Position numbers and translations under genes: made by a program. Shown here piece after piece: positions 1 to 64,000 of a stretch of 64,000 nucleotides of DNA; within the stretch, counting starts at the first letter, position 1, and each line of letters begins with the position of its first letter. The notes beneath the pieces are model-generated. The model was not told where the DNA came from. It saw only the letters and a program-made list of their open reading frames with translations, and searched no databases. The stretch is from Streptacidiphilus anmyonensis (GTDB taxonomy: Bacteria; Actinomycetota; Actinomycetes; Streptomycetales; Streptomycetaceae): assembly GCF_000787855.1 (NCBI RefSeq), contig NZ_BBPQ01000010.1, positions 1 through 64,000 on the forward strand. Reading direction: 5' to 3'.

Positions 1-75
1 CGCACGTCGCGCACGCGCCAGCTCCGCCGCTGAGAAGAGCAGCAGCCGGTCCCGTTCAGTCGGAGTCAATCGCAC
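1..75 (-). CDS. ureA: Urease subunit gamma, N-terminal fragment (runs off left edge)
   Basis: Reading the minus strand from the GTG at 73-75 gives a 25-residue start beginning MRLTPTERDRLLLF and continuing SAAELARARRA. This matches the conserved N-terminus of the urease gamma subunit, part of the nickel enzyme that splits urea to ammonia and CO2. A GAGG Shine-Dalgarno core sits just upstream. The gene is cut by the window edge; ureB and ureC are expected to follow further left. Its place beside allantoin genes makes sense because allantoicase releases urea. It is too short to be in a standard ORF list, so the call rests on the recognisable N-terminal sequence. Confidence 0.85.
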   Translation of the reverse strand, partial: MRLTPTERDRLLLFSAAELARARRA

Positions 76-173
76 GGTGCCTCGCAGGTTAGGCGGTTTA
101 GAACGCCGTTCAAACGTCTCTCGCATTGAACCCCGACATTGGCCGCCTGTCCAGCCCAAGCCCCGGGAACACG

Positions 174-216
174 CGCGGGGGCACCCGCCCGGATCAGCCG
201 GACGGATGCCCCCGCG
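174..216. terminator. GC-rich hairpin downstream of galE
   Basis: A perfect 10-bp stem (CGCGGGGGCA at 174-183 with TGCCCCCGCG at 207-216) encloses a second, inner complementary stretch. It lies 24 bp beyond the galE stop on the minus strand, between galE and ureA. There is no T-tract, as is usual for actinobacterial terminators. Confidence 0.6.
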
Positions 217-239
217 ACGCGTCGGGACCCTGGCGGGGC

Positions 240-1241
240 CTACACCCCGAGCACCGCCTCGCGGTGCTCGAACCAGGCCAGGCTGTCGGAGATGCCCTGC
301 TCCAACGAGAGCTCCGGACGCCAGTCGAGCAGGCGCTCCGCCTTCTCCGTGCGGGTGAACGCGCCCGCGCTGTCGCCGGGACGCGGCGGCGCCACCTCCA
401 CCGGCAGCGCCGCTCCGGTGACCGACTCGAAGGCCCTGATCAGCTCGCGGACCGTGGTGCCCTGCCCGGTCCCGAGGTTGATCACCTCGTAGCAGTTCGG
501 GCCGTCCAGCGGCAGCACCTCGTCGAACCGCTGCACGGCGGCGACATGGGCCTGGGCGAGGTCCCAGACGTGCACGTAGTCGCGGATCCCGCTGCCGTCG
601 CGGGTGGGCCAGCCGGTGCCGGTGATCCGGAAGGGCAGGCCGTTCGCGCGGGCCTGGATCAGCTTGCCGAGCGCGTGCGAGGGCAGTGCCGCCTGGAGGC
701 CGGTGCGCAGCTGCGGGTCCGCGCCGACGGGGTTGAAGTAGCGCAGCGAGAGCACGCGCAGCGGGGTCGCCTGGGCGGCGTCCTTGAAGACGAGCTCGGT
801 GACCATCTTGGTGCGGGCGTAGGGGGAGAGCGGGTCGAGTGCGGACTCCTCGTCGACGGAGAAGTCCTCGCCGGCCGTGTAGATCGAGGCGGACGAGCTG
901 AACAGCAGGCGGTCGCAGCCGTTGCGCAGCAGGTGCTCGGTGAGCGCGATCGTCTTGGCGACGTTGACGCGGTAGTACCGCAGCGGCTGGGCCACCGAGT
1001 CCGGCACGACGATCAGCGCGGCGCAGTGGATGGCCGCGCTGATGTCGGGATGTTCCTCGAAGATCCGGTCGATGAGATCCCCGTCGCTGATGTCGCCCTC
1101 GTAGAACGCGCGGCCCCGGGTGAACTCGGCGCGTCCGGTCACCAGGTTGTCGAGCAGGACCGGGGTGATCCCGGCGTCCAGGCAGGCCGAGGCGACGGTG
1201 CTGCCGATGAAACCCGCTCCGCCGGTGATCAGGACCTTCAC
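240..1241 (-). CDS. galE: UDP-glucose 4-epimerase (GalE-type SDR)
   Basis: The 333-aa protein interconverts UDP-glucose and UDP-galactose in the cytoplasm (Leloir pathway and cell-envelope sugar supply). The NAD-binding motif GGAGFIGS is at residues 7-14, the catalytic YxxxK is Y141/K145 (SPYARTK), and the preceding FSSSASIY holds the catalytic Ser region. The length is normal for the extended SDR/GalE family. The start is a GTG with a GGAGGGG ribosome-binding site about 9 nt upstream. It stands alone, with ureA downstream on the same strand and a divergent phosphatase gene upstream. A related nucleotide-sugar epimerase specificity cannot be excluded from sequence alone. Confidence 0.9.
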   Translation of the reverse strand: MKVLITGGAGFIGSTVASACLDAGITPVLLDNLVTGRAEFTRGRAFYEGDISDGDLIDRIFEEHPDISAAIHCAALIVVPDSVAQPLRYYRVNVAKTIALTEHLLRNGCDRLLFSSSASIYTAGEDFSVDEESALDPLSPYARTKMVTELVFKDAAQATPLRVLSLRYFNPVGADPQLRTGLQAALPSHALGKLIQARANGLPFRITGTGWPTRDGSGIRDYVHVWDLAQAHVAAVQRFDEVLPLDGPNCYEVINLGTGQGTTVRELIRAFESVTGAALPVEVAPPRPGDSAGAFTRTEKAERLLDWRPELSLEQGISDSLAWFEHREAVLGV

Positions 1242-1533
1242 GTTCTCGTTCCCCTCCGTAGGTGGACGGGCGCCAGTGACGGCGCCCTCGGAAAGCCCGA
1301 CGTCCGGGGTCTCGTGATGGTTCCGTAATCGGGGAGAGATGTCGCGGTGACCGTATGGTCGGTATGTCGTGACGCAACCAGGCTTGCGTCAGCATTGCCG
1401 CTGGACGTTTCATCCGACAGGATGAAGTCCGGATATACACCCCAAGATCCACCATTCCAGCTCCGAGCTGGGACAATGGGTGAGTAGCAAGCCGCGCACA
1501 CCAGGCGCGGCCTCTTTGCAGGGCAGGAGAACG
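1242..1533. other. Divergent intergenic region, galE / SpoIIE-type phosphatase
   Basis: This 292-bp stretch carries the two divergent promoter regions. Around 1350-1373 there is a partly symmetric run (GACCGTATGGTC and a nearby GGTATGTCG). An in-frame GTG at 1480 could extend the downstream gene, but the better ribosome-binding site belongs to the ATG at 1534. I see no other gene. Confidence 0.4.
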
Positions 1534-3735
1534 ATGGCGCCTAGGACGCAGCCGCCCCGGATCCCGAGCCCCGCGCACCGCCCGCCGCAGCAGAGCCAGA
1601 CACCGGACTGGCTGGAGTCGGCGGCAGCGGCGAACGGGATCGGTTCCTGGCACTGGGACATCCGCGCCGACCGCATCGTCTGCGACCAGCGCGCCTTGGC
1701 CATCCTCGGACTCGAGGAGCTCGGCCTGCAGGCGGGTGAGCACGTGCCGGTCTGCGGGCTTCAGACGGCGGCCGCCGTGGCCGCGGTCACCGCTGACCTG
1801 GCGGAGACCACTGCGCGGCAGGCGTCGATCACCTCGGAGGAGTTCCTCGCGCTGCTGCACCCCGAGGATGCGCCGGTGGTCAGGGGCCGCGTCGAGCGGG
1901 CCGTCGCCGAGCTGGGTCAGTGCGGGGCGTACTACCGCACCCTCTTCCCCGGCGGGGAGATGCACGCCGTCCGCTTCCGCGGCCGCGTGCTGGCCGACGG
2001 GAACGGCCGCCCGACCCACATGATCGGCTTCGTCTGGGACGCCACCGTCGAGCTGCACAAGCGCCGCCGCGCCGACCAGGCCGCGTCCGTGCGCGAGGAG
2101 CGGACCCTGTTCATCCGCGAGGCCGCCAAGGGCCTCTCGGAGGCGGTGACCACCGCCGACGTCGCCCGCGTCTTCACCGAGCTGCCGCTGCCCGGCATCC
2201 CGCCGGACGGCCTGGTCCTCGCCGTGCTGGAGAGCGGGCGGATCCAGATCCTCGCCTCCTCGGGCTACGACGGAGGCTCGCGTCCGCCGCACGACCACGT
2301 GCCGCTGGACGCCGACCACCCCGCCGCACTCGCCCTGCGCACCCGCACGCCCGTCTTCCTGGCCAGCCAGCAGGAGTACCGGCAGCGGTTCCCGATGGCC
2401 TGGCCCCAGGTCGTCGGCCACCCCAAGCACGCCTGGGCGTTCCTGCCGCTGGTCGCCAGCGGGCGGCCGCTCGGCGTCTGCCTGGTCAGCTTCGACGAGG
2501 ACCGCACCCTCGACTACGAGGAGCGGACCCTGCTCAGCACCCTCGGCGGGCTGGTCGGCCAGTCACTGGCCCGGGCCCGGCTCCACGACGCCGAGCACGA
2601 GCTCGCGGCCGGCCTGCAGCGGGTGCTGCTGCCGCGACGCGTCCCGCCCGTCCCCGGCTTCGAGGCCGTGGCGCGCTATCTGCCCGCCGGCACCGGCCTG
2701 CAGATCGGCGGCGACTGGTACGACGTCGTCCCGCTGCCGAACGGCCACGTCGGCGTGGTCATCGGCGACGTCCAGGGCCATGACGTGCACGCCGCAGGCG
2801 TCATGGGCCAGCTGCGGATCGCGCTGCGCGCCTACGCGGCGGAGGGCCACCCGCCGGCCGCCGTGATGACGCGGGCCGCCCGCTTCCTCGCGGACCTGGA
2901 CACCGGTCACTTCGCCACCTGCCTCTACGCGGAGGTCAATGTCGACTACGGCGCGGTCTACGCCGTCCGGGCCGGCCACCTCAACCCGCTGATCCGCCGC
3001 GCGGACGGCAGTACGGCCGTCCACCACGTCGACGGGGGCCTGCCGCTCGGCGTCGACCCCGAGCAGAGCTACCCGGTCAGCCGGTTCACGCTCGACCCCG
3101 GTGACGTCCTGCTGCTGTGCACGGACGGGCTGGTGGAGACCCGCCGGACCGGCATCGACGAGGGCATGGAGCGGCTGCGGCGCGTGGTGGGCGGCTGCAA
3201 GGACGCAGGGCTGTCGGAACTGGCCGACAAGATCGCCCGCTCCGCCGCGGACAGCGCGGAACGCGACGACGACGTGGCCCTGCTGCTGCTCCGCTGGGAG
3301 GGGTTGTCCGCCTCCCGTCCGCGTGAGCACCTGCGCCGCCGCATCGGTCAGGCGGATCTGGCCCGCATCGCCGAGGTCCGCGCGGAGCTGCGGGACGCGG
3401 TGCGGCGCTGGGGTGTCGGCGACCTCTCCGACACCGTCGAGCTGCTGGCCTCGGAGCTGGTCACCAACGCGCTGGTGCACACCGATCGTGACGCGATGCT
3501 GACCGCACGGCTCTCGCGCCAGCCCGAGGGCGGGCAGGCGCGGTTGCGGATCGAGGTCGCGGACGACTCCGACCAGTGGCCCACCCGTCGTACGCCCGGC
3601 GAGCAGGCCTCCTCCGGACGCGGGCTGATGCTCGTCGAGGCGATGAGCGACGCGTGGGGCGTCGAGCCGAACGGGACCGGCAAGCGGATGTGGTTCGAGC
3701 TGGTCTGCGAGGCCGCGGCGGAAGCTCAGCCGTAG
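1534..3735 (+). CDS. PAS-GAF-PP2C (SpoIIE) phosphatase with C-terminal HATPase
   Basis: This 733-aa multidomain regulator is of a type abundant in streptomycetes. It should dephosphorylate an anti-anti-sigma factor and may also act as an anti-sigma kinase. Domains in order: a PAS-like segment (about 25-180, GSWHWDI near the start), a GAF-like domain (about 195-345), a PP2C/SpoIIE phosphatase (about 360-580; metal motifs GGDWYD, GDVQGHD, CTDGLVE and RDDDVALL) and a HATPase_c_2 module (about 600-725; N-box ELVTNALVHT and GRGLMLVEAMSDAWG). The frame is open from a GTG at 1480, but I chose the ATG at 1534 because GGCAGGAG lies 4-5 nt upstream. The 3' end overlaps the convergent DUF2637 gene by 10 nt. 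Confidence 0.9.
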   Translation: MAPRTQPPRIPSPAHRPPQQSQTPDWLESAAAANGIGSWHWDIRADRIVCDQRALAILGLEELGLQAGEHVPVCGLQTAAAVAAVTADLAETTARQASITSEEFLALLHPEDAPVVRGRVERAVAELGQCGAYYRTLFPGGEMHAVRFRGRVLADGNGRPTHMIGFVWDATVELHKRRRADQAASVREERTLFIREAAKGLSEAVTTADVARVFTELPLPGIPPDGLVLAVLESGRIQILASSGYDGGSRPPHDHVPLDADHPAALALRTRTPVFLASQQEYRQRFPMAWPQVVGHPKHAWAFLPLVASGRPLGVCLVSFDEDRTLDYEERTLLSTLGGLVGQSLARARLHDAEHELAAGLQRVLLPRRVPPVPGFEAVARYLPAGTGLQIGGDWYDVVPLPNGHVGVVIGDVQGHDVHAAGVMGQLRIALRAYAAEGHPPAAVMTRAARFLADLDTGHFATCLYAEVNVDYGAVYAVRAGHLNPLIRRADGSTAVHHVDGGLPLGVDPEQSYPVSRFTLDPGDVLLLCTDGLVETRRTGIDEGMERLRRVVGGCKDAGLSELADKIARSAADSAERDDDVALLLLRWEGLSASRPREHLRRRIGQADLARIAEVRAELRDAVRRWGVGDLSDTVELLASELVTNALVHTDRDAMLTARLSRQPEGGQARLRIEVADDSDQWPTRRTPGEQASSGRGLMLVEAMSDAWGVEPNGTGKRMWFELVCEAAAEAQP

Positions 3736-4769
3736 AGCTTCTCGAGGTCCTTGAGCTTCTGCTCCAGGGAGTCCCAGGCGCTGGCGCGCGGGACCTTGGG
3801 CATCGCCACGGTGTCGTCCTCGGCCGTCAGGTCGAAGACGCGTTCCTGGGCCTGGGCCTGGGTTTGGGCCTGTCCCTGGGCCTGGGATTGAGGCTGGGGC
3901 CGGGCGTCCTTGCGAGCGTCGGATCGGGGGCTGTCGTCAGCCTTTATGGCGGGCTCCCCGGAGCTCACGTCGTCCTGTGCGGACCCGCCGGAACGAGGCA
4001 GCTGCGGCAAGCGGCGGCCGCCGCCCAGCGCGTGCAGCTGCGGCCGCTCGGCCTGCCGCTGCCGTACCCGGGCGCGGCGCTCCTCGCGTACCTCGTCCAC
4101 CGCCTCGTCGAGGCTGCGGACGTTCTCCAGCAGCATCAACGACCAGGCGGCGTACGTCTCGCGCGGCGCGCGCAGCCAGCGCACGACGCGGATCTGCGGC
4201 AGCGGACGCGGCACGAGGCCCTGCTCGCGCAGGGCGGCCTTACGGGTCTGCTTGAGCGCGCGGTCGAAGAGGACCGCCGCCGAGAGGGACATCCCGGCGA
4301 AGAACTGCGGCGCACCGCTGTGGTCGATGCCGCGCGGCGCGTGGACCCAGTTGAACCAGGCGGACGCGGCCGCGAACATCCAGACGAGACTGCGGGACCC
4401 CAGCGCCGCGTCACCGTGGCTGGCCTCGCGCACGGCGAGCACCGAGCAGAACATGGCCGCGCCGTCGAGCCCGAACGGCACCAGGTACTCCCACCCGCCG
4501 CTCAGGCCCAGGTTCTGCAGACCGAAACCGACCAGCCCGTGGAAGGACAGCGCCGCCGCGACGGCCGCGCAGCAGAACAGCAGCACGTAGGAGGCCGACC
4601 CGTACACGGTCTCCTTGCGCCTGCGCCGCTCCTCGCTCCGCTCCCAGCTGTCCGCGCCCTGCGCGCGCCCGGCCCGGGCCCGCAGCACGACCAGCAGCAC
4701 GGCCACCACCAGCAGCAGCAACGCGGTGAGCGTCAGAACCCACCCGAGAGCACCGTCGCTCAACCTCAT
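3726..4769 (-). CDS. DUF2637 membrane protein
   Basis: The 347-aa protein has an N-terminal membrane segment (residues about 8-32), a basic stretch, then three or four membrane segments of the DUF2637 type (about 60-170, including VLLFCCAAVAAAL and FGLDGAAMFCSVLA). DUF2637 occurs in actinobacterial SpdB-like and other membrane proteins of unknown role. The C-terminal third is hydrophilic and contains a Gln-Ala run (QPQSQAQGQAQTQAQAQ) encoded by 6-bp repeats. The ATG at 4769 is preferred over an upstream in-frame codon because GGAAGGAG lies 6 nt before it. It is convergent with, and overlaps by 10 nt, the phosphatase gene. Function unknown. Confidence 0.75.
   Translation of the reverse strand: MRLSDGALGWVLTLTALLLLVVAVLLVVLRARAGRAQGADSWERSEERRRRKETVYGSASYVLLFCCAAVAAALSFHGLVGFGLQNLGLSGGWEYLVPFGLDGAAMFCSVLAVREASHGDAALGSRSLVWMFAAASAWFNWVHAPRGIDHSGAPQFFAGMSLSAAVLFDRALKQTRKAALREQGLVPRPLPQIRVVRWLRAPRETYAAWSLMLLENVRSLDEAVDEVREERRARVRQRQAERPQLHALGGGRRLPQLPRSGGSAQDDVSSGEPAIKADDSPRSDARKDARPQPQSQAQGQAQTQAQAQERVFDLTAEDDTVAMPKVPRASAWDSLEQKLKDLEKLYG
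3846..3900. repeat. Hexanucleotide-period tract coding Gln-Ala repeats
   Basis: Six-base units close to CTGGGC recur with small changes, such as a TT or AT replacement, across about 55 bp. On the minus strand they encode alternating Gln-Ala/Gly/Ser/Thr in the DUF2637 protein. The even period and few interruptions suggest slippage-driven expansion. Confidence 0.7.
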
Positions 4770-4939
4770 CGTCGTCTCCTTCCCCCGTGGCAAACCGCCC
4801 GAGGCGGCTCCATCCTGACGGAGCAGGAGAGACGATCATGTGGATTTGGGACACATACACCAGAACGGGTGAATGCACCACCCCTGAGTCATCCACCCTC
4901 GGCCTGCCTCCGGCCGTCCGTGCCCCCGTGCCGGTGGGC

Positions 4940-5728
4940 TCAGTCCAGCGTCAGCCAGACCGGGGTGTCGGCGAAGGCGCGGGCGAGGCGGCGGGCCTCG
5001 GCGCGCAGTTGGGCGGCCTCGGCCGCCGGGGAGACGTCCGCGAGGGCGGCGAGTGCCGGGGCGATCCCGACGGCGAAGCCGGTCTGCTCGCGCAGGCGCA
5101 GGGACTCGGCGTAGCCGTGACGCGCGCCGGCGACGTTGCCGTCCTCCTGGGCGATCGCGGCCAGGTGGCGCCAGGTGTACGAGAGCAGGTGGGCGTCCTG
5201 CTGCTGCTCCGCTCCGGCGTGCGCACGCCGGTACGCGGCGCGTGCGGAGGTCGCGTCGCCCATCAGGGCGTGGGCGATCAGCCCGCGGCGGAAGTCGAGG
5301 AGGGGGCGGGCCGGGTCCTCGGGGGCGAGCAGCGCGGACGCGCGCCCCAGCGCGGCCTGCGCCTCGTCGAGGCGGTCGTGGACCTTCAACACCGTGGCGG
5401 CGTAGGCCAGGAAGCCGCGTGCGCAGGCCGCCGCCGCGCGCTCGTGGTTGTCGCGGACCGCGGCCTCGGCCGCGCGCAGCGCCGTCTCCGCGTCGTCCCA
5501 GCCCTGGCCGGTGAAGAACGCCGCCTCGATCAGCAGTTCCGCCCGTTCCAGCGCGGAGCCGGCGTCGCCGTCCAGCAGCTCCGCGGCGGCCTGCCAGCAG
5601 CCGCGGGACCGCAGCAGCCAGATCCGTCCGGCGTCGGCCGTCCGTTGCTCGGGGACGTGAGCCGTCACGGAGGACTCCGACGCGCGGGGCCGCTGCTGCT
5701 CGGACAAGGACACGCCATCGCCCCTCAC
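4940..5728 (-). CDS. TPR-like helical-repeat protein of unknown function
   Basis: This 262-aa, Ala-rich protein is mostly helical. It contains tetratricopeptide-like units, for example around ALGRASALLAPEDPARPLLD and GDATSARAAYRRAHAGAEQQ, and a late unit GNVAGARHGYAESLRLREQTG. No DNA-binding domain, signal peptide or membrane segment is apparent. The layout resembles the C-terminal TPR half of streptomycete XRE or AfsR-type regulators without the HTH part. An antisense open frame covers the same region, but this frame carries the coherent repeat pattern. The gene stands between the DUF2637 gene's promoter and the zinc-ribbon gene. Confidence 0.65.
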   Translation of the reverse strand: MRGDGVSLSEQQRPRASESSVTAHVPEQRTADAGRIWLLRSRGCWQAAAELLDGDAGSALERAELLIEAAFFTGQGWDDAETALRAAEAAVRDNHERAAAACARGFLAYAATVLKVHDRLDEAQAALGRASALLAPEDPARPLLDFRRGLIAHALMGDATSARAAYRRAHAGAEQQQDAHLLSYTWRHLAAIAQEDGNVAGARHGYAESLRLREQTGFAVGIAPALAALADVSPAAEAAQLRAEARRLARAFADTPVWLTLD

Positions 5729-5803
5729 TGCGACCGCTGTCGGCCGCCGTTGGTCCGCCCTCGGTGACGGTCATTCAACACGCGGGCCGCGACCCGCGCC
5801 AGA

Positions 5804-6604
5804 TCATGGACGCGAGGAGTTACGGACCAACTCCCGTGCGGCGGTGTTGACTGCCTGCGGCATGCCCGTCAGATCAAGCTCGAAGAGGGCCACCAGCAGC
5901 TGGTCCGCCCGGTTGCGGGCCTCGAGCGAATAACCCGCGAGGGTGAACATGGCGGGGACCAGCTCGTCACCGTGAAGGGTGTTGAGCCAGAGGCACTCCA
6001 CCGCCCGCAGGTCGGCGGGCTCGGTCCAGGTGTCCACCTGGGCGACGATCGTCGGGCCGAGCAGGCAGACGCCCTCGCGGTCCTGGGAGTCGGAGACCTC
6101 CAGCTCGCCGAAGCCGAGCCACTCCAGGTAGCGCGCGGCGGCCAGCACCGCGTCGTCCGAGGTACGGACGGGGTGGGGCAGGAACGGCTTGCGGGCGAGG
6201 GCGCGCGGCGGCTGCACCGGGCGCCCGGACGCGACCGGCGCGGGCGCCGGCGGCACCGGCCCGGGGGAGACCGGACGCACCGGCTGCACGGGCTGCACCG
6301 GAGCCGGTCCGCCGACCGGGCCGACCGTGCGCGGGCGGCCGCCGGTGTCGACCGGCAGGCGCACCGTCGCCCCGCAGGCGCAGGTGAACTCGGGCTGCGG
6401 CCACTGCTCGGAGCGCCCGCAGGAGGGGCAGCGCATGCTCAGCCAGGAGTCCTCCCAGGAGCGGAACCGCACCTGCACCGGGACCCCGCCCTGCAGCAGC
6501 GGGATCTTCAGCGCCGCCCCGCACGGGCACGGGAACACCGGCGGCTCGTACGCGTGCTCCCGCCTGCAACTGGGGCAGCGGACGGGCTTGGGTGAACCTG
6601 ACAT
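5804..6604 (-). CDS. Protein with two N-terminal zinc ribbons
   Basis: The 266-aa protein starts at the ATG at 6604. It opens with two CxxC-containing zinc-ribbon units: CPSCRREH then PCPCGAA, and CPSCGRSE then TCACGAT. A Pro/Val/Arg linker (residues about 95-135) follows, then a globular C-terminal half of about 130 residues with a conserved-looking WTEPADLRAVECLWLN segment. The ribbons suggest metal binding and a protein or nucleic-acid contact, but I do not recognise the C-terminal domain. The longer in-frame extension upstream to 6874 lacks a ribosome-binding site and overlaps the moaA end, so it is rejected. Confidence 0.7.
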   Translation of the reverse strand: MSGSPKPVRCPSCRREHAYEPPVFPCPCGAALKIPLLQGGVPVQVRFRSWEDSWLSMRCPSCGRSEQWPQPEFTCACGATVRLPVDTGGRPRTVGPVGGPAPVQPVQPVRPVSPGPVPPAPAPVASGRPVQPPRALARKPFLPHPVRTSDDAVLAAARYLEWLGFGELEVSDSQDREGVCLLGPTIVAQVDTWTEPADLRAVECLWLNTLHGDELVPAMFTLAGYSLEARNRADQLLVALFELDLTGMPQAVNTAARELVRNSSRP

Positions 6605-6782
6605 GAGGGACCGTCCGTTCCTTCCGAGGCCGTGACTCGAGACGCGACAGAGCAGGACGTTGTTTATGAGACTACGCCGCAGTCGCCCTCGCGGTTCCAT
6701 GCTTCCCGATCCGGCCCGTGAGCGGAATGCCCATCCGCGCCACACTTGGGGAAGGCACAGCCTCGCGGGGCACCGGCCGGGG

Positions 6783-7793
6783 CTAGCCGCCGATGGCGGA
6801 CATCGGCCGGGCGGGACGCTGGAAATCCGCGCTGTCGATGGCATGACCTGGGCCCTTGCCGGCGATGCAGGCACGCCAGGCCGCCTCGATCCGGTCGTCG
6901 TCGGCGCCGCCGCGCAGCAGCGCGCGCAGATCGGACTCGTCCGTCGCGAAGAGGCAGTTGCGCAACTGCCCGTCCGCGGTGAGCCGGACCCGGTCGCAGC
7001 CGCCGCAGAAGGGACGGGTGACGCTGGCGATCACGCCGACGGTGGCCTCGCTGCCGTCGATCCGCCACTGCTCGGCGGGCGCGTTGTCCTCGCGCGGGAC
7101 GGGGTGCAGCGTGAAGACCGTGCCGAGGGCGGCGAGGATCTCCTCCGCGGTGACCATCCGGGCGCGGTCCCAGGCGCCCTGGGCGTCCAGCGGCATCGAC
7201 TCGATGAAGCGGAGCGCGTAGCCGTGCTCGACAGCCCAGACCGCGAGATCGGTGATCTCGTCGTCGTTGACGCCGCGCACCGGCACGGCGTTGACCTTGA
7301 CCGGAGCGAGGCCCGCCGCCTGGGCGGCGGCGAGTCCGGCGAGGACGTCCGGGAGCCGGTCGCGGCGCGTGATCGCCTGGAAGCGGTCCCGGCGCAGCGT
7401 GTCCAGGCTGACGTTGACCCGGTGCAGCCCCGCCGCGCGCAGCGCGTCGGCCTGGCGGGCGAGGCCGATGCCGTTGGTGGTGAGGGAGAGTTCCGGCGCG
7501 TCCGGCAGTACCGCGAAGGCGGCGACGAGCTCCGCCAGACCGCGCCGCAGCAGCGGCTCGCCGCCGGTCAGCCGGAGCGACCGGATGCCGAGACGGGTGG
7601 TCGCGATCCGGACCAGGCGCAGCAGTTCGTCGTCGCCGAGCACGTCCGGCTTGGGCAGCCAGTCCAGCCCCTCGGCCGGCATGCAGTACGTGCAGCGCAG
7701 GTTGCAGCGGTCGGTCAGCGAGACCCGCAGGTCGGTGTGGACCCGGCCGAAGCGGTCCAGGAGTGGGCGGGGGATCGATGAACGCTGCTGCAT
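6783..7793 (-). CDS. moaA: GTP 3',8-cyclase MoaA
   Basis: The 336-aa radical-SAM enzyme makes 3',8-cyclo-GTP, the first step of molybdenum cofactor synthesis. The N-terminal cluster motif is C30-x3-C34-x2-C37 (CNLRCTYC). SAM/GTP-binding elements (LTGGEPLLRRG) follow, and the C-terminal cluster cysteines lie in FCGGCDRVRL and RNCLF. The chain ends in Gly-Gly, which is needed for MoaA activity. The length is typical (about 330-340). The frame is open far upstream, but the domain begins at the ATG at 7793. It supports the molybdo-enzyme xanthine dehydrogenase at 37-41 kb and lies next to a divergent MocA-like gene. Confidence 0.95.
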   Translation of the reverse strand: MQQRSSIPRPLLDRFGRVHTDLRVSLTDRCNLRCTYCMPAEGLDWLPKPDVLGDDELLRLVRIATTRLGIRSLRLTGGEPLLRRGLAELVAAFAVLPDAPELSLTTNGIGLARQADALRAAGLHRVNVSLDTLRRDRFQAITRRDRLPDVLAGLAAAQAAGLAPVKVNAVPVRGVNDDEITDLAVWAVEHGYALRFIESMPLDAQGAWDRARMVTAEEILAALGTVFTLHPVPREDNAPAEQWRIDGSEATVGVIASVTRPFCGGCDRVRLTADGQLRNCLFATDESDLRALLRGGADDDRIEAAWRACIAGKGPGHAIDSADFQRPARPMSAIGG

Positions 7794-7923
7794 CGGCCCA
7801 GTACAACGGCCCCGTGGCAGGCCGGTCCAGCGGGTGAAGCCCCGGTGAACACCGCAGGTCCCGGCGGCAGGCTTGTGTGATTCTCCAAGCACGGCGGGAT
7901 GGCGTACGCGCCATGCTGGGACC

Positions 7924-8535
7924 GTGGACGACGTGATCGGCCTGCTGCTGGCCGCCGGGGGCGGACGGCGCATGGGAAACCGCCCGAAAGCCCTGCTGCC
8001 GTACCGGGGACGGCCGATGGTTGAGCACGCGCTCGGGGTGCTGCGCGCGGGCGGCTGCGCGCGCGTGCGGGTCGTCCTGGGGGCCGAGGCGGCGCGGGTG
8101 CTGGCCACGGCGGATCTGGGCGACGCGGAGGTCGTGCTCAACCCCGACTGGGAGACCGGTATGGGGTCCTCGCTGCGGGCCGGTCTGACCGGACTCACCG
8201 CTGACGCGGCGCTGATCGGCCTCGTCGACACGCCCGGCGTCACCCCCGAAGCCGTCGCCCGCGTGCTCGCCTCCGGCGCGGAGCTGGCCGCCGCGAGCTA
8301 CCACGGAGAACGCGGCCACCCGGTGCTGATCGCCGCGCGGTACTTCGAGGAGGCCCGGCGGGGCGCCGTCGGCGACGCGGGCGCGCGGGCCCTGCTGCGC
8401 GCGCACGCGGGGGAGTTGCGCCTGGTGGAGTGCGGCGACGTCGCCTCGCCCGAGGATGTGGACACCGTCGAGCAGTGGGTCGGCTTGCAACTCCCTCAGG
8501 GGCGCGGGGAGCTGCGCGACAAGCCACCCGAGTAG
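7924..8535 (+). CDS. MocA/MobA-like molybdopterin nucleotidyltransferase family protein
   Basis: This 203-aa Rossmann-type NTP transferase has the signature LLLAAGGGRRMGNRPKALLP (residues about 7-26, with the catalytic Lys at about 22). It resembles the MocA/NTP_transf_3 family that cytidylates molybdopterin for xanthine-dehydrogenase-type enzymes. Divergence from moaA and the presence of xdh genes fit this role. The start is set at the GTG at 7924, where homology begins. The last 16 residues (from LQLPQGRGELRDKPPE) are encoded by the left arm of an intergenic hairpin repeat, so the native stop may have been lost or the repeat may have inserted into the 3' end. Other sugar-nucleotide transferase roles are possible. 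Confidence 0.75.
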   Translation: MDDVIGLLLAAGGGRRMGNRPKALLPYRGRPMVEHALGVLRAGGCARVRVVLGAEAARVLATADLGDAEVVLNPDWETGMGSSLRAGLTGLTADAALIGLVDTPGVTPEAVARVLASGAELAAASYHGERGHPVLIAARYFEEARRGAVGDAGARALLRAHAGELRLVECGDVASPEDVDTVEQWVGLQLPQGRGELRDKPPE

Positions 8536-8601
8536 CAGCAGCTCCGAACGCGCAGGGCCATCCGCATGCGGGTGGTTGCTCGCGCCCCTGAGGGAGTTGC
8601 A
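8486..8601. repeat. Streptomycete hairpin repeat, copy 1 (long-arm form)
   Basis: A perfect 21-bp inverted repeat (8486-8506 with 8581-8601; arm core CTCCCTCAGGGGCGCG) encloses a secondary AGCCACC/GGTGGTT stem. The 8498-8589 core matches copies at 12471 and 43171, but its right arm lacks about 12 nt (CAGTTCCCCGCG). It overlaps the end of the MocA-like gene and lies between convergent genes, so it may also act as a terminator. Confidence 0.85.
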
Positions 8602-8604
8602 CAC

Positions 8605-8643
8605 CGGCGGAGCCGCACAACGGCAGAGCCCCGCGCCCCTGGA
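8605..8643. repeat. Short repeat with CGGCGGAGCCGC and CCCCGCGCCCCTGG
   Basis: About 39 bp sharing CGGCGGAGCCGC and a terminal GCCCCGCGCCCCTGG with segments at 12596-12635 and 25544-25582. Two of the three copies lie immediately after a large hairpin repeat, so it may be a companion module of the same family. Confidence 0.6.
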
Positions 8644-8652
8644 GTCCTGCGA

Positions 8653-9474
8653 CTACTCCGCCGCTGACGACGCCAGCGCCTCGCCCAGGCGCTCCGCGAT
8701 GTCCTGCATCTGCGGGATCAGCGCGCGGGCGCCGGTGCGGGCCTCCAGGGCCCGCAGGCGGGCCTCGGGACCGGAGATGGAGAGGGCCGTCGGGGTGGGC
8801 GCGCCGGGGACGACGACGGCGATGCAGCGGACGCCGATCTCCTGCTCCTGGTCGTCCACCGCGTAGCCGACCTCCCGGGCGGTCTCGAACTGCGGCAGCA
8901 GCTCTCCGGGGGAGGTGACCGTGTGGACGGTGTGGGCGGGGAGCGGGCCGTTGCCGAGGGTGGCGAGGGCCTCTACGGGCGGGAGTTGGGCCAGCAGCAC
9001 CTTGCCGACGGCGGTGCAGTGGGGCTGCACCCGGCGTCCGACCTCGGTGAACATCCGCATCGAGTGCCGTGAGGGCACCTGGCCGACGTAGACGACCTCA
9101 CCCGCCTCCAGGACCGCGAGGTTCGCCGTCTCGCCGGTGGCCTCCATCAGCTCGGCGAGGAACGGGCGCGCCCAGCTGCCCAGCAGGCGACCCGCCGTCT
9201 CGCCGAGCCTGATCAGGCGCGGGCCCAGGGTGTAGCGTCGAGCGGTGTCCTGACGGACGTAACCCTGCTGCACGAGCGTGCGGACGAGGCGGTGGATGGT
9301 CGGCATGGGAAGCCCGGAGGCGGTGGCCAGATCGCTCAGCGTGCTGACGCCGCCCGCCTCGGCGAGCGCCTCCAGCAACTGGAAGGCGCGCTCGACCGAC
9401 TGCACTCCTCCGCCGGCGCGGTCGGCGCCCGCGGCCCCGGAGCGGGGATCGGACGAGAGGGATGACGTCACCAC
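8653..9474 (-). CDS. allR: IclR-family repressor, AllR-like
   Basis: This 273-aa regulator has an N-terminal winged HTH (residues about 20-80; TLSDLATASGLPMPTIHRLV) and a C-terminal IclR effector domain (about 95-265; HCTAVGKVLLAQLP). AllR proteins in enteric bacteria and Streptomyces repress allantoin and glyoxylate genes and respond to glyoxylate or allantoin; the effector here is inferred. It is divergent from malate synthase, and the intergenic region contains one of five copies of a 17-bp dyad found at ureide promoters, which supports autoregulation and local control. The start is one of two adjacent GTG codons (9474 or 9471) placed 6-9 nt after GGAAGG; the frame is open to 9501. Confidence 0.88.
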   Translation of the reverse strand: MVTSSLSSDPRSGAAGADRAGGGVQSVERAFQLLEALAEAGGVSTLSDLATASGLPMPTIHRLVRTLVQQGYVRQDTARRYTLGPRLIRLGETAGRLLGSWARPFLAELMEATGETANLAVLEAGEVVYVGQVPSRHSMRMFTEVGRRVQPHCTAVGKVLLAQLPPVEALATLGNGPLPAHTVHTVTSPGELLPQFETAREVGYAVDDQEQEIGVRCIAVVVPGAPTPTALSISGPEARLRALEARTGARALIPQMQDIAERLGEALASSAAE

Positions 9475-9506
9475 AACAGCCTTCCTGGCAGGGTCCGGCA
9501 AGCCAA

Positions 9507-9523
9507 CTCAACAAAGTGTTGAA
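9507..9523. promoter_or_regulatory. Ureide-regulon operator, site A (allR / aceB)
   Basis: CTCAAC-N5-GTTGAA. It overlaps the proposed aceB -35 (TTGAAT, 9519-9524), which is 17 bp from the -10 TAGCCT (9542-9547), and lies about 33 bp before the allR start. The same architecture recurs at 17129, 17834, 22769 and 22793. Confidence 0.75.
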
Positions 9524-9547
9524 TTTCTGTATCGCGGAAACTAGCCT
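9519..9547 (+). promoter_or_regulatory. Predicted aceB promoter
   Basis: TTGAAT and TAGCCT hexamers separated by 17 bp, about 75 bp upstream of the aceB start. The -35 is inside operator A, so a bound repressor would block RNA polymerase. Confidence 0.55.
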
Positions 9548-9620
9548 CCACCTTACAGAAGCGAGGCGCGCCGCACAGTGCGCTTCGATCATCCGTATCT
9601 TCTGATCTGACGAGGGTTCC

Positions 9621-11243
9621 ATGGGTGCAGCGCAGGAAACCGGGAGCAAGCCGCTTCCTACCGGGGTCGAGATCGTCGGGCCGGTGGTGGACCGCGGGGA
9701 CGAGGTGCTGACTCCGGCCGCACTCGCCTTCGTCGCCGACCTGCACCGACGCTTCGGCGCCCGCCGCAACGAGCTGCTGGCACGTCGCAAGGAGCGCCGC
9801 GCCGAGATCGCGCGGACGGGCAGGCTGGACTTCCTGCCCGGGACCGCCGAGGTCCGCGCGGCCGAGTGGCAGGTCGCCCCCGCCCCGCGGGCGCTGAACG
9901 ACCGCCGGGTCGAGATCACCGGCCCGACCGACCGCAAGATGACCATCAACGCGCTCAACTCCGGCGCCAAGGTCTGGCTCGCGGACTTCGAGGACGCCAC
10001 CGCGCCGAGCTGGCGCAACCTGATCGAGGGTCAGCTCAACCTCAGCGCCGCGCTGGCCCGCACCATCGACTTCACCTCGCCCGAGGGCAAGGAGTACAAG
10101 CTGGGGCCCGACGCCGAGCTTGCCACCATCGTGGTGCGCCCCCGCGGTTGGCATCTGGACGAGGCGCACCTGCTCGTCGACGGCGAGCCGGTGGCCGGCG
10201 CGTTCGTCGACTTCGGCCTGTACTTCTTCCGCAACGCGGCCACGCTGCTCGCGCGCGGCGAGCAGGACCCCAACTCCGGTCCCTACTTCTACCTCCCGAA
10301 GACCGAGAGCCACCTGGAGACGAGGCTCTGGAACGACGTCTTCGTCCACGCCCAGGAGGCCCTCGGCATCCCGCGCGGCACGATCCGGGCGACGGTGCTG
10401 ATCGAGACGATCACCGCCGCGTTCGAGATGGAGGAGATCCTCTACGAGCTGCGCGAGCACGCCGCCGGCCTCAACGCGGGCCGCTGGGACTACCTCTTCT
10501 CGATCGTCAAGAACTTCCGTGACGGCGGCGAGAAGTACATCCTTCCGGACCGCAACAGCGTGACCATGACGGCCCCGTTCATGCGCGCCTACACCAGGCT
10601 GCTGGTCAACACCTGCCACCGCCGTGGCGCCCACGCGATCGGCGGCATGGCGGCGTTCATCCCCTCGCGTCGCGACCCCGAGGTCAACGCCGCGGCGCTG
10701 GAGAAGGTCCGCGCCGACAAGGACCGCGAGGCGGGCGACGGGTTCGACGGCTCCTGGGTCGCGCACCCGGACCTGGTCCCGGTCTGCCGGACCTCGTTCG
10801 ACGCGGTTCTGGGGGACGCGCCGAACCAGAAGCAGGTCGTGCCGGCGAACGAGGTGACCGGCGATCAGCTCCTCGACGTCGCGTCCGCGGGCGGCAGCTG
10901 CACCCGCGCCGGTCTCCAGAACGCCGTCCAGGTGGGCCTGCGCTACATCGAGGCGTGGCTGCGCGGCTTCGGCGCCGTGGCGATCTTCAACATGATGGAG
11001 GACGTCGCCACCGCCGAGATCTCGCGCTCGCAGATCTGGCAGTGGGTCAACAACGCGGTCGTGCTGGCGGACACCGGCGAGAAGGTCACCGCCGCGCTGG
11101 TGCGCGAGATCGTCGCGACCGAGCTGGCGGTCATGAAGCAGTCCGAGGGCCGCTGGGACGAGGCGGCGCGGCTCTTCGAAGAGGTCGCACTGGCCGACGA
11201 GTTCGTCGACTTCCTCACGCTTCCGGGTTACGCGCTGCTGTAG
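9621..11243 (+). CDS. aceB: Malate synthase A
   Basis: The 540-aa cytoplasmic enzyme condenses glyoxylate with acetyl-CoA to give malate. The length matches the A-type family (about 530-550 aa). Characteristic segments are [13 protein letters not shown] (the RPRGWH signature), [27 protein letters not shown] and [17 protein letters not shown] (catalytic acidic region). The ATG at 9621 follows GAGGGTTCC. It is divergent from allR with an operator on its -35, which places it in the allantoin regulon as a glyoxylate outlet rather than in a classic aceBA glyoxylate shunt; no isocitrate lyase is nearby. A strong hairpin follows at 11263. Confidence 0.95.
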
Positions 11244-11262
11244 CGCGCACCCGGAGTAGGAC

Positions 11263-11308
11263 AGCGGCGTCTCACGCAACCTGGGGAGGTCCTGCGTGAG
11301 ACGCCGCT
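11263..11308. terminator. Terminator hairpin after aceB
   Basis: Perfect 16-bp stem (AGCGGCGTCTCACGCA at 11263-11278 with its complement at 11293-11308), 14-nt loop, starting 20 bp after the aceB stop. Confidence 0.8.
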
Positions 11309-11483
11309 TGGTTCCCACCTTCTGAGTTCGCTCTGGATTCCCTGACGCCGTATTGAACGCGGGGTGTCAGCTCGACTAGCGTCGCGGTCCAGAAGGCAAC
11401 AACACTACGCGTGGTGGCACAACTGCCGTCCGGCCGGCGGCAACCGCACAGCCCTCCCGTTCCTCGTCGAGAAGGGCCCCACC

Positions 11484-12461
11484 GTGCTCCGTTCCGCCCT
11501 CGTCGCCGGATGCGCCGCCGCGCTGGCCACCGGTGCGCTCGTCGCCGCCGCTCCCGCCGGAGCCAGCGAGCTCGCCCCCCACCACATGAGCCCCCACTCC
11601 GCCGCGAAGAAGGCCCCCGCGGCCTCGGGCAACAACCTCGCCTACGGCGGCGGCAACATCGTGACCTCGCCGAAGGTCTACGTCGTCTACTGGGGCAACC
11701 AGTGGGGCACGGGTTCCACCGTGACCAACGACCCCTCCGGCGAGGCCGCGCTCCAGCTCAGCTTCTTCCAGCACGCCTACGGCAGCGGTGACACGTTCTT
11801 CACCTCGCAGACCCAGTACTGCCAGGGCGTCGCGGCCGGCACCACCCAGTGCGGGACCTCCGGCACGCACGTGGGCCACCCCGCGTCGAACCCGGTCGGC
11901 GGCACCTGGCTGGACAGCTCCGCGAAGGCCCCGACCAAGCCGAGCGACGCCCAGATCGCCGCCGAGGCGAAGAAGGCGGCCTCGCACTTCGGCGTCTCCG
12001 GCGACAACGTCCAGATCATCGTGGACGCGGCCCACGGCGTGGTGCCCTCGGGCTTCAAGACGCAGTACTGCGCCTGGCACGACCACACCACCGCGAGCAA
12101 CGGCGCGGACCTGCCCTACACCAACATGCCCTACGTCAGCGACGCGGGCACGAGCTGCGGCGCGAGCTTCGTCGCCACGGGCTCCAGCGGCGTCAACGCC
12201 GCGACGGAGGGCGTCACCATCGTCGGCGGCCACGAGTACGCCGAGACGCTGACGGACCCGGCGCCGAGCAGCGGCTGGGTGGACAGCACGGGCGCGGAGA
12301 CCGGCGACAAGTGCGCCTGGATCTCCAGCGGCCAGGGCGCGTCCGCGATCATCAGCCTGAACGGCGCGAACTTCGCCGTGCAGTCGCTGTGGAGCAACAA
12401 CTACGGCGGCGGCGCGGGCAACTGCGTGGTCTCGTACACGAGCGCGACCAACCAGCACTGA
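11484..12461 (+). CDS. Secreted protein with GHEYAETLTDP motif, function unknown
   Basis: This 325-aa protein has a Sec-type signal peptide (residues 1-28, LRSALVAGCAAALATGALVA then an AxA-type site). The mature part carries VYVVYWGNQWG near its start, several cysteines (QYCQG, TQCGT, QYCAW, TSCGA, DKCAW, GNCVV) that could form three disulfides, and GHEYAETLTDP followed by SGWVDSTG and ETGDKCAW. The HExxE-TDP-GD arrangement is reminiscent of a metal-dependent hydrolase site, but I do not recognise a characterised family. The GTG at 11484 is preferred because the signal peptide starts there and GAAGGG lies upstream; the frame is open back to 11364. Confidence 0.7.
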   Translation: MLRSALVAGCAAALATGALVAAAPAGASELAPHHMSPHSAAKKAPAASGNNLAYGGGNIVTSPKVYVVYWGNQWGTGSTVTNDPSGEAALQLSFFQHAYGSGDTFFTSQTQYCQGVAAGTTQCGTSGTHVGHPASNPVGGTWLDSSAKAPTKPSDAQIAAEAKKAASHFGVSGDNVQIIVDAAHGVVPSGFKTQYCAWHDHTTASNGADLPYTNMPYVSDAGTSCGASFVATGSSGVNAATEGVTIVGGHEYAETLTDPAPSSGWVDSTGAETGDKCAWISSGQGASAIISLNGANFAVQSLWSNNYGGGAGNCVVSYTSATNQH

Positions 12462-12470
12462 GCGACCCGT

Positions 12471-12573
12471 AGGGGCGCGGGGAACTGCGCGGCAAGCCAC
12501 CCTGTGTGGTGTGTCGCCGCGCGAGCAGGGCCATCCGCACAGGGTGGTTGCTCGCGCAGTTCCCCGCGCCCCT
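12471..12573. repeat. Streptomycete hairpin repeat, copy 2
   Basis: Perfect 21-bp outer stem (12471-12491 with 12553-12573, arm beginning AGGGGCGCGGGGAACTGCGC) and an inner stem CAAGCCACCCTGTG / CACAGGGTGGTTG. It has the same 103-bp length and layout as copy 3 at 43171. It lies 9 bp after a stop, between convergent genes. Confidence 0.9.
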
Positions 12574-12595
12574 GGATTGCCCGCTCGCGCCCGAG

Positions 12596-12635
12596 CGGCG
12601 GAGCCGCGTATCAGTACGAGCCCCGCGCCCCTGGA
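12596..12635. repeat. Short CGGCGGAGCCGC...CCCCTGG repeat, second copy
   Basis: Shares CGGCGGAGCCGC and GCCCCGCGCCCCTGG with 8605-8643 and 25544-25582. It ends a few bases before the stop of the quinone oxidoreductase gene. Confidence 0.6.
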
Positions 12636-12638
12636 TGG

Positions 12639-13592
12639 TCAGGGGCGCGGGTCCAGCACCAGCTTGCCGGTGGTCTTGCGGGCGCGGAGCGCCTCGTGGA
12701 CGGTGCGGGCCTCGCTCAGCGGGTACGTGCCACCGATCTGCGGGGTCAACTCGCCTGTGGCGACCAGCTGCAGGAGCTCGCGCATGGGCTCGGTGTGGAG
12801 GTCGGGACGCCCCAGCGCGTGCATGAGCCAGAAGCCGACCACCGACGTGGAGTGGCCCATCAGCTTCGCCGCGGCCAGCGGCGACGGCTCCTGGCGGGAG
12901 GCCATGCCGTAGGTGACCAGGCGTCCGAAGGGCGCGAGCGCCGCGAGGGACGCGTCGAAGACCGGGCCGCCGGTCATCTCCAGGACGATGTCGACCTTCT
13001 TGCCGCCGTTCGCCTCGACCAGGCGGTCCTTGAGGCCCTCCGCCTCCGCGTCGACCGCCTCGTCCGCGCCGAGCGCGAGCGCCAGCTCGCGCTTCTCCTT
13101 CGTCGACGCCGTCGCGATGACCCGCCCTGCGCCGAACCGCTTCGCCAGCTGCACGGCCAGCGAGCCCGTGCCGCCTGCCGCGGCGTGCACGACGACCGAC
13201 TCGCCCGGCGTGATCCGCGCCGACGTCCGCAGCAGGTTCCACGCCGTGAGGCCCTGGACGACCAGCGCGAGCGCCGCCGCGTCGGAGACCTCGTCCGGGA
13301 CGTCCGTCGCCATCGGCGCCCACGCGCAGGCGCGCTCGGCGTAGCCGCCGGTCGCGGTCAGGGCGACGATGCGGCGGCCGTCCGCCGTGCGGCCGACGAC
13401 CTCGCCGCCCGGGATCATCGGGAGCGAGGAGCGGGACAGGTAGGAGTCCTCGACGGCGTGGGTGTCGGCGTAGTTGACGCCGGCGCCGTCGACGTCGACC
13501 AACAGCTGGCCGGGCTGCGGGACGGGGTCGGGGACCTCGGCCAGGCGCAGCACCTCGGGGCCGCCGAACTCCGTGATCTGGATCGCCTTCAT
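12639..13592 (-). CDS. NADPH:quinone oxidoreductase (zinc-less MDR family)
   Basis: The 317-aa medium-chain dehydrogenase/reductase belongs to the quinone oxidoreductase branch. It has an N-terminal GroES-like domain (GVNYADTHAV, residues about 35-45), then a Rossmann domain with VVHAAAGGTGSLAVQLAKRFG (about 135-155), the AxxGGxG coenzyme motif of this family. The structural zinc cysteines are absent. It should reduce quinones or enones with NADPH. It is monocistronic, with its start 29 bp from an inverted repeat at 13621-13640 that is a likely operator for a TetR or MarR-like repressor. Physiological substrate unknown. Confidence 0.85.
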   Translation of the reverse strand: MKAIQITEFGGPEVLRLAEVPDPVPQPGQLLVDVDGAGVNYADTHAVEDSYLSRSSLPMIPGGEVVGRTADGRRIVALTATGGYAERACAWAPMATDVPDEVSDAAALALVVQGLTAWNLLRTSARITPGESVVVHAAAGGTGSLAVQLAKRFGAGRVIATASTKEKRELALALGADEAVDAEAEGLKDRLVEANGGKKVDIVLEMTGGPVFDASLAALAPFGRLVTYGMASRQEPSPLAAAKLMGHSTSVVGFWLMHALGRPDLHTEPMRELLQLVATGELTPQIGGTYPLSEARTVHEALRARKTTGKLVLDPRP

Positions 13593-13620
13593 GTGCGCCG
13601 CTCCAAGCTACTCACCAGTA

Positions 13621-13640
13621 GTACGTTGCGCACAACATAC
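13621..13640. promoter_or_regulatory. Inverted repeat upstream of quinone oxidoreductase
   Basis: GTACGTTG-CGCA-CAACATAC: 8-bp arms with one mismatch around a 4-bp centre, flanked by a further ACCAG...CTGGT pair. Position and symmetry suggest a dimeric repressor site. Confidence 0.6.
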
Positions 13641-13668
13641 CCGCTGGTATGGCCGAAGGGAACACCGA

Positions 13669-13699
13669 AACCCCGGACCCTCGCCGTGGGTCCGGGGTT
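13669..13699. terminator. Hairpin downstream of 8-oxoguanine deaminase
   Basis: Perfect 12-bp stem AACCCCGGACCC / GGGTCCGGGGTT with a 7-nt loop, about 90 bp past the deaminase stop on the minus strand. Confidence 0.65.
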
Positions 13700-13788
13700 C
13701 CAGCCTCCTCGGCACGCGAACGCGCCGGGGAGTCCGAGCGGCACACCGTCCCAGTGCGCGCCCGGAGTCGATCGGTCACATGTGCGCG

Positions 13789-15180
13789 TCAGCCGCGCGA
13801 GGCGAGCTCCTTGGCCGCGTCCGCGCACGCCTTCGCGATGCGGTCCTCGTTCACCGTGGTCAGGTGGCCGTGCTCGACCACCGGACGGCCGTTGACCAGC
13901 AGCAGCGACAGCGGCGGAAGCGCGCCCATCACGAGCGCCGCGACCGGGTCGGCGATGGAGGAGTGCATGATGCCGTCGACCTTCCACAGTGCGAGGTCGG
14001 CGAGCTTGCCGACCTCGACCGAGCCGATCTCGGCCTGGCGGCCGAGCACCCGGGCGCCGCCCATGGTGCCGAGGCGCAGCGTCTGACGCGCGGTCAGCGC
14101 GTCGGGGCGGCCGTGGAGCCGGTTGATGAGCAGCGCGTTGCGCAGCTCGGTGCCGAGCTCGCCCGACTCGTTGGAGGCGGTGCCGTCCACGCCGAGGCCG
14201 ACCGGCACGCCGGCCGCCATCATGTCCGGCACCCGGGCGATGCCGGCGGCGAGGCGGGCGTTGGAGGACGGGCAGTGGGCGACGCCGGTCCCGGTCTCCG
14301 CGAACTTGCGGATGTCGGAGTCGTTCATGTGGACGCAGTGCGCCATCCACACGTCCTCGCCCAGCCAGCCGACCGACTCGAAGTAGTCGGTCGGGCCCAT
14401 GCCGAACAGCTCCTTGCAGAACTGCTCCTCCTCGGCCGTCTCCGAGCCGTGGGTGTGCAGGCGCACGCCCTTGCGGCGGGCGAGCTCGGCCGCCTCCTTC
14501 ATCAGTTCCGTGGTCACCGAGAACGGCGAGCACGGGGCGATGGCGACGTGCAGCATCGAGCCGAAGGAGGCGTCGTGCCACCGGTCGACCGCGGCCTCGG
14601 AGGCCAGCAGGATGTCCTCGGTCTTCTCCACCGCGTGGTCCGGCGGCAGGCCGCCGTCGCTCTTGCCGCGGGACATCGAGCCGCGCAGCGCGGTGAAGCG
14701 CATGCCGAGCTCGGAGACGGCCTCGATGGACGCGCCCAGGATGTCGCCGCCGCCCTGCGGGAACACGTAGTGGTGGTCCGAGGCGGTGGTACAGCCGGAC
14801 TTCAGCAGGGCGGCCGCCGAGCCCTGGGAGGCGGCGTGCACCAGCTTGTCGTCGATCCGGGACCAGGTCGGGTAGAGCGCGACCAGCCAGTCGAACAGGA
14901 TGTCGTCCTGCGCGACCCCGCGGGTGATCCACTGGTAGAAGTGGTGGTGCGTGTTGACCAGGCCGGGCGTCACCAGGTGGCCCTCGGCGTTGATCCGCCG
15001 CGCCACGTTCTCCAGCCACATCGGGGCGGGGCCCTCGCCCACGGACTCGATGATGTTGCCGGCGATGACGACGTGGCCGCGGGTGTACTCGGTGTCCAGG
15101 GCGTCGACCGTCGCGATCGCCGCGTTCTCGATGACGATGCGCGGGGCGGCGCCGACACCGTTGTTTGCTACGGAAGCCAT
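13789..15180 (-). CDS. 8-oxoguanine deaminase (amidohydrolase)
   Basis: The 463-aa amidohydrolase belongs to the TrzN/AtzB-like subgroup. It is predicted to deaminate 8-oxoguanine to urate, feeding uricase encoded just upstream. Metal-binding and active-site motifs are NTHHHFYQWITR (about 73-84), HTHGSETAEEEQF, AHCVHMNDSDI and GLGVDGTASNES. The HHHF-YQW pattern and the location in a urate operon favour 8-oxoguanine deaminase over guanine deaminase or atrazine-type chlorohydrolases. It is the last gene of the minus-strand group OHCU decarboxylase - HIU hydrolase - uricase - deaminase, 105 bp after uricase with a small hairpin between. Substrate assignment is by family and context. Confidence 0.85.
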   Translation of the reverse strand: MASVANNGVGAAPRIVIENAAIATVDALDTEYTRGHVVIAGNIIESVGEGPAPMWLENVARRINAEGHLVTPGLVNTHHHFYQWITRGVAQDDILFDWLVALYPTWSRIDDKLVHAASQGSAAALLKSGCTTASDHHYVFPQGGGDILGASIEAVSELGMRFTALRGSMSRGKSDGGLPPDHAVEKTEDILLASEAAVDRWHDASFGSMLHVAIAPCSPFSVTTELMKEAAELARRKGVRLHTHGSETAEEEQFCKELFGMGPTDYFESVGWLGEDVWMAHCVHMNDSDIRKFAETGTGVAHCPSSNARLAAGIARVPDMMAAGVPVGLGVDGTASNESGELGTELRNALLINRLHGRPDALTARQTLRLGTMGGARVLGRQAEIGSVEVGKLADLALWKVDGIMHSSIADPVAALVMGALPPLSLLLVNGRPVVEHGHLTTVNEDRIAKACADAAKELASRG

Positions 15181-15215
15181 TGCTCGTGCTCCTCAGAAAG
15201 CGGACTTTGTCAGTA

Positions 15216-15249
15216 CCGCCGTCTGGTGCGGCCCAGGGCGGGACGGCGG
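15216..15249. other. Hairpin between uricase and 8-oxoguanine deaminase
   Basis: Stem CCGCCGTC / GACGGCGG with an 18-nt loop in the 105-bp gap. It may weaken read-through or stabilise the upstream mRNA. Confidence 0.4.
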
Positions 15250-15285
15250 AGAGAATCCCTGGGGTCGAGCGGGGTTATGCGGGCA

Positions 15286-16200
15286 TTACGCCACGGGGAT
15301 GACCGGAGTCACGCCCTCGCGGTGCACGGTGCCCTCGATGAGACCGTACATCCTGTCGGCAGCGTAGTAGACCTCGTTGTCGTTCTCCAGACCGAACGGC
15401 TCCAGATCCACCAGGAAGTGGTGCTTGTTCGGCAGCTCCAGGCGGACCTCGTCCACCTCGGCGCGGTTGTTCAGGACGCGGGTGCCCATCGCGTAGAGGG
15501 TCTGCTGGAGCGAGTACGAGTAGGTCTCGGCGAACGCCTCCAGCATGTGGCGGCGGACCTGCTGGTAGGAGCGGTCCCAGTTGGGCTCCTGCTCGCCCTC
15601 GGCGCCGGTGAAGCCGAACTTCCAGCGGGCGGTGACCTGGGTGGCCAGGATCCGGTCGTACGCCTCCTTGAGGGTGGTGTACTCGTCCTTGATGTAGCCC
15701 CAGAACTCCGAGTTGGTCGAGTTCATCACGACCAGGTCCTTCAGGCCCGAGATGACCTGCACGCCCGAGGCGTCGTAGACGATCTCGGAGGTGCGGACCT
15801 CGGTGCCGCGGCGGACGAAGGAGTGGCCGATCTCCTCCGAGCCGATGAAGCGGGCCTTGTTGTCCGGGATCTCGATGCGGTCCCAGACGTACTCCTCGAT
15901 CCGGATCCGGGCCCGGTGGATCGGCGGTGTGTCGTCCACGAAGTGCCGGGCCAGCAGGATGCCGAAGTTCTCGGGCGACTGGATGCCGAACTTCTTGGCG
16001 TACGCGAAGACGGTGTTCTTGGTGGTGTCCGTCGGCAGGCAGTGCGCGTTGGAACCGGTCAGGTGGACGTCGTCGAGGTCGCCGGAGAGGGCGACGGAGA
16101 CGTTGAGGTCCCGGATCTCGTGGCGGTTGCCGTTGCGGGTGATCCGTACGACGCGGTTCTCCGCCTTGCCGTACTGGTTCTGGCCGAGCTGGTGGGCCAT
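15286..16200 (-). CDS. Urate oxidase (uricase)
   Basis: The 304-aa cofactor-free T-fold enzyme oxidises urate to 5-hydroxyisourate with O2, giving H2O2. Conserved segments include YGKAENRVVRITR near the N-terminus (with the catalytic Lys), LPTDTTKNTVFAYAKKFG (active-site Thr region, about 55-72), NFGILLARHF, VLKATNS-like VVMNSTNSEFWGY, and KHHFLVDLEPFGLEN near the C-terminus. The length is normal. There is no C-terminal SKL, as expected for a bacterium. It is separated by 3 bp from HIU hydrolase, so the two are cotranscribed. The catalase at 25.6 kb could remove the peroxide produced. Confidence 0.95.
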   Translation of the reverse strand: MAHQLGQNQYGKAENRVVRITRNGNRHEIRDLNVSVALSGDLDDVHLTGSNAHCLPTDTTKNTVFAYAKKFGIQSPENFGILLARHFVDDTPPIHRARIRIEEYVWDRIEIPDNKARFIGSEEIGHSFVRRGTEVRTSEIVYDASGVQVISGLKDLVVMNSTNSEFWGYIKDEYTTLKEAYDRILATQVTARWKFGFTGAEGEQEPNWDRSYQQVRRHMLEAFAETYSYSLQQTLYAMGTRVLNNRAEVDEVRLELPNKHHFLVDLEPFGLENDNEVYYAADRMYGLIEGTVHREGVTPVIPVA

Positions 16201-16203
16201 GGT

Positions 16204-16518
16204 CTAGCTCCCTCGGTAGACGGAGTACCCGAACGGGTTCAGCAGCAGGGGTACGTGGTAGTGGGCCTGGGCCGGGTCGACGTCGAAGACGATGGCGACC
16301 TCGGGGAAGAAGGCCCCGTTGGTGGTGAAGCGGAGCCGGAGCACGGTGCCCGCGTCCAGGTCCGGGACCGGCAGGTCCTTGCAGCGGCCGTCGGCGTCGG
16401 TGGCGGAGGCCCCGAGGGCCTTCCACTCGCCGGCGACCTGCTGGGCCAGCTCGACCGGGATGCCCGCGGCGGGTCGGCCGAGGCTGGTGTCCAGCACATG
16501 GGTGGAGATGGAGGTCAT
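16204..16518 (-). CDS. uraH: 5-hydroxyisourate hydrolase (transthyretin-like)
   Basis: The 104-aa protein opens the hydroxyisourate ring to OHCU, the step after uricase. It begins with the family's STHVLDTSLGRPA motif, carries the internal FFPEVAIVF and HYHVPLLLNPFGYSVYRGS, and ends in the diagnostic YRGS tetrapeptide that distinguishes it from transthyretin. It is a tetramer in known members. It is tightly packed between OHCU decarboxylase (40 bp) and uricase (3 bp) in one operon. Confidence 0.96.
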   Translation of the reverse strand: MTSISTHVLDTSLGRPAAGIPVELAQQVAGEWKALGASATDADGRCKDLPVPDLDAGTVLRLRFTTNGAFFPEVAIVFDVDPAQAHYHVPLLLNPFGYSVYRGS

Positions 16519-16558
16519 GTCGTCCTCGCGGGGTGCCTGGGCGGCGGCTGGGAGACCG

Positions 16559-17074
16559 TCAGCCCTCGTCGAGCAGGCGGTCGATGCGGATGTCGTTGAT
16601 CTTGCGGAGCTCGCCCCGGACGATCTCCCGCTCGGTGGCGGCGTCGTTCGGGTGGCGCTCGCGTAGTGCCGCCAGCATGGTCTCGGCGGTGCGCCCGGTG
16701 GCGCAGATCAGGAAGACGTGGCCGAACTTCTCCTCGTAGGAGGCGTTCGCGGCGGCCAGGTCGGCCAGCAGCGCCTCGTCGGCGCCCTGGACGCCGGCCT
16801 GTTCGCGCTGGGAGGTGGCGTCGCCCGGCTTGGGGGTGCCGATCCGGGCGTGGCCGGCCATCGCGTCGTCCAGGTCCGCGGGGGAGAGGGCTTCCATCGC
16901 GCCGGCGTTGGCGGCGTGGAAGGCGTCCCGGTCGCGGTAGGGGCGGGCCAGACGCACGAGCGTGGCCCAGGTGTGGCTGGAGCAGATCTCCTTCAGGAGT
17001 GCGTCCAGCACCTCGCCGTCGATCGCGTTCACGCGGTCGAGGACGATGTCCGTCGGGGTGGCGGGTTGGGTCAC
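16559..17074 (-). CDS. uraD: 2-oxo-4-hydroxy-4-carboxy-5-ureidoimidazoline decarboxylase
   Basis: The 171-aa all-helical enzyme converts OHCU to S-allantoin. The catalytic His is in GHARIG (residues about 75-80), and the Ser-x-x-Glu-Gln motif is SQREQAG (about 88-94). The FGHVFLICATGR segment holds the other conserved residues, and the C-terminal ERHPNDAATERE and ELRKINDIRI match the family. It is the first gene of the urate operon: its promoter (TTGACG-N17-TACTTT) lies just upstream and is covered by operator B. Confidence 0.95.
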   Translation of the reverse strand: MTQPATPTDIVLDRVNAIDGEVLDALLKEICSSHTWATLVRLARPYRDRDAFHAANAGAMEALSPADLDDAMAGHARIGTPKPGDATSQREQAGVQGADEALLADLAAANASYEEKFGHVFLICATGRTAETMLAALRERHPNDAATEREIVRGELRKINDIRIDRLLDEG

Positions 17075-17104
17075 TCGTGACCTCCGAAAGTGGGTGCCAC
17101 GAGA

Positions 17105-17133
17105 AAAGTAGATCCGCCGACCCCGATCGTCAA
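17105..17133 (-). promoter_or_regulatory. Predicted urate-operon promoter
   Basis: On the minus strand TTGACG (17133-17128) and TACTTT (17110-17105) are separated by 17 bp, a near-consensus housekeeping promoter. It lies about 31 bp upstream of the uraD start, with operator B overlapping the -35. Confidence 0.7.
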
Positions 17134-17145
17134 CAGTTTGTTGAA
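17129..17145. promoter_or_regulatory. Ureide-regulon operator, site B
   Basis: GTCAAC-N5-GTTGAA, same spacing as sites A, C, D and E. It covers the -35 of the uraD promoter. Confidence 0.75.
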
Positions 17146-17163
17146 TTCAGCCGCGCGTCGACA

Positions 17164-17541
17164 TCAGCTCTTCCCCGCCGCCTGCTGGCGGTTGAGGTAG
17201 TTGTAGACCGTGAACCGGCTGACGCCGAGGGCCGCTGCGACGTTCTCGACGCCGTGCCGGATGGTGAACGCGCCGCGCTCCTCCAGCAGCGCGACCACGC
17301 GCTGCTTGTCGGCGCGGTCCAGCGTCGTCAGCTCGGCGCCGCCGAACTGGCGACGGACCTCGTTCAGCAGCCGGTCGAGGGCGCTCTCCAGGCCCGGCAG
17401 CCGCACGGCGACGGCCGGCGCGCCCTCCCATTCGAGCGTGACGTCGTTCGGCTGGGCCTCGTCCAGGCTCACCGCGCTGGCGCCGACGGCGTCGAGCAGC
17501 GGCTTGATGGCTATGGCCAGCGGGTGCTGCTCGCTGCTCAT
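17164..17541 (-). CDS. Small helix-turn-helix protein
   Basis: The 125-aa protein ends with an HTH of the Fis/resolvase-like kind: VENVAAALGVSRFTVYNYLNR (cited in two parts: VENVAAALGVSRF and TVYNYLNR) at residues about 95-117. The N-terminal 80 residues are acidic and lack a known domain. Its ATG overlaps the TGA of the upstream 84-aa gene (ATGA), so the two are translationally coupled. GGAGGGAG precedes the start. The location between operators B and C in the ureide locus suggests an accessory regulator of these genes, but no target is shown by the sequence. Confidence 0.7.
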   Translation of the reverse strand: MSSEQHPLAIAIKPLLDAVGASAVSLDEAQPNDVTLEWEGAPAVAVRLPGLESALDRLLNEVRRQFGGAELTTLDRADKQRVVALLEERGAFTIRHGVENVAAALGVSRFTVYNYLNRQQAAGKS

Positions 17542-17792
17542 CCGGCTCCCTCCCCCTCGTCCATGACGCTGACCTGGAGCGAGATCCGGGTGGCGCCGTG
17601 CGCCAGGGTCTCGCGGACCAGCCGGTCGATCGCTGTGAGCGCCTGCTCGGCCTGGCCCTCGGCCGTGGTGCCGAACGGGCCGACCTCGACACTGAGCCCG
17701 GCCTCGTCGACGACGCGGCGCGCTGTGCGCGCATGCTCCGGGAAGCCGTCCAGTTCGAACGGCTCGGTTGTGAACTCCACCTTCAATCGCAC
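17538..17792 (-). CDS. Small thiamine-binding/YqgV (MTH1187)-like protein
   Basis: An 84-aa protein from the GTG at 17792. It contains VEVGPFGTTAEGQ followed by a helix and GATRISLQVSV, resembling the GT-x-EG and GaxRV strand pattern of the MTH1187/YqgV (DUF77) ferredoxin-like family, whose members bind thiamine or act as small-molecule binders. It is short for the family (about 95-100 aa). It is translationally coupled to the HTH gene and divergent from hyi. Operator C lies 42 bp upstream. The family assignment is tentative and the role in ureide metabolism unknown. Confidence 0.55.
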   Translation of the reverse strand: MRLKVEFTTEPFELDGFPEHARTARRVVDEAGLSVEVGPFGTTAEGQAEQALTAIDRLVRETLAHGATRISLQVSVMDEGEGAG

Positions 17793-17833
17793 GCCCGAAG
17801 CGTATCCGGGGATCGGCCAGGATCCGAGAGGTG

Positions 17834-17850
17834 CTTGACAAACTGTTGAA
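17834..17850. promoter_or_regulatory. Ureide-regulon operator, site C (hyi / 84-aa gene)
   Basis: CTTGAC-N5-GTTGAA in the 120-bp divergent gap. Its left half contains the hyi -35 TTGACA (17835-17840); a possible -10 CATAGT is at 17860-17865 (19-bp spacer). It could control both directions. Confidence 0.72.
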
Positions 17851-17912
17851 GCGACGTGCCATAGTTTCACCACGCAGAAAACATCTTCCGCAATGTGGAA
17901 CAAGGTGATGGC

Positions 17913-18764
17913 ATGACCGCCGCGCAGAGCTGGCTGAACCAGCGCTGGACCGTGAACCTCTCGATCCTCTTCACCGAGCTTCCGCTGGTGGAGCGCCCGG
18001 CGGCCGCGAAGGCCGCGGGCTTCGACGCCGCGGAGCTGTGGTGGACCCTCGACGGCCCCACCCCGCCGCAGGCCGATCTCGACGCGCTGCGTGCGGCGTT
18101 CGTCGACTCCGGCGTGCAGCTGACGGGCCTCAACTTCGACGCAGGCAACATGGCCGGCGGCGACAAGGGCCTGCTGTCGCGTCCCGCCGACTCGCAGCGG
18201 TTCCGCGACAACATCGCGGTGGCGGTCGGCCTGGCCGAGTCGCTCGGCTGCAAGGCGCTGAACGCCCTGTACGGCAACCGTGTCGAGGACGTGCCGGTCG
18301 CCGAGCAGGACGCGCTCGCGCTGGAGAACCTCGCGCTGGCCGCACAGGCCGCGCAGGGCATCGGCGCGGTGCTGCTGGTCGAGGCGCTGAACGCGCCGGA
18401 GGCGCCGCAGTACGGTCTGCTCAGTTCGAAGGACGCGGTGGCGGTGGTGGACGCGGTGAACGCGACCACCGGCCTCGGAAACACGAAGTTCCTCTGCGAC
18501 CTCTACCACCTGGCGCGCAACGGCGAGGATCTCGCCGCGGTCATTGCGGAGTACGCGGACCGGATCGGCCACGTGCAGATCGCCGACGCGCCGGCGCGCA
18601 ACTTCCCTGGTTCGGGCGAGCTGGACTTCCCGGCGCTTCTCGGCCAGTTGGAGGCCGTCGGCTACGAAGGCTACATCGGCCTCGAGTACAAGCCCGTCGC
18701 CGGGGTCGCCTCGGCCGACTCCTTCGAGTGGCTGCCTGCCGCGCTGCGGACCAGCAAGCGCTGA
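17913..18764 (+). CDS. hyi: Hydroxypyruvate isomerase
   Basis: The 283-aa TIM-barrel protein belongs to the xylose-isomerase-like/Hyi family and interconverts hydroxypyruvate and tartronate semialdehyde, next to the gcl-glxR pair. Recognisable strands and metal-ligand regions: NLSILFTELPLVERPAAA near the N-terminus, AGNMAGGDKGLL, LLVEALN (catalytic Glu), CDLYHLARNGEDL (metal-binding Asp/His), GHVQIADAPARNFPGSGELDF and YIGLEYKP (second catalytic Glu). The start ATG at 17913 follows AAGGTG; an upstream in-frame codon at 17895 is less favoured. First gene of hyi-glxR-gcl-glxK under operator C. Confidence 0.92.
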   Translation: MTAAQSWLNQRWTVNLSILFTELPLVERPAAAKAAGFDAAELWWTLDGPTPPQADLDALRAAFVDSGVQLTGLNFDAGNMAGGDKGLLSRPADSQRFRDNIAVAVGLAESLGCKALNALYGNRVEDVPVAEQDALALENLALAAQAAQGIGAVLLVEALNAPEAPQYGLLSSKDAVAVVDAVNATTGLGNTKFLCDLYHLARNGEDLAAVIAEYADRIGHVQIADAPARNFPGSGELDFPALLGQLEAVGYEGYIGLEYKPVAGVASADSFEWLPAALRTSKR

Positions 18765-18808
18765 GCGCTCTCCCACTCCCACGAAACTTCCCACGGAGGA
18801 GAACTCCC

Positions 18809-19702
18809 ATGAGCACCACCCCGCGCCGTATCGCCTTCATCGGGCTCGGCATCATGGGCAGCCCGATGGCCGCCAACCTCGTCAAGGCCGGTCACACCGT
18901 GACCGGGTCGAACCTGACCCGTGAGCCGATCGAGAAGCTCATCGCCGACGGCGGCAAGGGCGCCGACTCGATCGCCGAGGCGGTCAAGGACGCCGAGATC
19001 GTCATCACGATGGTCCCCGCCGACCCGCAGGTCGAGCAGGTCTACTTCGGTGAGGGCGGCGTGCTCGACAACGCCCCCGCCGGGGCGCTGCTGATCGACA
19101 TGAGCTCGGTGACGCCGCAGATCTCGCAGCGGGTGGCCGCCGCCGCCAAGGAGAAGGGCCTGCGCTCCATCGACGCCCCCGTCTCCGGTGGCGAGGCCGG
19201 CGCCATCGAGGGCGTGCTCTCCATCATGGTCGGCGGCGAGCGGGCCGACTTCGAGGAGGCCGAGCCCGTCCTGAAGGCGCTGGGCACCACCGTGGCGCTC
19301 GTCGGCCCGTCCGGCTCCGGGCAGACCGTCAAGGTCGCCAACCAGCTGATCGTCGCCGTCAACATCCAGGCGTGCGCCGAGGCCGTGGTCTTCCTGGAGA
19401 AGTCCGGCGTGGACCTGGAGGTCGCGCTCGACGTCCTGAACGGCGGTCTGGCCGGCTCGACCGTGCTGACCCGCAAGAAGAACAACTTCCTGAAGCGCGA
19501 CTTCGCCCCGGGCTTCCGCATCGACCTGCACCACAAGGACATGGGCAACCTGCTGGCCGCCGCGCGCGCCGTCGAGGTGCCGCTGCCGACCGCTGCCCTG
19601 GTCGCCGACTTCATCACCGCTCTGCGCAACGCCGGCGACGGCGGGCTGGACCACTCCGCCCTGCTGCGCAACCTGGAGCGCCTGTCCGGAAAGGTCAACT
19701 GA
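18809..19702 (+). CDS. glxR: Tartronate semialdehyde reductase (2-hydroxy-3-oxopropionate reductase)
   Basis: The 297-aa member of the beta-hydroxyacid dehydrogenase family reduces tartronate semialdehyde to D-glycerate. The N-terminal dinucleotide motif is FIGLGIMGSPMAANL (residues about 9-23), the substrate motif DAPVSGGEAGA follows, and the catalytic Lys is in GQTVKVANQLIV (about 172). The GGAGGA ribosome-binding site is about 9 nt before the ATG at 18809. It lies 44 bp after hyi and 3 bp before gcl, consistent with one transcript. Confidence 0.94.
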   Translation: MSTTPRRIAFIGLGIMGSPMAANLVKAGHTVTGSNLTREPIEKLIADGGKGADSIAEAVKDAEIVITMVPADPQVEQVYFGEGGVLDNAPAGALLIDMSSVTPQISQRVAAAAKEKGLRSIDAPVSGGEAGAIEGVLSIMVGGERADFEEAEPVLKALGTTVALVGPSGSGQTVKVANQLIVAVNIQACAEAVVFLEKSGVDLEVALDVLNGGLAGSTVLTRKKNNFLKRDFAPGFRIDLHHKDMGNLLAAARAVEVPLPTAALVADFITALRNAGDGGLDHSALLRNLERLSGKVN

Positions 19703-19705
19703 CCC

Positions 19706-21481
<1,776 letters not shown>

Positions 21482-21485
21482 TGCC

Positions 21486-21503
21486 GCAGCCCGAAAGGGC
21501 TGC
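21486..21503. terminator. GAAA-tetraloop hairpin after gcl
   Basis: Stem GCAGCCC / GGGCTGC around GAAA, 5 bp after the gcl stop and 60 bp before the glycerate kinase start. It may partly terminate or protect the upstream message. Confidence 0.55.
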
Positions 21504-21562
21504 ATAGTCTCCTCCCGGCGGCGTGATCCATCCGGTCGTGCCCGCGTCGCCGGGAGGCATTC

Positions 21563-22726
21563 GTGAAGCAGAAGGTGAGGCTGTCAGTGTCGGACAACCA
21601 GGGTCATGTCGTGGTCGCGCCCGACAAGTTCAAGGGCAGCCTCACCGCTGCGCAGGCCGCGGAGCACATCGCGGCCGGCATCCGGCGCGCCGCGCCGGGC
21701 ACCGAGGTGCGGGCCCTGCCCGTCGCCGACGGCGGCGAGGGGACGGTGGCCGCGGCGATCGCGGCCGGGTTCCGTGCCGTGAGCGTGAAGGCGGCCGGTC
21801 CGACCGGCGAGCCGGTCGAGGCGGTGCTCGCCGTCCAGGGTGGGACCGCGGTCATCGAGGCGGCACAGGCCAGCGGCCTGCAACTGCTGCCGGGCGGTGT
21901 CAAGGCGCCGCTGACGGCCACCAGCTACGGGACGGGCGAGCTCGTCCGCAAGGCGCTGGAGCTGGGCTGCCGCACGCTGGTGCTGGGCCTCGGGGGAGTG
22001 GCCTGCACCGACGGCGGCGCCGGCATGGCGCAGGCGCTGGGCCTGCGGCTGCTGGACGCGGACGGCGCGGAGCTGCCGCCCGGCGGCGCGGCGCTGGCCC
22101 GGCTGGCGTCGATCGACCCCGGCCCGCTGGCGGACACCCTCGGCGGCGTGGAGGTCGTCGTCGCCAGCGACGTCGACAACCCGCTGCTGGGCGAGCGCGG
22201 CGCGCCCGCGGTCTACGGCCCGCAGAAGGGCGCGACGCCCGAGGACGTGGCCGAGCTGGACGCCGCGCTCGCCCACTGGGCCGATCACGTCGCCGCTCTG
22301 ACGGGTGACGACGTGCGGGAGGCGCCGGGAGCCGGTGCTGCGGGCGGCCTGGGCTTCGGGGCGATCGCCCTGCTCGGAGCGTCCCTGCGGCCCGGGATCG
22401 CGCTTCTGCTGGAACTTCTGGGTTTCGACCAGGCGGTGCGGGGAGCCCGTCTGGTCGTGACCGGCGAAGGCTGTCTTGACGTGCAGACCCTGCACGGCAA
22501 GGCGCCCGCCGGAGTCGCCGAGGCGGCGGCCGGGCATGGCGTCCCGGTCGCGGCCGTGTGCGGCCTGCTGGAACTGAGTGAGACGCAGTGGCGCGCCGCG
22601 GGGTTCGCCGCCGTGCTCTCGCTCGTGGAACTGGCGGGACCGGACGGCGACAGCCTCACCCGCGCCGGGGAACTGGCGGAGCTGGCTGGGGAGCGGCTCG
22701 CGCGCAGCTTCCTCGGCGCGGACTGA
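21563..22726 (+). CDS. glxK: Glycerate kinase (GlxK/GarK family)
   Basis: The 387-aa kinase phosphorylates D-glycerate to 2-phosphoglycerate (or 3-phosphoglycerate in some members), completing the glycerate pathway. The family N-terminus VVAPDKFKGSLTAAQAAEHI (residues about 15-34) is present, with PVADGGEGTV, GLGGVACTDGGAGMAQALG, ASDVDNPLLG and VYGPQKGA (the conserved FGPQKGA-like loop), and VVTGEGCLDVQT late. The GTG start at 21563 is 6 nt after GGGAGG. It ends 43 bp before operator D of the allB promoter. Confidence 0.93.
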   Translation: MKQKVRLSVSDNQGHVVVAPDKFKGSLTAAQAAEHIAAGIRRAAPGTEVRALPVADGGEGTVAAAIAAGFRAVSVKAAGPTGEPVEAVLAVQGGTAVIEAAQASGLQLLPGGVKAPLTATSYGTGELVRKALELGCRTLVLGLGGVACTDGGAGMAQALGLRLLDADGAELPPGGAALARLASIDPGPLADTLGGVEVVVASDVDNPLLGERGAPAVYGPQKGATPEDVAELDAALAHWADHVAALTGDDVREAPGAGAAGGLGFGAIALLGASLRPGIALLLELLGFDQAVRGARLVVTGEGCLDVQTLHGKAPAGVAEAAAGHGVPVAAVCGLLELSETQWRAAGFAAVLSLVELAGPDGDSLTRAGELAELAGERLARSFLGAD

Positions 22727-22768
22727 GGATGGATCGTACGAACACCCCAACACGGACGTCCGCTCTGC

Positions 22769-22785
22769 TTCAACAACTAGTTGAA
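22769..22785. promoter_or_regulatory. Ureide-regulon operator, site D
   Basis: TTCAAC-N5-GTTGAA, the only copy with perfectly symmetric 6-bp arms. It lies 24 bp (centre to centre) upstream of site E, which would place two dimers on nearly the same helix face. Confidence 0.8.
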
Positions 22786-22792
22786 ACAAACC

Positions 22793-22809
22793 GTTGACGT
22801 TTTGTTGAA
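22793..22809. promoter_or_regulatory. Ureide-regulon operator, site E on the allB -35
   Basis: GTTGAC-N5-GTTGAA. Its left half holds the TTGACG -35 hexamer of the allB promoter. Confidence 0.75.
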
Positions 22810-22823
22810 GCGAAGCCTAATCT
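22794..22823 (+). promoter_or_regulatory. Predicted allB-alc promoter
   Basis: TTGACG (22794-22799) and TAATCT (22818-22823) separated by 18 bp, near-consensus for the housekeeping sigma factor. The start codon is 28 bp beyond the -10. Confidence 0.72.
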
Positions 22824-22850
22824 CACGGCAACCCGATCAGGAGGCCCCAG

Positions 22851-24194
22851 TTGACCAAGGTGTTCCGTTCCCGACATGCCGTCCTTCCGGACGGCGAGCG
22901 CGCCGCCGACGTGGTCGTGAGCGAGGGGCGGATCGTCGAGGTCCTGGCCTACGGCGCCGGTGCGGGCGAGCTCGTCGACCTCGGTGAGCTGGTTCTGCTC
23001 CCCGGTCTGGTCGACTCCCACGTCCACGTGAACGAGCCCGGCCGCACCGAGTGGGAGGGCTTCGCCACCGCCACCCGGGCCGCCGCGGCCGGCGGTGTGA
23101 CGACCATCGTCGACATGCCGCTCAACTCCATCCCGCCGACCACCACCGTCGAGGGACTGGAGGCCAAGCGCAAGGTCGCCGAGGCCCGGCTCTTCGTCGA
23201 CACCGGGCTGTGGGGCGGCGCCATCCCGGGCAACACCGGCGACCTCGCCCCCCTCCACGAGGCCGGCGTCTTCGGCTTCAAGAGCTTCCTCGCCCCCTCC
23301 GGCGTCGACGAGTTCCCGCACCTGAACCGCGAGCAGCTCGAAGAGGCGCTCACCGAGCAGGCCCGGATCGGCGCGTTGTCGATCATCCACGCCGAGGACC
23401 CCCGGATCCTGGACGAGGCCCCGCACACGCCCGGACCGCAGTACGCGGACTTCCTCGCCTCCCGACCCGACGACGCCGAGGCCGTCGCCGTCTCCACGCT
23501 GCTGGAGATCGCGCGGCGCACCGGCGCCCGCGTCCACATCCTGCACGTCTCCTCCGCGGCCGTGCTGCCGCTGCTGCGCGAGGCCCGCGCCGCCGGCGTG
23601 CAGGTGACGGCCGAGACCTGTCCGCACTACCTGACGCTGGCCGCCGAGCAGGTCCCCTCCGGCGACACCGCGTTCAAGTGCTGCCCGCCGATCCGCAGCG
23701 AGGCCAACCGCGACCTGCTCTGGCAGGCGCTCGCCGCAGGCGAGTTCATCGCGGTCGTGTCCGACCACTCGCCCTCGACGCCGGAGCTCAAGCACCTGCC
23801 GAGCCTGGGTGGGGACGGCGACTTCGCCGCCGCCTGGGGCGGGATCGCCTCCCTCCAGCTCGGACTGCCCGCCATCTGGACCGAGGCGCGCCGCCGCGGC
23901 CACAGCCTCGCCGACGTCGTGCGCTGGATGTCCTCCGGCCCGGCCTCGCTCGTCGGACTTTCGACCAAGGGCGCCATCGCCCCCGGCATGGACGCCGACC
24001 TGGTGGCCTTCGACCCGGACGCCGCGTTCACCGTGGACCCGGCCGGGCTGCACCACCGCCACCCCGTGACCCCTTACGCAGGCCGTTCACTGTCCGGCGT
24101 CGTCCGCACCACCTGGCTCCGCGGTGAGCCGGTGGACGCGAACGACGTGGACGCAGCCCCGAGCGGCCGACTGCTGACCCGAGGAGAGAAGTGA
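22851..24194 (+). CDS. allB: Allantoinase
   Basis: The 447-aa dinuclear-metal amidohydrolase hydrolyses allantoin to allantoate. Motifs: [18 protein letters not shown] (metal His pair, residues about 60-77), GFKSFLAP (carbamylated Lys), IIHAEDP, ILHVSSA and [13 protein letters not shown] (metal Asp). The N-terminal [10 protein letters not shown] is typical. The start is a TTG at 22851 with AGGAGG about 7 nt upstream; no ATG fits. It overlaps the allantoicase GTG by 4 nt. Two tandem operators control its promoter. Confidence 0.95.
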
Positions 24195-25429
24195 CCGACA
24201 GCCAGAAGCCCGCCGCCTTCACCGAGTTGGTCAACCTCGCCGCCCGGTCGCTGGGTGCGGGCGTCATAGCCGCCAACGACGAGCTGTTCGCCGAGAAGGA
24301 GAACCTGCTCGTCGCCAAGCCCGCCGAGTTCCGGCCGCACACCTTCGGCCACAAGGGCCAGATCATGGACGGCTGGGAGACCCGCCGCCGTCGCGGCGCG
24401 AGCGCCGAGGAGCCGCACCCCACCGACGACGACCACGACTGGGCCATCGTGCGCCTGGGCGTGCCCGGCGTCATCCGGGGCGTCGTCGTCGACACCGCGC
24501 ACTTCACCGGCAACTACCCGGAGACCGGCTCGGTCGAGGCCGCGTCCGTCCCCGGCAACCCCTCGCCCGAGGAGGTCGAGGCCGCCGAGTGGACCGAGCT
24601 CGTGCCGCGCACGCCCCTCAAGGGCGACACCGCGCACGAGTTCGCCGTCGACCTCGAGCAGCGCTTCACCCACGTGCGGCTCAACATCTGGCCGGACGGC
24701 GGCGTCGCCCGTCTGCGCGTGCACGGCGAGGTCGTCGCCGACCCGCGCGACCTGGACGGGCTCACCTTCGATCTGGCCGCCCAGGAGTTCGGCGGCGTCG
24801 CCACCGGGGCTTCCGACCGGTACTTCTCCTCCCCGCACAACCTCAATTCCCTGGGCCGGGCGGCCGTGATGGGTGAGGGCTGGGAGACGCGGCGCCGCCG
24901 CAACAAGGACAACGACTGGGTCGAACTCGACCTGGTCGCCGAGGGCGAGGTGCTGGCCGTCGAGATCGACACCACCCACTTCGTCGCCAACTGCCCCGGC
25001 TGGGCCTCCGTCTCAGGCCGCTCGGCCGCCACCGGCGAGTGGATCGCGCTGCTGCCGCGTACGCGGCTCCAGCCCGACACCCGCCACCGCGTACGGGTCG
25101 CCCCGAGCGAGCCGGTCACCGCCGCCCGCCTGGACGTCTACCCCGACGGTGGCATCGCCCGGCTGCGGCTCACCGGCCGCCTGACCGAGGTCGGCCGCGC
25201 CGCGCACGCGCTGCGCTGGCTGAACCTGCTGCCCGCGACCGAGGCCGAACAGGCCCTCACCGAAGCGGGTCTGACGGTCGGTGAGGCCCGCACGCTGGCC
25301 GCCGCCCGCCCCCTGGCCGAGGCCGCGGCCGTCCGGGCCGCGGAGGCCGCGTTCCAGCCGGCCGACACCCCCGACGGCGCGGAGAACTCGCGCCGCCGGG
25401 CCGCGATCTGGCGGCTGCTGGGAGTCTGA
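24191..25429 (+). CDS. alc: Allantoicase with extra C-terminal tail
   Basis: The 412-aa enzyme splits allantoate into ureidoglycolate and urea. It has two copies of the allantoicase jelly-roll domain, marked by [16 protein letters not shown] (about residues 55-70) with [14 protein letters not shown], and [15 protein letters not shown] (about 234-248) with [15 protein letters not shown] overlap with allB indicates translational coupling. It is longer than the usual 330-360 residues: after the second domain a roughly 75-residue tail starts [17 protein letters not shown]. That tail resembles the first helices of OHCU decarboxylase (compare VNAIDGEVLDALL and LARPYRDRDAF in uraD) but lacks its catalytic residues. 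Confidence 0.94.
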
Positions 25430-25543
25430 CGCCCGCCGACGGCTCTTGTCCCTCCCAGCAGCTGCCGTCCAAACCACCACTGGCGTGCGGATGGTGCTGC
25501 GCGTTCGGCCTGACACGTGGATGCCTGGCCGGTCGCGCCCACG

Positions 25544-25582
25544 CGGCGGAGCCGCATATGAGCACAGCCTCGCGCCCCTGGG
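25544..25582. repeat. Short CGGCGGAGCCGC...CGCGCCCCTGG repeat, third copy
   Basis: Shares CGGCGGAGCCGCATAT and CGCGCCCCTGG with 8605-8643 and 12596-12635. It stands alone in the 205-bp alc-catalase gap, without the long hairpin. Confidence 0.55.
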
Positions 25583-25634
25583 GAGTGCAACGCACCCTTC
25601 TCGTCACCCTTTGACTCCGTTCCGAGGTACCTCC

Positions 25635-27095
25635 ATGTCGAAAATCCTGACCACCGAGTCCGGCGCGCCCGTCGCCGACAACCAGAACTCCGCCCAGGCC
25701 GGCATCGGCGGTCCGCTGCTGATCCAGGACCAGCAGCTGATCGAGAAGCTCGCCCGGTTCAACCGCGAGCGCATCCCGGAGCGCATCGTGCACGCCCGCG
25801 GCTCCGGCGCGCACGGCTACTTCGAGGTGACCGACGACGTCACCGGCTTCACCCGGGCGGCGTTCCTGAACACCGTCGGCAAGCGCACCGAGCTGTTCCT
25901 GCGCTTCTCGACCGTGGCCGGCAACCTCGGCGCGGCCGACGCGGTGCGCGACCCGCGCGGCTTCGCGGTGAAGTTCTACACCGAGGAGGGCAACTACGAC
26001 CTCGTCGGCAACAACACCCCGGTGTTCTTCATCAAGGACCCGATCAAGTTCCCCGACTTCATCCACTCGCAGAAGCGCGACCCGTTCACGGGCATGGGCG
26101 AGGCCGACAACGTCTGGGACTACTGGTCCTACTCGCCCGAGTCGCTGCACCAGATCACCTGGCTCTTCGGCGACCGCGGCATCCCGGCCTCCTACCGCCA
26201 CATGAACGGCTACGGCTCGCACACCTACCAGTGGGTCGCCGAGGACGGCGCCGCGTACTGGGTGAAGTACCACTTCAAGACCAACCAGGGCATCCGCTGC
26301 CTGGACGCCGGCCAGGCAGCCGAGCTGGCCGGCCAGGACCCGGACAGCCACCAGCGCGACCTGCACCAGGCCATCGAGCGCGGGATCTTCCCGAGCTGGA
26401 CCGTCTACGTGCAGCTGATGCCGGTCGCCGAGGCCGCCGACTACAGGTTCAACCCCTTCGACCTGACCAAGGTCTGGCCGCACGCCGACTACCCGCTCCA
26501 GCGCGTCGGCCGCCTGGTGCTGAACCGCAACCCGGAGAACGTCTTCGCCGAGGTCGAGCAGGCCGCCTTCTCGCCGAACAACTTCGTGCCGGGCATCGGC
26601 CCGTCGCCGGACAAGATGCTCCAGGGCCGCCTGTTCGCCTACGCCGACGCGCACCGCTACCGCCTGGGCGTCAACCACACCCAGCTGGCGGTCAACGCGC
26701 CGAAGGCCACCGAGGCCGACAACTACGGCCGCGACGGCTACGGCGCGGTCAACGCGGGCGGCCGGGCCAAGAACTACGAGCCGAACTCCTACGACGGCCC
26801 GCGTCAGACCGACGCCGCGCTGGCCGCCCCGACCGCCGTCTCCGGCTGGACCGGCACGCACAGCGCCGCCCAGCACGCCAAGGACGACGACTTCTTCCAG
26901 GCCGGTGAGCTGTACCGGCTGATGTCGGAGGGCGAGCGGGAGCGTCTGATCGCGAACCTGGCCGGCTCCATCGGCTCGGTCACCCGCGACGACGTCGTCG
27001 AGCGGGTGCTGCCGTTCTTCCACGCTGCGGACGCGGACTACGGCCGTCGCCTCGAGGCCGCGGTCAAGGCGGTCCGCAACGCCGACGAGGGCTGA
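25635..27095 (+). CDS. Monofunctional haem catalase
   Basis: The 486-aa protein is a small-subunit (clade 3) catalase that decomposes H2O2. The catalytic His lies in [16 protein letters not shown] (about residues 40-55), the catalytic Asn lies in the region following [18 protein letters not shown], and the proximal haem Tyr is in [14 protein letters not shown] (about 333-346). The ATG at 25635 follows GAGGTACC. It is downstream of the allantoin genes but separated by 205 bp, so probably independently transcribed. It could detoxify peroxide from uricase and xanthine oxidation, though no dedicated regulator is adjacent. Confidence 0.95.
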
Positions 27096-27119
27096 CCTCG
27101 CAGCTCGCGTCACCCTCCG

Positions 27120-27152
27120 CGCGCGCCGTCACCGTTCCGGTGGCGGCGCGCG
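27120..27152. terminator. Terminator hairpin after catalase
   Basis: 14-bp stem with one mismatch (CGCGCGCCGTCACC against GGTGGCGGCGCGCG) and a 5-nt loop, 25 bp after the stop. Confidence 0.75.
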
Positions 27153-27205
27153 TGCGTTGGTAGAAGAGTGTGCGGCGAAGGGGGGTCACGCTTCGAAGGA
27201 GAGGC

Positions 27206-27994
27206 ATGTCCACGACCACCAAGCCCTACGCACCAGGCACCCCGTGTTGGGTCGACCTGATGGCCAAGGACCAGCAGGCCGCGCTGGACTTCTACAAGGA
27301 CGTCTTCGGCTGGGCGGGAGTGCCGGGCCCGGCCGAGTTCGGCGGCTACGCCGTCATGGAGCTGGGCGGTCGCGCCGTCTGCGGCATCGGCCCGGCGATG
27401 GCCCCGGAGGGGCAGCCCGAGCCGCCGCACGTCTGGACCACCTACCTGGCGAGCGACGACGCGGACGCGACCGCCAAGAAGGTCAAGGACGCGCACGGAA
27501 CCGTCCTGTTCGAGCCGATGGACGTCGGCAACCTCGGCCGCATGTTCGTCGCGGCGGACCCGACGGGCGCGGTCTTCGGCGTCTGGGGTCACAAGGAGTT
27601 CTTCGGCGCGGTGGCCGTCAACGAGCCCGGCGCGCTGACCTGGAACGAGTGCAACACCCGCGACGTGCCGGCCGCCGCGGCGTTCTACCAGGCCGCCCTG
27701 GGCCTGAAGGCCGAGCCGGCCGAGCAGATGCCGGGCTACTTCGGCCTGGAGGTCGAGGGCCGGACGGTCGGCGGCCTGCAGGACATGGGCGACAACTTCC
27801 CGGCCCAGGTGCCGCCGCACTGGATGGCGTGGTTCGCGGTCGACGACACCGATGCGACAGTCGATGCGGCCGTCAAGCGCGGGGCCACCGTCGTCGTCCC
27901 GCCGATGGATATTCCGCCGGGGCGGATGGCGGGTATCCAGGACCCGTGGGGAGCGGTGTTCTGCGTGCTCAAGCTGGCGGAGCAGCCGTCCTGA
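27206..27994 (+). CDS. Two-domain VOC (glyoxalase/bleomycin-resistance fold) protein
   Basis: The 262-aa protein has two vicinal-oxygen-chelate modules. The first starts PCWVDLMAKDQQAALDFYKDVFGW (cited as PCWVDLMAKD then DFYKDVFGW) and ends DPTGAVFGVWGH. The second starts LTWNECNTRDVPAAAAFYQ and ends DPWGAVFCVLK. This layout is common in actinobacterial VOC proteins annotated as hydroxylases or glyoxalase-like, with unknown substrates. The start ATG at 27206 follows AAGGAGAGGC. The stop is 86 bp before the IclR gene, whose upstream dyad is in the gap, so the two may be functionally linked. Confidence 0.85.
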   Translation: MSTTTKPYAPGTPCWVDLMAKDQQAALDFYKDVFGWAGVPGPAEFGGYAVMELGGRAVCGIGPAMAPEGQPEPPHVWTTYLASDDADATAKKVKDAHGTVLFEPMDVGNLGRMFVAADPTGAVFGVWGHKEFFGAVAVNEPGALTWNECNTRDVPAAAAFYQAALGLKAEPAEQMPGYFGLEVEGRTVGGLQDMGDNFPAQVPPHWMAWFAVDDTDATVDAAVKRGATVVVPPMDIPPGRMAGIQDPWGAVFCVLKLAEQPS

Positions 27995-28041
27995 CACCCC
28001 GGCCGGGGAGTCCGCGGACGCTGCTCGAACACTGCGTAACC

Positions 28042-28082
28042 CATGCTCACCAGGCTCGCTGACGGCTAGTCTGGTGAGCATG
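28042..28082. promoter_or_regulatory. Perfect 12-bp inverted repeat enclosing promoter and start codon
   Basis: CATGCTCACCAG (28042-28053) and CTGGTGAGCATG (28071-28082) are exact complements with a 17-bp spacer. A TAGTCT -10-like hexamer at 28067-28072 and the ATG at 28080 fall inside it, so the transcript may be leaderless. Confidence 0.7.
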
Positions 28083-28829
28083 GCTGCGCGGAACCACAAC
28101 CCCCGGAGCTCCGTGGAACGCGCCCTGAGACTGCTGGAAGCCGTCGACCGACGCGGCTTCGGCGCCAGGGCCGACGAGCTGGCCGAGGAGGTCCAGCTCC
28201 CGGCCGACCACGCCCGGCGACTGCTGCGCTCGCTCGTGCGCGAGGGCTACCTGGAGCGCCTGGAGGACGGCGCGTATGTCCTGGGCGGCGCGCTCGCGAT
28301 GCTGGGCCAGGCCAACCGGGAGCAGTTGGTGCACTCCCGCCTGGTCGCCAAGATGGCCTCGCTGCGCGACGAGTTGGGCGCGGCCGTCTACTTCAGCCGC
28401 TACGCCGACGGCGAGGTGAGCGTGCAGGCGGTGGTGGACGGCCCGTTGACGCCGAGCGTGCACGAGTGGGTCGACTTCCGCGCCACCGGCCACGCCAGCG
28501 CGATCGGGAAGTGCCTGCTGGCGCAGCTCGACCACGACGCCCGCCGCGACCACCTCTCCCGTCACCCGGCGGCCCGGTTCACCTCCCGCACCGACGTCGA
28601 CACCGGCGCGCTGCTCCAGCGCCTGGACCGGCATCCGACCACGGTCCCGATGCTGGACCTCCAGGAGTACGCGATCGGCACGGTCTGCGCGGCGGTCCCC
28701 GTCACGGCCGGGACGGCGGTCGGCTGCCTCGCGTTCTCGCTGCCGGTCGAGGAGGCGTACCGCCTCAAGGAGACCGCCGAGACGATGGCGGCCAAGGCCG
28801 CTCCGGTACTGCTGGCGCTGACGGTCTGA
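28080..28829 (+). CDS. IclR-family transcriptional regulator (second)
   Basis: The 249-aa regulator has an N-terminal winged HTH (residues about 8-65; SSVERALRLLEAV, ARADELAEEVQLPADHARRLL) and an IclR effector domain (about 80-245; FRATGHASAIGKCLLAQL, DLQEYAIGTVCAAVPV). It differs from allR and has no copies of the ureide operator. The ATG at 28080 has no ribosome-binding site; instead the -10-like TAGTCT lies 7 nt upstream, so leaderless translation is likely. The start codon lies in the right arm of a perfect 12-bp dyad, consistent with tight autoregulation. The target might be the upstream VOC gene or catalase, but this is inference. Confidence 0.88.
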   Translation: MAARNHNPRSSVERALRLLEAVDRRGFGARADELAEEVQLPADHARRLLRSLVREGYLERLEDGAYVLGGALAMLGQANREQLVHSRLVAKMASLRDELGAAVYFSRYADGEVSVQAVVDGPLTPSVHEWVDFRATGHASAIGKCLLAQLDHDARRDHLSRHPAARFTSRTDVDTGALLQRLDRHPTTVPMLDLQEYAIGTVCAAVPVTAGTAVGCLAFSLPVEEAYRLKETAETMAAKAAPVLLALTV

Positions 28830-28864
28830 CGTCCGCCGCGCCCCTGCCGCCGCCCGCCCCTCGA

Positions 28865-28893
28865 CCCTCGGGTGGCATTGCGCCACCGAAGGG
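28865..28893. terminator. Bidirectional hairpin between convergent genes
   Basis: 12-bp stem with two mismatches (CCCTCGGGTGGC / GCCACCGAAGGG), 5-nt loop, 35 bp after the IclR stop and 54 bp after the PNGase-like stop. Confidence 0.6.
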
Positions 28894-28946
28894 CCGAGGG
28901 AGCCAGGACGACGTCGGGGGTCGCCGACCGGCCGGCGGTCGCGTGC

Positions 28947-30623
28947 TCAGCCGCAGCCGGTGACGTGGTCCTCGGTCACGTAGCCGTGGGCGGCCCGGAT
29001 CAGGTGGTCGTAGCAGGCGCCGGTGTCCGTCGTGCCGGTGTAGTGCTCGGAGTCCTGGCCGTCGGCGGCCGTGGTGACGCCGTTCGTGCGGGCGAGGACG
29101 CCGGAGGCGTCGACGACGTCGCGGCTGAAGTCGACCGTGCGCCAGTGGTCGCCCTGGCTGACGCTGTCGATCAGGACGCGGCCCTGGTGGACGGTGGCGG
29201 ACAGGGAGTAGTTGTCGCCGTCGGTGTACAGCGGGACGTCGGAGTCGACCGTGATCGGGTAGTCCCAGCTGTGCCGGACCGCGGTCGCGTGCCCGTGCGC
29301 CGGTGTCGTGGTGACGACGGTGGCGCCGTTCTCGCGCTGCGACATCACCTGCTTCTGCCCGCCGCTGGAGACGGCGTCGGTGTTGAGGTAGCCCGCCTGC
29401 TGGGTCACCGTGGTGCGGACGCGCCCGGCCGAGGTGTCCAGCCAGCCCGAGGTGGTCCAGGCGCGCCGCGCGCTGACGCGGACGTCGACCAGGTCGCCCG
29501 CGCCCGGGGTCTCCGTGGTGGTGACGGCGGGGCTCAGCGACAGGGTGTCCTCGGTGAGCGCGCCGCTGGTCCGGGCGGCGTGGTGGTCGGTGTCGAGGAA
29601 CAGCGTGCTGTCCACGGTCCAGCCGTCGGCGGCGCCGTAGGGCGTGATGGTGAAGGTGTGCGGCCTGCCGTCCACCAGCAGTCCGGCGAAGGGCGTCAGG
29701 TCCAGGTCGTAGGCCTGGGTGACGAACTGGTCCACGGCCGGGATGGGACGCCACAGCGTCGGCACGATCCCGCCGGAGTACACGACGGGGTACGGCTGCG
29801 CGATCCCGGCGGGCCGCCCGTCGACCGAGACCTGCACCTCGCGGTAGGGCCCGCCGCCGCACAGGTAGTCGGGGTACTTGTTCGCCAGGTCCGTCGGCAC
29901 GGAGTCGAACCACTGCTCGTCGCAGCCGCCGCCGCGGGCGTAGACCTCCATCCGCACGTCGGTGAGGTTGCGCGGGAGGGTGACCGTCTTCGACGACGAC
30001 TGGCCGGGGTTGAGATAGGTCCAGCCGGCGTCGGTGGTCGACGCGGAGAGCGGCAGCACCTGGTCGGCGGTGTGCGCGGCCGGGTAGCGGCGGTCGGCCT
30101 GGTAGTACGTCAGCGTCAGCTTCATGTGGTAGACGCCGGTGTAGGTGGAGTTGACCACGTTGCCGAGCGAGACGGCGATCGGCTGCTCGGTGCGCAGCAG
30201 CGGGATGAAGGCGCTGACGTCCTTCTCCAGCGACCAGCTGATGCCCTGTTGGGTCGGCTCGGGCGTGCTGGTGCGCAGCACCTCCGCGCCGCCGATCCAG
30301 ACTCCGGCGAGCCGGTCGTACTGCCGTCCCTGCACGCTGCCGGACCAGTTCAGGACGACCTTGCTCCACGGCCCGGCGCAGTCGGCCGGCGGTGTCACCG
30401 TCCCGCTCCAGGCGGGGGAGGAGATGGTGTTGCCGAAGTCGTACTGCATCTCCGTGACGGTGCAGTGGTGCGTGTCCGGCTGGCTCACCGGGGGCAGTGC
30501 GGTGACCGGGTTCTGATAGCTCGTCTCGATCCGCCCCTGGTCGGCCTGGGCCGTCCCCGCTCCGAGCAGGGCGGCGCAGAGCAGGGCGGCCGTTCCGAGC
30601 ACGCCTGCGGCGCGCATGCGCAT
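28947..30623 (-). CDS. Secreted PNGase A-like amidase
   Basis: The 558-aa secreted protein has a Sec signal peptide (residues 1-28, VLGTAALLCAALLGAGTAQA). The rest matches the peptide-N4-(N-acetyl-beta-glucosaminyl)asparagine amidase A family, best known from plants and fungi and frequent in actinobacteria: CTVTEMQYDF, KVVLNWSGSVQGRQYDRLAGVWIGG (cited as KVVLNWSG and YDRLAGVWIGG), EVLRTSTPEPT, SWSLEKDVSAF, and later VVYSGGIVPTLWRPIPAVDQF and YDLDLTPFAGLL. It would release N-glycans from glycoproteins outside the cell. Six or more cysteines support secretion. Monocistronic and convergent with the IclR gene. Confidence 0.85.
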   Translation of the reverse strand: MRMRAAGVLGTAALLCAALLGAGTAQADQGRIETSYQNPVTALPPVSQPDTHHCTVTEMQYDFGNTISSPAWSGTVTPPADCAGPWSKVVLNWSGSVQGRQYDRLAGVWIGGAEVLRTSTPEPTQQGISWSLEKDVSAFIPLLRTEQPIAVSLGNVVNSTYTGVYHMKLTLTYYQADRRYPAAHTADQVLPLSASTTDAGWTYLNPGQSSSKTVTLPRNLTDVRMEVYARGGGCDEQWFDSVPTDLANKYPDYLCGGGPYREVQVSVDGRPAGIAQPYPVVYSGGIVPTLWRPIPAVDQFVTQAYDLDLTPFAGLLVDGRPHTFTITPYGAADGWTVDSTLFLDTDHHAARTSGALTEDTLSLSPAVTTTETPGAGDLVDVRVSARRAWTTSGWLDTSAGRVRTTVTQQAGYLNTDAVSSGGQKQVMSQRENGATVVTTTPAHGHATAVRHSWDYPITVDSDVPLYTDGDNYSLSATVHQGRVLIDSVSQGDHWRTVDFSRDVVDASGVLARTNGVTTAADGQDSEHYTGTTDTGACYDHLIRAAHGYVTEDHVTGCG

Positions 30624-30809
30624 GGGTTCCCCTCCCGTCGATCTTGACTGGGTGGTACGGGGAGGACCCTGGCACCCCTACACGGGGAGACACAAGAGGG
30701 CGTCGTCCGGCTCGTCCCGCCGGTCCACCCCTGAGTTGCCGTCGCACCCGGCCGGGCATGTCATGAGAGGCGGAAGCGGGGGAGTCCCGAGCGGGAGGAG
30801 TGGTTCCCG

Positions 30810-31688
30810 ATGCCCGTCGTGACGATCGTCGGTGCCGGCGTCATCGGAGTCTCGTGGGCGCGCCTGTTCGGCGCGGCCGGCTGGGAGGTGCGGGTCAGCG
30901 ATCCGCGACCCGATCTGCGGGACGTCGTCGCCGAGCACCTCTCCGGTCTGTCCGTGGTCGCGACCGACGACCTGGCCTCGGCCGCGCAGGGCGCGGACTT
31001 CGTGCAGGAGGCCGGGCCGGAGCGGATGGAGATCAAGGAGCAGATGTTCGCGACCCTGGCCGCCAACACCGGCGAGGGGGTCGTGCTGGCGTCCTCCTCG
31101 TCCTCGCTGCTGCCCTCGCACATCGCCGCCGGCAACCCGGCGGCCGACCGGATCGTCATCGGCCACCCGTTCAACCCGCCGGAGCTGATGCCGCTGGTGG
31201 AGGTCGTCCCCGGGCCGCAGACGTCGCCGAAGACGGTCGAGCGCGCGGTGGAGGTCTACAAGGCGCTGGGCAAGCTGCCGATCCGGCTGAAGAAGGAGTA
31301 CCCGGGCTTCGTCGGCAACCGCCTGCAGAAGGTCATCAACGACCAGGCCATGTACCTGGTGCAGGAGGGCGTGATCGACGTGGCGGACCTGGACGATCTG
31401 GTCCGCGCCTCGCTCGGTCTGCGCTACGCGACCATCGGGCCGTTCCAGAGCGGCGTCCTCGGCGGCGGTCCCGCGGGCATCCGGCACCTGATCGAGGGCA
31501 TCGCCTCACAGATGACCTTCGAGATCGGCGCGCCGGACCCGGCCCGGACGGGCGCGGTCGTCGACGCGGTCGACGAGGCGTACGGCACCGGCCAGGAGGC
31601 GTACGACCGGCTCGCCGCGCTGCGGGACGAACGCACTCGCGCGGTGCTGCGGCCGCTGGGCTGGGCGGAGCCCCGGCAGGAGGGGTGA
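30810..31688 (+). CDS. 3-hydroxyacyl-CoA dehydrogenase-family oxidoreductase
   Basis: The 292-aa NAD-dependent enzyme has the Rossmann motif VVTIVGAGVIGVSWARLF (residues 3-20), an ASSSSSLLPSHIA segment (catalytic Ser region), the catalytic His in IGHPFNPPELMPLVEVV, and YPGFVGNRLQ before the all-helical C-terminal domain. The single-unit length and PFNPP-LMPLVEV signature fit short 3-hydroxyacyl-CoA dehydrogenases as well as carnitine 3-dehydrogenase and L-gulonate 3-dehydrogenase; sequence alone does not decide. The GGGAGGAG ribosome-binding site is about 10 nt upstream. No thiolase or other beta-oxidation gene is adjacent, which leans towards a stand-alone hydroxyacid role. Confidence 0.8.
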   Translation: MPVVTIVGAGVIGVSWARLFGAAGWEVRVSDPRPDLRDVVAEHLSGLSVVATDDLASAAQGADFVQEAGPERMEIKEQMFATLAANTGEGVVLASSSSSLLPSHIAAGNPAADRIVIGHPFNPPELMPLVEVVPGPQTSPKTVERAVEVYKALGKLPIRLKKEYPGFVGNRLQKVINDQAMYLVQEGVIDVADLDDLVRASLGLRYATIGPFQSGVLGGGPAGIRHLIEGIASQMTFEIGAPDPARTGAVVDAVDEAYGTGQEAYDRLAALRDERTRAVLRPLGWAEPRQEG

Positions 31689-31776
31689 GCCGGGCGGGCC
31701 GCTCTGTGGCATGGCTGTGACAGTCGGCTCACGAAGCTGTGGATCTCCGCGGGATAGAAAAGGTGCACAAGGTCAC

Positions 31777-31806
31777 CGAACACCCGCGAACACCCGCGAA
31801 CACCGG
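31777..31806. repeat. Three tandem 10-bp repeats
   Basis: CGAACACCCG occurs three times in a row (the third ends CCGG), 49 bp before the DUF4232 lipoprotein start. It could be a regulator array or a slippage product. Confidence 0.65.
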
Positions 31807-31854
31807 AACTACACGTGACGGCAGGCCCGCCGGCCTGCCGTCTGGGGGATTCAC

Positions 31855-32577
31855 ATGCGCACCACGTCACGCCTGATCGTCACCGCCGCGACCGCCCTGA
31901 CCGCCGGGCTCGCGCTGACCGCCTGCGGCTCCGGCTCCTCGCCCGCGGCGGCGGGTTCCGGCTCACCGGTCGCCGGGGGGACGGCGTCGGCGAGCCCGAG
32001 CACCGGCACGACGTCCGGCTCCACCACCGGCGGGGCGGGCTCGACCACCGGCGGCACCGCCGGCAGCACCACGGGCGGCGCCACCGGCGGCTCCGGGGCG
32101 ACCGGAGCCACCGGGGTGAGCGCCACGGCGAAGCGCTGCACCGTCGCCGACGTGAAGCTCACCGTGCAGGGCCCTGCGGGGCGCGCCTCCGAGCAGGAGC
32201 CGGCCGTGGCGAGTATCAAGCTCGTCAACACCTCCGGCCACACGTGCTCCGTCTCCGGTTTCCCCGGAGTGCGGCTCGCGGACGACCAGGGCAAGTCCTC
32301 CCCGATCGACGCGGTGCGCCACCCGGGCGTCCAGGTCTCCCCGGTGACGCTTCCCGCGGGCGCCACCGCGACCGCGGAGCTGCTCTACAGCGACGTGAAC
32401 AGCGAGGGCTCGGCCTCGGGCCGGCTCGTGTGCGGGGTGACCGGCTCCAAGGTCTCGGTCATCCTCCCGAACACCACCCAGCAGGTGAGGGTGCCGGTCA
32501 GCGGCGGCGTCGACAACGGCACCCTCAACGTCTGCGGGCAGCTGACGGTCAACCCCTTCCAGGGCATCCAGGACTGA
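31855..32577 (+). CDS. DUF4232 lipoprotein
   Basis: The 240-aa protein has a lipoprotein signal (residues about 1-24) ending in the lipobox LTAC. A low-complexity Gly/Ser/Thr linker (about 25-95, many GSTTGG-type units) spans to a DUF4232 domain (about 98-240; KRCTVADVKLTVQG, GHTCSVSGFPGVRLAD and C-terminal NVCGQLTV, with paired cysteines). DUF4232 is common in actinobacterial surface lipoproteins; function unknown. The flexible linker would extend the domain from the membrane. It is convergent with the sugar transporter, only 7 bp between stops. Confidence 0.85.
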   Translation: MRTTSRLIVTAATALTAGLALTACGSGSSPAAAGSGSPVAGGTASASPSTGTTSGSTTGGAGSTTGGTAGSTTGGATGGSGATGATGVSATAKRCTVADVKLTVQGPAGRASEQEPAVASIKLVNTSGHTCSVSGFPGVRLADDQGKSSPIDAVRHPGVQVSPVTLPAGATATAELLYSDVNSEGSASGRLVCGVTGSKVSVILPNTTQQVRVPVSGGVDNGTLNVCGQLTVNPFQGIQD

Positions 32578-32584
32578 CCGTCCG

Positions 32585-33997
32585 TCAGCCCATCTCCTCC
32601 AGCGCCTTGCCCTTGGTCTCGGGGACGAAGCGCAGCACGAACGGGATCGAGAGCAGGGCGAACGCCGCGTAGATCACGTACGTGGCCGTCAGGTTCCAGC
32701 CCGACAGGCTCGGGAAGCTCGCGGTGATGACCCAGTTGGCGATCCACTGGGCCGCCGCCGCGACGCCCAGCGCCGCCGCCCGGACGCGGTTCGGGAACAT
32801 CTCGCCGAGCATCACCCAGACCACCACGCCCCAGGACATGGCGAAGAAGAAGACGAAGGCGTGCGCCGCGACCAGCGCCACCACGCCCTGCGCGTGCGGG
32901 AGCGTGCCGTCGTGCAACCAGGCGAAGGCCCAGGCTTCGAGCGCCAGCGCGACGGTCATGCCGACGGAGCCGATCAGCGCCAGCGGCTTGCGGCCGATCC
33001 GGTCCACCAGGACGATCGCCACGACCGTGCCGACGATGTTGATGATCGACGTGGTGAACGAGTAGAGGAACGAGGAGCTGGGGTCGACGCCGACCGACTG
33101 CCACAGCGTGGAGCTGTAGTAGAAGGCCACGTTGATGCCGACCAGCTGCTGGAACACCGACAGTCCGATGCCGACCCAGACGACCGGCAGCAGCCCGAAG
33201 CGGCCGCCGAGCAGGTCGCGGAAGGTCGACCGGTGCTCGCTGCGCATCGCCGCGTCGATCTGGGCGACGCGCGCGTCAAGGTCCGTGCCGGCGCCCTCGA
33301 CCTCGGCGATGACGGCCTTGGCGCGGTCGGTCCGCCCGACGGAGATCAGGAAGCGCGGGGACTCGGGGATCGCGAAGGAGAGCAGGCCGTAGAGCGCAGC
33401 CGGGACCACCATCACGCCGAGCATGACCTGCCAGGCCTCCACGCCGAGCAGGTGGCCGCGCTGGTCGCCGTGGGCGGCCTGCAGGATGCCCCAGTTGACC
33501 AGCTGTGAGATCGCGATGCCCACCACGATCGCCGCCTGCTGGAACGAGCCGAGCCGGCCGCGGTAGGCGGGCGGGGCGACCTCGGCGATGTAGGCGGGGC
33601 CGATCACCGACGCCATGCCGATGCCGATGCCGCCGAGGGTGCGCCACAGCACCAGGTCCCACAGCGAGAACGGCAGCGCGGAGCCGACGGCGCTGACGGT
33701 GAACAAGGCGGCGGCGATCTGCATCACCCTGATCCGGCCGATCCGGTCGGCCATCCGCCCGGCCAGCGCCGCGCCGATCGCGCTGCCGATCAGCGCGACG
33801 GCCACGACCTGCGCGAGCTCGGCGGAGCCCACGTGGTACCGGTGCTGGATCGCGGTGACCGCGCCGTTGATCACGGAGCTGTCGTAGCCGAACAGGAAGC
33901 CGCCCATGGCGGCCGCGGCGGTGATGAAGATGACATGGCCCAGGTTGTCCGACGGTGCGGTCGCCGACTTCCCGGGCGCGGGCGATGTGGTGGTCAC
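32585..33997 (-). CDS. MFS sugar transporter (sugar porter family)
   Basis: The 470-aa, 12-TM permease has sugar-porter signatures: GGFLFGYDSSVINGA in TM1, loop motif GRMADRIGRIRVM, RTLGGIGIGMASV, PAYRGRLGSFQQ, central loop PESPRFLISVGR, QQLVGINVAFYYS, the second loop DRIGRKPLAL and C-terminal PETKGKALEEM. It probably imports a hexose, pentose or inositol by H+ symport. The start ATG at 33997 has AGGAGC upstream. Its promoter region (33998-34111) holds two 19-bp CTTNAAG-type dyads, suggesting dedicated repression by an unlinked regulator. Confidence 0.92.
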   Translation of the reverse strand: MTTTSPAPGKSATAPSDNLGHVIFITAAAAMGGFLFGYDSSVINGAVTAIQHRYHVGSAELAQVVAVALIGSAIGAALAGRMADRIGRIRVMQIAAALFTVSAVGSALPFSLWDLVLWRTLGGIGIGMASVIGPAYIAEVAPPAYRGRLGSFQQAAIVVGIAISQLVNWGILQAAHGDQRGHLLGVEAWQVMLGVMVVPAALYGLLSFAIPESPRFLISVGRTDRAKAVIAEVEGAGTDLDARVAQIDAAMRSEHRSTFRDLLGGRFGLLPVVWVGIGLSVFQQLVGINVAFYYSSTLWQSVGVDPSSSFLYSFTTSIINIVGTVVAIVLVDRIGRKPLALIGSVGMTVALALEAWAFAWLHDGTLPHAQGVVALVAAHAFVFFFAMSWGVVVWVMLGEMFPNRVRAAALGVAAAAQWIANWVITASFPSLSGWNLTATYVIYAAFALLSIPFVLRFVPETKGKALEEMG

Positions 33998-34037
33998 GTT
34001 GTGCTCCTGAAGAACAAGGTCAACGTGCCGACCATAT

Positions 34038-34056
34038 GCCTTTAGTTTCTTAAGTC
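34038..34056. promoter_or_regulatory. Promoter-proximal operator of the sugar transporter gene
   Basis: GCCTTTAG-TTT-CTTAAGTC, a degenerate copy (6 of 8 arm positions paired) of the perfect 19-bp dyad at 34093, about 40 bp upstream of the start codon. Confidence 0.55.
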
Positions 34057-34092
34057 AAAACCGCGAGAAATCAGGGACAAGCCCGAGGTTCA

Positions 34093-34111
34093 GACTTCAA
34101 TTCTTGAAGTC
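34093..34111. promoter_or_regulatory. Perfect 19-bp dyad upstream of the sugar transporter gene
   Basis: GACTTCAA-TTC-TTGAAGTC with exact 8-bp arms. It overlaps the stop codon of xdhC. Paired with 34038-34056 (55 bp apart) it suggests cooperative or looped repression. Confidence 0.65.
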
Positions 34112-35270
34112 AGGCGATGCGGCGGGGCTCCTCGGCCTTCGACCGCAGGTCATGGTGGATCGGGCCGTCGTGCGCGCTGAGCGGGAGGCAGCCACCGCCG
34201 CGGCGGTGCGCGACGATCTCGGCGGCGACGGCCACGGCCGTCTCCTCCGGGGTGCGCGCGCCGAGGTCCAGGCCGATGGGGGAGCGCAGCCGGGTCAGCT
34301 CCACCTCGGTCAGACCCGTCCCGCGCAGGCGGTCGAGCCGCTCGAGGTGGGTGCGGCGAGAGCCCATCGCGCCGACGAAGCCGAGCGGCATCCGCAGGGC
34401 GCGCTCCAGCAGCGGGATGTCGAACTTGGCGTCATGGGTCAGCACGCACAGGGCGGTCCGCGCGTCGATGCGGCCGGCCGCGGCCTCCGCGTCGAGATAG
34501 CGGTGCGGCCAGTCGACGACGACCCGGTCCGCCTCGGGGAACCGGCGCTCGGTCGCGAAGACGGGGCGCGCGTCGCACACCGTCACGTGGTAGCCGAGGA
34601 ACTTGCCGACCCGGGCCACCGCACCCGCGAAGTCGATGGCCCCGAAGACGATCATGCGCGGGGCGGGCGCGTAGGACTCGACGAAGAACACCGCGGCCTC
34701 GTCGGAGTTCGGGTCGCAGGGACGGCCGTCGAGGGCGAACGTCAGCTGACCGGTGCGGCCGGCGTCGAGCATCGCGCGGGCCTGGCGCACGGCGGGCCCC
34801 TCCAACGCCGGTGCGTCCAGCGTCCCGTGGTGCGCGTCGCCGGTGACGGCCAGCGTCGCGCCGAGCAGCTGCGCCGGGCCGCTGATGCAGCGCACCAGCG
34901 CGACGGGCGTGCCGGAGTGGATGTAGGCGACCCCGGCGTCCATGCCGTCGTCGGCGCCCGGTCGCACCGGCTGCACGAAGACGTCGATGATCCCGCCGCA
35001 GGTGAGGCCCACCGCGAAGGCGTCCTCGTCGCTGTAGCCGAAGCGGTGCAGCACCGGCTCGCCGCTCTCCAGGGCCTCCTGGCAGAGCTCGTAGACGGCG
35101 CCCTCGACGCAGCCGCCGGAGACGGAACCCACGGCCTCGCCGTCCGCGTCCACAGCAAGCGCGGCGCCCGGGTCGCGCGGGGCGCTCCCGGACACGGCGA
35201 CGACGGTGGCCACGGCGAAGGGGCGCCCGGCGGCGTGCCAGGCGGCGAGCTGCTCGGCGATGTCCTGCAT
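34110..35270 (-). CDS. xdhC: XdhC/CoxI-family molybdo-enzyme maturation protein
   Basis: The 386-aa protein belongs to the XdhC/CoxI family that sulfurates or inserts the molybdenum cofactor into xanthine dehydrogenase-type enzymes. The N-terminal CoxI domain shows ATVVAVSGSAPRDPGAAL and VSGGCVEGAVYELC (residues about 20-60). The C-terminal Rossmann-type domain shows MIVFGAIDFAGAVARVGKFLGY and VGAMGSRRTHLERLDRL, with LGARTPEETAVAVAAEIVA near the end. The ATG at 35270 marks the family N-terminus; the frame is open upstream. A strong hairpin separates it from the permease gene upstream on the same strand. It serves the xdh genes at 37-41 kb. Confidence 0.92.
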   Translation of the reverse strand: MQDIAEQLAAWHAAGRPFAVATVVAVSGSAPRDPGAALAVDADGEAVGSVSGGCVEGAVYELCQEALESGEPVLHRFGYSDEDAFAVGLTCGGIIDVFVQPVRPGADDGMDAGVAYIHSGTPVALVRCISGPAQLLGATLAVTGDAHHGTLDAPALEGPAVRQARAMLDAGRTGQLTFALDGRPCDPNSDEAAVFFVESYAPAPRMIVFGAIDFAGAVARVGKFLGYHVTVCDARPVFATERRFPEADRVVVDWPHRYLDAEAAAGRIDARTALCVLTHDAKFDIPLLERALRMPLGFVGAMGSRRTHLERLDRLRGTGLTEVELTRLRSPIGLDLGARTPEETAVAVAAEIVAHRRGGGCLPLSAHDGPIHHDLRSKAEEPRRIA

Positions 35271-35309
35271 GGGGAGGCGCTCCTTCGTGCGGTGACGGCT
35301 ACGGGTGGT

Positions 35310-35344
35310 GCCGGGCCGCCCTCCTTCCAGGAGGGCGGCCCGGC
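35310..35344. terminator. Strong terminator hairpin between permease and xdhC
   Basis: Perfect 16-bp stem (GCCGGGCCGCCCTCCT with its complement) and a 3-nt TCC loop, 6 bp after the permease stop on the minus strand. Confidence 0.85.
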
Positions 35345-35350
35345 ATCGGC

Positions 35351-36829
35351 TCAGTGGACCCCGAGCCAGAGCTTGATCGGATGCAGGGCGAAGTAAACGA
35401 GGAAGACCGCGGTCAGACCCCACATCAGCACGCCCGGCTCGCGCCAGCGGCCACGTCCGGCCTTGATGGCGCAGTAGGCGATGACGCCCGCGCCGACACC
35501 GGCGGTGATCGAGTAGGTGAACGGCATCAGGGCGATGGTGAGGAAGGCGGGGATCGCCACCTCGCGGTCGGCCCACTCGATGTGACGGGCCTGGGCCAGC
35601 ATCATCGAACCGATGACGACCAGCGCGGCGGCCGCCACCTGACCGGGCACCATGCCGGCCAGCGGGGTGAAGAACAGCATGGCCGCGAAGACCACACCGG
35701 TGACGACGCTGGAGAGACCGGTGCGCGCGCCCTCGCCGACGCCGGTCGCCGACTCGATGAAGACCGTCTGGCCGGAGGCGCCCGCCACACCGCCGATGAT
35801 GCCGCCGGTGCCGTCGATGAACAGCGCCTTGGAGACGCCGGGCATCCGGCCCTGCTCGTCGGCGAGGCCCGCCTCGGTGCCGATGCCGATGATGGTCGCC
35901 ATCGCGTCGAAGAAGCCGGCCAGGACCAGCGCGAAGACGGCGAACCCGGCGCTCAGCGCGCCCATGCCCTTGCTGCTGAACGCGCCGAACAGGTCGATGT
36001 GCCCGAAGAGGCCGAAGTCCGGTGAGGCGACCGGGTTCCCGGGCCACTTCGGGACCGAGATGCCCCAGGTGGCGTCGGGGATGTTCAGCGCGGCGTTGAG
36101 GATCAGCGACAGCACGGTGCCGACCACGATGCCGATCAGGATCGCGCCGGGGACCTTGCGGGTCTGCAGGATGAAGATGGTCAGCAGGGTGATCGCGAAG
36201 ATCAGCACCGGCCAGCCCTGCAGGTTGTCGTTGACGCCCAGCTGGAGCGGGGTGTCGGTGTGGGCGGCGTCCGGGAGGCGCGACACGAAGCCCGCGTTGA
36301 CCAGGCCGATCAGCGCGATGAACAGGCCGATCCCGATGGTGATGGCGTGCTTGAGCGCCATCGGGATGCCGTTCATGATCTTCTCGCGGAGGCCGGTGAC
36401 GACCAGCAGCACGATCGCGGCGCCGTAGATGACACAGAGGCCCATGGCCTGGGGCCAGGTGACATGAGGCGCCATCACCGCGGCCAGGGTGTTGGAGACG
36501 CCGAGCCCGGCGGCCGCGGCGAGCGGCGCGTTGCCGACGACGCCGAGCAGGATGGTGGTGACCGCCGCGGCGAGCGCGGTGGCGGTGGTGACCTGCGCGT
36601 GGCTGAGGTGCTGCCCGTTCACGTCCGGGACGGACAGGATGATCGGGTTCAGCAACAGGATGTACGCCATCGCCATGAAGGTGGTCAGACCACCTCGGAC
36701 CTCGCCCGCGACGCTGGATCCGCGGGCGGAGATCTTGAAGAACGCGTCGAGCGCGTTCTTGGGCTTCGGCGTGGACGATCTGTCGGGGTCGGATGAAGAG
36801 ACGCTGGATTCCGTGGAAATCTGGGTCAC
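35351..36829 (-). CDS. NCS2-type purine permease (AzgA-like)
   Basis: The 492-aa membrane protein has about 12-14 TM segments of the NCS2/AzgA branch that imports hypoxanthine, guanine or adenine. Features: GEVRGGLTTFMAMAYILLLNP (cited as GEVRGGLTTFMAMAY and ILLLNP; residues about 45-65), APLAAAAGLGVSNTLA, GLREKIMNGIP, FFDAMATIIGIG and SGQTVFIESATGVGEGARTG, where family members carry substrate-binding residues. The start is the GTG at 36829 with GGGAG upstream; the first 40 residues are a hydrophilic Ser/Pro tail. It lies directly after the xdh operon on the same strand, so it likely supplies purines to xanthine dehydrogenase. Confidence 0.92.
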   Translation of the reverse strand: MTQISTESSVSSSDPDRSSTPKPKNALDAFFKISARGSSVAGEVRGGLTTFMAMAYILLLNPIILSVPDVNGQHLSHAQVTTATALAAAVTTILLGVVGNAPLAAAAGLGVSNTLAAVMAPHVTWPQAMGLCVIYGAAIVLLVVTGLREKIMNGIPMALKHAITIGIGLFIALIGLVNAGFVSRLPDAAHTDTPLQLGVNDNLQGWPVLIFAITLLTIFILQTRKVPGAILIGIVVGTVLSLILNAALNIPDATWGISVPKWPGNPVASPDFGLFGHIDLFGAFSSKGMGALSAGFAVFALVLAGFFDAMATIIGIGTEAGLADEQGRMPGVSKALFIDGTGGIIGGVAGASGQTVFIESATGVGEGARTGLSSVVTGVVFAAMLFFTPLAGMVPGQVAAAALVVIGSMMLAQARHIEWADREVAIPAFLTIALMPFTYSITAGVGAGVIAYCAIKAGRGRWREPGVLMWGLTAVFLVYFALHPIKLWLGVH

Positions 36830-37039
36830 GGTTCCACTCCCAAGTTTCGAAGGGGGTTGGGGTGGGGCGGCCGGCCTGGGTGACCCGCTAGGTGGGGAAA
36901 CAGGGGACGGTGCGGCGCGCTTTACGGGTGGTGCTGCCGGGTGGTCACTGGCCTCGGCGAAGGCGTCGTGCCGGCTGGTGCGGGGTACATCGTTTTCTTT
37001 CCGTGGTGCCTTGCGGTGCCTTGTGGTGCGTTTCGGGTG

Positions 37040-37093
37040 ACCCCGGGGCGGGGCGGCGGGAAGACCTGACATGGCTGTGCCCTGCCCCGGGGT
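37040..37093. terminator. Terminator after the xdh operon
   Basis: ACCCCGGGGC (37040-37049) pairs with GCCCCGGGGT (37084-37093) around a 34-nt G-rich loop, 17 bp past the xdh large-subunit stop. The remaining 210 bp up to the permease start contain short TGCCTTG/GGTG direct repeats but no gene. Confidence 0.6.
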
Positions 37094-37109
37094 GGTCTGT
37101 GACGTCCTG

Positions 37110-39467
37110 TTACTCCCCGGTGCCCGTCAGGTGCTCGGGGCGGACCGGTACCCGGTTCAGCGCGAGACCCGTGGCGGCTCGGATGGCCGCGACCACGGCC
37201 GGGGTGGACGAGAGGGTGGGCGCCTCGCCGACGCCGCGCAGCCCGTAGGGGGCGTGCTCGTCGGCGAGTTCGAGGACCTCCACCGGCATCGGCGGAGTGT
37301 CCAGGATGGTCGGGATGAGGTAGTCGGTGAAGGACGGGTTCCTGACCTTGCCGTCCTTGACGACGATCTCCTCCATCACCGCGAGGCCGAGCCCCTGGGT
37401 GGAGCCGCCCTGGATCTGGCCGACCACGGAGAGCGGGTTGAGCGCCTTGCCCACGTCCTGGGCGGCGGCCAGTTCGACCACCTTGACCAGGCCCAGCTCC
37501 ACGTCCACGTCCACCACCGCGCGGTGGGCGCAGAAGGTGTACTGGACGTGGCCGAAGCCCTGGCCGGTCTCCTTGTCGAAGGGGACGGTCGGCCGGTGGT
37601 GGTGCTCGCGGGTCAGGTCGATCGCCGTGTCACCGAGCAGGTCCGCGATCGGGACCAGGACCCCGGCGGAGGCGGAGACGACCTTGCCGCCGACCAGGGA
37701 CAGGTCGTTGTAGTCCCAGCCGTAGCGCTTGCGGCCGAGCGCGACCAGCTCGTTGCGGACCGCCTCGCAGGCGAGCTTGACGGCGCCGCCGGTCATGTAG
37801 GTCTGCCGCGAGGCGGAGGTCGAACCGGCCGATCCCACCTCGGTGTTGGCGGGGTGGATGGTGACCTGCTCGACGCCGAGCTCGGTACGGGCGATCTGGC
37901 CGTGGACGGTGACGCCGCCCTGCCCGACCTCGGCCATGGCCGTGTGCACCATGGCGACCGGCTCGCCGCCGATGACCTCCAGGCGCACCCGGGCGGTGGA
38001 GTAGTCGTCGAAGCCCTCGGAGAAGCCCACGTTCTTGATGCCGACCGCGTAGCCGACGCCGCGCACGATGCCCTCGCCGTGCGAGGTGTTGGACAGCGCG
38101 CCGGGGATGTCGCGGACGTCCAGGTGGGTGGTGTCCAGCTCCTGCGGGAGCGGCAGCGCCTTGACGCGGCGCAGCAGGTCGGCGACGGGGGCCGGGGCGT
38201 CGATCTCCTGGCCGGTCGGCATGATCGAGCCCTGCTCGACGGCGTTGATCTGACGCAGCTCCACCGGGTCCATGCCGAGCTCGGCGGCCAGCTTGTCCAT
38301 CTGCGCCTCGTAGGCGAAGCAGGCCTGGACCGCGCCGAAGCCGCGCATCGCGCCGCAGGACGGGTTGTTGGAGTAGAGGGCGACGGCGAGCATGTTGACG
38401 TTCGGCACCTCGTAGGGGCCCATGCCCAGGGAGGCCGCGTTGCCGACGACGGCGGGGGAGGCGGAGGCGTAGGCGCCGCCGTCCAGCACGATGCGGGCGT
38501 CGCAGTAGACCAGCTTGCCGTCGCGGGTCGCGCCGTGCTCGTAGGTGAGCTTGGCGGGGTGGCGGTGCACGTGGCCGAAGAAGGACTCCTCGCGGGAGTA
38601 CACGATCTTGACGGGCTTTCCGGTGCGCTGCGCCAGCAGGCAGGCGTGGATCTGCATCGACAGGTCCTCGCGGCCGCCGAACGCGCCGCCGACGCCGGCG
38701 AGGGTGAGCCGCACCTTGTTCTCGGGCAGGCCGAGGACGGGCGCGATCTGCTCGCGGTCCACGTGCAGCCACTGGGTGGCGATGTAGAGGTCGACGCCGC
38801 CGTCCTCGGCGGGCACGGCGAGGCCGGACTCCGGGCCGAGGAAGGCCTGGTCCTGCATGCCGACCACGTAGTCGCCCTTGATGACGACGTCGGCCAGCGC
38901 ACGCACCTCGTCGGTGACGCCCAGACCGGAGATCAGCTTCTGCGAGTGGACGACGTTGCCGGAGGCGTGGCCCTTGTACTCGTCCGGCTCGTGCACGTAC
39001 CCGTAGGTCTCCGGGTCGAGGCACTGCTCCTCGGTGGTGATGGTCGGCAGGATCTCGTACTCGACCTTGATCTTGGCCAGCGCGCGGCGGGCCGTCTCCG
39101 GGTGGTCCGCGGCGACGATGGCGATGGCCTCGCCGTGGTAGCGGATCTTGCCCATGGCCAGCGCCGGCTGGTCCTTGATCTCCAGGCCGTAGTACTTGGC
39201 GCCGGGGATGTCCTCGTGCGTCATCACGGCCTCGACGCCGGGGTGCTTCACGGCCTCGGAGATGTCGACGGAGAGGATGCGCGCGTGGGCGTGCGGCGAG
39301 CGCAGCGCCATGCCCCAGAGCATGTTCTCGTGCCACATGTCCGAGGAGTAGGCGAACTCGCCCCTGACCTTCAGGATGCCGTCCGGGCGCAGCGGCGAGC
39401 CGCCGATGCCGTCCGGATGGGCGGTGGTGATGTTCTGGAGGTTCTTCTCGGTGCGGATCGTGCTCAC
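37110..39467 (-). CDS. Xanthine dehydrogenase, molybdopterin-binding subunit
   Basis: The 785-aa large subunit of the molybdenum hydroxylase oxidises hypoxanthine and xanthine to urate. Motifs: GEFAYSSDMW (N-terminal domain), QDQAFLGPESGLA, QWLHVDREQIAPVLGLP, VGGAFGGREDLSMQ (cofactor binding), AMRGFGAVQACFAYE (substrate Arg), GVGYAVGIKNVGFSEG, MAEVGQGG, and near the C-terminus YGLRGVGEAPTLSSTPAVV, where GVGEAP holds the catalytic Glu. The GTG start at 39467 overlaps the TGA of the 2Fe-2S subunit (GTGA), indicating coupling. The window also provides MoaA, a MocA-like protein and XdhC for cofactor supply. Confidence 0.95.
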   Translation of the reverse strand: MSTIRTEKNLQNITTAHPDGIGGSPLRPDGILKVRGEFAYSSDMWHENMLWGMALRSPHAHARILSVDISEAVKHPGVEAVMTHEDIPGAKYYGLEIKDQPALAMGKIRYHGEAIAIVAADHPETARRALAKIKVEYEILPTITTEEQCLDPETYGYVHEPDEYKGHASGNVVHSQKLISGLGVTDEVRALADVVIKGDYVVGMQDQAFLGPESGLAVPAEDGGVDLYIATQWLHVDREQIAPVLGLPENKVRLTLAGVGGAFGGREDLSMQIHACLLAQRTGKPVKIVYSREESFFGHVHRHPAKLTYEHGATRDGKLVYCDARIVLDGGAYASASPAVVGNAASLGMGPYEVPNVNMLAVALYSNNPSCGAMRGFGAVQACFAYEAQMDKLAAELGMDPVELRQINAVEQGSIMPTGQEIDAPAPVADLLRRVKALPLPQELDTTHLDVRDIPGALSNTSHGEGIVRGVGYAVGIKNVGFSEGFDDYSTARVRLEVIGGEPVAMVHTAMAEVGQGGVTVHGQIARTELGVEQVTIHPANTEVGSAGSTSASRQTYMTGGAVKLACEAVRNELVALGRKRYGWDYNDLSLVGGKVVSASAGVLVPIADLLGDTAIDLTREHHHRPTVPFDKETGQGFGHVQYTFCAHRAVVDVDVELGLVKVVELAAAQDVGKALNPLSVVGQIQGGSTQGLGLAVMEEIVVKDGKVRNPSFTDYLIPTILDTPPMPVEVLELADEHAPYGLRGVGEAPTLSSTPAVVAAIRAATGLALNRVPVRPEHLTGTGE

Positions 39468-39952
39468 TGGGACACCTCCGAGCTCGAACACTTGCGGGCC
39501 GAGGCGAGGCGGACGGCGTCCATGATCTTCTCGTAACCGGTGCAGCGGCACAGGTTGCCGGAGAGGGCCTCGCGGATGTCGTTGTCGCTGGGCTGCGGGT
39601 TGCGCTCCAGCAGGTCGTGGGACTGCACCAGCAGACCCGGGGTGCAGAAGCCGCACTGCACGGCGCCCGCGTCGACGAACGCCTGCTGCACCTCGTCCAG
39701 GCCGCCCTCCGGGTCGGCCAGGCCCTCGACGGTGCGGACCTCGCGGTCCTGCACCTGGCCGGCCGCGACCAGACAGGAGCAGACCGGGGCGCCGTCGAGG
39801 TACACGGTGCAGCTGCCGCACTCGCCCTGCTCGCAGGCGTTCTTGGAGCCCGGCAGGCCCAGACGCTCGCGCAGCATGAACAGGAGGCTCTCGCCCTCCC
39901 AGACGTCGTCCGCCTCGACCTCGCGGCCGTTGGCGGTGAAGGTCACCCTCAT
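39464..39952 (-). CDS. Xanthine dehydrogenase, 2Fe-2S subunit
   Basis: The 162-aa subunit carries two [2Fe-2S] clusters. The N-terminal ferredoxin domain has NACEQGECGSCTVYLDG (residues about 38-54) with a further Cys in APVCSC. The helical C-terminal domain has QCGFCTPGLL (about 100-109) and NLCRCTGYEKI (about 134-144). It passes electrons from Mo to FAD. ATG overlaps the FAD-subunit TGA (ATGA) and its own TGA overlaps the large-subunit GTG, so all three are translationally coupled. A Ser/Cys C-terminal tail beyond the family consensus is present. Confidence 0.96.
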   Translation of the reverse strand: MRVTFTANGREVEADDVWEGESLLFMLRERLGLPGSKNACEQGECGSCTVYLDGAPVCSCLVAAGQVQDREVRTVEGLADPEGGLDEVQQAFVDAGAVQCGFCTPGLLVQSHDLLERNPQPSDNDIREALSGNLCRCTGYEKIMDAVRLASARKCSSSEVSQ

Positions 39953-40854
39953 GCTGCGCTCCTCAGGGACTGCGTGTACTCGTTCCAGGTCCAGGTCAGG
40001 GTCCGCCGGGCCATGACCGCCAGCGCGTGGCGGCGGTAGGCGGCGGTCCCGCGGACGTCGTCGATCGGCGACGCGGCGGCGGCGACCAGCTCACCGAAGC
40101 GCTGGATCGCGGCCGGGCCGATCAGGCCGCCCGACTGCCACAGACCGCGCTCGGCCAGCTCGCCGGCGATGAACTCCTCGGCCTCCACCGCGCGGCGCGG
40201 CGTGGGGGCGGCCGAGCCGATGCCGGTGCCGACCGTGCCGTTCTTGGGGTGCAGCGCGATGCCGAAGGCGCACACCGCGATGACCATCGCGTTGCGGGTG
40301 CCGATCTTCGAGAACTGCTGCGGGCCGTCGGCCACGGGGATGCGGACGGCGCGGATCAGCTCGTCCGGCTCCAGGCTGTTGCGCTTGACGCCGACGTAGA
40401 ACTCGTCGATCGGGATCAGCCGGGTGCCGCGCACGGACTCGGCCTCGACCAGGACGTCACGTCCGGCGGCGAGCAGCGCGGGGTGCGCGTCGCCGGCGGG
40501 CGAGGCGCCGCCGAGGTTGCCGCCGACGCTGCCGCGGTTGCGGATCTGGGGGGACCCGACGGTGTTGCCGGCCAGCGCGAGCCCGGGCAGCTCGGCGCTC
40601 AGTTCGCGGGTGATCCGGGTGTAGGGGACCGCGGCGCCGAGCCGGATCACCTCGCCCTCCTGGCCCTCGTAACGGCCGGACTCCCATGCGGTCAGCTCGC
40701 TGATCCGGTTCAGGTCCAACAGGGCGGACGGGCGGTGACGGTCGAAGTTGAGCTCGACCATCACGTCCGTACCGCCGGAGATCGGCAGTGCGGACGGGTG
40801 CTCGGCCTTCGCCGCGAGTGCCTCGTCCCAAGTGGCGGGCCGCAGGAACTCCAT
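39949..40854 (-). CDS. Xanthine dehydrogenase, FAD-binding subunit
   Basis: The 301-aa subunit binds FAD (CO-dehydrogenase flavoprotein type): PISGGTDVMVELNF (residues about 24-37) and GNTVGSPQIRNRGSVGGNLGGASPAGD (cited as GNTVGSPQIRNRG and SVGGNLGGASPAGD; about 96-122) are the FAD-contacting loops. It is the first gene of the xdh operon, with GAAGGAG before the ATG at 40854. About 88 bp upstream is a dyad GCCGTCAG-TCA-CTGATGGC (40942-40960), a possible operator, perhaps for the PucR protein at 43.4 kb or an unlinked regulator. No ureide-type operator is present, so control differs from the uricase and allantoin genes. Confidence 0.95.
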   Translation of the reverse strand: MEFLRPATWDEALAAKAEHPSALPISGGTDVMVELNFDRHRPSALLDLNRISELTAWESGRYEGQEGEVIRLGAAVPYTRITRELSAELPGLALAGNTVGSPQIRNRGSVGGNLGGASPAGDAHPALLAAGRDVLVEAESVRGTRLIPIDEFYVGVKRNSLEPDELIRAVRIPVADGPQQFSKIGTRNAMVIAVCAFGIALHPKNGTVGTGIGSAAPTPRRAVEAEEFIAGELAERGLWQSGGLIGPAAIQRFGELVAAAASPIDDVRGTAAYRRHALAVMARRTLTWTWNEYTQSLRSAA

Positions 40855-40941
40855 GCGGGTGACTCCTTCGGTGGGTACGACGAGCTATGCGTGGGGAGGT
40901 GCAAGGGGAGGTGTGAGCAGTACACAATTCGCAGGTGGTGT

Positions 40942-40960
40942 GCCGTCAGTCACTGATGGC
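40942..40960. promoter_or_regulatory. Dyad upstream of the xdh operon
   Basis: GCCGTCAG-TCA-CTGATGGC, 8-bp arms with one mismatch, between the divergent xdh and M3 peptidase genes. The rest of this 257-bp gap shows no convincing gene. Confidence 0.5.
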
Positions 40961-41111
40961 ATGAGCCGCGCCGCCGAGCCCACCCGGATGGCTGTACGTT
41001 TCTCCAACGGGCGGCGAACGGCACACGGCCTGCGGATGGAGCCCGCCGGGTCGGCGACCGGTTGCGAAAAGACCCGGCGGTACTGCCACCCCGCGGCGTA
41101 GTGTCTGACCT

Positions 41112-43139
41112 GTGACACAGCCCACGTCGAACCCGTTCCTGCAGCCCAGCACGCTTCCCTTCGAGCTTCCGCCGTTCGCGGAGATCGAGGAGGCCCACTA
41201 CCTGCCCGCCTTCGATGCCGGCATGGCCGAGCAGCTCGCGGAGATCGCCGAGATCACGGCGAACCCCGAAGCGGCCACCTTCGAGAACACCCTCGTCGCC
41301 CTGGAGCGCACCGGACAGCTGTTGCGCCGGGTGAGTCTGGTGTTCTTCAACAAAGTCTCCTCCGATTCCACGCCCGTGCTGCGCGAGCTCGACGCCGAGA
41401 TCACCCCCCGCCTCGCCGCGCACACCGACGCGATCCAGCTCGACCCCGCCCTCTTCGCCCGCATCGACGCCGTCCACGCCCGCCGCGACGAGCTCGACCT
41501 GGACCAGGCCGACCTGCGCCTGCTGGAGCGCTGGCACGCCCGCCTCGTCCGCGGCGGCGCCCGCCTCGACGAGGCCGGCCAGGCCCGTCTGCGCGAGCTC
41601 AACGCCGAGCTGGCCGCCCTCGGGACCACCTTCGAGCAGAACCTCTTCGCCGCCACCCGCGCCGCCGCCCTGGTCCTGGACAGCGCCGAGGAACTGGCCG
41701 GCCTGCCGGACGGCGCGGTGGCCGCCGCCGCGGAGAACGCCAAGGCCCTCGGCCACGACGGCAAGTACGTGCTCAGCCTGAAGAGCTTCAGCAACCAGAC
41801 CGAGCTCGCCTCGCTCACCGACCCGAAGCTGCGGGCCCGCCTGCTGGAGGCCTCGCTCGCCCGCGGCATCCAGGACAACGGACCGCTCGCCGTCCAGATG
41901 GCGCAGCTGCGCGCCGAGCGGGCGCGACTGCTGGGCTTCCCCTCGCACGCGGCCTACGAGGTCGCCGACCAGACGGCCGGCACCACCGACGCCGTCGACT
42001 CGATGCTCGGCCGCCTCGTCGGCCCGGCCGTCGCCAACGCCGACCGCGAGGGCGCGGCGCTGGCCGAGACGGCCGGCGTGCCCGGCGTCGAGGCGTCCGA
42101 TTGGCAGTACCTCTCGGAGCAGGTCCGCAAGGAGCGCTACGACGTGGACGGCGCGCAGATGCGCCCGTACCTCGAGCTCGAGTCGGTGCTGCACCGCGGC
42201 GTCTTCCACGCCGCCGGCCTGGTCTACGGCCTCACCTTCCACGAGCGGCCGGAGCTCGTCGCCCACCACCCCGACGCCCGCGTCTTCGAGGTCCGCGAGG
42301 CCGACGGGCGGCCGGTCGGCCTGTACATCGGCGACTACTTCGCCCGCGAGTCCAAGCGCGGCGGCGCCTGGATGACGGAGTACGTCCAGCAGTCGCACCT
42401 GCTCGGCCAGCTCCCGGTGGTCACCAACGACCTCAACATCGCCAAGCCCCCGGCCGGCGAACCGTGCCTGCTCAGCTGGGACGAGGTGCGCACGCTCTTC
42501 CACGAGTTCGGCCACGCGCTGCACGGCCTCTTCTCCGACGTGAAGTACCCCTCCCAGTGGATGGAGGTGCCGCGCGACTTCGTCGAGTACCCCTCGCAGG
42601 TCAACGAGATGTGGCAGGAGTGGCCCGAGGTCCTCCAGAACTACGCCCGCCACGTCGAGACCGGCGAGCCGATGTCGCCCGCGCTGGTCGAGCGGGTCCG
42701 TGAGGCCCAGAACTTCGGCGAGGGCTTCCGCACCGTCGAGTACCTGGCCGCCGCCCTGCTGGACTGGGCCTGGCACACCACCCCCGACGGCGAGGGCGCC
42801 GGCGACGCGGAGGCCTTCGAGGCGGCCGCGCTCCAGCGCTACGGTCTGGCCCACCCCTCCATCCCGCCGCGCTACCGCACCGGCTACTTCGCCCACGTCT
42901 TCGCCGGCGGCCACTACGCCGCGGGCTACTACGGCTACATCTGGTCCGAGGTCCTGGACGCGGACACGGTGGAGTGGTTCAAGGAGTCCGACCGTCCGGT
43001 CCGCGAGAGCGGCGAGATCTTCCGCCGCACCCTCCTGGCCCCGGGCGGCACCGAGGACCCGCTGGCCGCGTTCGCCGCGTTCCGGGGCCGGGCCCCGGAG
43101 ATCACCCCGCTCCTCGCCCGCCGCGGGCTGCAGGGCTGA
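41112..43139 (+). CDS. M3-family metallopeptidase (dipeptidyl carboxypeptidase/oligopeptidase A type)
   Basis: The 675-aa cytoplasmic zinc peptidase degrades oligopeptides. The zinc motif HEFGH is in LFHEFGHALHGLFSDV (about residues 461-476), followed by MEVPRDFVEYPSQVNEMW, where the third ligand Glu is expected. The N-terminal helical half begins with NPFLQPSTLPFELPPF, as in Dcp/OpdA. Length fits the family (about 680). The GTG start at 41112 has no ATG competitor and overlaps no gene. It is divergent from the xdh operon and separated from pucR by a long hairpin repeat. Confidence 0.93.
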   Translation: MTQPTSNPFLQPSTLPFELPPFAEIEEAHYLPAFDAGMAEQLAEIAEITANPEAATFENTLVALERTGQLLRRVSLVFFNKVSSDSTPVLRELDAEITPRLAAHTDAIQLDPALFARIDAVHARRDELDLDQADLRLLERWHARLVRGGARLDEAGQARLRELNAELAALGTTFEQNLFAATRAAALVLDSAEELAGLPDGAVAAAAENAKALGHDGKYVLSLKSFSNQTELASLTDPKLRARLLEASLARGIQDNGPLAVQMAQLRAERARLLGFPSHAAYEVADQTAGTTDAVDSMLGRLVGPAVANADREGAALAETAGVPGVEASDWQYLSEQVRKERYDVDGAQMRPYLELESVLHRGVFHAAGLVYGLTFHERPELVAHHPDARVFEVREADGRPVGLYIGDYFARESKRGGAWMTEYVQQSHLLGQLPVVTNDLNIAKPPAGEPCLLSWDEVRTLFHEFGHALHGLFSDVKYPSQWMEVPRDFVEYPSQVNEMWQEWPEVLQNYARHVETGEPMSPALVERVREAQNFGEGFRTVEYLAAALLDWAWHTTPDGEGAGDAEAFEAAALQRYGLAHPSIPPRYRTGYFAHVFAGGHYAAGYYGYIWSEVLDADTVEWFKESDRPVRESGEIFRRTLLAPGGTEDPLAAFAAFRGRAPEITPLLARRGLQG

Positions 43140-43170
43140 GTTCCGCTCCCGCAGGCAGTCGCACCTCGCC

Positions 43171-43273
43171 AGGGGCGCGGGGAACTGCGCGACAAGCCAC
43201 CCTGAGTGGTGGGTCGCCGAACGAGCAGGACCACCGCACGCCGGTGGTTGCTCGCGCAGTTCCCCGCGCCCCT
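43171..43273. repeat. Streptomycete hairpin repeat, copy 3
   Basis: Same 103-bp layout as copy 2 at 12471: perfect 21-bp outer stem (43171-43191 with 43253-43273), inner CAAGCCACC/GGTGGTTG stem, diverged loop. It lies 31 bp after the M3 peptidase stop. Confidence 0.9.
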
Positions 43274-43324
43274 TGAGATAGTGCAACCAGAGGCGGTAGC
43301 AGACAGTCATTCACCATCTCGGCT

Positions 43325-43346
43325 GGGCGCGCGGTTCCTCGCGCCC
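43325..43346. repeat. Short GGGCGCG...CGCGCCC hairpin
   Basis: GGGCGCG-CGGTTCCT-CGCGCCC, a shorter hairpin sharing the GCGCGGTTCC / CGCGCCCCT wording of the larger repeats, 52 bp after copy 3. Confidence 0.45.
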
Positions 43347-43410
43347 CTGGGGGTTCCGGTACCGTTCCCCGGAAGCCCATCCCTTTTGCCGAGTTTCGGA
43401 GGTACCCGAC

Positions 43411-44976
43411 GTGCGGATCGGTGCGCTGCTGGCCCCCGCCGCACCGCCGATGCGGCTGCTCGCGGGGAGCGACGAGCTCGACCGCGTGGTGACCGGCGTG
43501 ATGACCACGGACCTGCGGGATCCGAGCCGGTACCTGCACGGCGGGGAGCTGGTGCTCACCGGGATGCTGTGGCGGTACGAGCCGGAGGACTCCGAGCGCT
43601 TCGTGCGCCACCTCGCCTCCGGCGGCGCCGCCGGACTCGCCGCCGGTGAGGCGGAGGTCGGGCCCGTGCCGCGGGATCTCGTCGCCGCGTGCGAGCGGCA
43701 CCGCATGCCGCTGTTCGCCGTCGGTGAGGACGTCGCGTTCGGGGCCGTCACCGAGTTCGTCAACCGTCAGGTCTCCGCCGACCGCGCCGCGGACCTCTCC
43801 GCGCTGGTCGAGCGCCACCGCATGCTCGTCTCCGCCGCCAGCGGCGCGGGCCTCGACGCCGTGCTCCAGCTCCTCGGCGGCGACGTCGACCTGGAGAGCT
43901 GGGTGCTCACCCCGACCGCCCGCCTGGTCGCCGGTCCGGTCGAGGGCATCGACGCCGCCGAGCGGGAGGCGCTGGTCCGCTCCCACCTGGAGTCGCAGCG
44001 CAGACGCAGCACGCCCGCCAGCCGCACCCGCGTCGGCGAGCGCCAGTTCTCGCTGCTGCCGGTCCCCGGCGGGACGCCGCTCGCCCAGTGGCTGCTCGCG
44101 GTCGAGGGCGACATCACCGACTGGACCGCCAAGCGCCGCCAGCTCGCGGAGAACCTCGCCGGGCTGGTCTCCGCCGAGCGGGCCCGCCGCGACGAGGGCC
44201 GCACGCTGCGCACCCGGCTCGCCGACGAGATGATCACCCTGCTCCAGCGCGACTCCGTGCCGGACGAGCTGCAGCGCGCCCTGGAGGCCGCGCACGCGAT
44301 GAGCAGCGGCCCCGAGCTGCCGCTGCCCCGCACCTGGGTGGTCGTCTCGGTCGCCGGGCAGGCGCTCGCCGAGGGGGAGGCGCGCGAGGCCGTCACCGAG
44401 GCGCTGACCGGCCTGGACGACCGCGCGCTGGTCGGCGACGACGGCGACGCGGCCGTGGTGCTGCTGCCGCAGCCGCAGGGCGAGCGGACCGCCTCCGAGG
44501 TGCTGGCCGAACTGCTCGCCCCGCTCGAGGCCGGGCTCGGCCCGGAGGGCCGGCTCACCGTCGGCGTCAGCGCGCCGGCGGACGGCGTCGGCGGGCTGCG
44601 CGGGGCGCTGGAGGAGGCCCGGCACGCCCGCCGGATCGCCTCGGCCCGCCTCGGCCGCCTGTGCGTCGCCGGCCCCGAGGAGCTCGCCTCCCACGTGCTG
44701 CTGCTGGCGGCCGTGCCGGACGAGGTGCGCCGCGCCTTCCGCTCCCGGCTGCTGGACCGCGTCATCGCCTACGACCTCGAACACCAGGCGGACCTGGTCC
44801 GCACGCTGGAGGCGTTCCTGCGCTACGACGGCTCCTGGACCCGCTGCGCCGCCGCGCTGCACGTCCACGTCAACACGCTGCGCTACCGCATCGGGCGGAT
44901 CGAGGAGCTGACCGGTCGTGACCTCTCCCGCCTGGAGGACCGGGTGGACTTCTTCCTCGCCCTCGAACTGAGCTGA
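43411..44976 (+). CDS. PucR-family transcriptional regulator
   Basis: The 521-aa regulator has an N-terminal PucR domain (residues about 5-125; LAGSDELDRVVTGVMTTDL, GGELVLTGML), a GGDEF-like middle region, and a C-terminal HTH_30 domain (about 460-518; LEAFLRYDGSWTRCAAALHVHVNTLRYRIGRIEELTGRDL, cited here by its key VHVNTLRYRIGRI). PucR proteins activate purine catabolism genes in Bacillus and occur widely in actinobacteria. Placement beside xdh and the purine permease makes these plausible targets. The GTG at 43411 follows CGGAGGTACCC. Confidence 0.9.
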   Translation: MRIGALLAPAAPPMRLLAGSDELDRVVTGVMTTDLRDPSRYLHGGELVLTGMLWRYEPEDSERFVRHLASGGAAGLAAGEAEVGPVPRDLVAACERHRMPLFAVGEDVAFGAVTEFVNRQVSADRAADLSALVERHRMLVSAASGAGLDAVLQLLGGDVDLESWVLTPTARLVAGPVEGIDAAEREALVRSHLESQRRRSTPASRTRVGERQFSLLPVPGGTPLAQWLLAVEGDITDWTAKRRQLAENLAGLVSAERARRDEGRTLRTRLADEMITLLQRDSVPDELQRALEAAHAMSSGPELPLPRTWVVVSVAGQALAEGEAREAVTEALTGLDDRALVGDDGDAAVVLLPQPQGERTASEVLAELLAPLEAGLGPEGRLTVGVSAPADGVGGLRGALEEARHARRIASARLGRLCVAGPEELASHVLLLAAVPDEVRRAFRSRLLDRVIAYDLEHQADLVRTLEAFLRYDGSWTRCAAALHVHVNTLRYRIGRIEELTGRDLSRLEDRVDFFLALELS

Positions 44977-45064
44977 GCCGTCCGAACGAGCCGAATCGCG
45001 CCGGACGCCCTCCAAGCGGCAGGATGGACGGCACTTACCAGCGCGAGCACGGATCGGACGCGAG

Positions 45065-46165
45065 TTGAGCAGCGATTACGCCGAGTACGTCCGCAGGACG
45101 GCCCTGCGCCTGCCGACGGTCGGCATCGACATCGGCGGCACGAAGATCGCCGCCGGGGTCGTCGACGGCGAGGGCCGGATCCTGGAGCAGCTGCGCACCG
45201 AGACGCCGCACAAGAGCAAGAGCCCCAAGGTCGTCGAGGACGTCATCACCGAGCTGGTCCTCGCGCTCGCCGACCGCCACGACGTCCACGCCGTCGGCAT
45301 CGGCGCGGCCGGCTTCGTCGACGCGCAGCGCGCGCGGGTCCTGTTCGCCCCCCACCTGAGCTGGCGCAACGAGCCGCTGCAGGAGGCGCTGAGCGACCGT
45401 CTGGGGCTCCCGGTCATCGTCGAGAACGACGCCAACGCCGCCGCCTGGGCGGAGTGGCGCTTCGGCGCGGGCGCGGGGGAGGAGCACCTGGTCATGGTCA
45501 ACCTCGGCACGGGCATCGGCGGCGCGATCGTGCACGGCGGCCGGCTGGAGCGCGGCCGCTACGGCATGGCGGGCGAGTTCGGCCACATGACGGTGGTGCC
45601 CGGCGGCCACCGCTGCCCGTGCGGCAACCGCGGCTGCTGGGAGCAGTACTCGTCCGGCAACGCGCTGGTGCGCGAGGCCCGCGAACTCGCGGCGGCGGAG
45701 TCGCCGGTGGCGCAGCCGCTGCTGGACCGGGTCGAGGGCGACGTCGCGTCCATCACCGGTCCGCTCGTCACGGAGGCGGCGCAGGAGGGCGACCCCTGCG
45801 CGGTGGAGCTGCTCCAGGAGATCGGCCAGTGGCTCGGCCTCGGCCTGGCCAATCTCGCGGCCGCGCTGGACCCCGGCCGCTTCGTCATCGGCGGCGGCGT
45901 CTCCGCGGCGGGCGAGCTGTTGCTCCGCCCCGCGCGCGAGGCGTACCGGCGCAACCTCACCGGCCGCGGGTTCCGCCCGGAGGCGGAGATCTTCGAGGCC
46001 GAGCTCGGCAACACGGCGGGCCTGATCGGCGCGGCGGACCTCGCCCGCGGCCGGGCGCGCCGCTTCCGCACCGTCAAGCGGGCGCGCGTGGAACGCGCGG
46101 AGCGCGTCTCCCGCACCGGCGTCGGCCGCCGCCGCACCCAGTGGTGGACCCCGCTGGAACGGTGA
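45065..46165 (+). CDS. ROK-family glucokinase-like sugar kinase
   Basis: The 366-aa ATP-dependent sugar kinase starts at a TTG (45065). The phosphate-1 motif VGIDIGGTKIAAGVV is at residues about 19-33; ENDANAAAWAEWRFGAG, NLGTGIGGAIV, the zinc-binding ROK motif GGHRCPCGNRGCWEQYSSG (about 180-198), and VIGGGVSAAGELL follow. Compared with the usual streptomycete glucokinase (about 317 aa) it has an 18-residue N-terminal and about 30-residue basic C-terminal extension rich in Arg (ARRFRTVKRARVERAERVSR). It could contribute to carbon catabolite control as Glk does; the exact sugar is not certain. Confidence 0.9.
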   Translation: MSSDYAEYVRRTALRLPTVGIDIGGTKIAAGVVDGEGRILEQLRTETPHKSKSPKVVEDVITELVLALADRHDVHAVGIGAAGFVDAQRARVLFAPHLSWRNEPLQEALSDRLGLPVIVENDANAAAWAEWRFGAGAGEEHLVMVNLGTGIGGAIVHGGRLERGRYGMAGEFGHMTVVPGGHRCPCGNRGCWEQYSSGNALVREARELAAAESPVAQPLLDRVEGDVASITGPLVTEAAQEGDPCAVELLQEIGQWLGLGLANLAAALDPGRFVIGGGVSAAGELLLRPAREAYRRNLTGRGFRPEAEIFEAELGNTAGLIGAADLARGRARRFRTVKRARVERAERVSRTGVGRRRTQWWTPLER

Positions 46166-46250
46166 CGGCGCGACGCATTGACCGCGCTACAGTCGCGACA
46201 TATCGTGTTGTCATCGCCCGGCACCGCCGCATCCTCTGGAGTACGTCGTC

Positions 46251-46868
46251 GTGAACGAGCCCGTACCGCGTCCCGTGTCCGCCGAGTCCCAGGGCCCCGT
46301 CCTGCGCGCGGGGGACGTCGACCGTGACCGCGTCGCCGCCGTGCTGGCCGACGCCCTCGCGACGGGGCATCTCGATCCCGACGAGCACTCCCAGCGGCTC
46401 GAAGCCGCCTACTCGGCGCGCACGTTGGCCGAGCTGCACCCGCTCACCGCGGACCTGCCGGTCTCGGCCACCGAGTTGCAGCCCGTCGCGCCGCCGAGTG
46501 CGCAGCCGGTGACGGCGCTGTTCAGCAAGGTGCGGCGGGGCGGGCAGTGGCCGGTGCCGCCGACGAGCACCGTGCGGGCCCGCTGGGGCAAGCTCGTGAT
46601 CGACCTGCGTCACGCGGTCTTCACCCGGCGCGAGGTGGTGATCGAGGCGGACGCCTTCTGCGGCCTGGTCGAGGTGGTGCTCCCGCCGCACGTCCGCGTC
46701 TACGACGAGGGCAGCGCGCTCTTCGCCAAGCGTCAGCTGCCGTCGGCCGCGAAGGACGAGACGCTCGCGGACGGCCCGATCGTCCGGATCACCGGGCGTG
46801 CGCTCTTCGGTCAGGTCCGCGTGCGCCGCGCCGGCGACGCGCGTTACCCCTGGCGGGAGTGGCGCTGA
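46251..46868 (+). CDS. DUF1707 protein with LiaF-like C-terminal domain
   Basis: The 205-aa protein begins at the GTG at 46251. The DUF1707 motif (residues about 17-68: LRAGDVDRDRVAAVLADALATGHLDPDEHSQRLEAAYSA, seen as DRDRVAAVLADALATGHL and EHSQRLEAAYSART) is followed by a Pro-rich linker and a beta-rich domain (about 110-200; GLVEVVLPPHVRVYDEG) resembling the cell-wall-active antibiotic response (LiaF-like) domain. There is no membrane segment. The family is common in actinobacteria, probably linked to envelope stress; the function is not established. Its stop lies in a perfect palindrome. Confidence 0.88.
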   Translation: MNEPVPRPVSAESQGPVLRAGDVDRDRVAAVLADALATGHLDPDEHSQRLEAAYSARTLAELHPLTADLPVSATELQPVAPPSAQPVTALFSKVRRGGQWPVPPTSTVRARWGKLVIDLRHAVFTRREVVIEADAFCGLVEVVLPPHVRVYDEGSALFAKRQLPSAAKDETLADGPIVRITGRALFGQVRVRRAGDARYPWREWR

Positions 46869-46895
46869 GCCCTCGCCGTGCACGGCGAGGGCTCA
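46866..46895. terminator. Perfect 30-bp palindrome between convergent genes
   Basis: TGAGCCCTCGCCGTG followed directly by its reverse complement. It begins with the stop codon of the DUF1707 gene and ends 16 bp before the PAP2 stop, so it can terminate both. Confidence 0.8.
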
Positions 46896-46911
46896 GCGGT
46901 TCGCGCGGTTG

Positions 46912-47547
46912 CTACTCCGCGGCCGTCAGCAGCGGGCGCAGCATCCCGCTCTGGAGGCGTACCACCAGCGGGGGCGCGTAGCGGCGTGCGGCCAGGGTGG
47001 CCGGGACGGCCACCAGGGCGCCGACGAGGAGGCCGACCACCACGTCGTGGGGGTAGTGCGCGCCGACCCAGACCCGGGAGAAGGCCATGAACAGCGCCAG
47101 TACCGAGGCGATGACCCCGATCCTGCGGTCCAGGATCCACAGCGCCGCCGCCGAGGCGGCGGCGATCGTGGAGTGGTTGCTCGGGAAGGACCAGTCGCCC
47201 ACGCCGGGGCAGGGCTGGAGGGTGTAGCTGTGGGCGATGGCCTGACACGGTCGGACCTCGGTGAAGACGCTCTTCAGGAGGTCGTTCACCACGTAGGCGA
47301 GGACGACGACGACCGGTACGGACAGGGCCGTCGCCATCGCCGCGGCGCTGCGCGCCCGGCGGGCCTGCCACCAGCCCCAGAGCATCAGCAGGGCGAAGAC
47401 GCCCAGGCCCAGGGTGGCGTAGAAGGAGACCACGTCGTCCAGCCAGTGCGGCGCGTTCTCCGCCTGCCGGGTGAACCAGCTGTACAGGCCGCCGTCGATG
47501 GAGGCCCCGTTCAGTGCGAGGTCGTTCACGGTGTTCACGGTGTTCAA
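46912..47547 (-). CDS. PAP2-family membrane phosphatase
   Basis: The 211-aa membrane protein has five or six TM segments and the three PAP2 phosphatase motifs: KSVFTEVRPC (KxxxxxxRP, residues about 91-100), FPSNHST (about 120-126) and SRVWVGAHYPHDVVVG (about 157-172). This type dephosphorylates lipid phosphates such as undecaprenyl pyrophosphate (BcrC-like), phosphatidate or related lipids. The stop of the DedA gene's strand neighbour is upstream: DedA ends 7 bp downstream of this gene's start on the same strand, so the two form a DedA-PAP2 pair, which fits a lipid-carrier recycling role. Confidence 0.88.
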   Translation of the reverse strand: MNTVNTVNDLALNGASIDGGLYSWFTRQAENAPHWLDDVVSFYATLGLGVFALLMLWGWWQARRARSAAAMATALSVPVVVVLAYVVNDLLKSVFTEVRPCQAIAHSYTLQPCPGVGDWSFPSNHSTIAAASAAALWILDRRIGVIASVLALFMAFSRVWVGAHYPHDVVVGLLVGALVAVPATLAARRYAPPLVVRLQSGMLRPLLTAAE

Positions 47548-47554
47548 GGGGTGC

Positions 47555-48211
47555 TTACTCCGCGGAGGGGCTGCTCTTGCGGGAGCGCATCAGTTCGAGG
47601 CCGATCGGGATCACGGAGATCACGACGATCAGACCGATGATCGGCAGGAGGTACTTGTCGATGTCGGGGATGCTGGAGCCGAGCGCGTAGCCGGCCATGG
47701 TCACGCCGACGGACCAGAGCAGCCCGCCCACGACCTGCCACAGGGTGAAGGTCTTGACCGGGACGTTGAGCGCGCCCGCCATCGGGTTGAGGACGGTGCG
47801 CACGACGGGGATGAAGCGGGCGAGCACGATGGCCTTGGCATGGCCGTACTTGGTCAGGATCTCCTCGGCGCGGTCGGCGCCGGCCAGCAGGTGCTTGTTG
47901 TTGGTGCGGGCGAGCAGCGTCTTGCCGCCCTTCTGCCCGATCAGGTAGCCGACCTGGGCGCCGAGCAGCGCGCCGACGGCGGCGCAGGCCAGTACCGCGC
48001 CGAGGTTCAGGTGCACCCCGTTCTTGCTGGTGGTGCAGAGCAGGCCGGCGGTGAACAGCAGCGAGTCGCCGGGCAGGAAGAAGCCGACCAGCAGTCCGGT
48101 CTCGGCGAAGAGCACGACCAGGATGCCGAGGGCGCCGAAGGCGGCGAGCAGCGAGTTCGCGTCGAGGATGTTCACCGCGAGCTGGTGCACGCCCGTGGGG
48201 TCGGGAGCCAT
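47555..48211 (-). CDS. DedA-family membrane protein
   Basis: The 218-aa membrane protein has the DedA/SNARE-associated core: FAETGLLVGFFLPGDSLLF (residues about 38-56), GALLGAQVGYLIGQKGG and ARFIPVVRTVLNPMAGAL (conserved Arg region, about 140-157), then VGGLLWSVGVTMAGY. DedA proteins include undecaprenyl phosphate and phosphatidylethanolamine flippases. The ATG at 48211 follows AGGAGGATCG. It is probably cotranscribed with the PAP2 gene (7 bp spacing), so flipping and dephosphorylation of a lipid carrier may be combined. It is divergent from the BlaI-like repressor and shares its dyads. Confidence 0.9.
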   Translation of the reverse strand: MAPDPTGVHQLAVNILDANSLLAAFGALGILVVLFAETGLLVGFFLPGDSLLFTAGLLCTTSKNGVHLNLGAVLACAAVGALLGAQVGYLIGQKGGKTLLARTNNKHLLAGADRAEEILTKYGHAKAIVLARFIPVVRTVLNPMAGALNVPVKTFTLWQVVGGLLWSVGVTMAGYALGSSIPDIDKYLLPIIGLIVVISVIPIGLELMRSRKSSPSAE

Positions 48212-48255
48212 GGGGTTCGATCCTCCTGCGATAGTGGCTGCGAATCGTTTATCGT

Positions 48256-48269
48256 CTACATGTGTGTAG
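48256..48269. promoter_or_regulatory. BlaI-like dyad between dedA and the BlaI-like gene
   Basis: CTACA-TGTG-TGTAG, an inverted repeat resembling the TACANNTGTA core of BlaI/MecI sites. A related half (CACTGTAG, 48281-48288) lies 12 bp further. It is placed to control both divergent genes. Confidence 0.55.
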
Positions 48270-48335
48270 TCGTTCTGTGTCACTGTAGTGGATGGAACCG
48301 CGGAATCACGAAGACGGCGGAAGGGTGGCTTGCAG

Positions 48336-48704
48336 GTGGCGACCGAGGGGCAGCGGCGGAATCCGGGTGAGCTGGAGTCGAGCGTGCTGTCCGTGCTGTG
48401 GGCGGCCGAGGGCCCGATGACCCCGGCCGAGATCCAGCGGTCGCTCGGCGGGGGACTGGCCCGGACCACCGTCAACACGATCCTCTCGCGACTGCACGAA
48501 AAGGGGGTCGTGGAGCGCAGCCGCAGCGGTCGCGCGTTCGCCTACGCGCCCGCGCGCGAGGCCGCGGACGCGCCGGGGCTCGCGGCTCGCCGGATGCGCA
48601 GCGAGCTCGAGAAGCAGCAGGACCGCGAGACCGTGCTCGCGCGCTTCGTCTCCGGTCTGAGCGACGAGGACGAGGAACACCTGCGCCGCCTGCTGGGCGG
48701 TTGA
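48336..48704 (+). CDS. BlaI/MecI/CopY-family repressor
   Basis: The 122-aa regulator has a winged HTH of the BlaI family: ELESSVLSVLWAAEGPMTPAEIQ (cited as ELESSVLSVLWAAEG), then TTVNTILSRLHEKGVVERSRSGRAFAY (cited as TTVNTILSRLHEKGVVER; residues about 45-62), and a C-terminal dimerisation helix pair ending SDEDEEHLRRLL. The GTG at 48336 follows GGAAGGGTGG; the frame is open from 48288. The usual partner, an M56-type BlaR sensor peptidase, is not adjacent. CTACA dyads in the divergent gap suggest autoregulation and control of dedA-PAP2. Confidence 0.88.
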   Translation: MATEGQRRNPGELESSVLSVLWAAEGPMTPAEIQRSLGGGLARTTVNTILSRLHEKGVVERSRSGRAFAYAPAREAADAPGLAARRMRSELEKQQDRETVLARFVSGLSDEDEEHLRRLLGG

Positions 48705-48738
48705 ACCCTCGCGGGGGCCGTTCCGGGAAGATGGGCGC

Positions 48739-49158
48739 ATGACGTTCAGTACCCGCACCTTCCAGCTCACCACCGGACACCGCGAGACCGCCGTCGACCT
48801 CACCGACCGCTGCCAGTCCTTCCTCGACGAGGTGGCCGCCGGCGCGGACGGCCTGCTCAACGTCTTCGTGCCGCACGCCACCGCGGGCGTCGCCGTGATC
48901 GAGACCGGCGCAGGGAGCGACGAGGACCTGCTGGCCGCGCTGCGGGAGCTGCTCCCGGCGGACGACCGCTGGCGGCACCGCCACGGCTCGCCGGGCCACG
49001 GCCGGGACCACGTCCTGCCGGGGCTGGTCGCACCGCACGCGACGCTGCCGGTGGTGGACGGGCGGATCGCGCTCGGAACCTGGCAGTCCGTGGTGCTGAT
49101 CGACACCAACATCAGCAATGTCAACCGTACGGTCCGGCTCTCGTTCCTCGGGGGCTGA
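48739..49158 (+). CDS. YjbQ-family protein (UPF0047)
   Basis: The 139-aa protein belongs to the YjbQ/UPF0047 family of secondary thiamine-phosphate synthase enzymes, homotrimers with a metal site. Motifs: VFVPHATAGVAVIETGAG (residues about 44-61, H ligand), HGSPGHGRDHVLPGLVAPHATLPV (cited as PGHGRDHVLPGLVAPHATL; about 84-102), LGTWQSVVLIDTN (about 115-127). Full length. It starts 34 bp after the BlaI-like gene. It is the last clearly core gene: the integrase begins 59 bp downstream, so the left attachment site should lie at or near its 3' end. Confidence 0.9.
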   Translation: MTFSTRTFQLTTGHRETAVDLTDRCQSFLDEVAAGADGLLNVFVPHATAGVAVIETGAGSDEDLLAALRELLPADDRWRHRHGSPGHGRDHVLPGLVAPHATLPVVDGRIALGTWQSVVLIDTNISNVNRTVRLSFLGG

Positions 49159-49217
49159 TCGTCCGGCCAAGGTGCTGCCGCCGATTCTCCTTATCCTGCG
49201 TGCGAACGGGAGAGGGA

Positions 49218-50777
49218 ATGAGCAGCTCAGACCAGGACGCGATCGAGCGACCCTACGACGGATGCGGCAGGTGCTTGCTGGGCGTCCGGCGGTTGTCCCG
49301 GATGAAGGGGACGACGTACTCGCCGGAGAGCCAGCGGGCGGACGTGCTCGCGGCCGCTGCTGCGGTGGGAGGTCACATCGTCGGCTGGGCCGACGACTGG
49401 GAGGTGTCCGGTGCCACGGACCCGATTACCCGACCGAAGCTCGGTCCGTGGCTCCGGGACGAGATGGGACCCTACGACGGGTTGGTGGCTGCGGCGGTCG
49501 ACCGCCTCGGCCGCAACGTGGTCGACTGCCTCAATACCGGCTACAAGATGCGCGACGAGGGCAAGCTCCTCGTGACCTACGGTCATGAGGGGGCGTGGGA
49601 CCTTGACGACCCGGTCGACGAGAACCGCTTCACCATGGAGGCGTGGGGCGCCCAGATGGAGCTGCGCGCCATCCAGCGTCGCAACCGCAACGCCACCGTG
49701 AAGACCCGAGCCGCTGGGCGTCCGAAGGGCAAGCCGTCATACGGTTTCCAGTTCGTACGGGTGACCATGGGCGGCAAGATCGATCATGTAGACCTGCACC
49801 CGCACGCTTCCGAGGTGATCAGGAACGTTGCACGCCGCATTCTGGCTGACCCCGAACACATCACCCCCAGCAGTGAGGCAGCTCGGCTGAACCGCGCCGG
49901 TGAGCTGTCGCCGGCCGACCACTTGGCGGTGATGTACGGCAAGCCCTCGCAGGGCCGCCCATGGCATCCGAGCACCGTGAAGAGCATTCTGCGGTCCGAA
50001 GCGGCGCTGGGCTACCTCATGCACAAGGGCAAGCCGGTCATCGGCACGGACGGTCACCCGGTCCGACTCTGTGAGGGGCTTTGGGACCGGGCGACGCACG
50101 ATGCGCTTCAGAAGGCCCTCGCGCCGTACAGGATGGCCTGGAAGGGACGGCGCACGAACCGCGCGTACCTGCTGACCCAGGTGGCTGTCTGCGGGCAGTG
50201 CGGGAACCGGCTCTACACACAGACGTCCGCGGTGGAGCCGCCCCGCTACACGTGCACCGCCCGAAACAAGGGCTGGGTTTCCGCCGAGAACTGCCGCCCT
50301 GCCCCGCTCGTCCGCATGAAGATCCTGGACACATGGGTCGAGGAATGGTTCTTGCAGACGTTCGGAGACGGTCTGATCTACGAGACGGTGTTTGACCCGG
50401 GCAACGGCATCCCCGAACGCATCGCCGAGCTCCAGGCGAACCGTGAGCGCCTCCGAGCCGACCGACAAGCAGGACTGTACGACGCGCCGGACGACGCCGA
50501 ATGGTTCCGCTCGCGCTACGCCGAGATGGGCCACGAGCTGGCTGCGTTGGAGGCAGAGCCGGTGCGGAATCCAGGAATGGTCCGGCGTCCGACCGGTGAG
50601 ACCGTGGCGGATCGCTGGGAGAAGGCACCCGATGTTCAAGCGCGTAAGGAGATCCTGCTCGACTTCGGTGTCCGAGTGACGCTGTTCCCGGCAGGCGCTC
50701 CTCGCCGGTGGAAGGCCGACGTCCAGGGCGGCCGGGCTCCAAGTCGAGATCCCTCTCGGTACGTGCTTTCCGCTTGA
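49218..50777 (+). CDS. Large serine integrase
   Basis: The 519-aa site-specific recombinase mediates integration and excision of a mobile element. The catalytic domain (residues about 20-150) shows LGVRRLSRMKGTTYSPESQR, with S27 the likely nucleophile, then DDWEVSGATDPITRP and VAAAVDRLGRN (conserved Asp-Arg-x-x-Arg). The recombinase domain covers about 165-290 (PKGKPSYGFQF, STVKSILRSEAALGYL). The zinc ribbon has CGQCGNRLYT and YTCTARNKG...NC (about 317-355), and a coiled-coil follows (about 395-455). The ATG at 49218 follows GGGAGAGGGA. Codon use is less GC-extreme than in the neighbouring core genes. A perfect hairpin follows the gene. Confidence 0.93.
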   Translation: MSSSDQDAIERPYDGCGRCLLGVRRLSRMKGTTYSPESQRADVLAAAAAVGGHIVGWADDWEVSGATDPITRPKLGPWLRDEMGPYDGLVAAAVDRLGRNVVDCLNTGYKMRDEGKLLVTYGHEGAWDLDDPVDENRFTMEAWGAQMELRAIQRRNRNATVKTRAAGRPKGKPSYGFQFVRVTMGGKIDHVDLHPHASEVIRNVARRILADPEHITPSSEAARLNRAGELSPADHLAVMYGKPSQGRPWHPSTVKSILRSEAALGYLMHKGKPVIGTDGHPVRLCEGLWDRATHDALQKALAPYRMAWKGRRTNRAYLLTQVAVCGQCGNRLYTQTSAVEPPRYTCTARNKGWVSAENCRPAPLVRMKILDTWVEEWFLQTFGDGLIYETVFDPGNGIPERIAELQANRERLRADRQAGLYDAPDDAEWFRSRYAEMGHELAALEAEPVRNPGMVRRPTGETVADRWEKAPDVQARKEILLDFGVRVTLFPAGAPRRWKADVQGGRAPSRDPSRYVLSA

Positions 50778-50839
50778 GAGAAGAGAGCGGTTCGGGGGCT
50801 GCACTACACCACAACTCCAGCATCGCGAAATCCGTCAGG

Positions 50840-50881
50840 ACTCCGATCCTGGTGAGCAGTGCCGCTCACCAGGATCGGAGT
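50840..50881. terminator. Perfect 18-bp hairpin after the integrase
   Basis: ACTCCGATCCTGGTGAGC (50840-50857) pairs exactly with 50864-50881 around a 6-nt AGTGCC loop, 62 bp after the integrase stop. It overlaps the 5' end of the next open frame. Confidence 0.75.
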
Positions 50882-51509
50882 TGCTGAGGTGCTTGTTGAG
50901 CACGAGGACGTAGTTGGTTTCCTCATGGCAGAGGAGTCGAGGAACGGGCGGACGGTGGCGCTACCCGCCTGGAAGATGACAACCGGAGATCGGGCTGTGG
51001 CCGATGGTGTGCTTCGCGCTTATGGAGGAGTGAGGCGTACTCGCGGCGACGGGCGCGGGTATGACTGCATGCTGCGCTGCGATTCGATAGCGATCCGCGT
51101 GAACCCCCGAGTTGACATCACAAATCACCTGGTACTGAGGAAGGGTGAGGACCTGGTTCGCGTCTGTGATGGATCGGTGCTCCTGCATCTTGCGAGCAGC
51201 TCAGGCGCGCTCTGCTCCTGTCCAGTTGATGCATTCGAACGCCGGGCAGCCGCGAGGGCGGGAACCGGGCCTAAGCCCGAGGTCCGCCTCACGTTCGAAC
51301 TTGCGGAGGGGCCAGAGCTAGGACGATTCTCGCTGTTCTCGTCATCCTGGGAACTTGCGGACTCCCTGCGCCGTGTCTTGCCCGGGACGGATACGAACGT
51401 AGATCGAGTTGAACTCGTTCTGGATCTGCATAGGAAGCAGTTCGCGACCCGTTCGGGACTTGACGTCAGCATCGTCTTTCCAGCTGCGGCGTCCCTCCCA
51501 TCGAAGTGA
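50859..51509 (+). CDS. Putative gp3-like recombination directionality factor
   Basis: The 216-codon open frame follows the integrase on the same strand. Its layout resembles the gp3-like directionality-factor family known from phiC31-type phages and integrative elements: LPAWKMTTGDRAVADGVLRAYGG (cited as LPAWKMTTGD and AVADGVLRAYGG, residues about 35-57), RVCDGSVLLH (about 101-110), a CSCP pair (119-122), and KPEVRLTFELAE...GRFSLFSSSWELADSLRRV (about 139-173). Such proteins switch a serine integrase from integration to excision. Similarity is by motif order only, so this is inference. The GTG at 50859 lies inside a hairpin; GTG 50889 or ATG 50925 may be the true start. Confidence 0.5.
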   Translation: MPLTRIGVAEVLVEHEDVVGFLMAEESRNGRTVALPAWKMTTGDRAVADGVLRAYGGVRRTRGDGRGYDCMLRCDSIAIRVNPRVDITNHLVLRKGEDLVRVCDGSVLLHLASSSGALCSCPVDAFERRAAARAGTGPKPEVRLTFELAEGPELGRFSLFSSSWELADSLRRVLPGTDTNVDRVELVLDLHRKQFATRSGLDVSIVFPAAASLPSK

Positions 51510-51588
51510 ATCCTCGGTCAATCCCCTCGCTTGCCTTGCTTGACACCCCGCAGGGCTTCGGCGTGGTCGACTGATGTCCGTTTCATGA

Positions 51589-52495
51589 TCACGCGAGGTC
51601 GAGGAGTTCGAGCCGTCGGCGGGCGTCGCGCGCGTTGCGGCGGAGTCCTGCGGCGATGTTCGTGACGCCGTTGAGCCGGAGGGCGCCGACAGCGAGGTTT
51701 CCGCGGGTCGCCATCGCGCGCGGAGCGTTGCCGGTCCGTAGCTGGGAGGCATCCTCGGTGAAGGTGGTGTCGCGAACATGGTGCAGGGCCTCGATCTTCC
51801 AATGGTCTCGGATCAGCTGTGCGAGCTGGGCGGGGATGGCCTGCTCGACAGTCAGGCTGGTCACCGCGTAGACGGTGGTGATCGTCGACTTGCCGGTTTT
51901 GCGGTCGGTACGGCGGCACTTGATCTGAAAGGCCTGGTGGGCGCCGGGGACGAGCAGGTTGTTGACGCTGGCGACCTTGATCCGGTGGATCTCGGCGCGG
52001 CCGTGGCCGGTGCCGCGGGTGCGTCCCTGGAGCGGGATGTCCTTCCAGGGCAGGGACTTCAGCTGCTTGCGCAGCTTCTTCCGGTTGCCTGGCGATCGAG
52101 ATGTAGTGGGCCCGGCGACCGAGGAGGTAGCCGGCGTGCTCGCGCTTGTTGTGCAGCTGCGTCGCTGGTGACGACCCTGCCGGCGAGGTCGTCGACGCTG
52201 TCCAGCAGCGGCTGGAAGCGGCTGGTCCCGCCGACGTCGAGCTGGGCCAGCACCAGCCCAGTGGTGTGCTCCAGGCCGCGAGCAGGTGGATCTTCCGCCC
52301 CGGTCCTTCGTCGCGCCGCGCAGGGACTTGCCGTCCACGGACAGGCCGCGCGGCCCGGCTCCAGCAGGCTGGCGATCGGCGAGTCATCCGCCGACTGCCT
52401 GATCCAGGGCATCCCCGTCGATGCGCGCGAGAAGTCGGCGAACCGACGATGTTGCTCCCGGCGAGATGCAGTGGGCAGTACCTGCCGTTCACTGG
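51589..52495 (-). pseudogene. Decayed ISAs1-family transposase
   Basis: Minus-strand pieces of an ISAs1-type DDE transposase are spread over three frames. Frame 1 gives [20 protein letters not shown], a TGA at 52384-52386 where the family has Trp, then [12 protein letters not shown]. The next segments, [55 protein letters not shown], lie in alternating frames, and the last 170 codons return to frame 1 ([52 protein letters not shown]). So there are at least four frameshifts and one nonsense change, and the N-terminus (about 80-100 residues) is missing at the flavoprotein gene junction. I could not identify terminal inverted repeats. Confidence 0.85.
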
Positions 52496-52499
52496 TCGA

Positions 52500-53042
52500 T
52501 CAAGCGTTCGACTTCGCTTCGAGCACGTGGCGCAGCAGCTTCAGCACGGTGTTCCAGTTGTAGTTGTCGCGCCCCCCGCCCGCCTTCGGCTTGTGCGGCA
52601 GGTAGTCGCCGAACAGGACGCCCATGGAGCGGAGGCGTTGAAGGCTCGCCTCGTAGGCGGGGTGGGCTGCCTGGGCCGAGTTGACGTATGGCTGAGCCGC
52701 CACGGGGATGCCCAATCCGTACGCCTCGGTCAGGATGCCCAGCGCCAGGGTGTCGGCGTGGCCGTCCGCCCACTTGTTGATCGTGTTGAAGGTGGCCGGT
52801 GCGACCGCGATGGCGTCGGCTGGCGGCAGCGACGCGGGTACGTCGGGTGTGCGCCAGGCCGATCGGATCGTGTAGCCGGTCTGCTCCTCGATGGCCGCGG
52901 TATCTATGAACTCCATGGCGTTCGGCGTAGCCACCACACCGACCCGCCAGCCTTCTTCCTGGGCGGCCGAGATCAGCTTGCCGACGTCGTCCGCAATGCC
53001 CGAGGCGCACACAATGACGTACAGGAACGGCTGGCTGGTCAA
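52500..53042 (-). CDS. HFCD-family flavoprotein
   Basis: The 180-aa Rossmann-like flavoprotein belongs to the family of phosphopantothenoylcysteine decarboxylase and peptidyl-cysteine decarboxylases (EpiD, MrsD). It has VIVCASGIADDVGKLISAA near the N-terminus, the family PxSANT-like motif as APATFNTINKWADGHADTLA (residues about 81-100), and PVAAQPYVNSAQAAHPAYE, the FMN/substrate loop region. It is translationally coupled (ATGA) to the XRE-TPR regulator upstream. Similar flavoprotein-regulator pairs occur in streptomycete genomes, but the substrate is unknown. No lanthipeptide synthetase is in view, so a peptide-decarboxylase role is not supported. Confidence 0.8.
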   Translation of the reverse strand: MTSQPFLYVIVCASGIADDVGKLISAAQEEGWRVGVVATPNAMEFIDTAAIEEQTGYTIRSAWRTPDVPASLPPADAIAVAPATFNTINKWADGHADTLALGILTEAYGLGIPVAAQPYVNSAQAAHPAYEASLQRLRSMGVLFGDYLPHKPKAGGGRDNYNWNTVLKLLRHVLEAKSNA

Positions 53043-54313
53043 GCTCGGACTCCCAACTCGCGGCTGAACTGGCGTAGCTCAGGTAGGGTGCCGCGCCGAT
53101 CCCGAGCCGCCATGTCGGCCACCAGCTCACGGATGTCCGGTCGACGCCGGATGTCTTCAGCCGCGTGGCGTTCAGCGATCCGTAGGGCGCGGTAGCCCTC
53201 GAACAGTTTGCCTTGCTGGTTGTAGGCGCGGGCAAGGTCCACCCACAAGGCCGCCTGTCGCTCGGGCGCCGGGATGCGGCGGCGCAGCAGGGGGCGAGCA
53301 GCGTTAAGGGCGGCTCCTGCGTCTCCCAGGGTCACCGCGGCCGAGACCCGGTGCAGCGCCACGTTGGTCGAGCTGAAGTTGGCCCAGGCGTCCGGCTGAT
53401 CCCGGTTGACGTACTGGGCCACTTCCTCGGCCTGGGCCAGCAGGTCTTGGGTGGTGCTGCGGTCGCCACCAGCGCTGGCCGCCGTGACGCCGCGCAGCAG
53501 CATCAGGCCGAAGGCTGCCAGGTCGGCCGGCTCGCGCTGGTCGTAGTGGCCGCCGAGCTGGTTTGCCGTGTGCTGGACCAATGTGACGGCTGGGCCGGTG
53601 TGGCGCTCGCGGGCCATCAGGTGGGCCTGGACTCGGACGCTGGAGGCTAGGACTATCGGGTCGCTGCTGCGCTCGGCCTCGCTCATCGCCCGCCCGACCG
53701 CCAACCAGGCGTTGCCGTGGTCGCCGAGCTTGAGCAGCAGACTGACGGCGGTCTGGTAGGTGGTGGCGGTGAGGCCGGCCAGCGCCAGGGCGCCGGGCGC
53801 TTCATGCTGGGCGTGGCGCAGATCGGTCAGCAGCTCCGGCAACAGCGCTTCGAGCTCGGTGTAGCGGCAGGCGTAGAAGAGCCGCCGTGCCTGCGACAGA
53901 CGCCCTCGGAGGGCCGCCTCGGTCAGAGGCCGCCGGTCTGGCAGCGGAGCAGCCGCGGGCAGTAAGGCCTGGATGAGTTCCAAGCCAGCGGTATGGGGTC
54001 GGGCCGGGGTGGCGAGGGCTGCGACGCCTGCCGCCAGGAAGCCGCGACGATGCATGTCGTCCGTCCTGAGATCCGCGCTGGTAGGAGCGGTCAGGCCCAG
54101 GCTTTCCAGGGGGATGTCGAGTTCCGCCGCGACGGCCCGGAGCACCCGGACGTCGTCGACGCCCTTGCCGCTCTCAAGACGGCTGAGCTTCGACTGGTTG
54201 TAGCCCAGCTTGGAAGCCACGTCCTCCTGCGACCGGCCAGCCAGCACTCGGGCGCGTCGAATCACTGTTCCGAGCTGACGCGCCGCGGTGGGCTCCCCAG
54301 TCGCCTGCGACAT
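53039..54313 (-). CDS. XRE-family regulator with TPR-like C-terminal region
   Basis: The 424-aa protein has an N-terminal XRE helix-turn-helix (residues about 12-65; VIRRARVLAGRSQEDVASKL, GYNQSKLSRLESGKG), a twin-Arg-like HRRGFLAAG segment near 88 that is frequent in this streptomycete family, and a long helical TPR-like C-terminal part (about 120-400; repeats such as ALWVDLARAYNQQGKLFEGY). It starts at the ATG at 54313 with GGAGGAG 4 nt upstream and overlaps the flavoprotein gene by 4 nt. A perfect CTGCATG-GTT-CATGCAG dyad 75 bp upstream is a probable autoregulatory site. Confidence 0.88.
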   Translation of the reverse strand: MSQATGEPTAARQLGTVIRRARVLAGRSQEDVASKLGYNQSKLSRLESGKGVDDVRVLRAVAAELDIPLESLGLTAPTSADLRTDDMHRRGFLAAGVAALATPARPHTAGLELIQALLPAAAPLPDRRPLTEAALRGRLSQARRLFYACRYTELEALLPELLTDLRHAQHEAPGALALAGLTATTYQTAVSLLLKLGDHGNAWLAVGRAMSEAERSSDPIVLASSVRVQAHLMARERHTGPAVTLVQHTANQLGGHYDQREPADLAAFGLMLLRGVTAASAGGDRSTTQDLLAQAEEVAQYVNRDQPDAWANFSSTNVALHRVSAAVTLGDAGAALNAARPLLRRRIPAPERQAALWVDLARAYNQQGKLFEGYRALRIAERHAAEDIRRRPDIRELVADMAARDRRGTLPELRQFSRELGVRA

Positions 54314-54387
54314 GGCTCCTCCTGCCACCCTCAGCCTGCCGGGCGTGGGCCCGAGCAGCCGATCTGGATCAAGACGTTATGCACAGT

Positions 54388-54404
54388 CTGCATGGTTCAT
54401 GCAG
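54388..54404. promoter_or_regulatory. Perfect dyad upstream of the XRE regulator
   Basis: CTGCATG-GTT-CATGCAG, exact 7-bp arms. More TGCA-containing words follow at 54527-54565 (ATGCAG, TGCATTGCAGCTGCA, GTGCATGG) in the same 494-bp gap. They look like a multi-site operator region controlling the divergent regulator-flavoprotein and NDK-like genes. Confidence 0.6.
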
Positions 54405-54489
54405 CGACGGCACCAGAGCTAACCCTGCGCTCCTTCGATGGAGTTGACTTGGCATCAGCCCACTCGAAGAGCCAGGGAGGAGCCACGCC

Positions 54490-54627
54490 ATGTCACTCCG
54501 TGATCGTTCGCCGCATGGGCCAGTTATATGCAGCGCGACTGCATTGCAGCTGCACTGCTGGTGCATGGTGCCGGCCCTGGAGCCACTCCAGACTTGCTGG
54601 CATAGCCCGAACTGGTCGAGTCCCTAG
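54490..54627 (+). CDS. Possible 45-aa small ORF, Cys/Trp-rich
   Basis: In the 494-bp gap between the XRE regulator and the NDK-like gene, the ATG at 54490 has GGGAGGAG 7 nt upstream. It opens a 45-codon frame beginning MSLRDRSPHGP and ending CWHSPNWSSP, with four Cys and three Trp in the second half. Nothing recognisable; it could be a small peptide or a leader ORF. Against it: it lies over the TGCA-rich operator-like sequence, and the composition could arise from that. The rest of the gap holds the dyad at 54388 and the NDK promoter region. Confidence 0.3.
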   Translation: MSLRDRSPHGPVICSATALQLHCWCMVPALEPLQTCWHSPNWSSP

Positions 54628-54807
54628 CCTTCGCCGATCCTAGGGCAGCTCGGCCGTGAGCATGAGCAGTTCAACTGACCAGGCACGGTTCGCTCGGGCG
54701 GCCCAGTCGCTGAATCGAAAACCGCTTCACCCGCGCGGGTAATCTCGGACTCGGACGTGCCCCGACGGCCCGTCATATCTCAATCCTGGCAAGCGGAAAG
54801 GGAACAC

Positions 54808-55317
54808 ATGACCGAGACCCAGGTCCACACGGTCGAGCGCACGCTCGTGCTGCTCAAGCCCGACGCGGTGGCCCGCGGTCTGGCCGGACGCATCCTGCAG
54901 CGGTTCGAGGACGCCACGCTCAAGATCGTCGGCACGAAGATGAAGTGGATGGACGCCGAGTTCAGTCGCAAGCACTACTTCGACCTGGAGGAGCGCCTCG
55001 GCTCCGAGGTCTACAACCTGACCGCCACCTTCATGCAGCAGGGTCCGGTCATCGCCCTGGTGCTGGAGGGCTACGACGCCGTCGCCACGGTCCGCAAGAT
55101 CGTGGGCAGCACCTACCCGGACCAGGCGCCCGCCGGCACCATCCGCGGGGACTTCTCGCAGATGAGCCGCGACGCCAGCGTGGCGGTGGGCAAAGCGGTG
55201 GCCAACCTGATCCACGCCTCCGGCAACAAGGAGGAGGCGGAGCAGGAAGTCGAGCTCTGGTTCTCCAAGGACGAGCTGTTCGACTACCAGACCCTCGCCC
55301 AGTCCTACGTCTACTGA
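54808..55317 (+). CDS. Nucleoside-diphosphate-kinase-like protein
   Basis: The 169-aa protein has the NDK fold: RTLVLLKPDAVARGLAGRIL (residues 11-30; catalytic-site Lys17), LEGYDAVATVRKIVGST, GTIRGDF (110-116) and the phospho-accepting His in NLIHASGN (His136), then EAEQEVELWFSKDEL. Housekeeping NDKs are about 137 aa and read IRGDF directly into the NIIHGSD region. Here an insertion of about 10 residues (SQMSRDASVAVGKAVA region) and a C-terminal extension (FDYQTLAQSYVY) are present, and ASGN replaces GSDS. It may balance NTP pools or act on an unusual nucleotide. First gene of the plus-strand cargo run; AAAGGGAA precedes the ATG. Confidence 0.85.
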   Translation: MTETQVHTVERTLVLLKPDAVARGLAGRILQRFEDATLKIVGTKMKWMDAEFSRKHYFDLEERLGSEVYNLTATFMQQGPVIALVLEGYDAVATVRKIVGSTYPDQAPAGTIRGDFSQMSRDASVAVGKAVANLIHASGNKEEAEQEVELWFSKDELFDYQTLAQSYVY

Positions 55318-55399
55318 TCTTCGGCCGGGGCGTCACCAACTACGGCGCCCTCCCGTTGAGCACTACCAACGCACGAGAGTCGCAACAAGAAGGGGCACC

Positions 55400-55699
55400 A
55401 TGAGCAACCAGTCTCGCCTGGCAACTCCCGCGGAGCTGGAGGCGGCCTTCCAGCAGGAGCTGGCGACCGACCGGTGGGCGGCCACCGAGACGGCCTACGC
55501 CCTGGCGACGCTGCTCCGGGACGCCGGGGAGTGGGACCAGTCGCGCACCTGGGTCACGCAGTGCCTGGACCTGCTGGGAACTCAGCCCACCGACGAGTTG
55601 GAGCAGGTGGTGCCGCGGCGGCAGTCCGTGGGTGGTGTGCCGCTGCCCAACTACCTGCATGAGGGTGTCGTCCGCGAGCGGTTCGGCGAGCTCGCCTAA
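55400..55699 (+). CDS. Hypothetical 99-aa protein
   Basis: A small acidic protein with no signal peptide or membrane segment. The first 60 residues are helical (ATPAELEAAFQQELATDRWA, ALATLLRDAGEWDQSRTWVTQ) and could form a TPR-like hairpin. The end (VGGVPLPNYLHEGVVRERFGELA) has a short conserved-looking loop. AAGGGGCACC precedes the ATG. It sits between the NDK-like and CYTH genes on the same strand. No function can be assigned. Confidence 0.6.
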   Translation: MSNQSRLATPAELEAAFQQELATDRWAATETAYALATLLRDAGEWDQSRTWVTQCLDLLGTQPTDELEQVVPRRQSVGGVPLPNYLHEGVVRERFGELA

Positions 55700-55789
55700 C
55701 CGTACCGAGCTGCCGGTGGTGCGGATCGTCTTCTGCACCGGTTCGCGCCACCGGTTGATCCGAGATCCACAACTGCATATCGGCTCATC

Positions 55790-55822
55790 CGAACTGGCCA
55801 GGGGATACCTGGCGCCAGTTCG
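55790..55822. other. Two-part hairpin before the CYTH gene
   Basis: CGAACTGGC / GCCAGTTCG outer arms enclose CAGG-GGATA-CCTG, a stable hairpin 41 bp upstream of the CYTH start and 91 bp after the 99-aa gene. It may be a terminator, an attenuator or an operator dyad dividing the run. Confidence 0.5.
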
Positions 55823-55862
55823 GCTGCATCAGCCATGCCCAAAACACGCGAAGGAGCAGACG

Positions 55863-56447
55863 TTGGCCGTCGAGATCGAGATGCGCGCCAGGTTCGACAA
55901 GGAGACGCACGACCAGCTGGTGGCCCTCCTGATGGAGAAGGCCGAGGACCTGGGCCAGGACGACAAGCACATCTACTTCTTCGTCCTGCCGGACCAGCTG
56001 CTCAAGGTCACCGACAACAAGTCGGCCGGCACCGCCAAGATCACGCTCAAGAACAGCAAGATCGGCCAGGGCTCGGCCTTCGGCGAGACCGAGTTCCCCA
56101 TCGCGCAGCAGGACGTGGCGGCCGCCGTCGAGGTCTTCAACGCGCTGGGCTTCCAGGAGGCCATGCACGAGGCCTTCAACTTCCGGCGCAACTTCAACTT
56201 CAAGGGCATCGAGATCGCGGTCAAGTGGAGTGAGGCGTGGGGCTACCACGCCGAGTTCGAACGGCTGCTCACGGACGACGCCACGGCCGCCGCCAAGGAC
56301 GAGGCCGTCGCCGAGATCACCGACGTCGCCGACGAGCTGGGCGTGACCCTGATGACCGAGGACGAGCTGGCCGCGTTCACGGCGGCCTTCGAGGCCGCCG
56401 AGCAGGCCCGCAAGGAGGCCGATCAGTCGCCGGCCGAAATCCACTAG
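55863..56447 (+). CDS. CYTH-domain protein (class IV adenylate cyclase/ThTPase-like)
   Basis: The 194-aa protein has the CYTH tunnel-fold pattern: an N-terminal ExExR (VEIEMR, residues 3-8), DKHIYFFVLPDQLLKVTD, AKITLKNSKIG (basic strand), GETEFPI, a helix (AAAVEVFNALGF), FNFRRNFNF, and VKWSEAWGYHAEFERLL, the late Glu-x-Glu-like strand. CYTH enzymes bind triphosphates with two metal ions; known members make cAMP (CyaB), hydrolyse thiamine triphosphate or inorganic triphosphate, or process RNA 5' ends. The start is the TTG at 55863, 6 nt after AAGGAG. The C-terminal 60 residues are acidic and helical. Activity cannot be told from sequence. Confidence 0.72.
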   Translation: MAVEIEMRARFDKETHDQLVALLMEKAEDLGQDDKHIYFFVLPDQLLKVTDNKSAGTAKITLKNSKIGQGSAFGETEFPIAQQDVAAAVEVFNALGFQEAMHEAFNFRRNFNFKGIEIAVKWSEAWGYHAEFERLLTDDATAAAKDEAVAEITDVADELGVTLMTEDELAAFTAAFEAAEQARKEADQSPAEIH

Positions 56448-56489
56448 GAGTCCCGGACGCCTGAATCCACCGAGGGGGTGGGCCGCACC

Positions 56490-57251
56490 GTGAGCACAAC
56501 CCGAACGGACAGCCTGGTCGAGTTAGCTGCCCGGAAGCAGTTGCCGTACCACCAGTTCACCGACGTCGCCACGGTCGAGTGGATCAAGGCCAACCGGCCT
56601 GACTTCCCGCCGGCCTGGCCGCCGCCGTTGCGCCCCACCACCAAGGCCCTGGTCGAGCGGGCCGCCATCCCGACACGCTGGCTGGCCGAGCCGAAGCTGG
56701 CCGACTCCATCCACGGCCACCGCCACGGCCTGCGCACGGCGGTCCTCGCCGCGCTGCTGGCCGATTGGCGCGGCTGGGACGAGCGGATGACCGCCACGGC
56801 CGTCATCGCGGCGGCGGTACACGACTGCCAGCGGCACCACGACCGGGACGACCAGGGCCACGGCGCACGAGCGGCCGTCTGGCTGGCCGCCAACGCCGAG
56901 CTGGTGTGGAGCCACTTCGGCCTGAGCCCGCACACGCGCCGCGTGGTTCAGGCGGCCACCGCCGTGCGGTTGCACGAAGTGCCGTACGACGCGTTCAGTG
57001 CCGTTGACCAGGTCGACTACGCCCGCGCCTCGCGAGTCTGCGACCTTGTGAAGGTGGCGGACGCCTTGGACCGCTACCGGCTTCCGAAGCTGTCCTGGTG
57101 GCCCGACGGTCAGTTCGTCCGGGAGCCGGCGTTCGAGCAGCTGAAGCCCCTGGCCTACGACCTGGTGGTGACCTCGGAAGCCGCCTTCCTGGCAGGGGCC
57201 AGCAGCGCCGAAGCCGTCGCGTTCGCGGTCGCCGAGAAGGGGCTGGTGTGA
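56490..57251 (+). CDS. HD-domain phosphohydrolase-like protein
   Basis: The 253-aa protein has an HD metal site: SIHGHRHGLRTAVLAALLAD (His at about 75-79), AAAVHDCQRHHDRDD (HD pair at about 111-112), GHGARAA (His about 124) and LVKVADALDRYRL (Asp about 196). HD proteins hydrolyse nucleotides, dNTPs, cyclic nucleotides or (p)ppGpp. The GTG at 56490 is chosen because GAGGGGG is 12 nt upstream; GTG 56478 is the alternative. It is 42 bp after the CYTH gene and 3 bp before the next gene, so one transcript is likely. A CYTH cyclase-like protein next to an HD hydrolase suggests synthesis and breakdown of a phosphate compound. Confidence 0.78.
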   Translation: MSTTRTDSLVELAARKQLPYHQFTDVATVEWIKANRPDFPPAWPPPLRPTTKALVERAAIPTRWLAEPKLADSIHGHRHGLRTAVLAALLADWRGWDERMTATAVIAAAVHDCQRHHDRDDQGHGARAAVWLAANAELVWSHFGLSPHTRRVVQAATAVRLHEVPYDAFSAVDQVDYARASRVCDLVKVADALDRYRLPKLSWWPDGQFVREPAFEQLKPLAYDLVVTSEAAFLAGASSAEAVAFAVAEKGLV

Positions 57252-57254
57252 GCC

Positions 57255-58670
57255 GTGGACTTCCTCGACGCCTACAACCTCTGGGCCGACGCCCACGCCT
57301 TCTTCGACACCAGCCTCATACCAACCATGCCGAACCCGGACGACCCCCTGGGGGCGCAGACGGCGGCTTGGAACGACCGACTGGCCATCGGGACGCCGAA
57401 CGGGCACCTGCTGCGCCGCAACAGCCTGTTCGACGCTCTCTCCGGCGGCGGCAAGCTGCACCTACTGCACGTCACGCACGCCCTGGAGGAGATCACCCGT
57501 AACGGCGTGCTCTACCCGTCCGGAGGGTGCCTGGTCGGCAGCATCTACTGCGCGCCGCTGGCCGTCACCGAGCAGGGCTTCCGCCCGCACAACCTCGGCT
57601 CCTACGTGCTGGGCCGCGAGGCGCCGGCCTTCCTGACTCGTATTGGCGAGCCGGACCGTAAGCCCACGCCGTTGATCTTCGAGCTGAATCTGCCGCCGCA
57701 GGCGTACCAGGGCTTAGCTGGCATCGACTACCTGCGCCTCGGATCGATTCACCTGGCCATCTACAGCCACCTGGAGTACCTGCTCTCCAAGGCAGAGCGG
57801 CACCAGCTGCGCGAGACCGTGGTCAGCCGGGCCAAGAACTCCACCGCCTTCCTGGCGCTGGCTGCGGCCATCGCCTACCAGGGCGTGGTCGTGTCGCCCG
57901 CGGCCTTCCTGCGGCAGCTCGACGAGACGATCCCGCGTCTGCCGATCCTGGGCTACCTGTACTTCGAGGCGCTATCCGAGTACGTCATGCTCCACTCGAA
58001 TAGCCCGCGCACCCAGCAGCTGGCCGAGCTGGGCGAGTTCAACAACTGGCTCTACAAGGAGATGTTGTTCGCCGTCCCGGGGATGATTGGGAAGTTCGAC
58101 CTGGCCAAGTTCCGGGTGCCGCCGGCCAAGCTCGCGAGCGTGCTTCAGCAGCTGGACCCGACCCTCGACCCGACTGAGGCCGAGGTCTACCTGGCTGACC
58201 GCATCAGCCACCTGGTGGCCGCTCGACTCTTCACGCCGGGACAGGTGCCCGAGACCTGGCGCCACACCCGCTGGGAGTTCGACAGCCTGGCCACTCAGCT
58301 CGGGCCGCTGCTCGGCCACCTCATCCATCGCGAGCTGCGCACCTTCGGCCGCTACCCGGACTTCTACTTCTACTTCGACCAGTTCAAGGCCCTCCAGGCA
58401 TGGAACTACTGGAATCACCTCGACATCATCACGCCGTTCAACGGCACCATCCCCAAGGGCGAGATCGGGATCAACCCGGCGTACCCCAACCTCGACTACC
58501 GGATCTGGCGCGCCGAAGCCGATGAGGCCGGCCATCTTCATCCGGTAGAGCAGCTGGACCTGACGGTTGCCCCGCGCCTGGTGGACATCAAGTACACCCT
58601 GATGCGCAACAGCGGCACCGTGATCGCAAGCCCGCGAAGCCCACGTGCGGAGGAGTCCTATGTCCGCTGA
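57255..58670 (+). CDS. Unknown 471-aa protein, possibly ADP-ribosyltransferase-like
   Basis: I do not recognise a family. Visible: residues 69-100 read HLLHVTHALEEITRNG then VLYPSGGCLVGSIYC, a pattern like the H-x-T...I...G-L segment at the start of ART-fold domains (DarT or RNA 2'-phosphotransferase types). GSIHLAIYSHLEYLLSKAE follows near 175. The middle (190-290) is helical and fairly hydrophobic but without clear TM segments. The last 120 residues are aromatic-rich (RYPDFYFYFDQF, ALQAWNYWNHLD). The GTG at 57255 begins 3 bp after the HD gene; the end overlaps the methyltransferase start by 11 nt, so it is firmly part of the cargo operon. Confidence 0.65.
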   Translation: MDFLDAYNLWADAHAFFDTSLIPTMPNPDDPLGAQTAAWNDRLAIGTPNGHLLRRNSLFDALSGGGKLHLLHVTHALEEITRNGVLYPSGGCLVGSIYCAPLAVTEQGFRPHNLGSYVLGREAPAFLTRIGEPDRKPTPLIFELNLPPQAYQGLAGIDYLRLGSIHLAIYSHLEYLLSKAERHQLRETVVSRAKNSTAFLALAAAIAYQGVVVSPAAFLRQLDETIPRLPILGYLYFEALSEYVMLHSNSPRTQQLAELGEFNNWLYKEMLFAVPGMIGKFDLAKFRVPPAKLASVLQQLDPTLDPTEAEVYLADRISHLVAARLFTPGQVPETWRHTRWEFDSLATQLGPLLGHLIHRELRTFGRYPDFYFYFDQFKALQAWNYWNHLDIITPFNGTIPKGEIGINPAYPNLDYRIWRAEADEAGHLHPVEQLDLTVAPRLVDIKYTLMRNSGTVIASPRSPRAEESYVR

Positions 58671-59340
58671 GGAACACAGCACGGCCGGTGGCTGGCCGGC
58701 GCCTGCTGAGCCCGCAGAAGCGCTGTTCACCGAGATCTTCCAGACCAATCACTGGGGGTCGAGCGAGTCGGTTTCTGGCCCGGGGTCGGAGCTGCGGCAG
58801 ACGGAGGCGGTTCGGGCTGCCTTGGCCTCGGTGCTCGCGCGCTACCCGATCCGGACCGTTACGGACGTCGGCTGCGGCGACGTGAACTGGATTCGCCACG
58901 TCGACGGCTTCGACCAGCTGGACCGCTACATCGGACTCGACGTGGTCGCCGACCTTGTTCGTCGCAACCAGGAGCGGTACGGCAACGAGCGCGTTTCCTT
59001 CCGGCAGGCCGACTTGAGCCGGGACGAGATTCCGGCGGCTGACCTCGTCATCGCCCGGGACTGCCTTGTCCACCTCACCCATCACGAGGCGCTGGCCTTC
59101 CTCGACCGCTTGGCGGCCAGCAGCTCGACCTGGCTGCTCACCACCACCTACGTGGGTCTGGCCGAGAACCGTGACACCACGGGCAGCCACTGGCGTCCGC
59201 TCAATCTTCAGACGGCTCCGTTCTGCCTGCCCGCGCCCACCCTGCACTTCGACACCGACTTCACGGACAACGGCCGCCACCACCCCGGCAATGGACTGGG
59301 CCTCTGGAAGATCGACCAGCTCCGGGCTCGCACTGCCTGA
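58660..59340 (+). CDS. Class I SAM-dependent methyltransferase (first)
   Basis: The 226-aa protein has a Rossmann methyltransferase core: VTDVGCGDVNWI (motif I, residues about 69-80), YIGLDVVADLV (acidic loop, motif II), ADLVIARDCLVHLTHHEA (motif IV region) and STWLLTTTYVGLAEN. The substrate is unknown. The ATG at 58660 has GGAGGAG 4 nt upstream and overlaps the previous gene by 11 nt. The final third (HWRPLNLQTAPFCLPAP) looks like a substrate-binding extension. Together with the second methyltransferase downstream it suggests two successive methylations within the cargo run. Confidence 0.82.
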   Translation: MSAEEHSTAGGWPAPAEPAEALFTEIFQTNHWGSSESVSGPGSELRQTEAVRAALASVLARYPIRTVTDVGCGDVNWIRHVDGFDQLDRYIGLDVVADLVRRNQERYGNERVSFRQADLSRDEIPAADLVIARDCLVHLTHHEALAFLDRLAASSSTWLLTTTYVGLAENRDTTGSHWRPLNLQTAPFCLPAPTLHFDTDFTDNGRHHPGNGLGLWKIDQLRARTA

Positions 59341-59399
59341 CGCACGTTCCGTCCTGCTCGACCCTTCATCCACTTCTGCAAGACGAGGAGACATCTGCC

Positions 59400-60140
59400 A
59401 TGTCCAGGGACATTTCCGGCATACCGTCCGTTGATCTGCTCGGCGAGCAGATCGCCGCGGTGCTGGCCGACCCGACCGTTGGCCACGGCCTGGCCCGCAC
59501 GCTGCGCGCTGCCGCCAAGGAAGTCGAGCTGAGCCGGTACCACCGGGCCAGCCAGCGCGCCTACCCGGATGGTCTGGACGAGCGGCCGTCCAAGGTCCAG
59601 ATCGGCGGAGGTAGCCACCAGTTGGACGGCTTCTTCAACATCGACCTGGTACCGCCGGCCGACCTGCTCTGGGACGTGCGTGAGGGCATCCCGCTCCAGA
59701 GCGACACCGTCGAGCTGCTGTTCAACGAGCACTTCCTGGAGCACATCGACTACCCGCGGTCGGCAAAGGGCTTCGCCCGCGAGGCGCACCGGGTGCTGGC
59801 GCCGGGCGGCCGGATCATCACGGGCGTGCCGGATGCCGCCTTCGTGCTGAACGGGTATCCGGCCGCTCCGAAGCAGACCGCCGAGATGGTCGAGCGCTGG
59901 TACTCGAAGCGCAGCTGCCGGGGGGACATCAACACCTTCCTCGACCTGATCAACTACGTCCTCCGCGACCAGGACGATGACCCCACTTACACCCCGCATC
60001 TCTGGGCCTACGACTTCGAGAAGCTGGCCCAGCTGTTCACCGAGGCCGGCTTCTCCAAGGTCGAGCCCTGGATCTTCGACCCGACCCTGGCCAACCCGAA
60101 GCGCGAGTGGGCCAGCGTCTACGTCATCGCCACCAAGTAG
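59400..60140 (+). CDS. Class I SAM-dependent methyltransferase (second)
   Basis: The 246-aa protein has a variant methyltransferase core: KVQIGGGSHQLDGFFNIDL (residues about 65-83, glycine-rich loop), LLWDVREGIPLQSDTVELLFNEHFLEHI (cited as WDVREGIPLQSDTVELLF and NEHFLEHI), and AHRVLAPGGRIITGVPD. This is the style of SAM enzymes acting on glycosyl or small molecules (N-H-F-L-E-H motif). The first 55 residues form a helical lead. AGACGAGGAG is upstream of the ATG at 59400. It is 59 bp after the first methyltransferase. Substrate unknown. Confidence 0.82.
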   Translation: MSRDISGIPSVDLLGEQIAAVLADPTVGHGLARTLRAAAKEVELSRYHRASQRAYPDGLDERPSKVQIGGGSHQLDGFFNIDLVPPADLLWDVREGIPLQSDTVELLFNEHFLEHIDYPRSAKGFAREAHRVLAPGGRIITGVPDAAFVLNGYPAAPKQTAEMVERWYSKRSCRGDINTFLDLINYVLRDQDDDPTYTPHLWAYDFEKLAQLFTEAGFSKVEPWIFDPTLANPKREWASVYVIATK

Positions 60141-60209
60141 GAGCTCGGCCACAACCTGCGCGGTCGTCCGGTCACGAGCCGGGCTCCGCCATGCCAGGAG
60201 GCGTCCGCC

Positions 60210-60800
60210 ATGTCGCAACCACCGCCCCGGTCCCGCAGTCACCTGCTGCTCGCCGACACACCCAACGCCGCGGGTTGGGCCAGATGCCACACCCGCGACG
60301 TGTTGCGCCGCTGGCAGGTGCCTCCCGACTTGATCGACACCGTCCTGCTGGTGGTGTCCGAGCTGGCCACCAACGCCATCTGTCACCCCGGTGGCACGAA
60401 GCAGCCGGAGAAGCTGACCTCGGCTGACCTGGCCAAGGTGCGGAGCTTTGGGCTGGATCTTCAGCTGCTCGGCCAGGGCGTGGTGGTTCAGGTTGCCGAC
60501 CGTGATCCGAGGCCCCCAGTGCTTCAGGAGGCCGGCGAAGACGACGAGGGTGGCCGGGGCATCTTCCTGGTTGAGCACATGAGCCAGCAGTGGGGCTTCT
60601 ATCACCCGCAGGCTGGCGGGAAGGTTGTCTGGGCGGAAGTGCGTCTTGGAGCTGAGTCGAAGTCGCCGGAGCCGGCGAGCGTAAGGCCGCAGTCCAACCC
60701 GACGGGTCGGCCCCAGCCGCTTCAGAGCGCCGACGAGCAACTGCCAGCTGATGACCCGCTCGTGATCGGGCGTGTACTGGTGGGGTTGCGAGGACTCTGA
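60210..60800 (+). CDS. HATPase_c_2 (anti-sigma/RsbW-like) ATP-binding protein
   Basis: The 196-aa protein carries a GHKL ATPase fold of the RsbW/SpoIIAB-like type common in streptomycetes: VLLVVSELATNAICHPGG (N-box, residues about 46-63), VVVQVADRDPRPP (G1-like Asp) and GGRGIFLVEHMSQQWGF (G2-like, about 113-129). The C-terminal 45 residues are Pro/Ser-rich and unstructured. It could inhibit a sigma factor or act as a protein kinase on an anti-anti-sigma factor. AGGAGGCG precedes the ATG. It ends the plus-strand run, 70 bp after the second methyltransferase, and is convergent with the P450 gene. Confidence 0.85.
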   Translation: MSQPPPRSRSHLLLADTPNAAGWARCHTRDVLRRWQVPPDLIDTVLLVVSELATNAICHPGGTKQPEKLTSADLAKVRSFGLDLQLLGQGVVVQVADRDPRPPVLQEAGEDDEGGRGIFLVEHMSQQWGFYHPQAGGKVVWAEVRLGAESKSPEPASVRPQSNPTGRPQPLQSADEQLPADDPLVIGRVLVGLRGL

Positions 60801-61019
60801 CAGAACCCGGGAGGGCCAACAACGTAGGACCCAATCAAGTTCCGTAGCGTCCTGCGTCGCATTGTTGGCATTCGTATATGTGATCGATCATCTGGGGAGC
60901 TCCCCCACTCTGGCCAAGCACCTCGGCAGGTGCCCGGGTTGTTGTCGACATGCCACCGGGTGCCAATGCGGGTCGCCACGGCGCAGAACGGGGATTAGGT
61001 GGTGCCGCAGCGGACGTGG
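60801..61019. other. Convergent gap, HATPase / P450
   Basis: 219 bp with no convincing gene. It contains two perfect short palindromes, TGATCGATCA (60882-60891) and GGGGAGCTCCCC (60895-60906), either of which may help terminate transcription. Confidence 0.4.
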
Positions 61020-62228
61020 TCAAACCTCGGCTCGCCGTCGCCGGATGGTTGGGGCGTTCCCGAGTGTCAGCGGGAGCGTCACAAGCGCCCGCACCAATCG
61101 CGTGGGCCGCCAGGCGAGCTGGTCTCGGGGTACAGCCACTCGCATGTCGGGGAAACGAGTGATGAGCTGCCCCAGTGCGATCTCGGCTTCGGCGCGGGCA
61201 AGGGGTGCGCCCAGGCAGCGGTGGATTCCGTGTCCGAAGCTGAGGTGCCCGCTGGCGTCGCGACCGAGGTCGAGGTCGTCGGGCTCCGGGAAGCGCAGCG
61301 GGTCGCGATTCGCGGCCCCGGGGCTGACGAGGACGGGGGAGCCCGCCGGGACGACGGTGCCGCCGAGGTCGACATCCTCGGTCGTGTAGCGGAAGGTGGC
61401 CTGGGCGACGGGGGAGTCGAAGCGGAGCAGCTCGTCGAGACTGTCCGGGAGCAGCTCGGGTCGGGCGCGCAACCGGTCCAGTTCTGCAGGGTGATCCAGC
61501 AAGGCGAGGAGCGCGTTGCCGAGGAAGCTTGTGGTGGTCTCGTGCCCGGCCATCAGAAGCAGTGCCGCAAGCGACACCAGCTCGGATTCCGTGAGGCGGT
61601 CTGCCTCGTCGCGGGCCGCGATCAGGGCATCGAGCAGGGAGTCCCCCGGGACGGTGCGCTTTGCGTCGATCAGGCGTGCGAGGTAGGCGGCCAGCTCGTG
61701 TGAGGCCGCGTCGGTGTCCGCCGGGTTGCCGGCGGCGAAGAGGGCCAGCGACCACGCCCGGACCTTGCCGCGGTCCTCGCCGGGAACGCCCAGCATCTCG
61801 CAGATGACGGTGACCGGGAGCGGAACCGCGAGAGTCTCGACGGCATCGACTTCCCCGTCGACGGGCCATTGGTCCAGAAGGTCGGAGGTGATGCGGCTGA
61901 TAGCTGGGCGGAGCCGTGCCACCGCGCCAGTGGTGAACGCTGACGTGGCCAGACGACGGAGCCGGGTGTGGTCCGGCGGGTCGGTGGCGAGCATCGTCCG
62001 GGAAAGAGCGGGGTGCAGGGTGCGGCCACTTGGCCTACTGGCGAAGAAGGCAGAGGTGTCCTTCGAAAGTCGCGGATCGGCCAGGGCCTGGCGGGCCTCG
62101 GCGTAGCCGAGGACGAGGTAGCTGGTGCGCCCCTTGCGATCCGTCAGCGGCTGTACGGGGCAGTTGGACCGCAGGCGCGCCAAGGTGGGGTAGGGGTCGC
62201 GCAGGAAGTCGGGGCTGTTGATATCCAT
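61020..62228 (-). CDS. Cytochrome P450
   Basis: The 402-aa soluble bacterial P450 has all hallmarks: the I-helix AGHETTTSFLGNALL with the acid/alcohol pair variant (residues about 232-246), ExxR in DELLRFDSPV, ATFRYT of the following strand, and the haem loop FGHGIHRCLGAPLARAE (Cys about 344). It should need a ferredoxin and reductase, neither of which is in view. The ATG at 62228 follows GGAGCCTGACC. It is 5 bp downstream of the multi-TM protein gene, on the same strand as that gene and the ImmA/IrrE gene. Substrate unknown. Confidence 0.93.
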   Translation of the reverse strand: MDINSPDFLRDPYPTLARLRSNCPVQPLTDRKGRTSYLVLGYAEARQALADPRLSKDTSAFFASRPSGRTLHPALSRTMLATDPPDHTRLRRLATSAFTTGAVARLRPAISRITSDLLDQWPVDGEVDAVETLAVPLPVTVICEMLGVPGEDRGKVRAWSLALFAAGNPADTDAASHELAAYLARLIDAKRTVPGDSLLDALIAARDEADRLTESELVSLAALLLMAGHETTTSFLGNALLALLDHPAELDRLRARPELLPDSLDELLRFDSPVAQATFRYTTEDVDLGGTVVPAGSPVLVSPGAANRDPLRFPEPDDLDLGRDASGHLSFGHGIHRCLGAPLARAEAEIALGQLITRFPDMRVAVPRDQLAWRPTRLVRALVTLPLTLGNAPTIRRRRAEV

Positions 62229-62233
62229 GAAGG

Positions 62234-63421
62234 TCAGGCTCCTACAGGCGACGGCTGGCCGCCGTCGGCGACACGAGGGGCGGGCACGCGGGCGAACGCT
62301 TCGGCCACGAGGAGGAGCCATCGCGCCTCGGACTCGAGGTCCCCGGACCGAGAGGCCACGTTGGGCGCCGGGGCAGCCGGATCCGCGGCCCGCTGTTCCG
62401 CGTTGCGCGCGGCCAGTGCTGCCTTCAGTACGACGGCTTCGGTGTACGCCTCGCGCTCAGCCCCGTCGGCCTCTGCCAGGACTGCCGCTTGCTGAGCACC
62501 TGTCGCTTGGACGCGCTGCGAGCGGTACGGCTGAAGAGTGAGGATGCCGTCGCTGATCTCGACGACGCGTCGCTGGAGGCGGAAGTCGGAGTCGAGGTTG
62601 TCGTGGGGCAGCACGATGTCCGGCGCGACCGAGGTCAGCGCCTGCCACAGCGGGCCGAGCTGGTTGTAGGAACGGACCTCCCAGCGGCGGCGCCGGTAGC
62701 GCTGAAGCGGAATCAGGACTGCGGGCAGTGTGAGACCGACGGCGATGAGCAGGACCGCCAAGGCCGGGGAGGTGACGCTGAAGACGCACGGCGCAGTGAT
62801 CAGGGATGAGCATCGCTGTCCCTCGGGGAACAGGTGGTGGCCGGTGCCCATCGAGACCAGAACTACGGTCTTGTACGTGGCGTAGACGACGGCAAAGCCA
62901 CAGCCGGCGGCTGCCGTCCGAAATCCGAGCCGCACGCTGGAGCGCTTGGCCTCCCTGGCGTGTTGCAGGGCCTGACGGAGGAGGTCGACGATCGTGAAGG
63001 CCAGCGCTCCGATGAAGACCAACAGGTAGAGCCCGTACATCCGGGGAGAGCGATGGGTGAGTGCCTCCCCGGCGAAGAGAAGCACCAGGAGAATCACCGA
63101 GACCATCAGCACAGTCACGCGCGTGCGGAGTCGGCGGCGAGCGATGACCTCATCGGGCTCGTTGAACCGGATGATCACAGCGAGAACGCTCGTTGCTGCG
63201 CACAGCGAGAAGCTGTTGCTGATCAGCCGGGCCACGTGCGGGACCACGGACTCGGCGGCGTCAGCGAGGAGCGGGGCGTAGGAGGCGAAGGCCATGGCGA
63301 AGCTGGCCAACACCGATCCCATCTCCCAGGTGCCCGCGGGCCGGGGTGTCTCCCGGCCGAAGGTCCAGTAGCCAGCAGCTGCCGCGAGAACGCAGGCAAG
63401 GCCAAGGAAGACAGCGTTCAT
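62234..63421 (-). CDS. MAB_1171c-like seven-TM membrane protein
   Basis: The 395-aa protein has an N-terminal half with about seven TM segments (residues 1-20, 33-55, 65-85, 105-125, 135-150, 170-195, 218-240) and a cytoplasmic C-terminal half containing SYNQLGPLWQALTSVAPDIVLP and FRLQRRVVEISDGILTLQPY. This layout is the actinobacterial MAB_1171c-type putative membrane protein often encoded next to an XRE regulator and an ImmA/IrrE peptidase. Here the peptidase gene overlaps its start by 4 nt (ATGA). The role is unknown; sensory or transport functions have been suggested by context only. Confidence 0.75.
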   Translation of the reverse strand: MNAVFLGLACVLAAAAGYWTFGRETPRPAGTWEMGSVLASFAMAFASYAPLLADAAESVVPHVARLISNSFSLCAATSVLAVIIRFNEPDEVIARRRLRTRVTVLMVSVILLVLLFAGEALTHRSPRMYGLYLLVFIGALAFTIVDLLRQALQHAREAKRSSVRLGFRTAAAGCGFAVVYATYKTVVLVSMGTGHHLFPEGQRCSSLITAPCVFSVTSPALAVLLIAVGLTLPAVLIPLQRYRRRRWEVRSYNQLGPLWQALTSVAPDIVLPHDNLDSDFRLQRRVVEISDGILTLQPYRSQRVQATGAQQAAVLAEADGAEREAYTEAVVLKAALAARNAEQRAADPAAPAPNVASRSGDLESEARWLLLVAEAFARVPAPRVADGGQPSPVGA

Positions 63422-63975
63422 CGTGTACCGAGCCAGCCTTTTCTGATGGCACGTCGAGCGGGACTGGCGAAGAAGGCGTCGACGCGGTCGGGAATGGACT
63501 TCGGGCGCGGGGGTGGAGTCAGGGAGTCGCGGTACATTCGCTGGCGCGTGAGCGAGGCCAGCATTTCTGCCTCCCGCTCGTCTTCTGTTCCGTATGCAGT
63601 CCGGCCTGACATCCGCCGGACCAGCGCCGGGTCGATCCCAAGGATCCGACCGAGATCGGGATTCATCTCCAGTGAGCCGGGATGGTCGCAGAGGATGTGG
63701 AACAGCTCGTGGGTGATGATGTGGCGCTGGTGGTGGCTGGAGGCCGACTCCTCGATGTACAGCACGTCCCGCTCGTCGTCCTCCAGGCGGATGCCGCACG
63801 GGATGTCGATCAGCCCTGTCGCCGGTAGACGTCTGAGCACGATCGGCTTGCCCCGCAGCTCCGAGATCCTTCGGCGAAGGTCGGCTGTCGTGAATGCGTG
63901 GGGGAGGTCCAGCTCGGCCAGGCGAACCTGACAGACAGTCCGAAGCGCATCGTCATCCAGTTGTGGCAAGGGCAT
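63418..63975 (-). CDS. ImmA/IrrE-family metallopeptidase
   Basis: The 185-aa protein has the zinc protease motif HELFH (residues about 89-93, in RHIITHELFHILCDH) of the ImmA/IrrE family, whose members cleave XRE-type repressors to induce mobile-element or stress genes. EDEREAEMLASLTR supplies the downstream Glu ligand (E-x-E-A-x-x-F/L-A type). The start is the ATG at 63975, 25 bp from the window edge. The partner repressor is expected just beyond the edge. It overlaps the membrane protein gene by 4 nt. Confidence 0.9.
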   Translation of the reverse strand: MPLPQLDDDALRTVCQVRLAELDLPHAFTTADLRRRISELRGKPIVLRRLPATGLIDIPCGIRLEDDERDVLYIEESASSHHQRHIITHELFHILCDHPGSLEMNPDLGRILGIDPALVRRMSGRTAYGTEDEREAEMLASLTRQRMYRDSLTPPPRPKSIPDRVDAFFASPARRAIRKGWLGTR

Positions 63976-64000
63976 AGCGCCACCCTTTACGACCGGGTAG

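Follow-up and report, generated by a model that had tools for sequence, protein, structure and literature searches.

Gene layout of the island

The window, the 64,000-nucleotide stretch of DNA analysed here, comes from a Streptomycetaceae-type actinomycete with a genome of 9.39 Mb. Seven intact, co-directional ORFs lie between positions 54808 and 60140 in the order NDK-p99-CYTH-HD-U471-MT1-MT2. These genes and their neighbours, with the profile matches on which the assignments rest, are as follows.

49200..50777, plus strand: serine recombinase (integrase), island context, not core (PF00239 Resolvase 7.7e-14; PF13408 zinc ribbon 2.1e-5)
50859..51509, plus strand: Gp3-like recombination directionality factor, context (PF18897 1.6e-5)
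52500..53042, minus strand: flavoprotein, phosphopantothenoylcysteine-decarboxylase-like, divergent accessory gene (PF02441 9.7e-12)
53039..54328, minus strand: divergent XRE/NsdA-like TPR regulator that may control the operon (PF13560 5.8e-10; NsdA_fam_reg 1.1e-11, below cut-off)
54808..55317, plus strand: NDK, nucleoside diphosphate kinase, cassette copy, archaeal-like (PF00334 1.2e-39)
55400..55699, plus strand: p99, cassette-specific small protein (TPR_7 0.012, below cut-off)
55863..56447, plus strand: CYTH, triphosphate tunnel protein, predicted triphosphatase (ExExR and ExE motifs; cyaB 3.7e-7)
56478..57251, plus strand: HD-type phosphohydrolase (invariant residues; sub-threshold Pfam match in a relative)
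57255..58670, plus strand: U471, founder of an undescribed family, cassette core (no Pfam, NCBIfam, PADLOC or PDB match)
58660..59340, plus strand: MT1, SAM methyltransferase, optional (Methyltransf_25, PF13649 2.9e-7; phrog_3382 3e-47)
59400..60140, plus strand: MT2, SAM methyltransferase, core (Methyltransf_11, PF08241 5e-5)
60210..60800, plus strand: HATPase_c_2 protein, anti-sigma/RsbW-like, frequent downstream accessory (PF13581 4.5e-14)

NDK and p99 are separated by 82 bp and p99 and CYTH by 163 bp. From CYTH to MT2 the intergenic distances are 30, 3, -11 and 59 bp, the negative value being the 11-bp overlap of MT1 with U471; a sequence-only reading of the window had described these last five genes as 3-60 bp apart or overlapping. 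Its identification of an NDK-like gene, of two SAM methyltransferases and of an integrase in an island was likewise upheld, both methyltransferase matches scoring above cut-off and the Gp3-like directionality factor adjoining the serine recombinase. The CYTH gene starts with a TTG at 55863, preceded by GAAGGAG. Six genes were tested against two relatives, and their Ka/Ks values of 0.26-0.57 indicate purifying selection.

Some of the flanking genes recur with the cluster. The flavoprotein gene is also found at the two closest loci, L082 and L110, with 84% identity in L110, and the XRE/NsdA-like regulator is 83% identical to its L110 copy. An ORF similar to the HATPase_c_2 gene was found in 19 of 50 loci. 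At 51.5-52.5 kb, where the pair of NUDIX genes described below would be, the window has transposase-like ORFs, read by eye without a profile match.

Conservation of the cassette as a unit

The principal test of the sequence-only reading was a search for the same gene set in other genomes. We looked for U471 relatives in 249 Streptomycetaceae genomes, 46 of which were positive, and across GTDB species, which yielded 53 loci. The full order NDK-p99-CYTH-HD-U471-(MT1)-MT2 was found in 37 sequenced loci, every one of which has neighbouring CYTH and HD genes and an NDK in the same operon, and the spacing between HD and U471 in these loci has a median of 2 bp (range -4 to 25). The fixed order and the tight spacing argue that the gene set did not come together by chance. 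In the Streptomycetaceae, p99 and the U471 type found in this cassette (type A, see below) occur in exactly the same 16 of 249 genomes, bar one weak stray match to p99. The claim that the gene set is conserved therefore stands on both its order and this 16/16 co-occurrence.

The seven genes had been proposed to form the unit. Six of them (NDK, p99, CYTH, HD, U471 and MT2) do so; MT1 is present in only 3 of the 37 loci, so the conserved unit consists of six genes and usually two NUDIX genes. The latter form a divergent pair that accompanies 29 of the 37 full loci, and one of them has a helix-turn-helix-like N-terminus. The pair is present in L082 and L110 and absent from the window, which has lost both genes. 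As judged from the sequences, the cassette is a six-gene operon with MT1 as an optional member, usually with a divergent NUDIX pair, and is transmitted as a unit.

Beyond the Streptomycetaceae the U471 family is rare: when 396 genomes were sampled evenly across the phylum, the window's own genome was the only one to match. The Micromonosporaceae loci L068, L069 and L073 have MT2 in first place. Three ultra-small CPR-type genomes (0.5-0.8 Mb) also carry a quartet of CYTH, HD, U471 and MT2. More broadly, U471 partners CYTH, HD and mostly MT2 at four CPR-type loci (L075, L076, L079 and L081; genomes of 0.5-1.2 Mb), where NDK and p99 are replaced by cytidine-deaminase-like (PF00383), P-loop kinase and NUDIX proteins. 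One CPR-type locus also encodes a thymidylate-synthase-like protein (PF00303). Of 380 genomes from the phylum to which L075 belongs, 2 had a member of the family.

Mobility and genomic context

The GC content at 48-64 kb is 0.65-0.70, compared with about 0.69-0.76 elsewhere. The cassette is mobile and patchily distributed: the 16 genomes represent 6% of those examined in the family, and type-A cassettes lie in prophages, near relaxases and on variable flanks. In the close relative G133 (L110) the cassette adjoins orthologues of the genes at 10-21 kb of the window, and not of those at 55 kb; the insertion place therefore differs between the two genomes.

Type-A U471 genes adjoin phage tail-tube genes at L041, L047, L088 and L089, the last of which lies on a branch apart from the other members placed in a maximum-likelihood tree. 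The flanks contain mixed families; the isolated matches to Cas1, type I specificity, relaxase and resolvase genes have no baseline for comparison and so support no claim of defence-island enrichment. Cas1c adjoins L062. Known defence systems do not systematically neighbour type A loci. MT1 alone among the cassette proteins searched has phage relatives. A phage origin of the core was considered and rejected, as neither U471, HD nor the CPR homologue of CYTH had a match in 50,697 phage records.

The nucleotide enzymes

The cassette NDK has the NDK fold and a catalytic His136 that is invariant in 42 copies, and its closest solved chain is 2cwk (6e-38). It is a second genomic copy, a separate housekeeping NDK (C125) being encoded elsewhere. 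The match of p99 to a TPR profile is sub-threshold.

The window CYTH protein gave only the weak cyaB match, below cut-off. Its CPR homologue matches PF01928 above cut-off (2.8e-10) as well as the solved structures 2een, 1yem and 2dc4. Residues E4, E6, R8, K48, K63, R108, K121, E131 and E133 are invariant in 48 copies and provide an ExExK-type metal site (with R for K), basic tunnel residues and an ExE motif, as expected of CYTH phosphatases. Membership of the triphosphate-tunnel family, as first proposed, is thus supported by the homologue and by the tunnel residues. The reading of CYTH as the maker of a cyclic signal was not supported. Class IV cyclases are distinguished from triphosphatases by an HFxxxxExExK motif and by replacement of the second ExE glutamate with alanine (PMC8233210). 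The window protein begins MAVEIEMR, with ExExR and no HF, and both glutamates, E131 and E133, are kept in every copy. We therefore rejected a class IV cyclase role on motifs; by the same published distinction the protein should be a triphosphatase and not a signal-making cyclase.

The window copy of HD has no Pfam match. Its CPR homologue matches PF01966 at 0.001, and the L076 copy scores 19.6 bits against a curated cut-off of 22. Residues H83, H115-D116, H128, H166 and D189/D195 are invariant in 52 copies and supply the H...HD...D ligands of an HD hydrolase, in keeping with the original assignment. In type A and type C loci HD lies directly upstream of U471. The idea that CYTH makes and HD destroys a signal was not supported; both look like phosphohydrolases. 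NDK, CYTH and HD all retain their catalytic residues.

Other partners of the cassette include Ham1, HAD and a second HD protein. L085 is adjoined by dCTP-deaminase-like and dCMP deaminase genes, and L086 has dTMP kinase, radical SAM and NUDIX genes nearby. The recurrence of NUDIX, Ham1, deaminase, nucleotide-kinase and thymidylate-synthase-like partners points to nucleotide chemistry as the common theme, in line with the sequence-only reading; taken as a whole, that interpretation is partly supported.

U471 is a new protein family found in four settings

U471 had no match in Pfam, NCBIfam or PADLOC and no credible sequence match in the PDB. An AlphaFold2 model was confident (pLDDT 86, pTM 0.87) and gave no Foldseek match at E<=0.001 in the PDB or BFVD. 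U471 is a new family. Three of its residues are invariant: H72, which lies within an HxT motif, Y98 and E403.

Near the N-terminus, the motif LLHVTHALEEITRNGVLYPSGGC...GSIYCAPL is similar to the region where NAD binding begins in DarT, and this hints at an ADP-ribosyltransferase (ART) core. Profile comparison aligned the short HxT beta-alpha motif of DarT with the U471 N-terminus (hhalign score 26.7, E 0.0023). For reference, the true ART pair KptA-DarT scored 23.0 and 400 column shuffles reached at most 20.7, whereas one of 57 unrelated families reached 27.3 against U471. No ART was among the Foldseek PDB results for the full U471 model, nor did Foldseek return one for the N-terminal domain folded alone, which gave a weak model (pLDDT 67). 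As further comparators, DUF952 showed no similarity, and Rifampin-ART (Arr) yielded one weak relative among 41 genomes, too few for an alignment. Since an unrelated family scored as high as 27.3 and the structure searches lent no support, we treat the putative ART core as a lead only. U471 differs from DarT in having no full-domain sequence or fold match to it, in a large helical insertion at 163-390 and in that no DarG-like antitoxin partner was seen.

In a maximum-likelihood tree, U471 genes from four settings (A-D) form largely coherent groups. Type A is the NDK-p99-CYTH-HD-U471-MT2 cassette. Type B occupies the fourth position in pPIWI-RE operons and was found at six loci that are monophyletic with support of 99/99 and whose U471 relatives are 55-57% identical; PprRE, PprDinG and PprPIWI were identified there by Pfam and PADLOC (for example at L105). 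The type B U471 start overlaps the PIWI stop in five of the six, as ATGA in four and TGATG in one, and the sixth has a short gap. Type C consists of HD-U471 adjoining epimerase, glycosyltransferase and aminotransferase genes, and the window's own genome holds a second U471, which is of this type (L103). In type D, U471 occurs with a TauD-type dioxygenase, UDP-glucose dehydrogenase and glycosyltransferases, and often adjoins phage portal genes or sits on plasmids. Types B and D have neither HD nor CYTH. The nucleotide-sugar and glycosyltransferase genes around types C and D fit biosynthesis equally well.

Proposed function and alternatives

We tentatively favour a role for this mobile, nucleotide-centred cassette in conflict with phages or other mobile elements. 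Prophage carriage, patchy distribution and the occurrence of U471 in pPIWI-RE operons make conflict the reading with the most support. The link of the cassette to defence through pPIWI-RE is plausible: with a U471 relative in a guided DNA-defence operon, the cassette may represent a conflict system, based on nucleotides, that has not been described before. In such a system NDK, or the P-loop kinases of other hosts, would supply nucleoside triphosphates, and CYTH, HD and NUDIX would trim phosphates and clear unwanted or non-canonical nucleotides. U471, possibly ART-like and acting through H72-x-T, Y98 and E403, would transfer a group onto or off a nucleotide or nucleic acid, whose product or target MT2 would methylate. 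During infection the modified nucleotide or nucleic acid might serve as a mark, a poison or a signal. For the pPIWI-RE clade we would expect U471 on its own to be the modifying or effector enzyme that a guided nuclease operon has gained. Several observations count against a conflict role: the 50,697 phage records contain no U471, the ART idea is unconfirmed, type C and D surroundings suit biosynthesis just as well, pPIWI-RE is itself only predicted in PMC3702460, and type A loci lack systematic known-defence neighbours. A bolder form of this proposal, which we consider doubtful, is that U471 is the founder of a new family of enzymes, dependent on NAD or nucleotides, that modify nucleic acids or nucleotides and serve two conflict systems, as the core of the seven-gene Actinobacteria/CPR-type cassette and as a translationally coupled fourth pPIWI-RE component, where it may contribute the self-marking or effector activity that is missing.

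The strongest competing explanation, one to be taken seriously although we judge it unlikely, is that the cassette makes a modified nucleoside or nucleotide metabolite, either an antibiotic or an exported compound, by a short biosynthetic route. NDK, CYTH, HD and NUDIX would handle phosphates, U471 would form the key bond and the methyltransferases would tailor the product. Two methyltransferases in a Streptomyces host suit this account, as do the radical SAM, dTMP kinase and NUDIX genes near L086 and the epimerase, aminotransferase, UDP-glucose dehydrogenase and glycosyltransferases accompanying type C/D U471; however, the conserved unit has no transporter or self-resistance gene. The quartet is also carried by CPR-type genomes of 0.5-0.8 Mb, and such genomes rarely make secondary metabolites. 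Prophage carriage and the presence of the single gene in pPIWI-RE operons are hard to explain by this route. If such a nucleoside pathway were nevertheless the true one, the cassette would indicate that nucleotide-modifying enzymes include a further, new class.

A role in sanitising the nucleotide pool or in adapting to stress, with U471 as a further nucleotide-salvage enzyme and mobility incidental, would account for the MutT-like NUDIX pair and for the Ham1, HD, NDK and deaminase partners. We consider it improbable given the patchy occurrence in 6% of family genomes, the all-or-none presence of p99 and type-A U471, the associations with pPIWI-RE and prophages and the existence of a separate housekeeping NDK. 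Least probable is second-messenger signalling, in which CYTH makes a nucleotide signal, HD destroys it, NDK feeds the reaction and U471 is the effector: the adjacency of CYTH and HD with NDK in the same operon, the weak CyaB-like match and the regulator and anti-sigma-like ATPase flanking the operon are set against a CYTH that lacks HF and keeps its ExE (E131 and E133 in 48 copies; not a class IV cyclase by PMC8233210), the lack of any cyclic-nucleotide-binding domain among those found and the type B and D U471 genes that occur without HD or CYTH.

A mobile enzyme set that is tightly conserved, common to Streptomyces and ultra-small CPR-type bacteria and absent from the literature that we searched suggests undescribed nucleotide chemistry.

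Comparison with known systems

PADLOC returned no match for NDK, p99, CYTH, HD or U471. MT1 and MT2 matched only mad2, and as these were methyltransferase-domain overlaps, identity with a known defence system was rejected; none of the known systems that we could search has this composition. The gene combination is not described in the literature that we searched, which also offered no matching nucleoside-antibiotic operon. Newness applies here to the set of genes and to the family of U471, and not to a demonstrated function.

Individual features of the cassette do have parallels. Cassette CYTH shares its tunnel residues and ExE with SaTTM-type CYTH enzymes and class IV adenylyl cyclases, but it has ExExR in place of ExExK, lacks HF and W/YxRxR and forms an operon family of its own. 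CBASS and Pycsar likewise place nucleotide enzymes on mobile DNA; Pfam and PADLOC found no CD-NTase, PycC cyclase or receptor effector among the cassette genes. Phage DNA-hypermodification and nucleoside-antibiotic pathways offer a possible analogy, as they combine thymidylate-synthase-like, deaminase, kinase, NUDIX, phosphohydrolase and methyltransferase partners much as U471 does, although the Streptomyces core differs from them in having neither a thymidylate-synthase-like enzyme nor a transporter.

Among known systems pPIWI-RE comes closest, and only the clade-B relatives of U471 belong to it; the window cassette has none of PprRE, PprDinG and PprPIWI. In the passages of the pPIWI-RE paper (PMC3702460) that a search found, U471 is not mentioned, the operons are described as having no methylase of their own, and the system is itself a prediction. 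As an overlapping fourth gene of these operons, U471 would provide a handle on self/non-self discrimination or killing by predicted guided restriction systems.

Insertion and loss around the cassette

The island that holds the cassette (NDK, the 99-aa p99, CYTH, HD, the 471-aa U471 and methyltransferase genes) is headed by a phiC31-style integration/excision pair: a serine recombinase and, directly after it, a Gp3-like recombination directionality factor (window 49200-51509). Transposase-like ORFs, judged by eye and without a Pfam match, follow at 51518-52492, the position that two NUDIX genes occupy in L082 and L110, the loci closest to the window. The NUDIX pair has been lost from the window cassette and retained in these two relatives. 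A transposase-like insertion separates NDK from p99 in Streptomyces ipomoeae (L072, about 6.6-8.1 kb), where the cassette is otherwise intact.

Extended cassettes and mobile settings

Other loci with U471 relatives carry longer versions of the cassette or different gene sets.

Additional genes near U471 relatives
L048, L057, L058; about 4.1-7.4 kb; additions 5' of NDK: extra HD protein, NUDIX, HAD phosphatase, CYTH-like protein (CYTH likeness by eye)
L092-L094 (IMG/VR); about 4-14 kb; TauD dioxygenase, GT2, UDP-glucose dehydrogenase, U471, GT4-type glycosyltransferase

A phage portal gene lies shortly downstream of the L092-L094 set, which is recurrent prophage cargo and might serve as a module for modifying sugars or nucleic acids. 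On a Nonomuraea plasmid (L085; noted spans 4743-5743 and 18369-18959), HD-U471 is preceded by dCTP-deaminase-like and dCMP-deaminase genes and followed downstream by an annotated Pycsar effector. In L062 (12124-14463), the cassette adjoins a Ham1-type NTP pyrophosphatase as well as Cas1 of CRISPR type I-C.

A fourth gene in pPIWI-RE operons

The search-retrieved portions of the pPIWI-RE text in PMC3702460 make no mention of a U471-family fourth gene. In Streptomyces pPIWI-RE operons (L066, L067, L070, L105, L106, L111), which encode a predicted guided defence, gene four is a U471-family member, and in five of these six loci it overlaps the stop codon of the PIWI gene.
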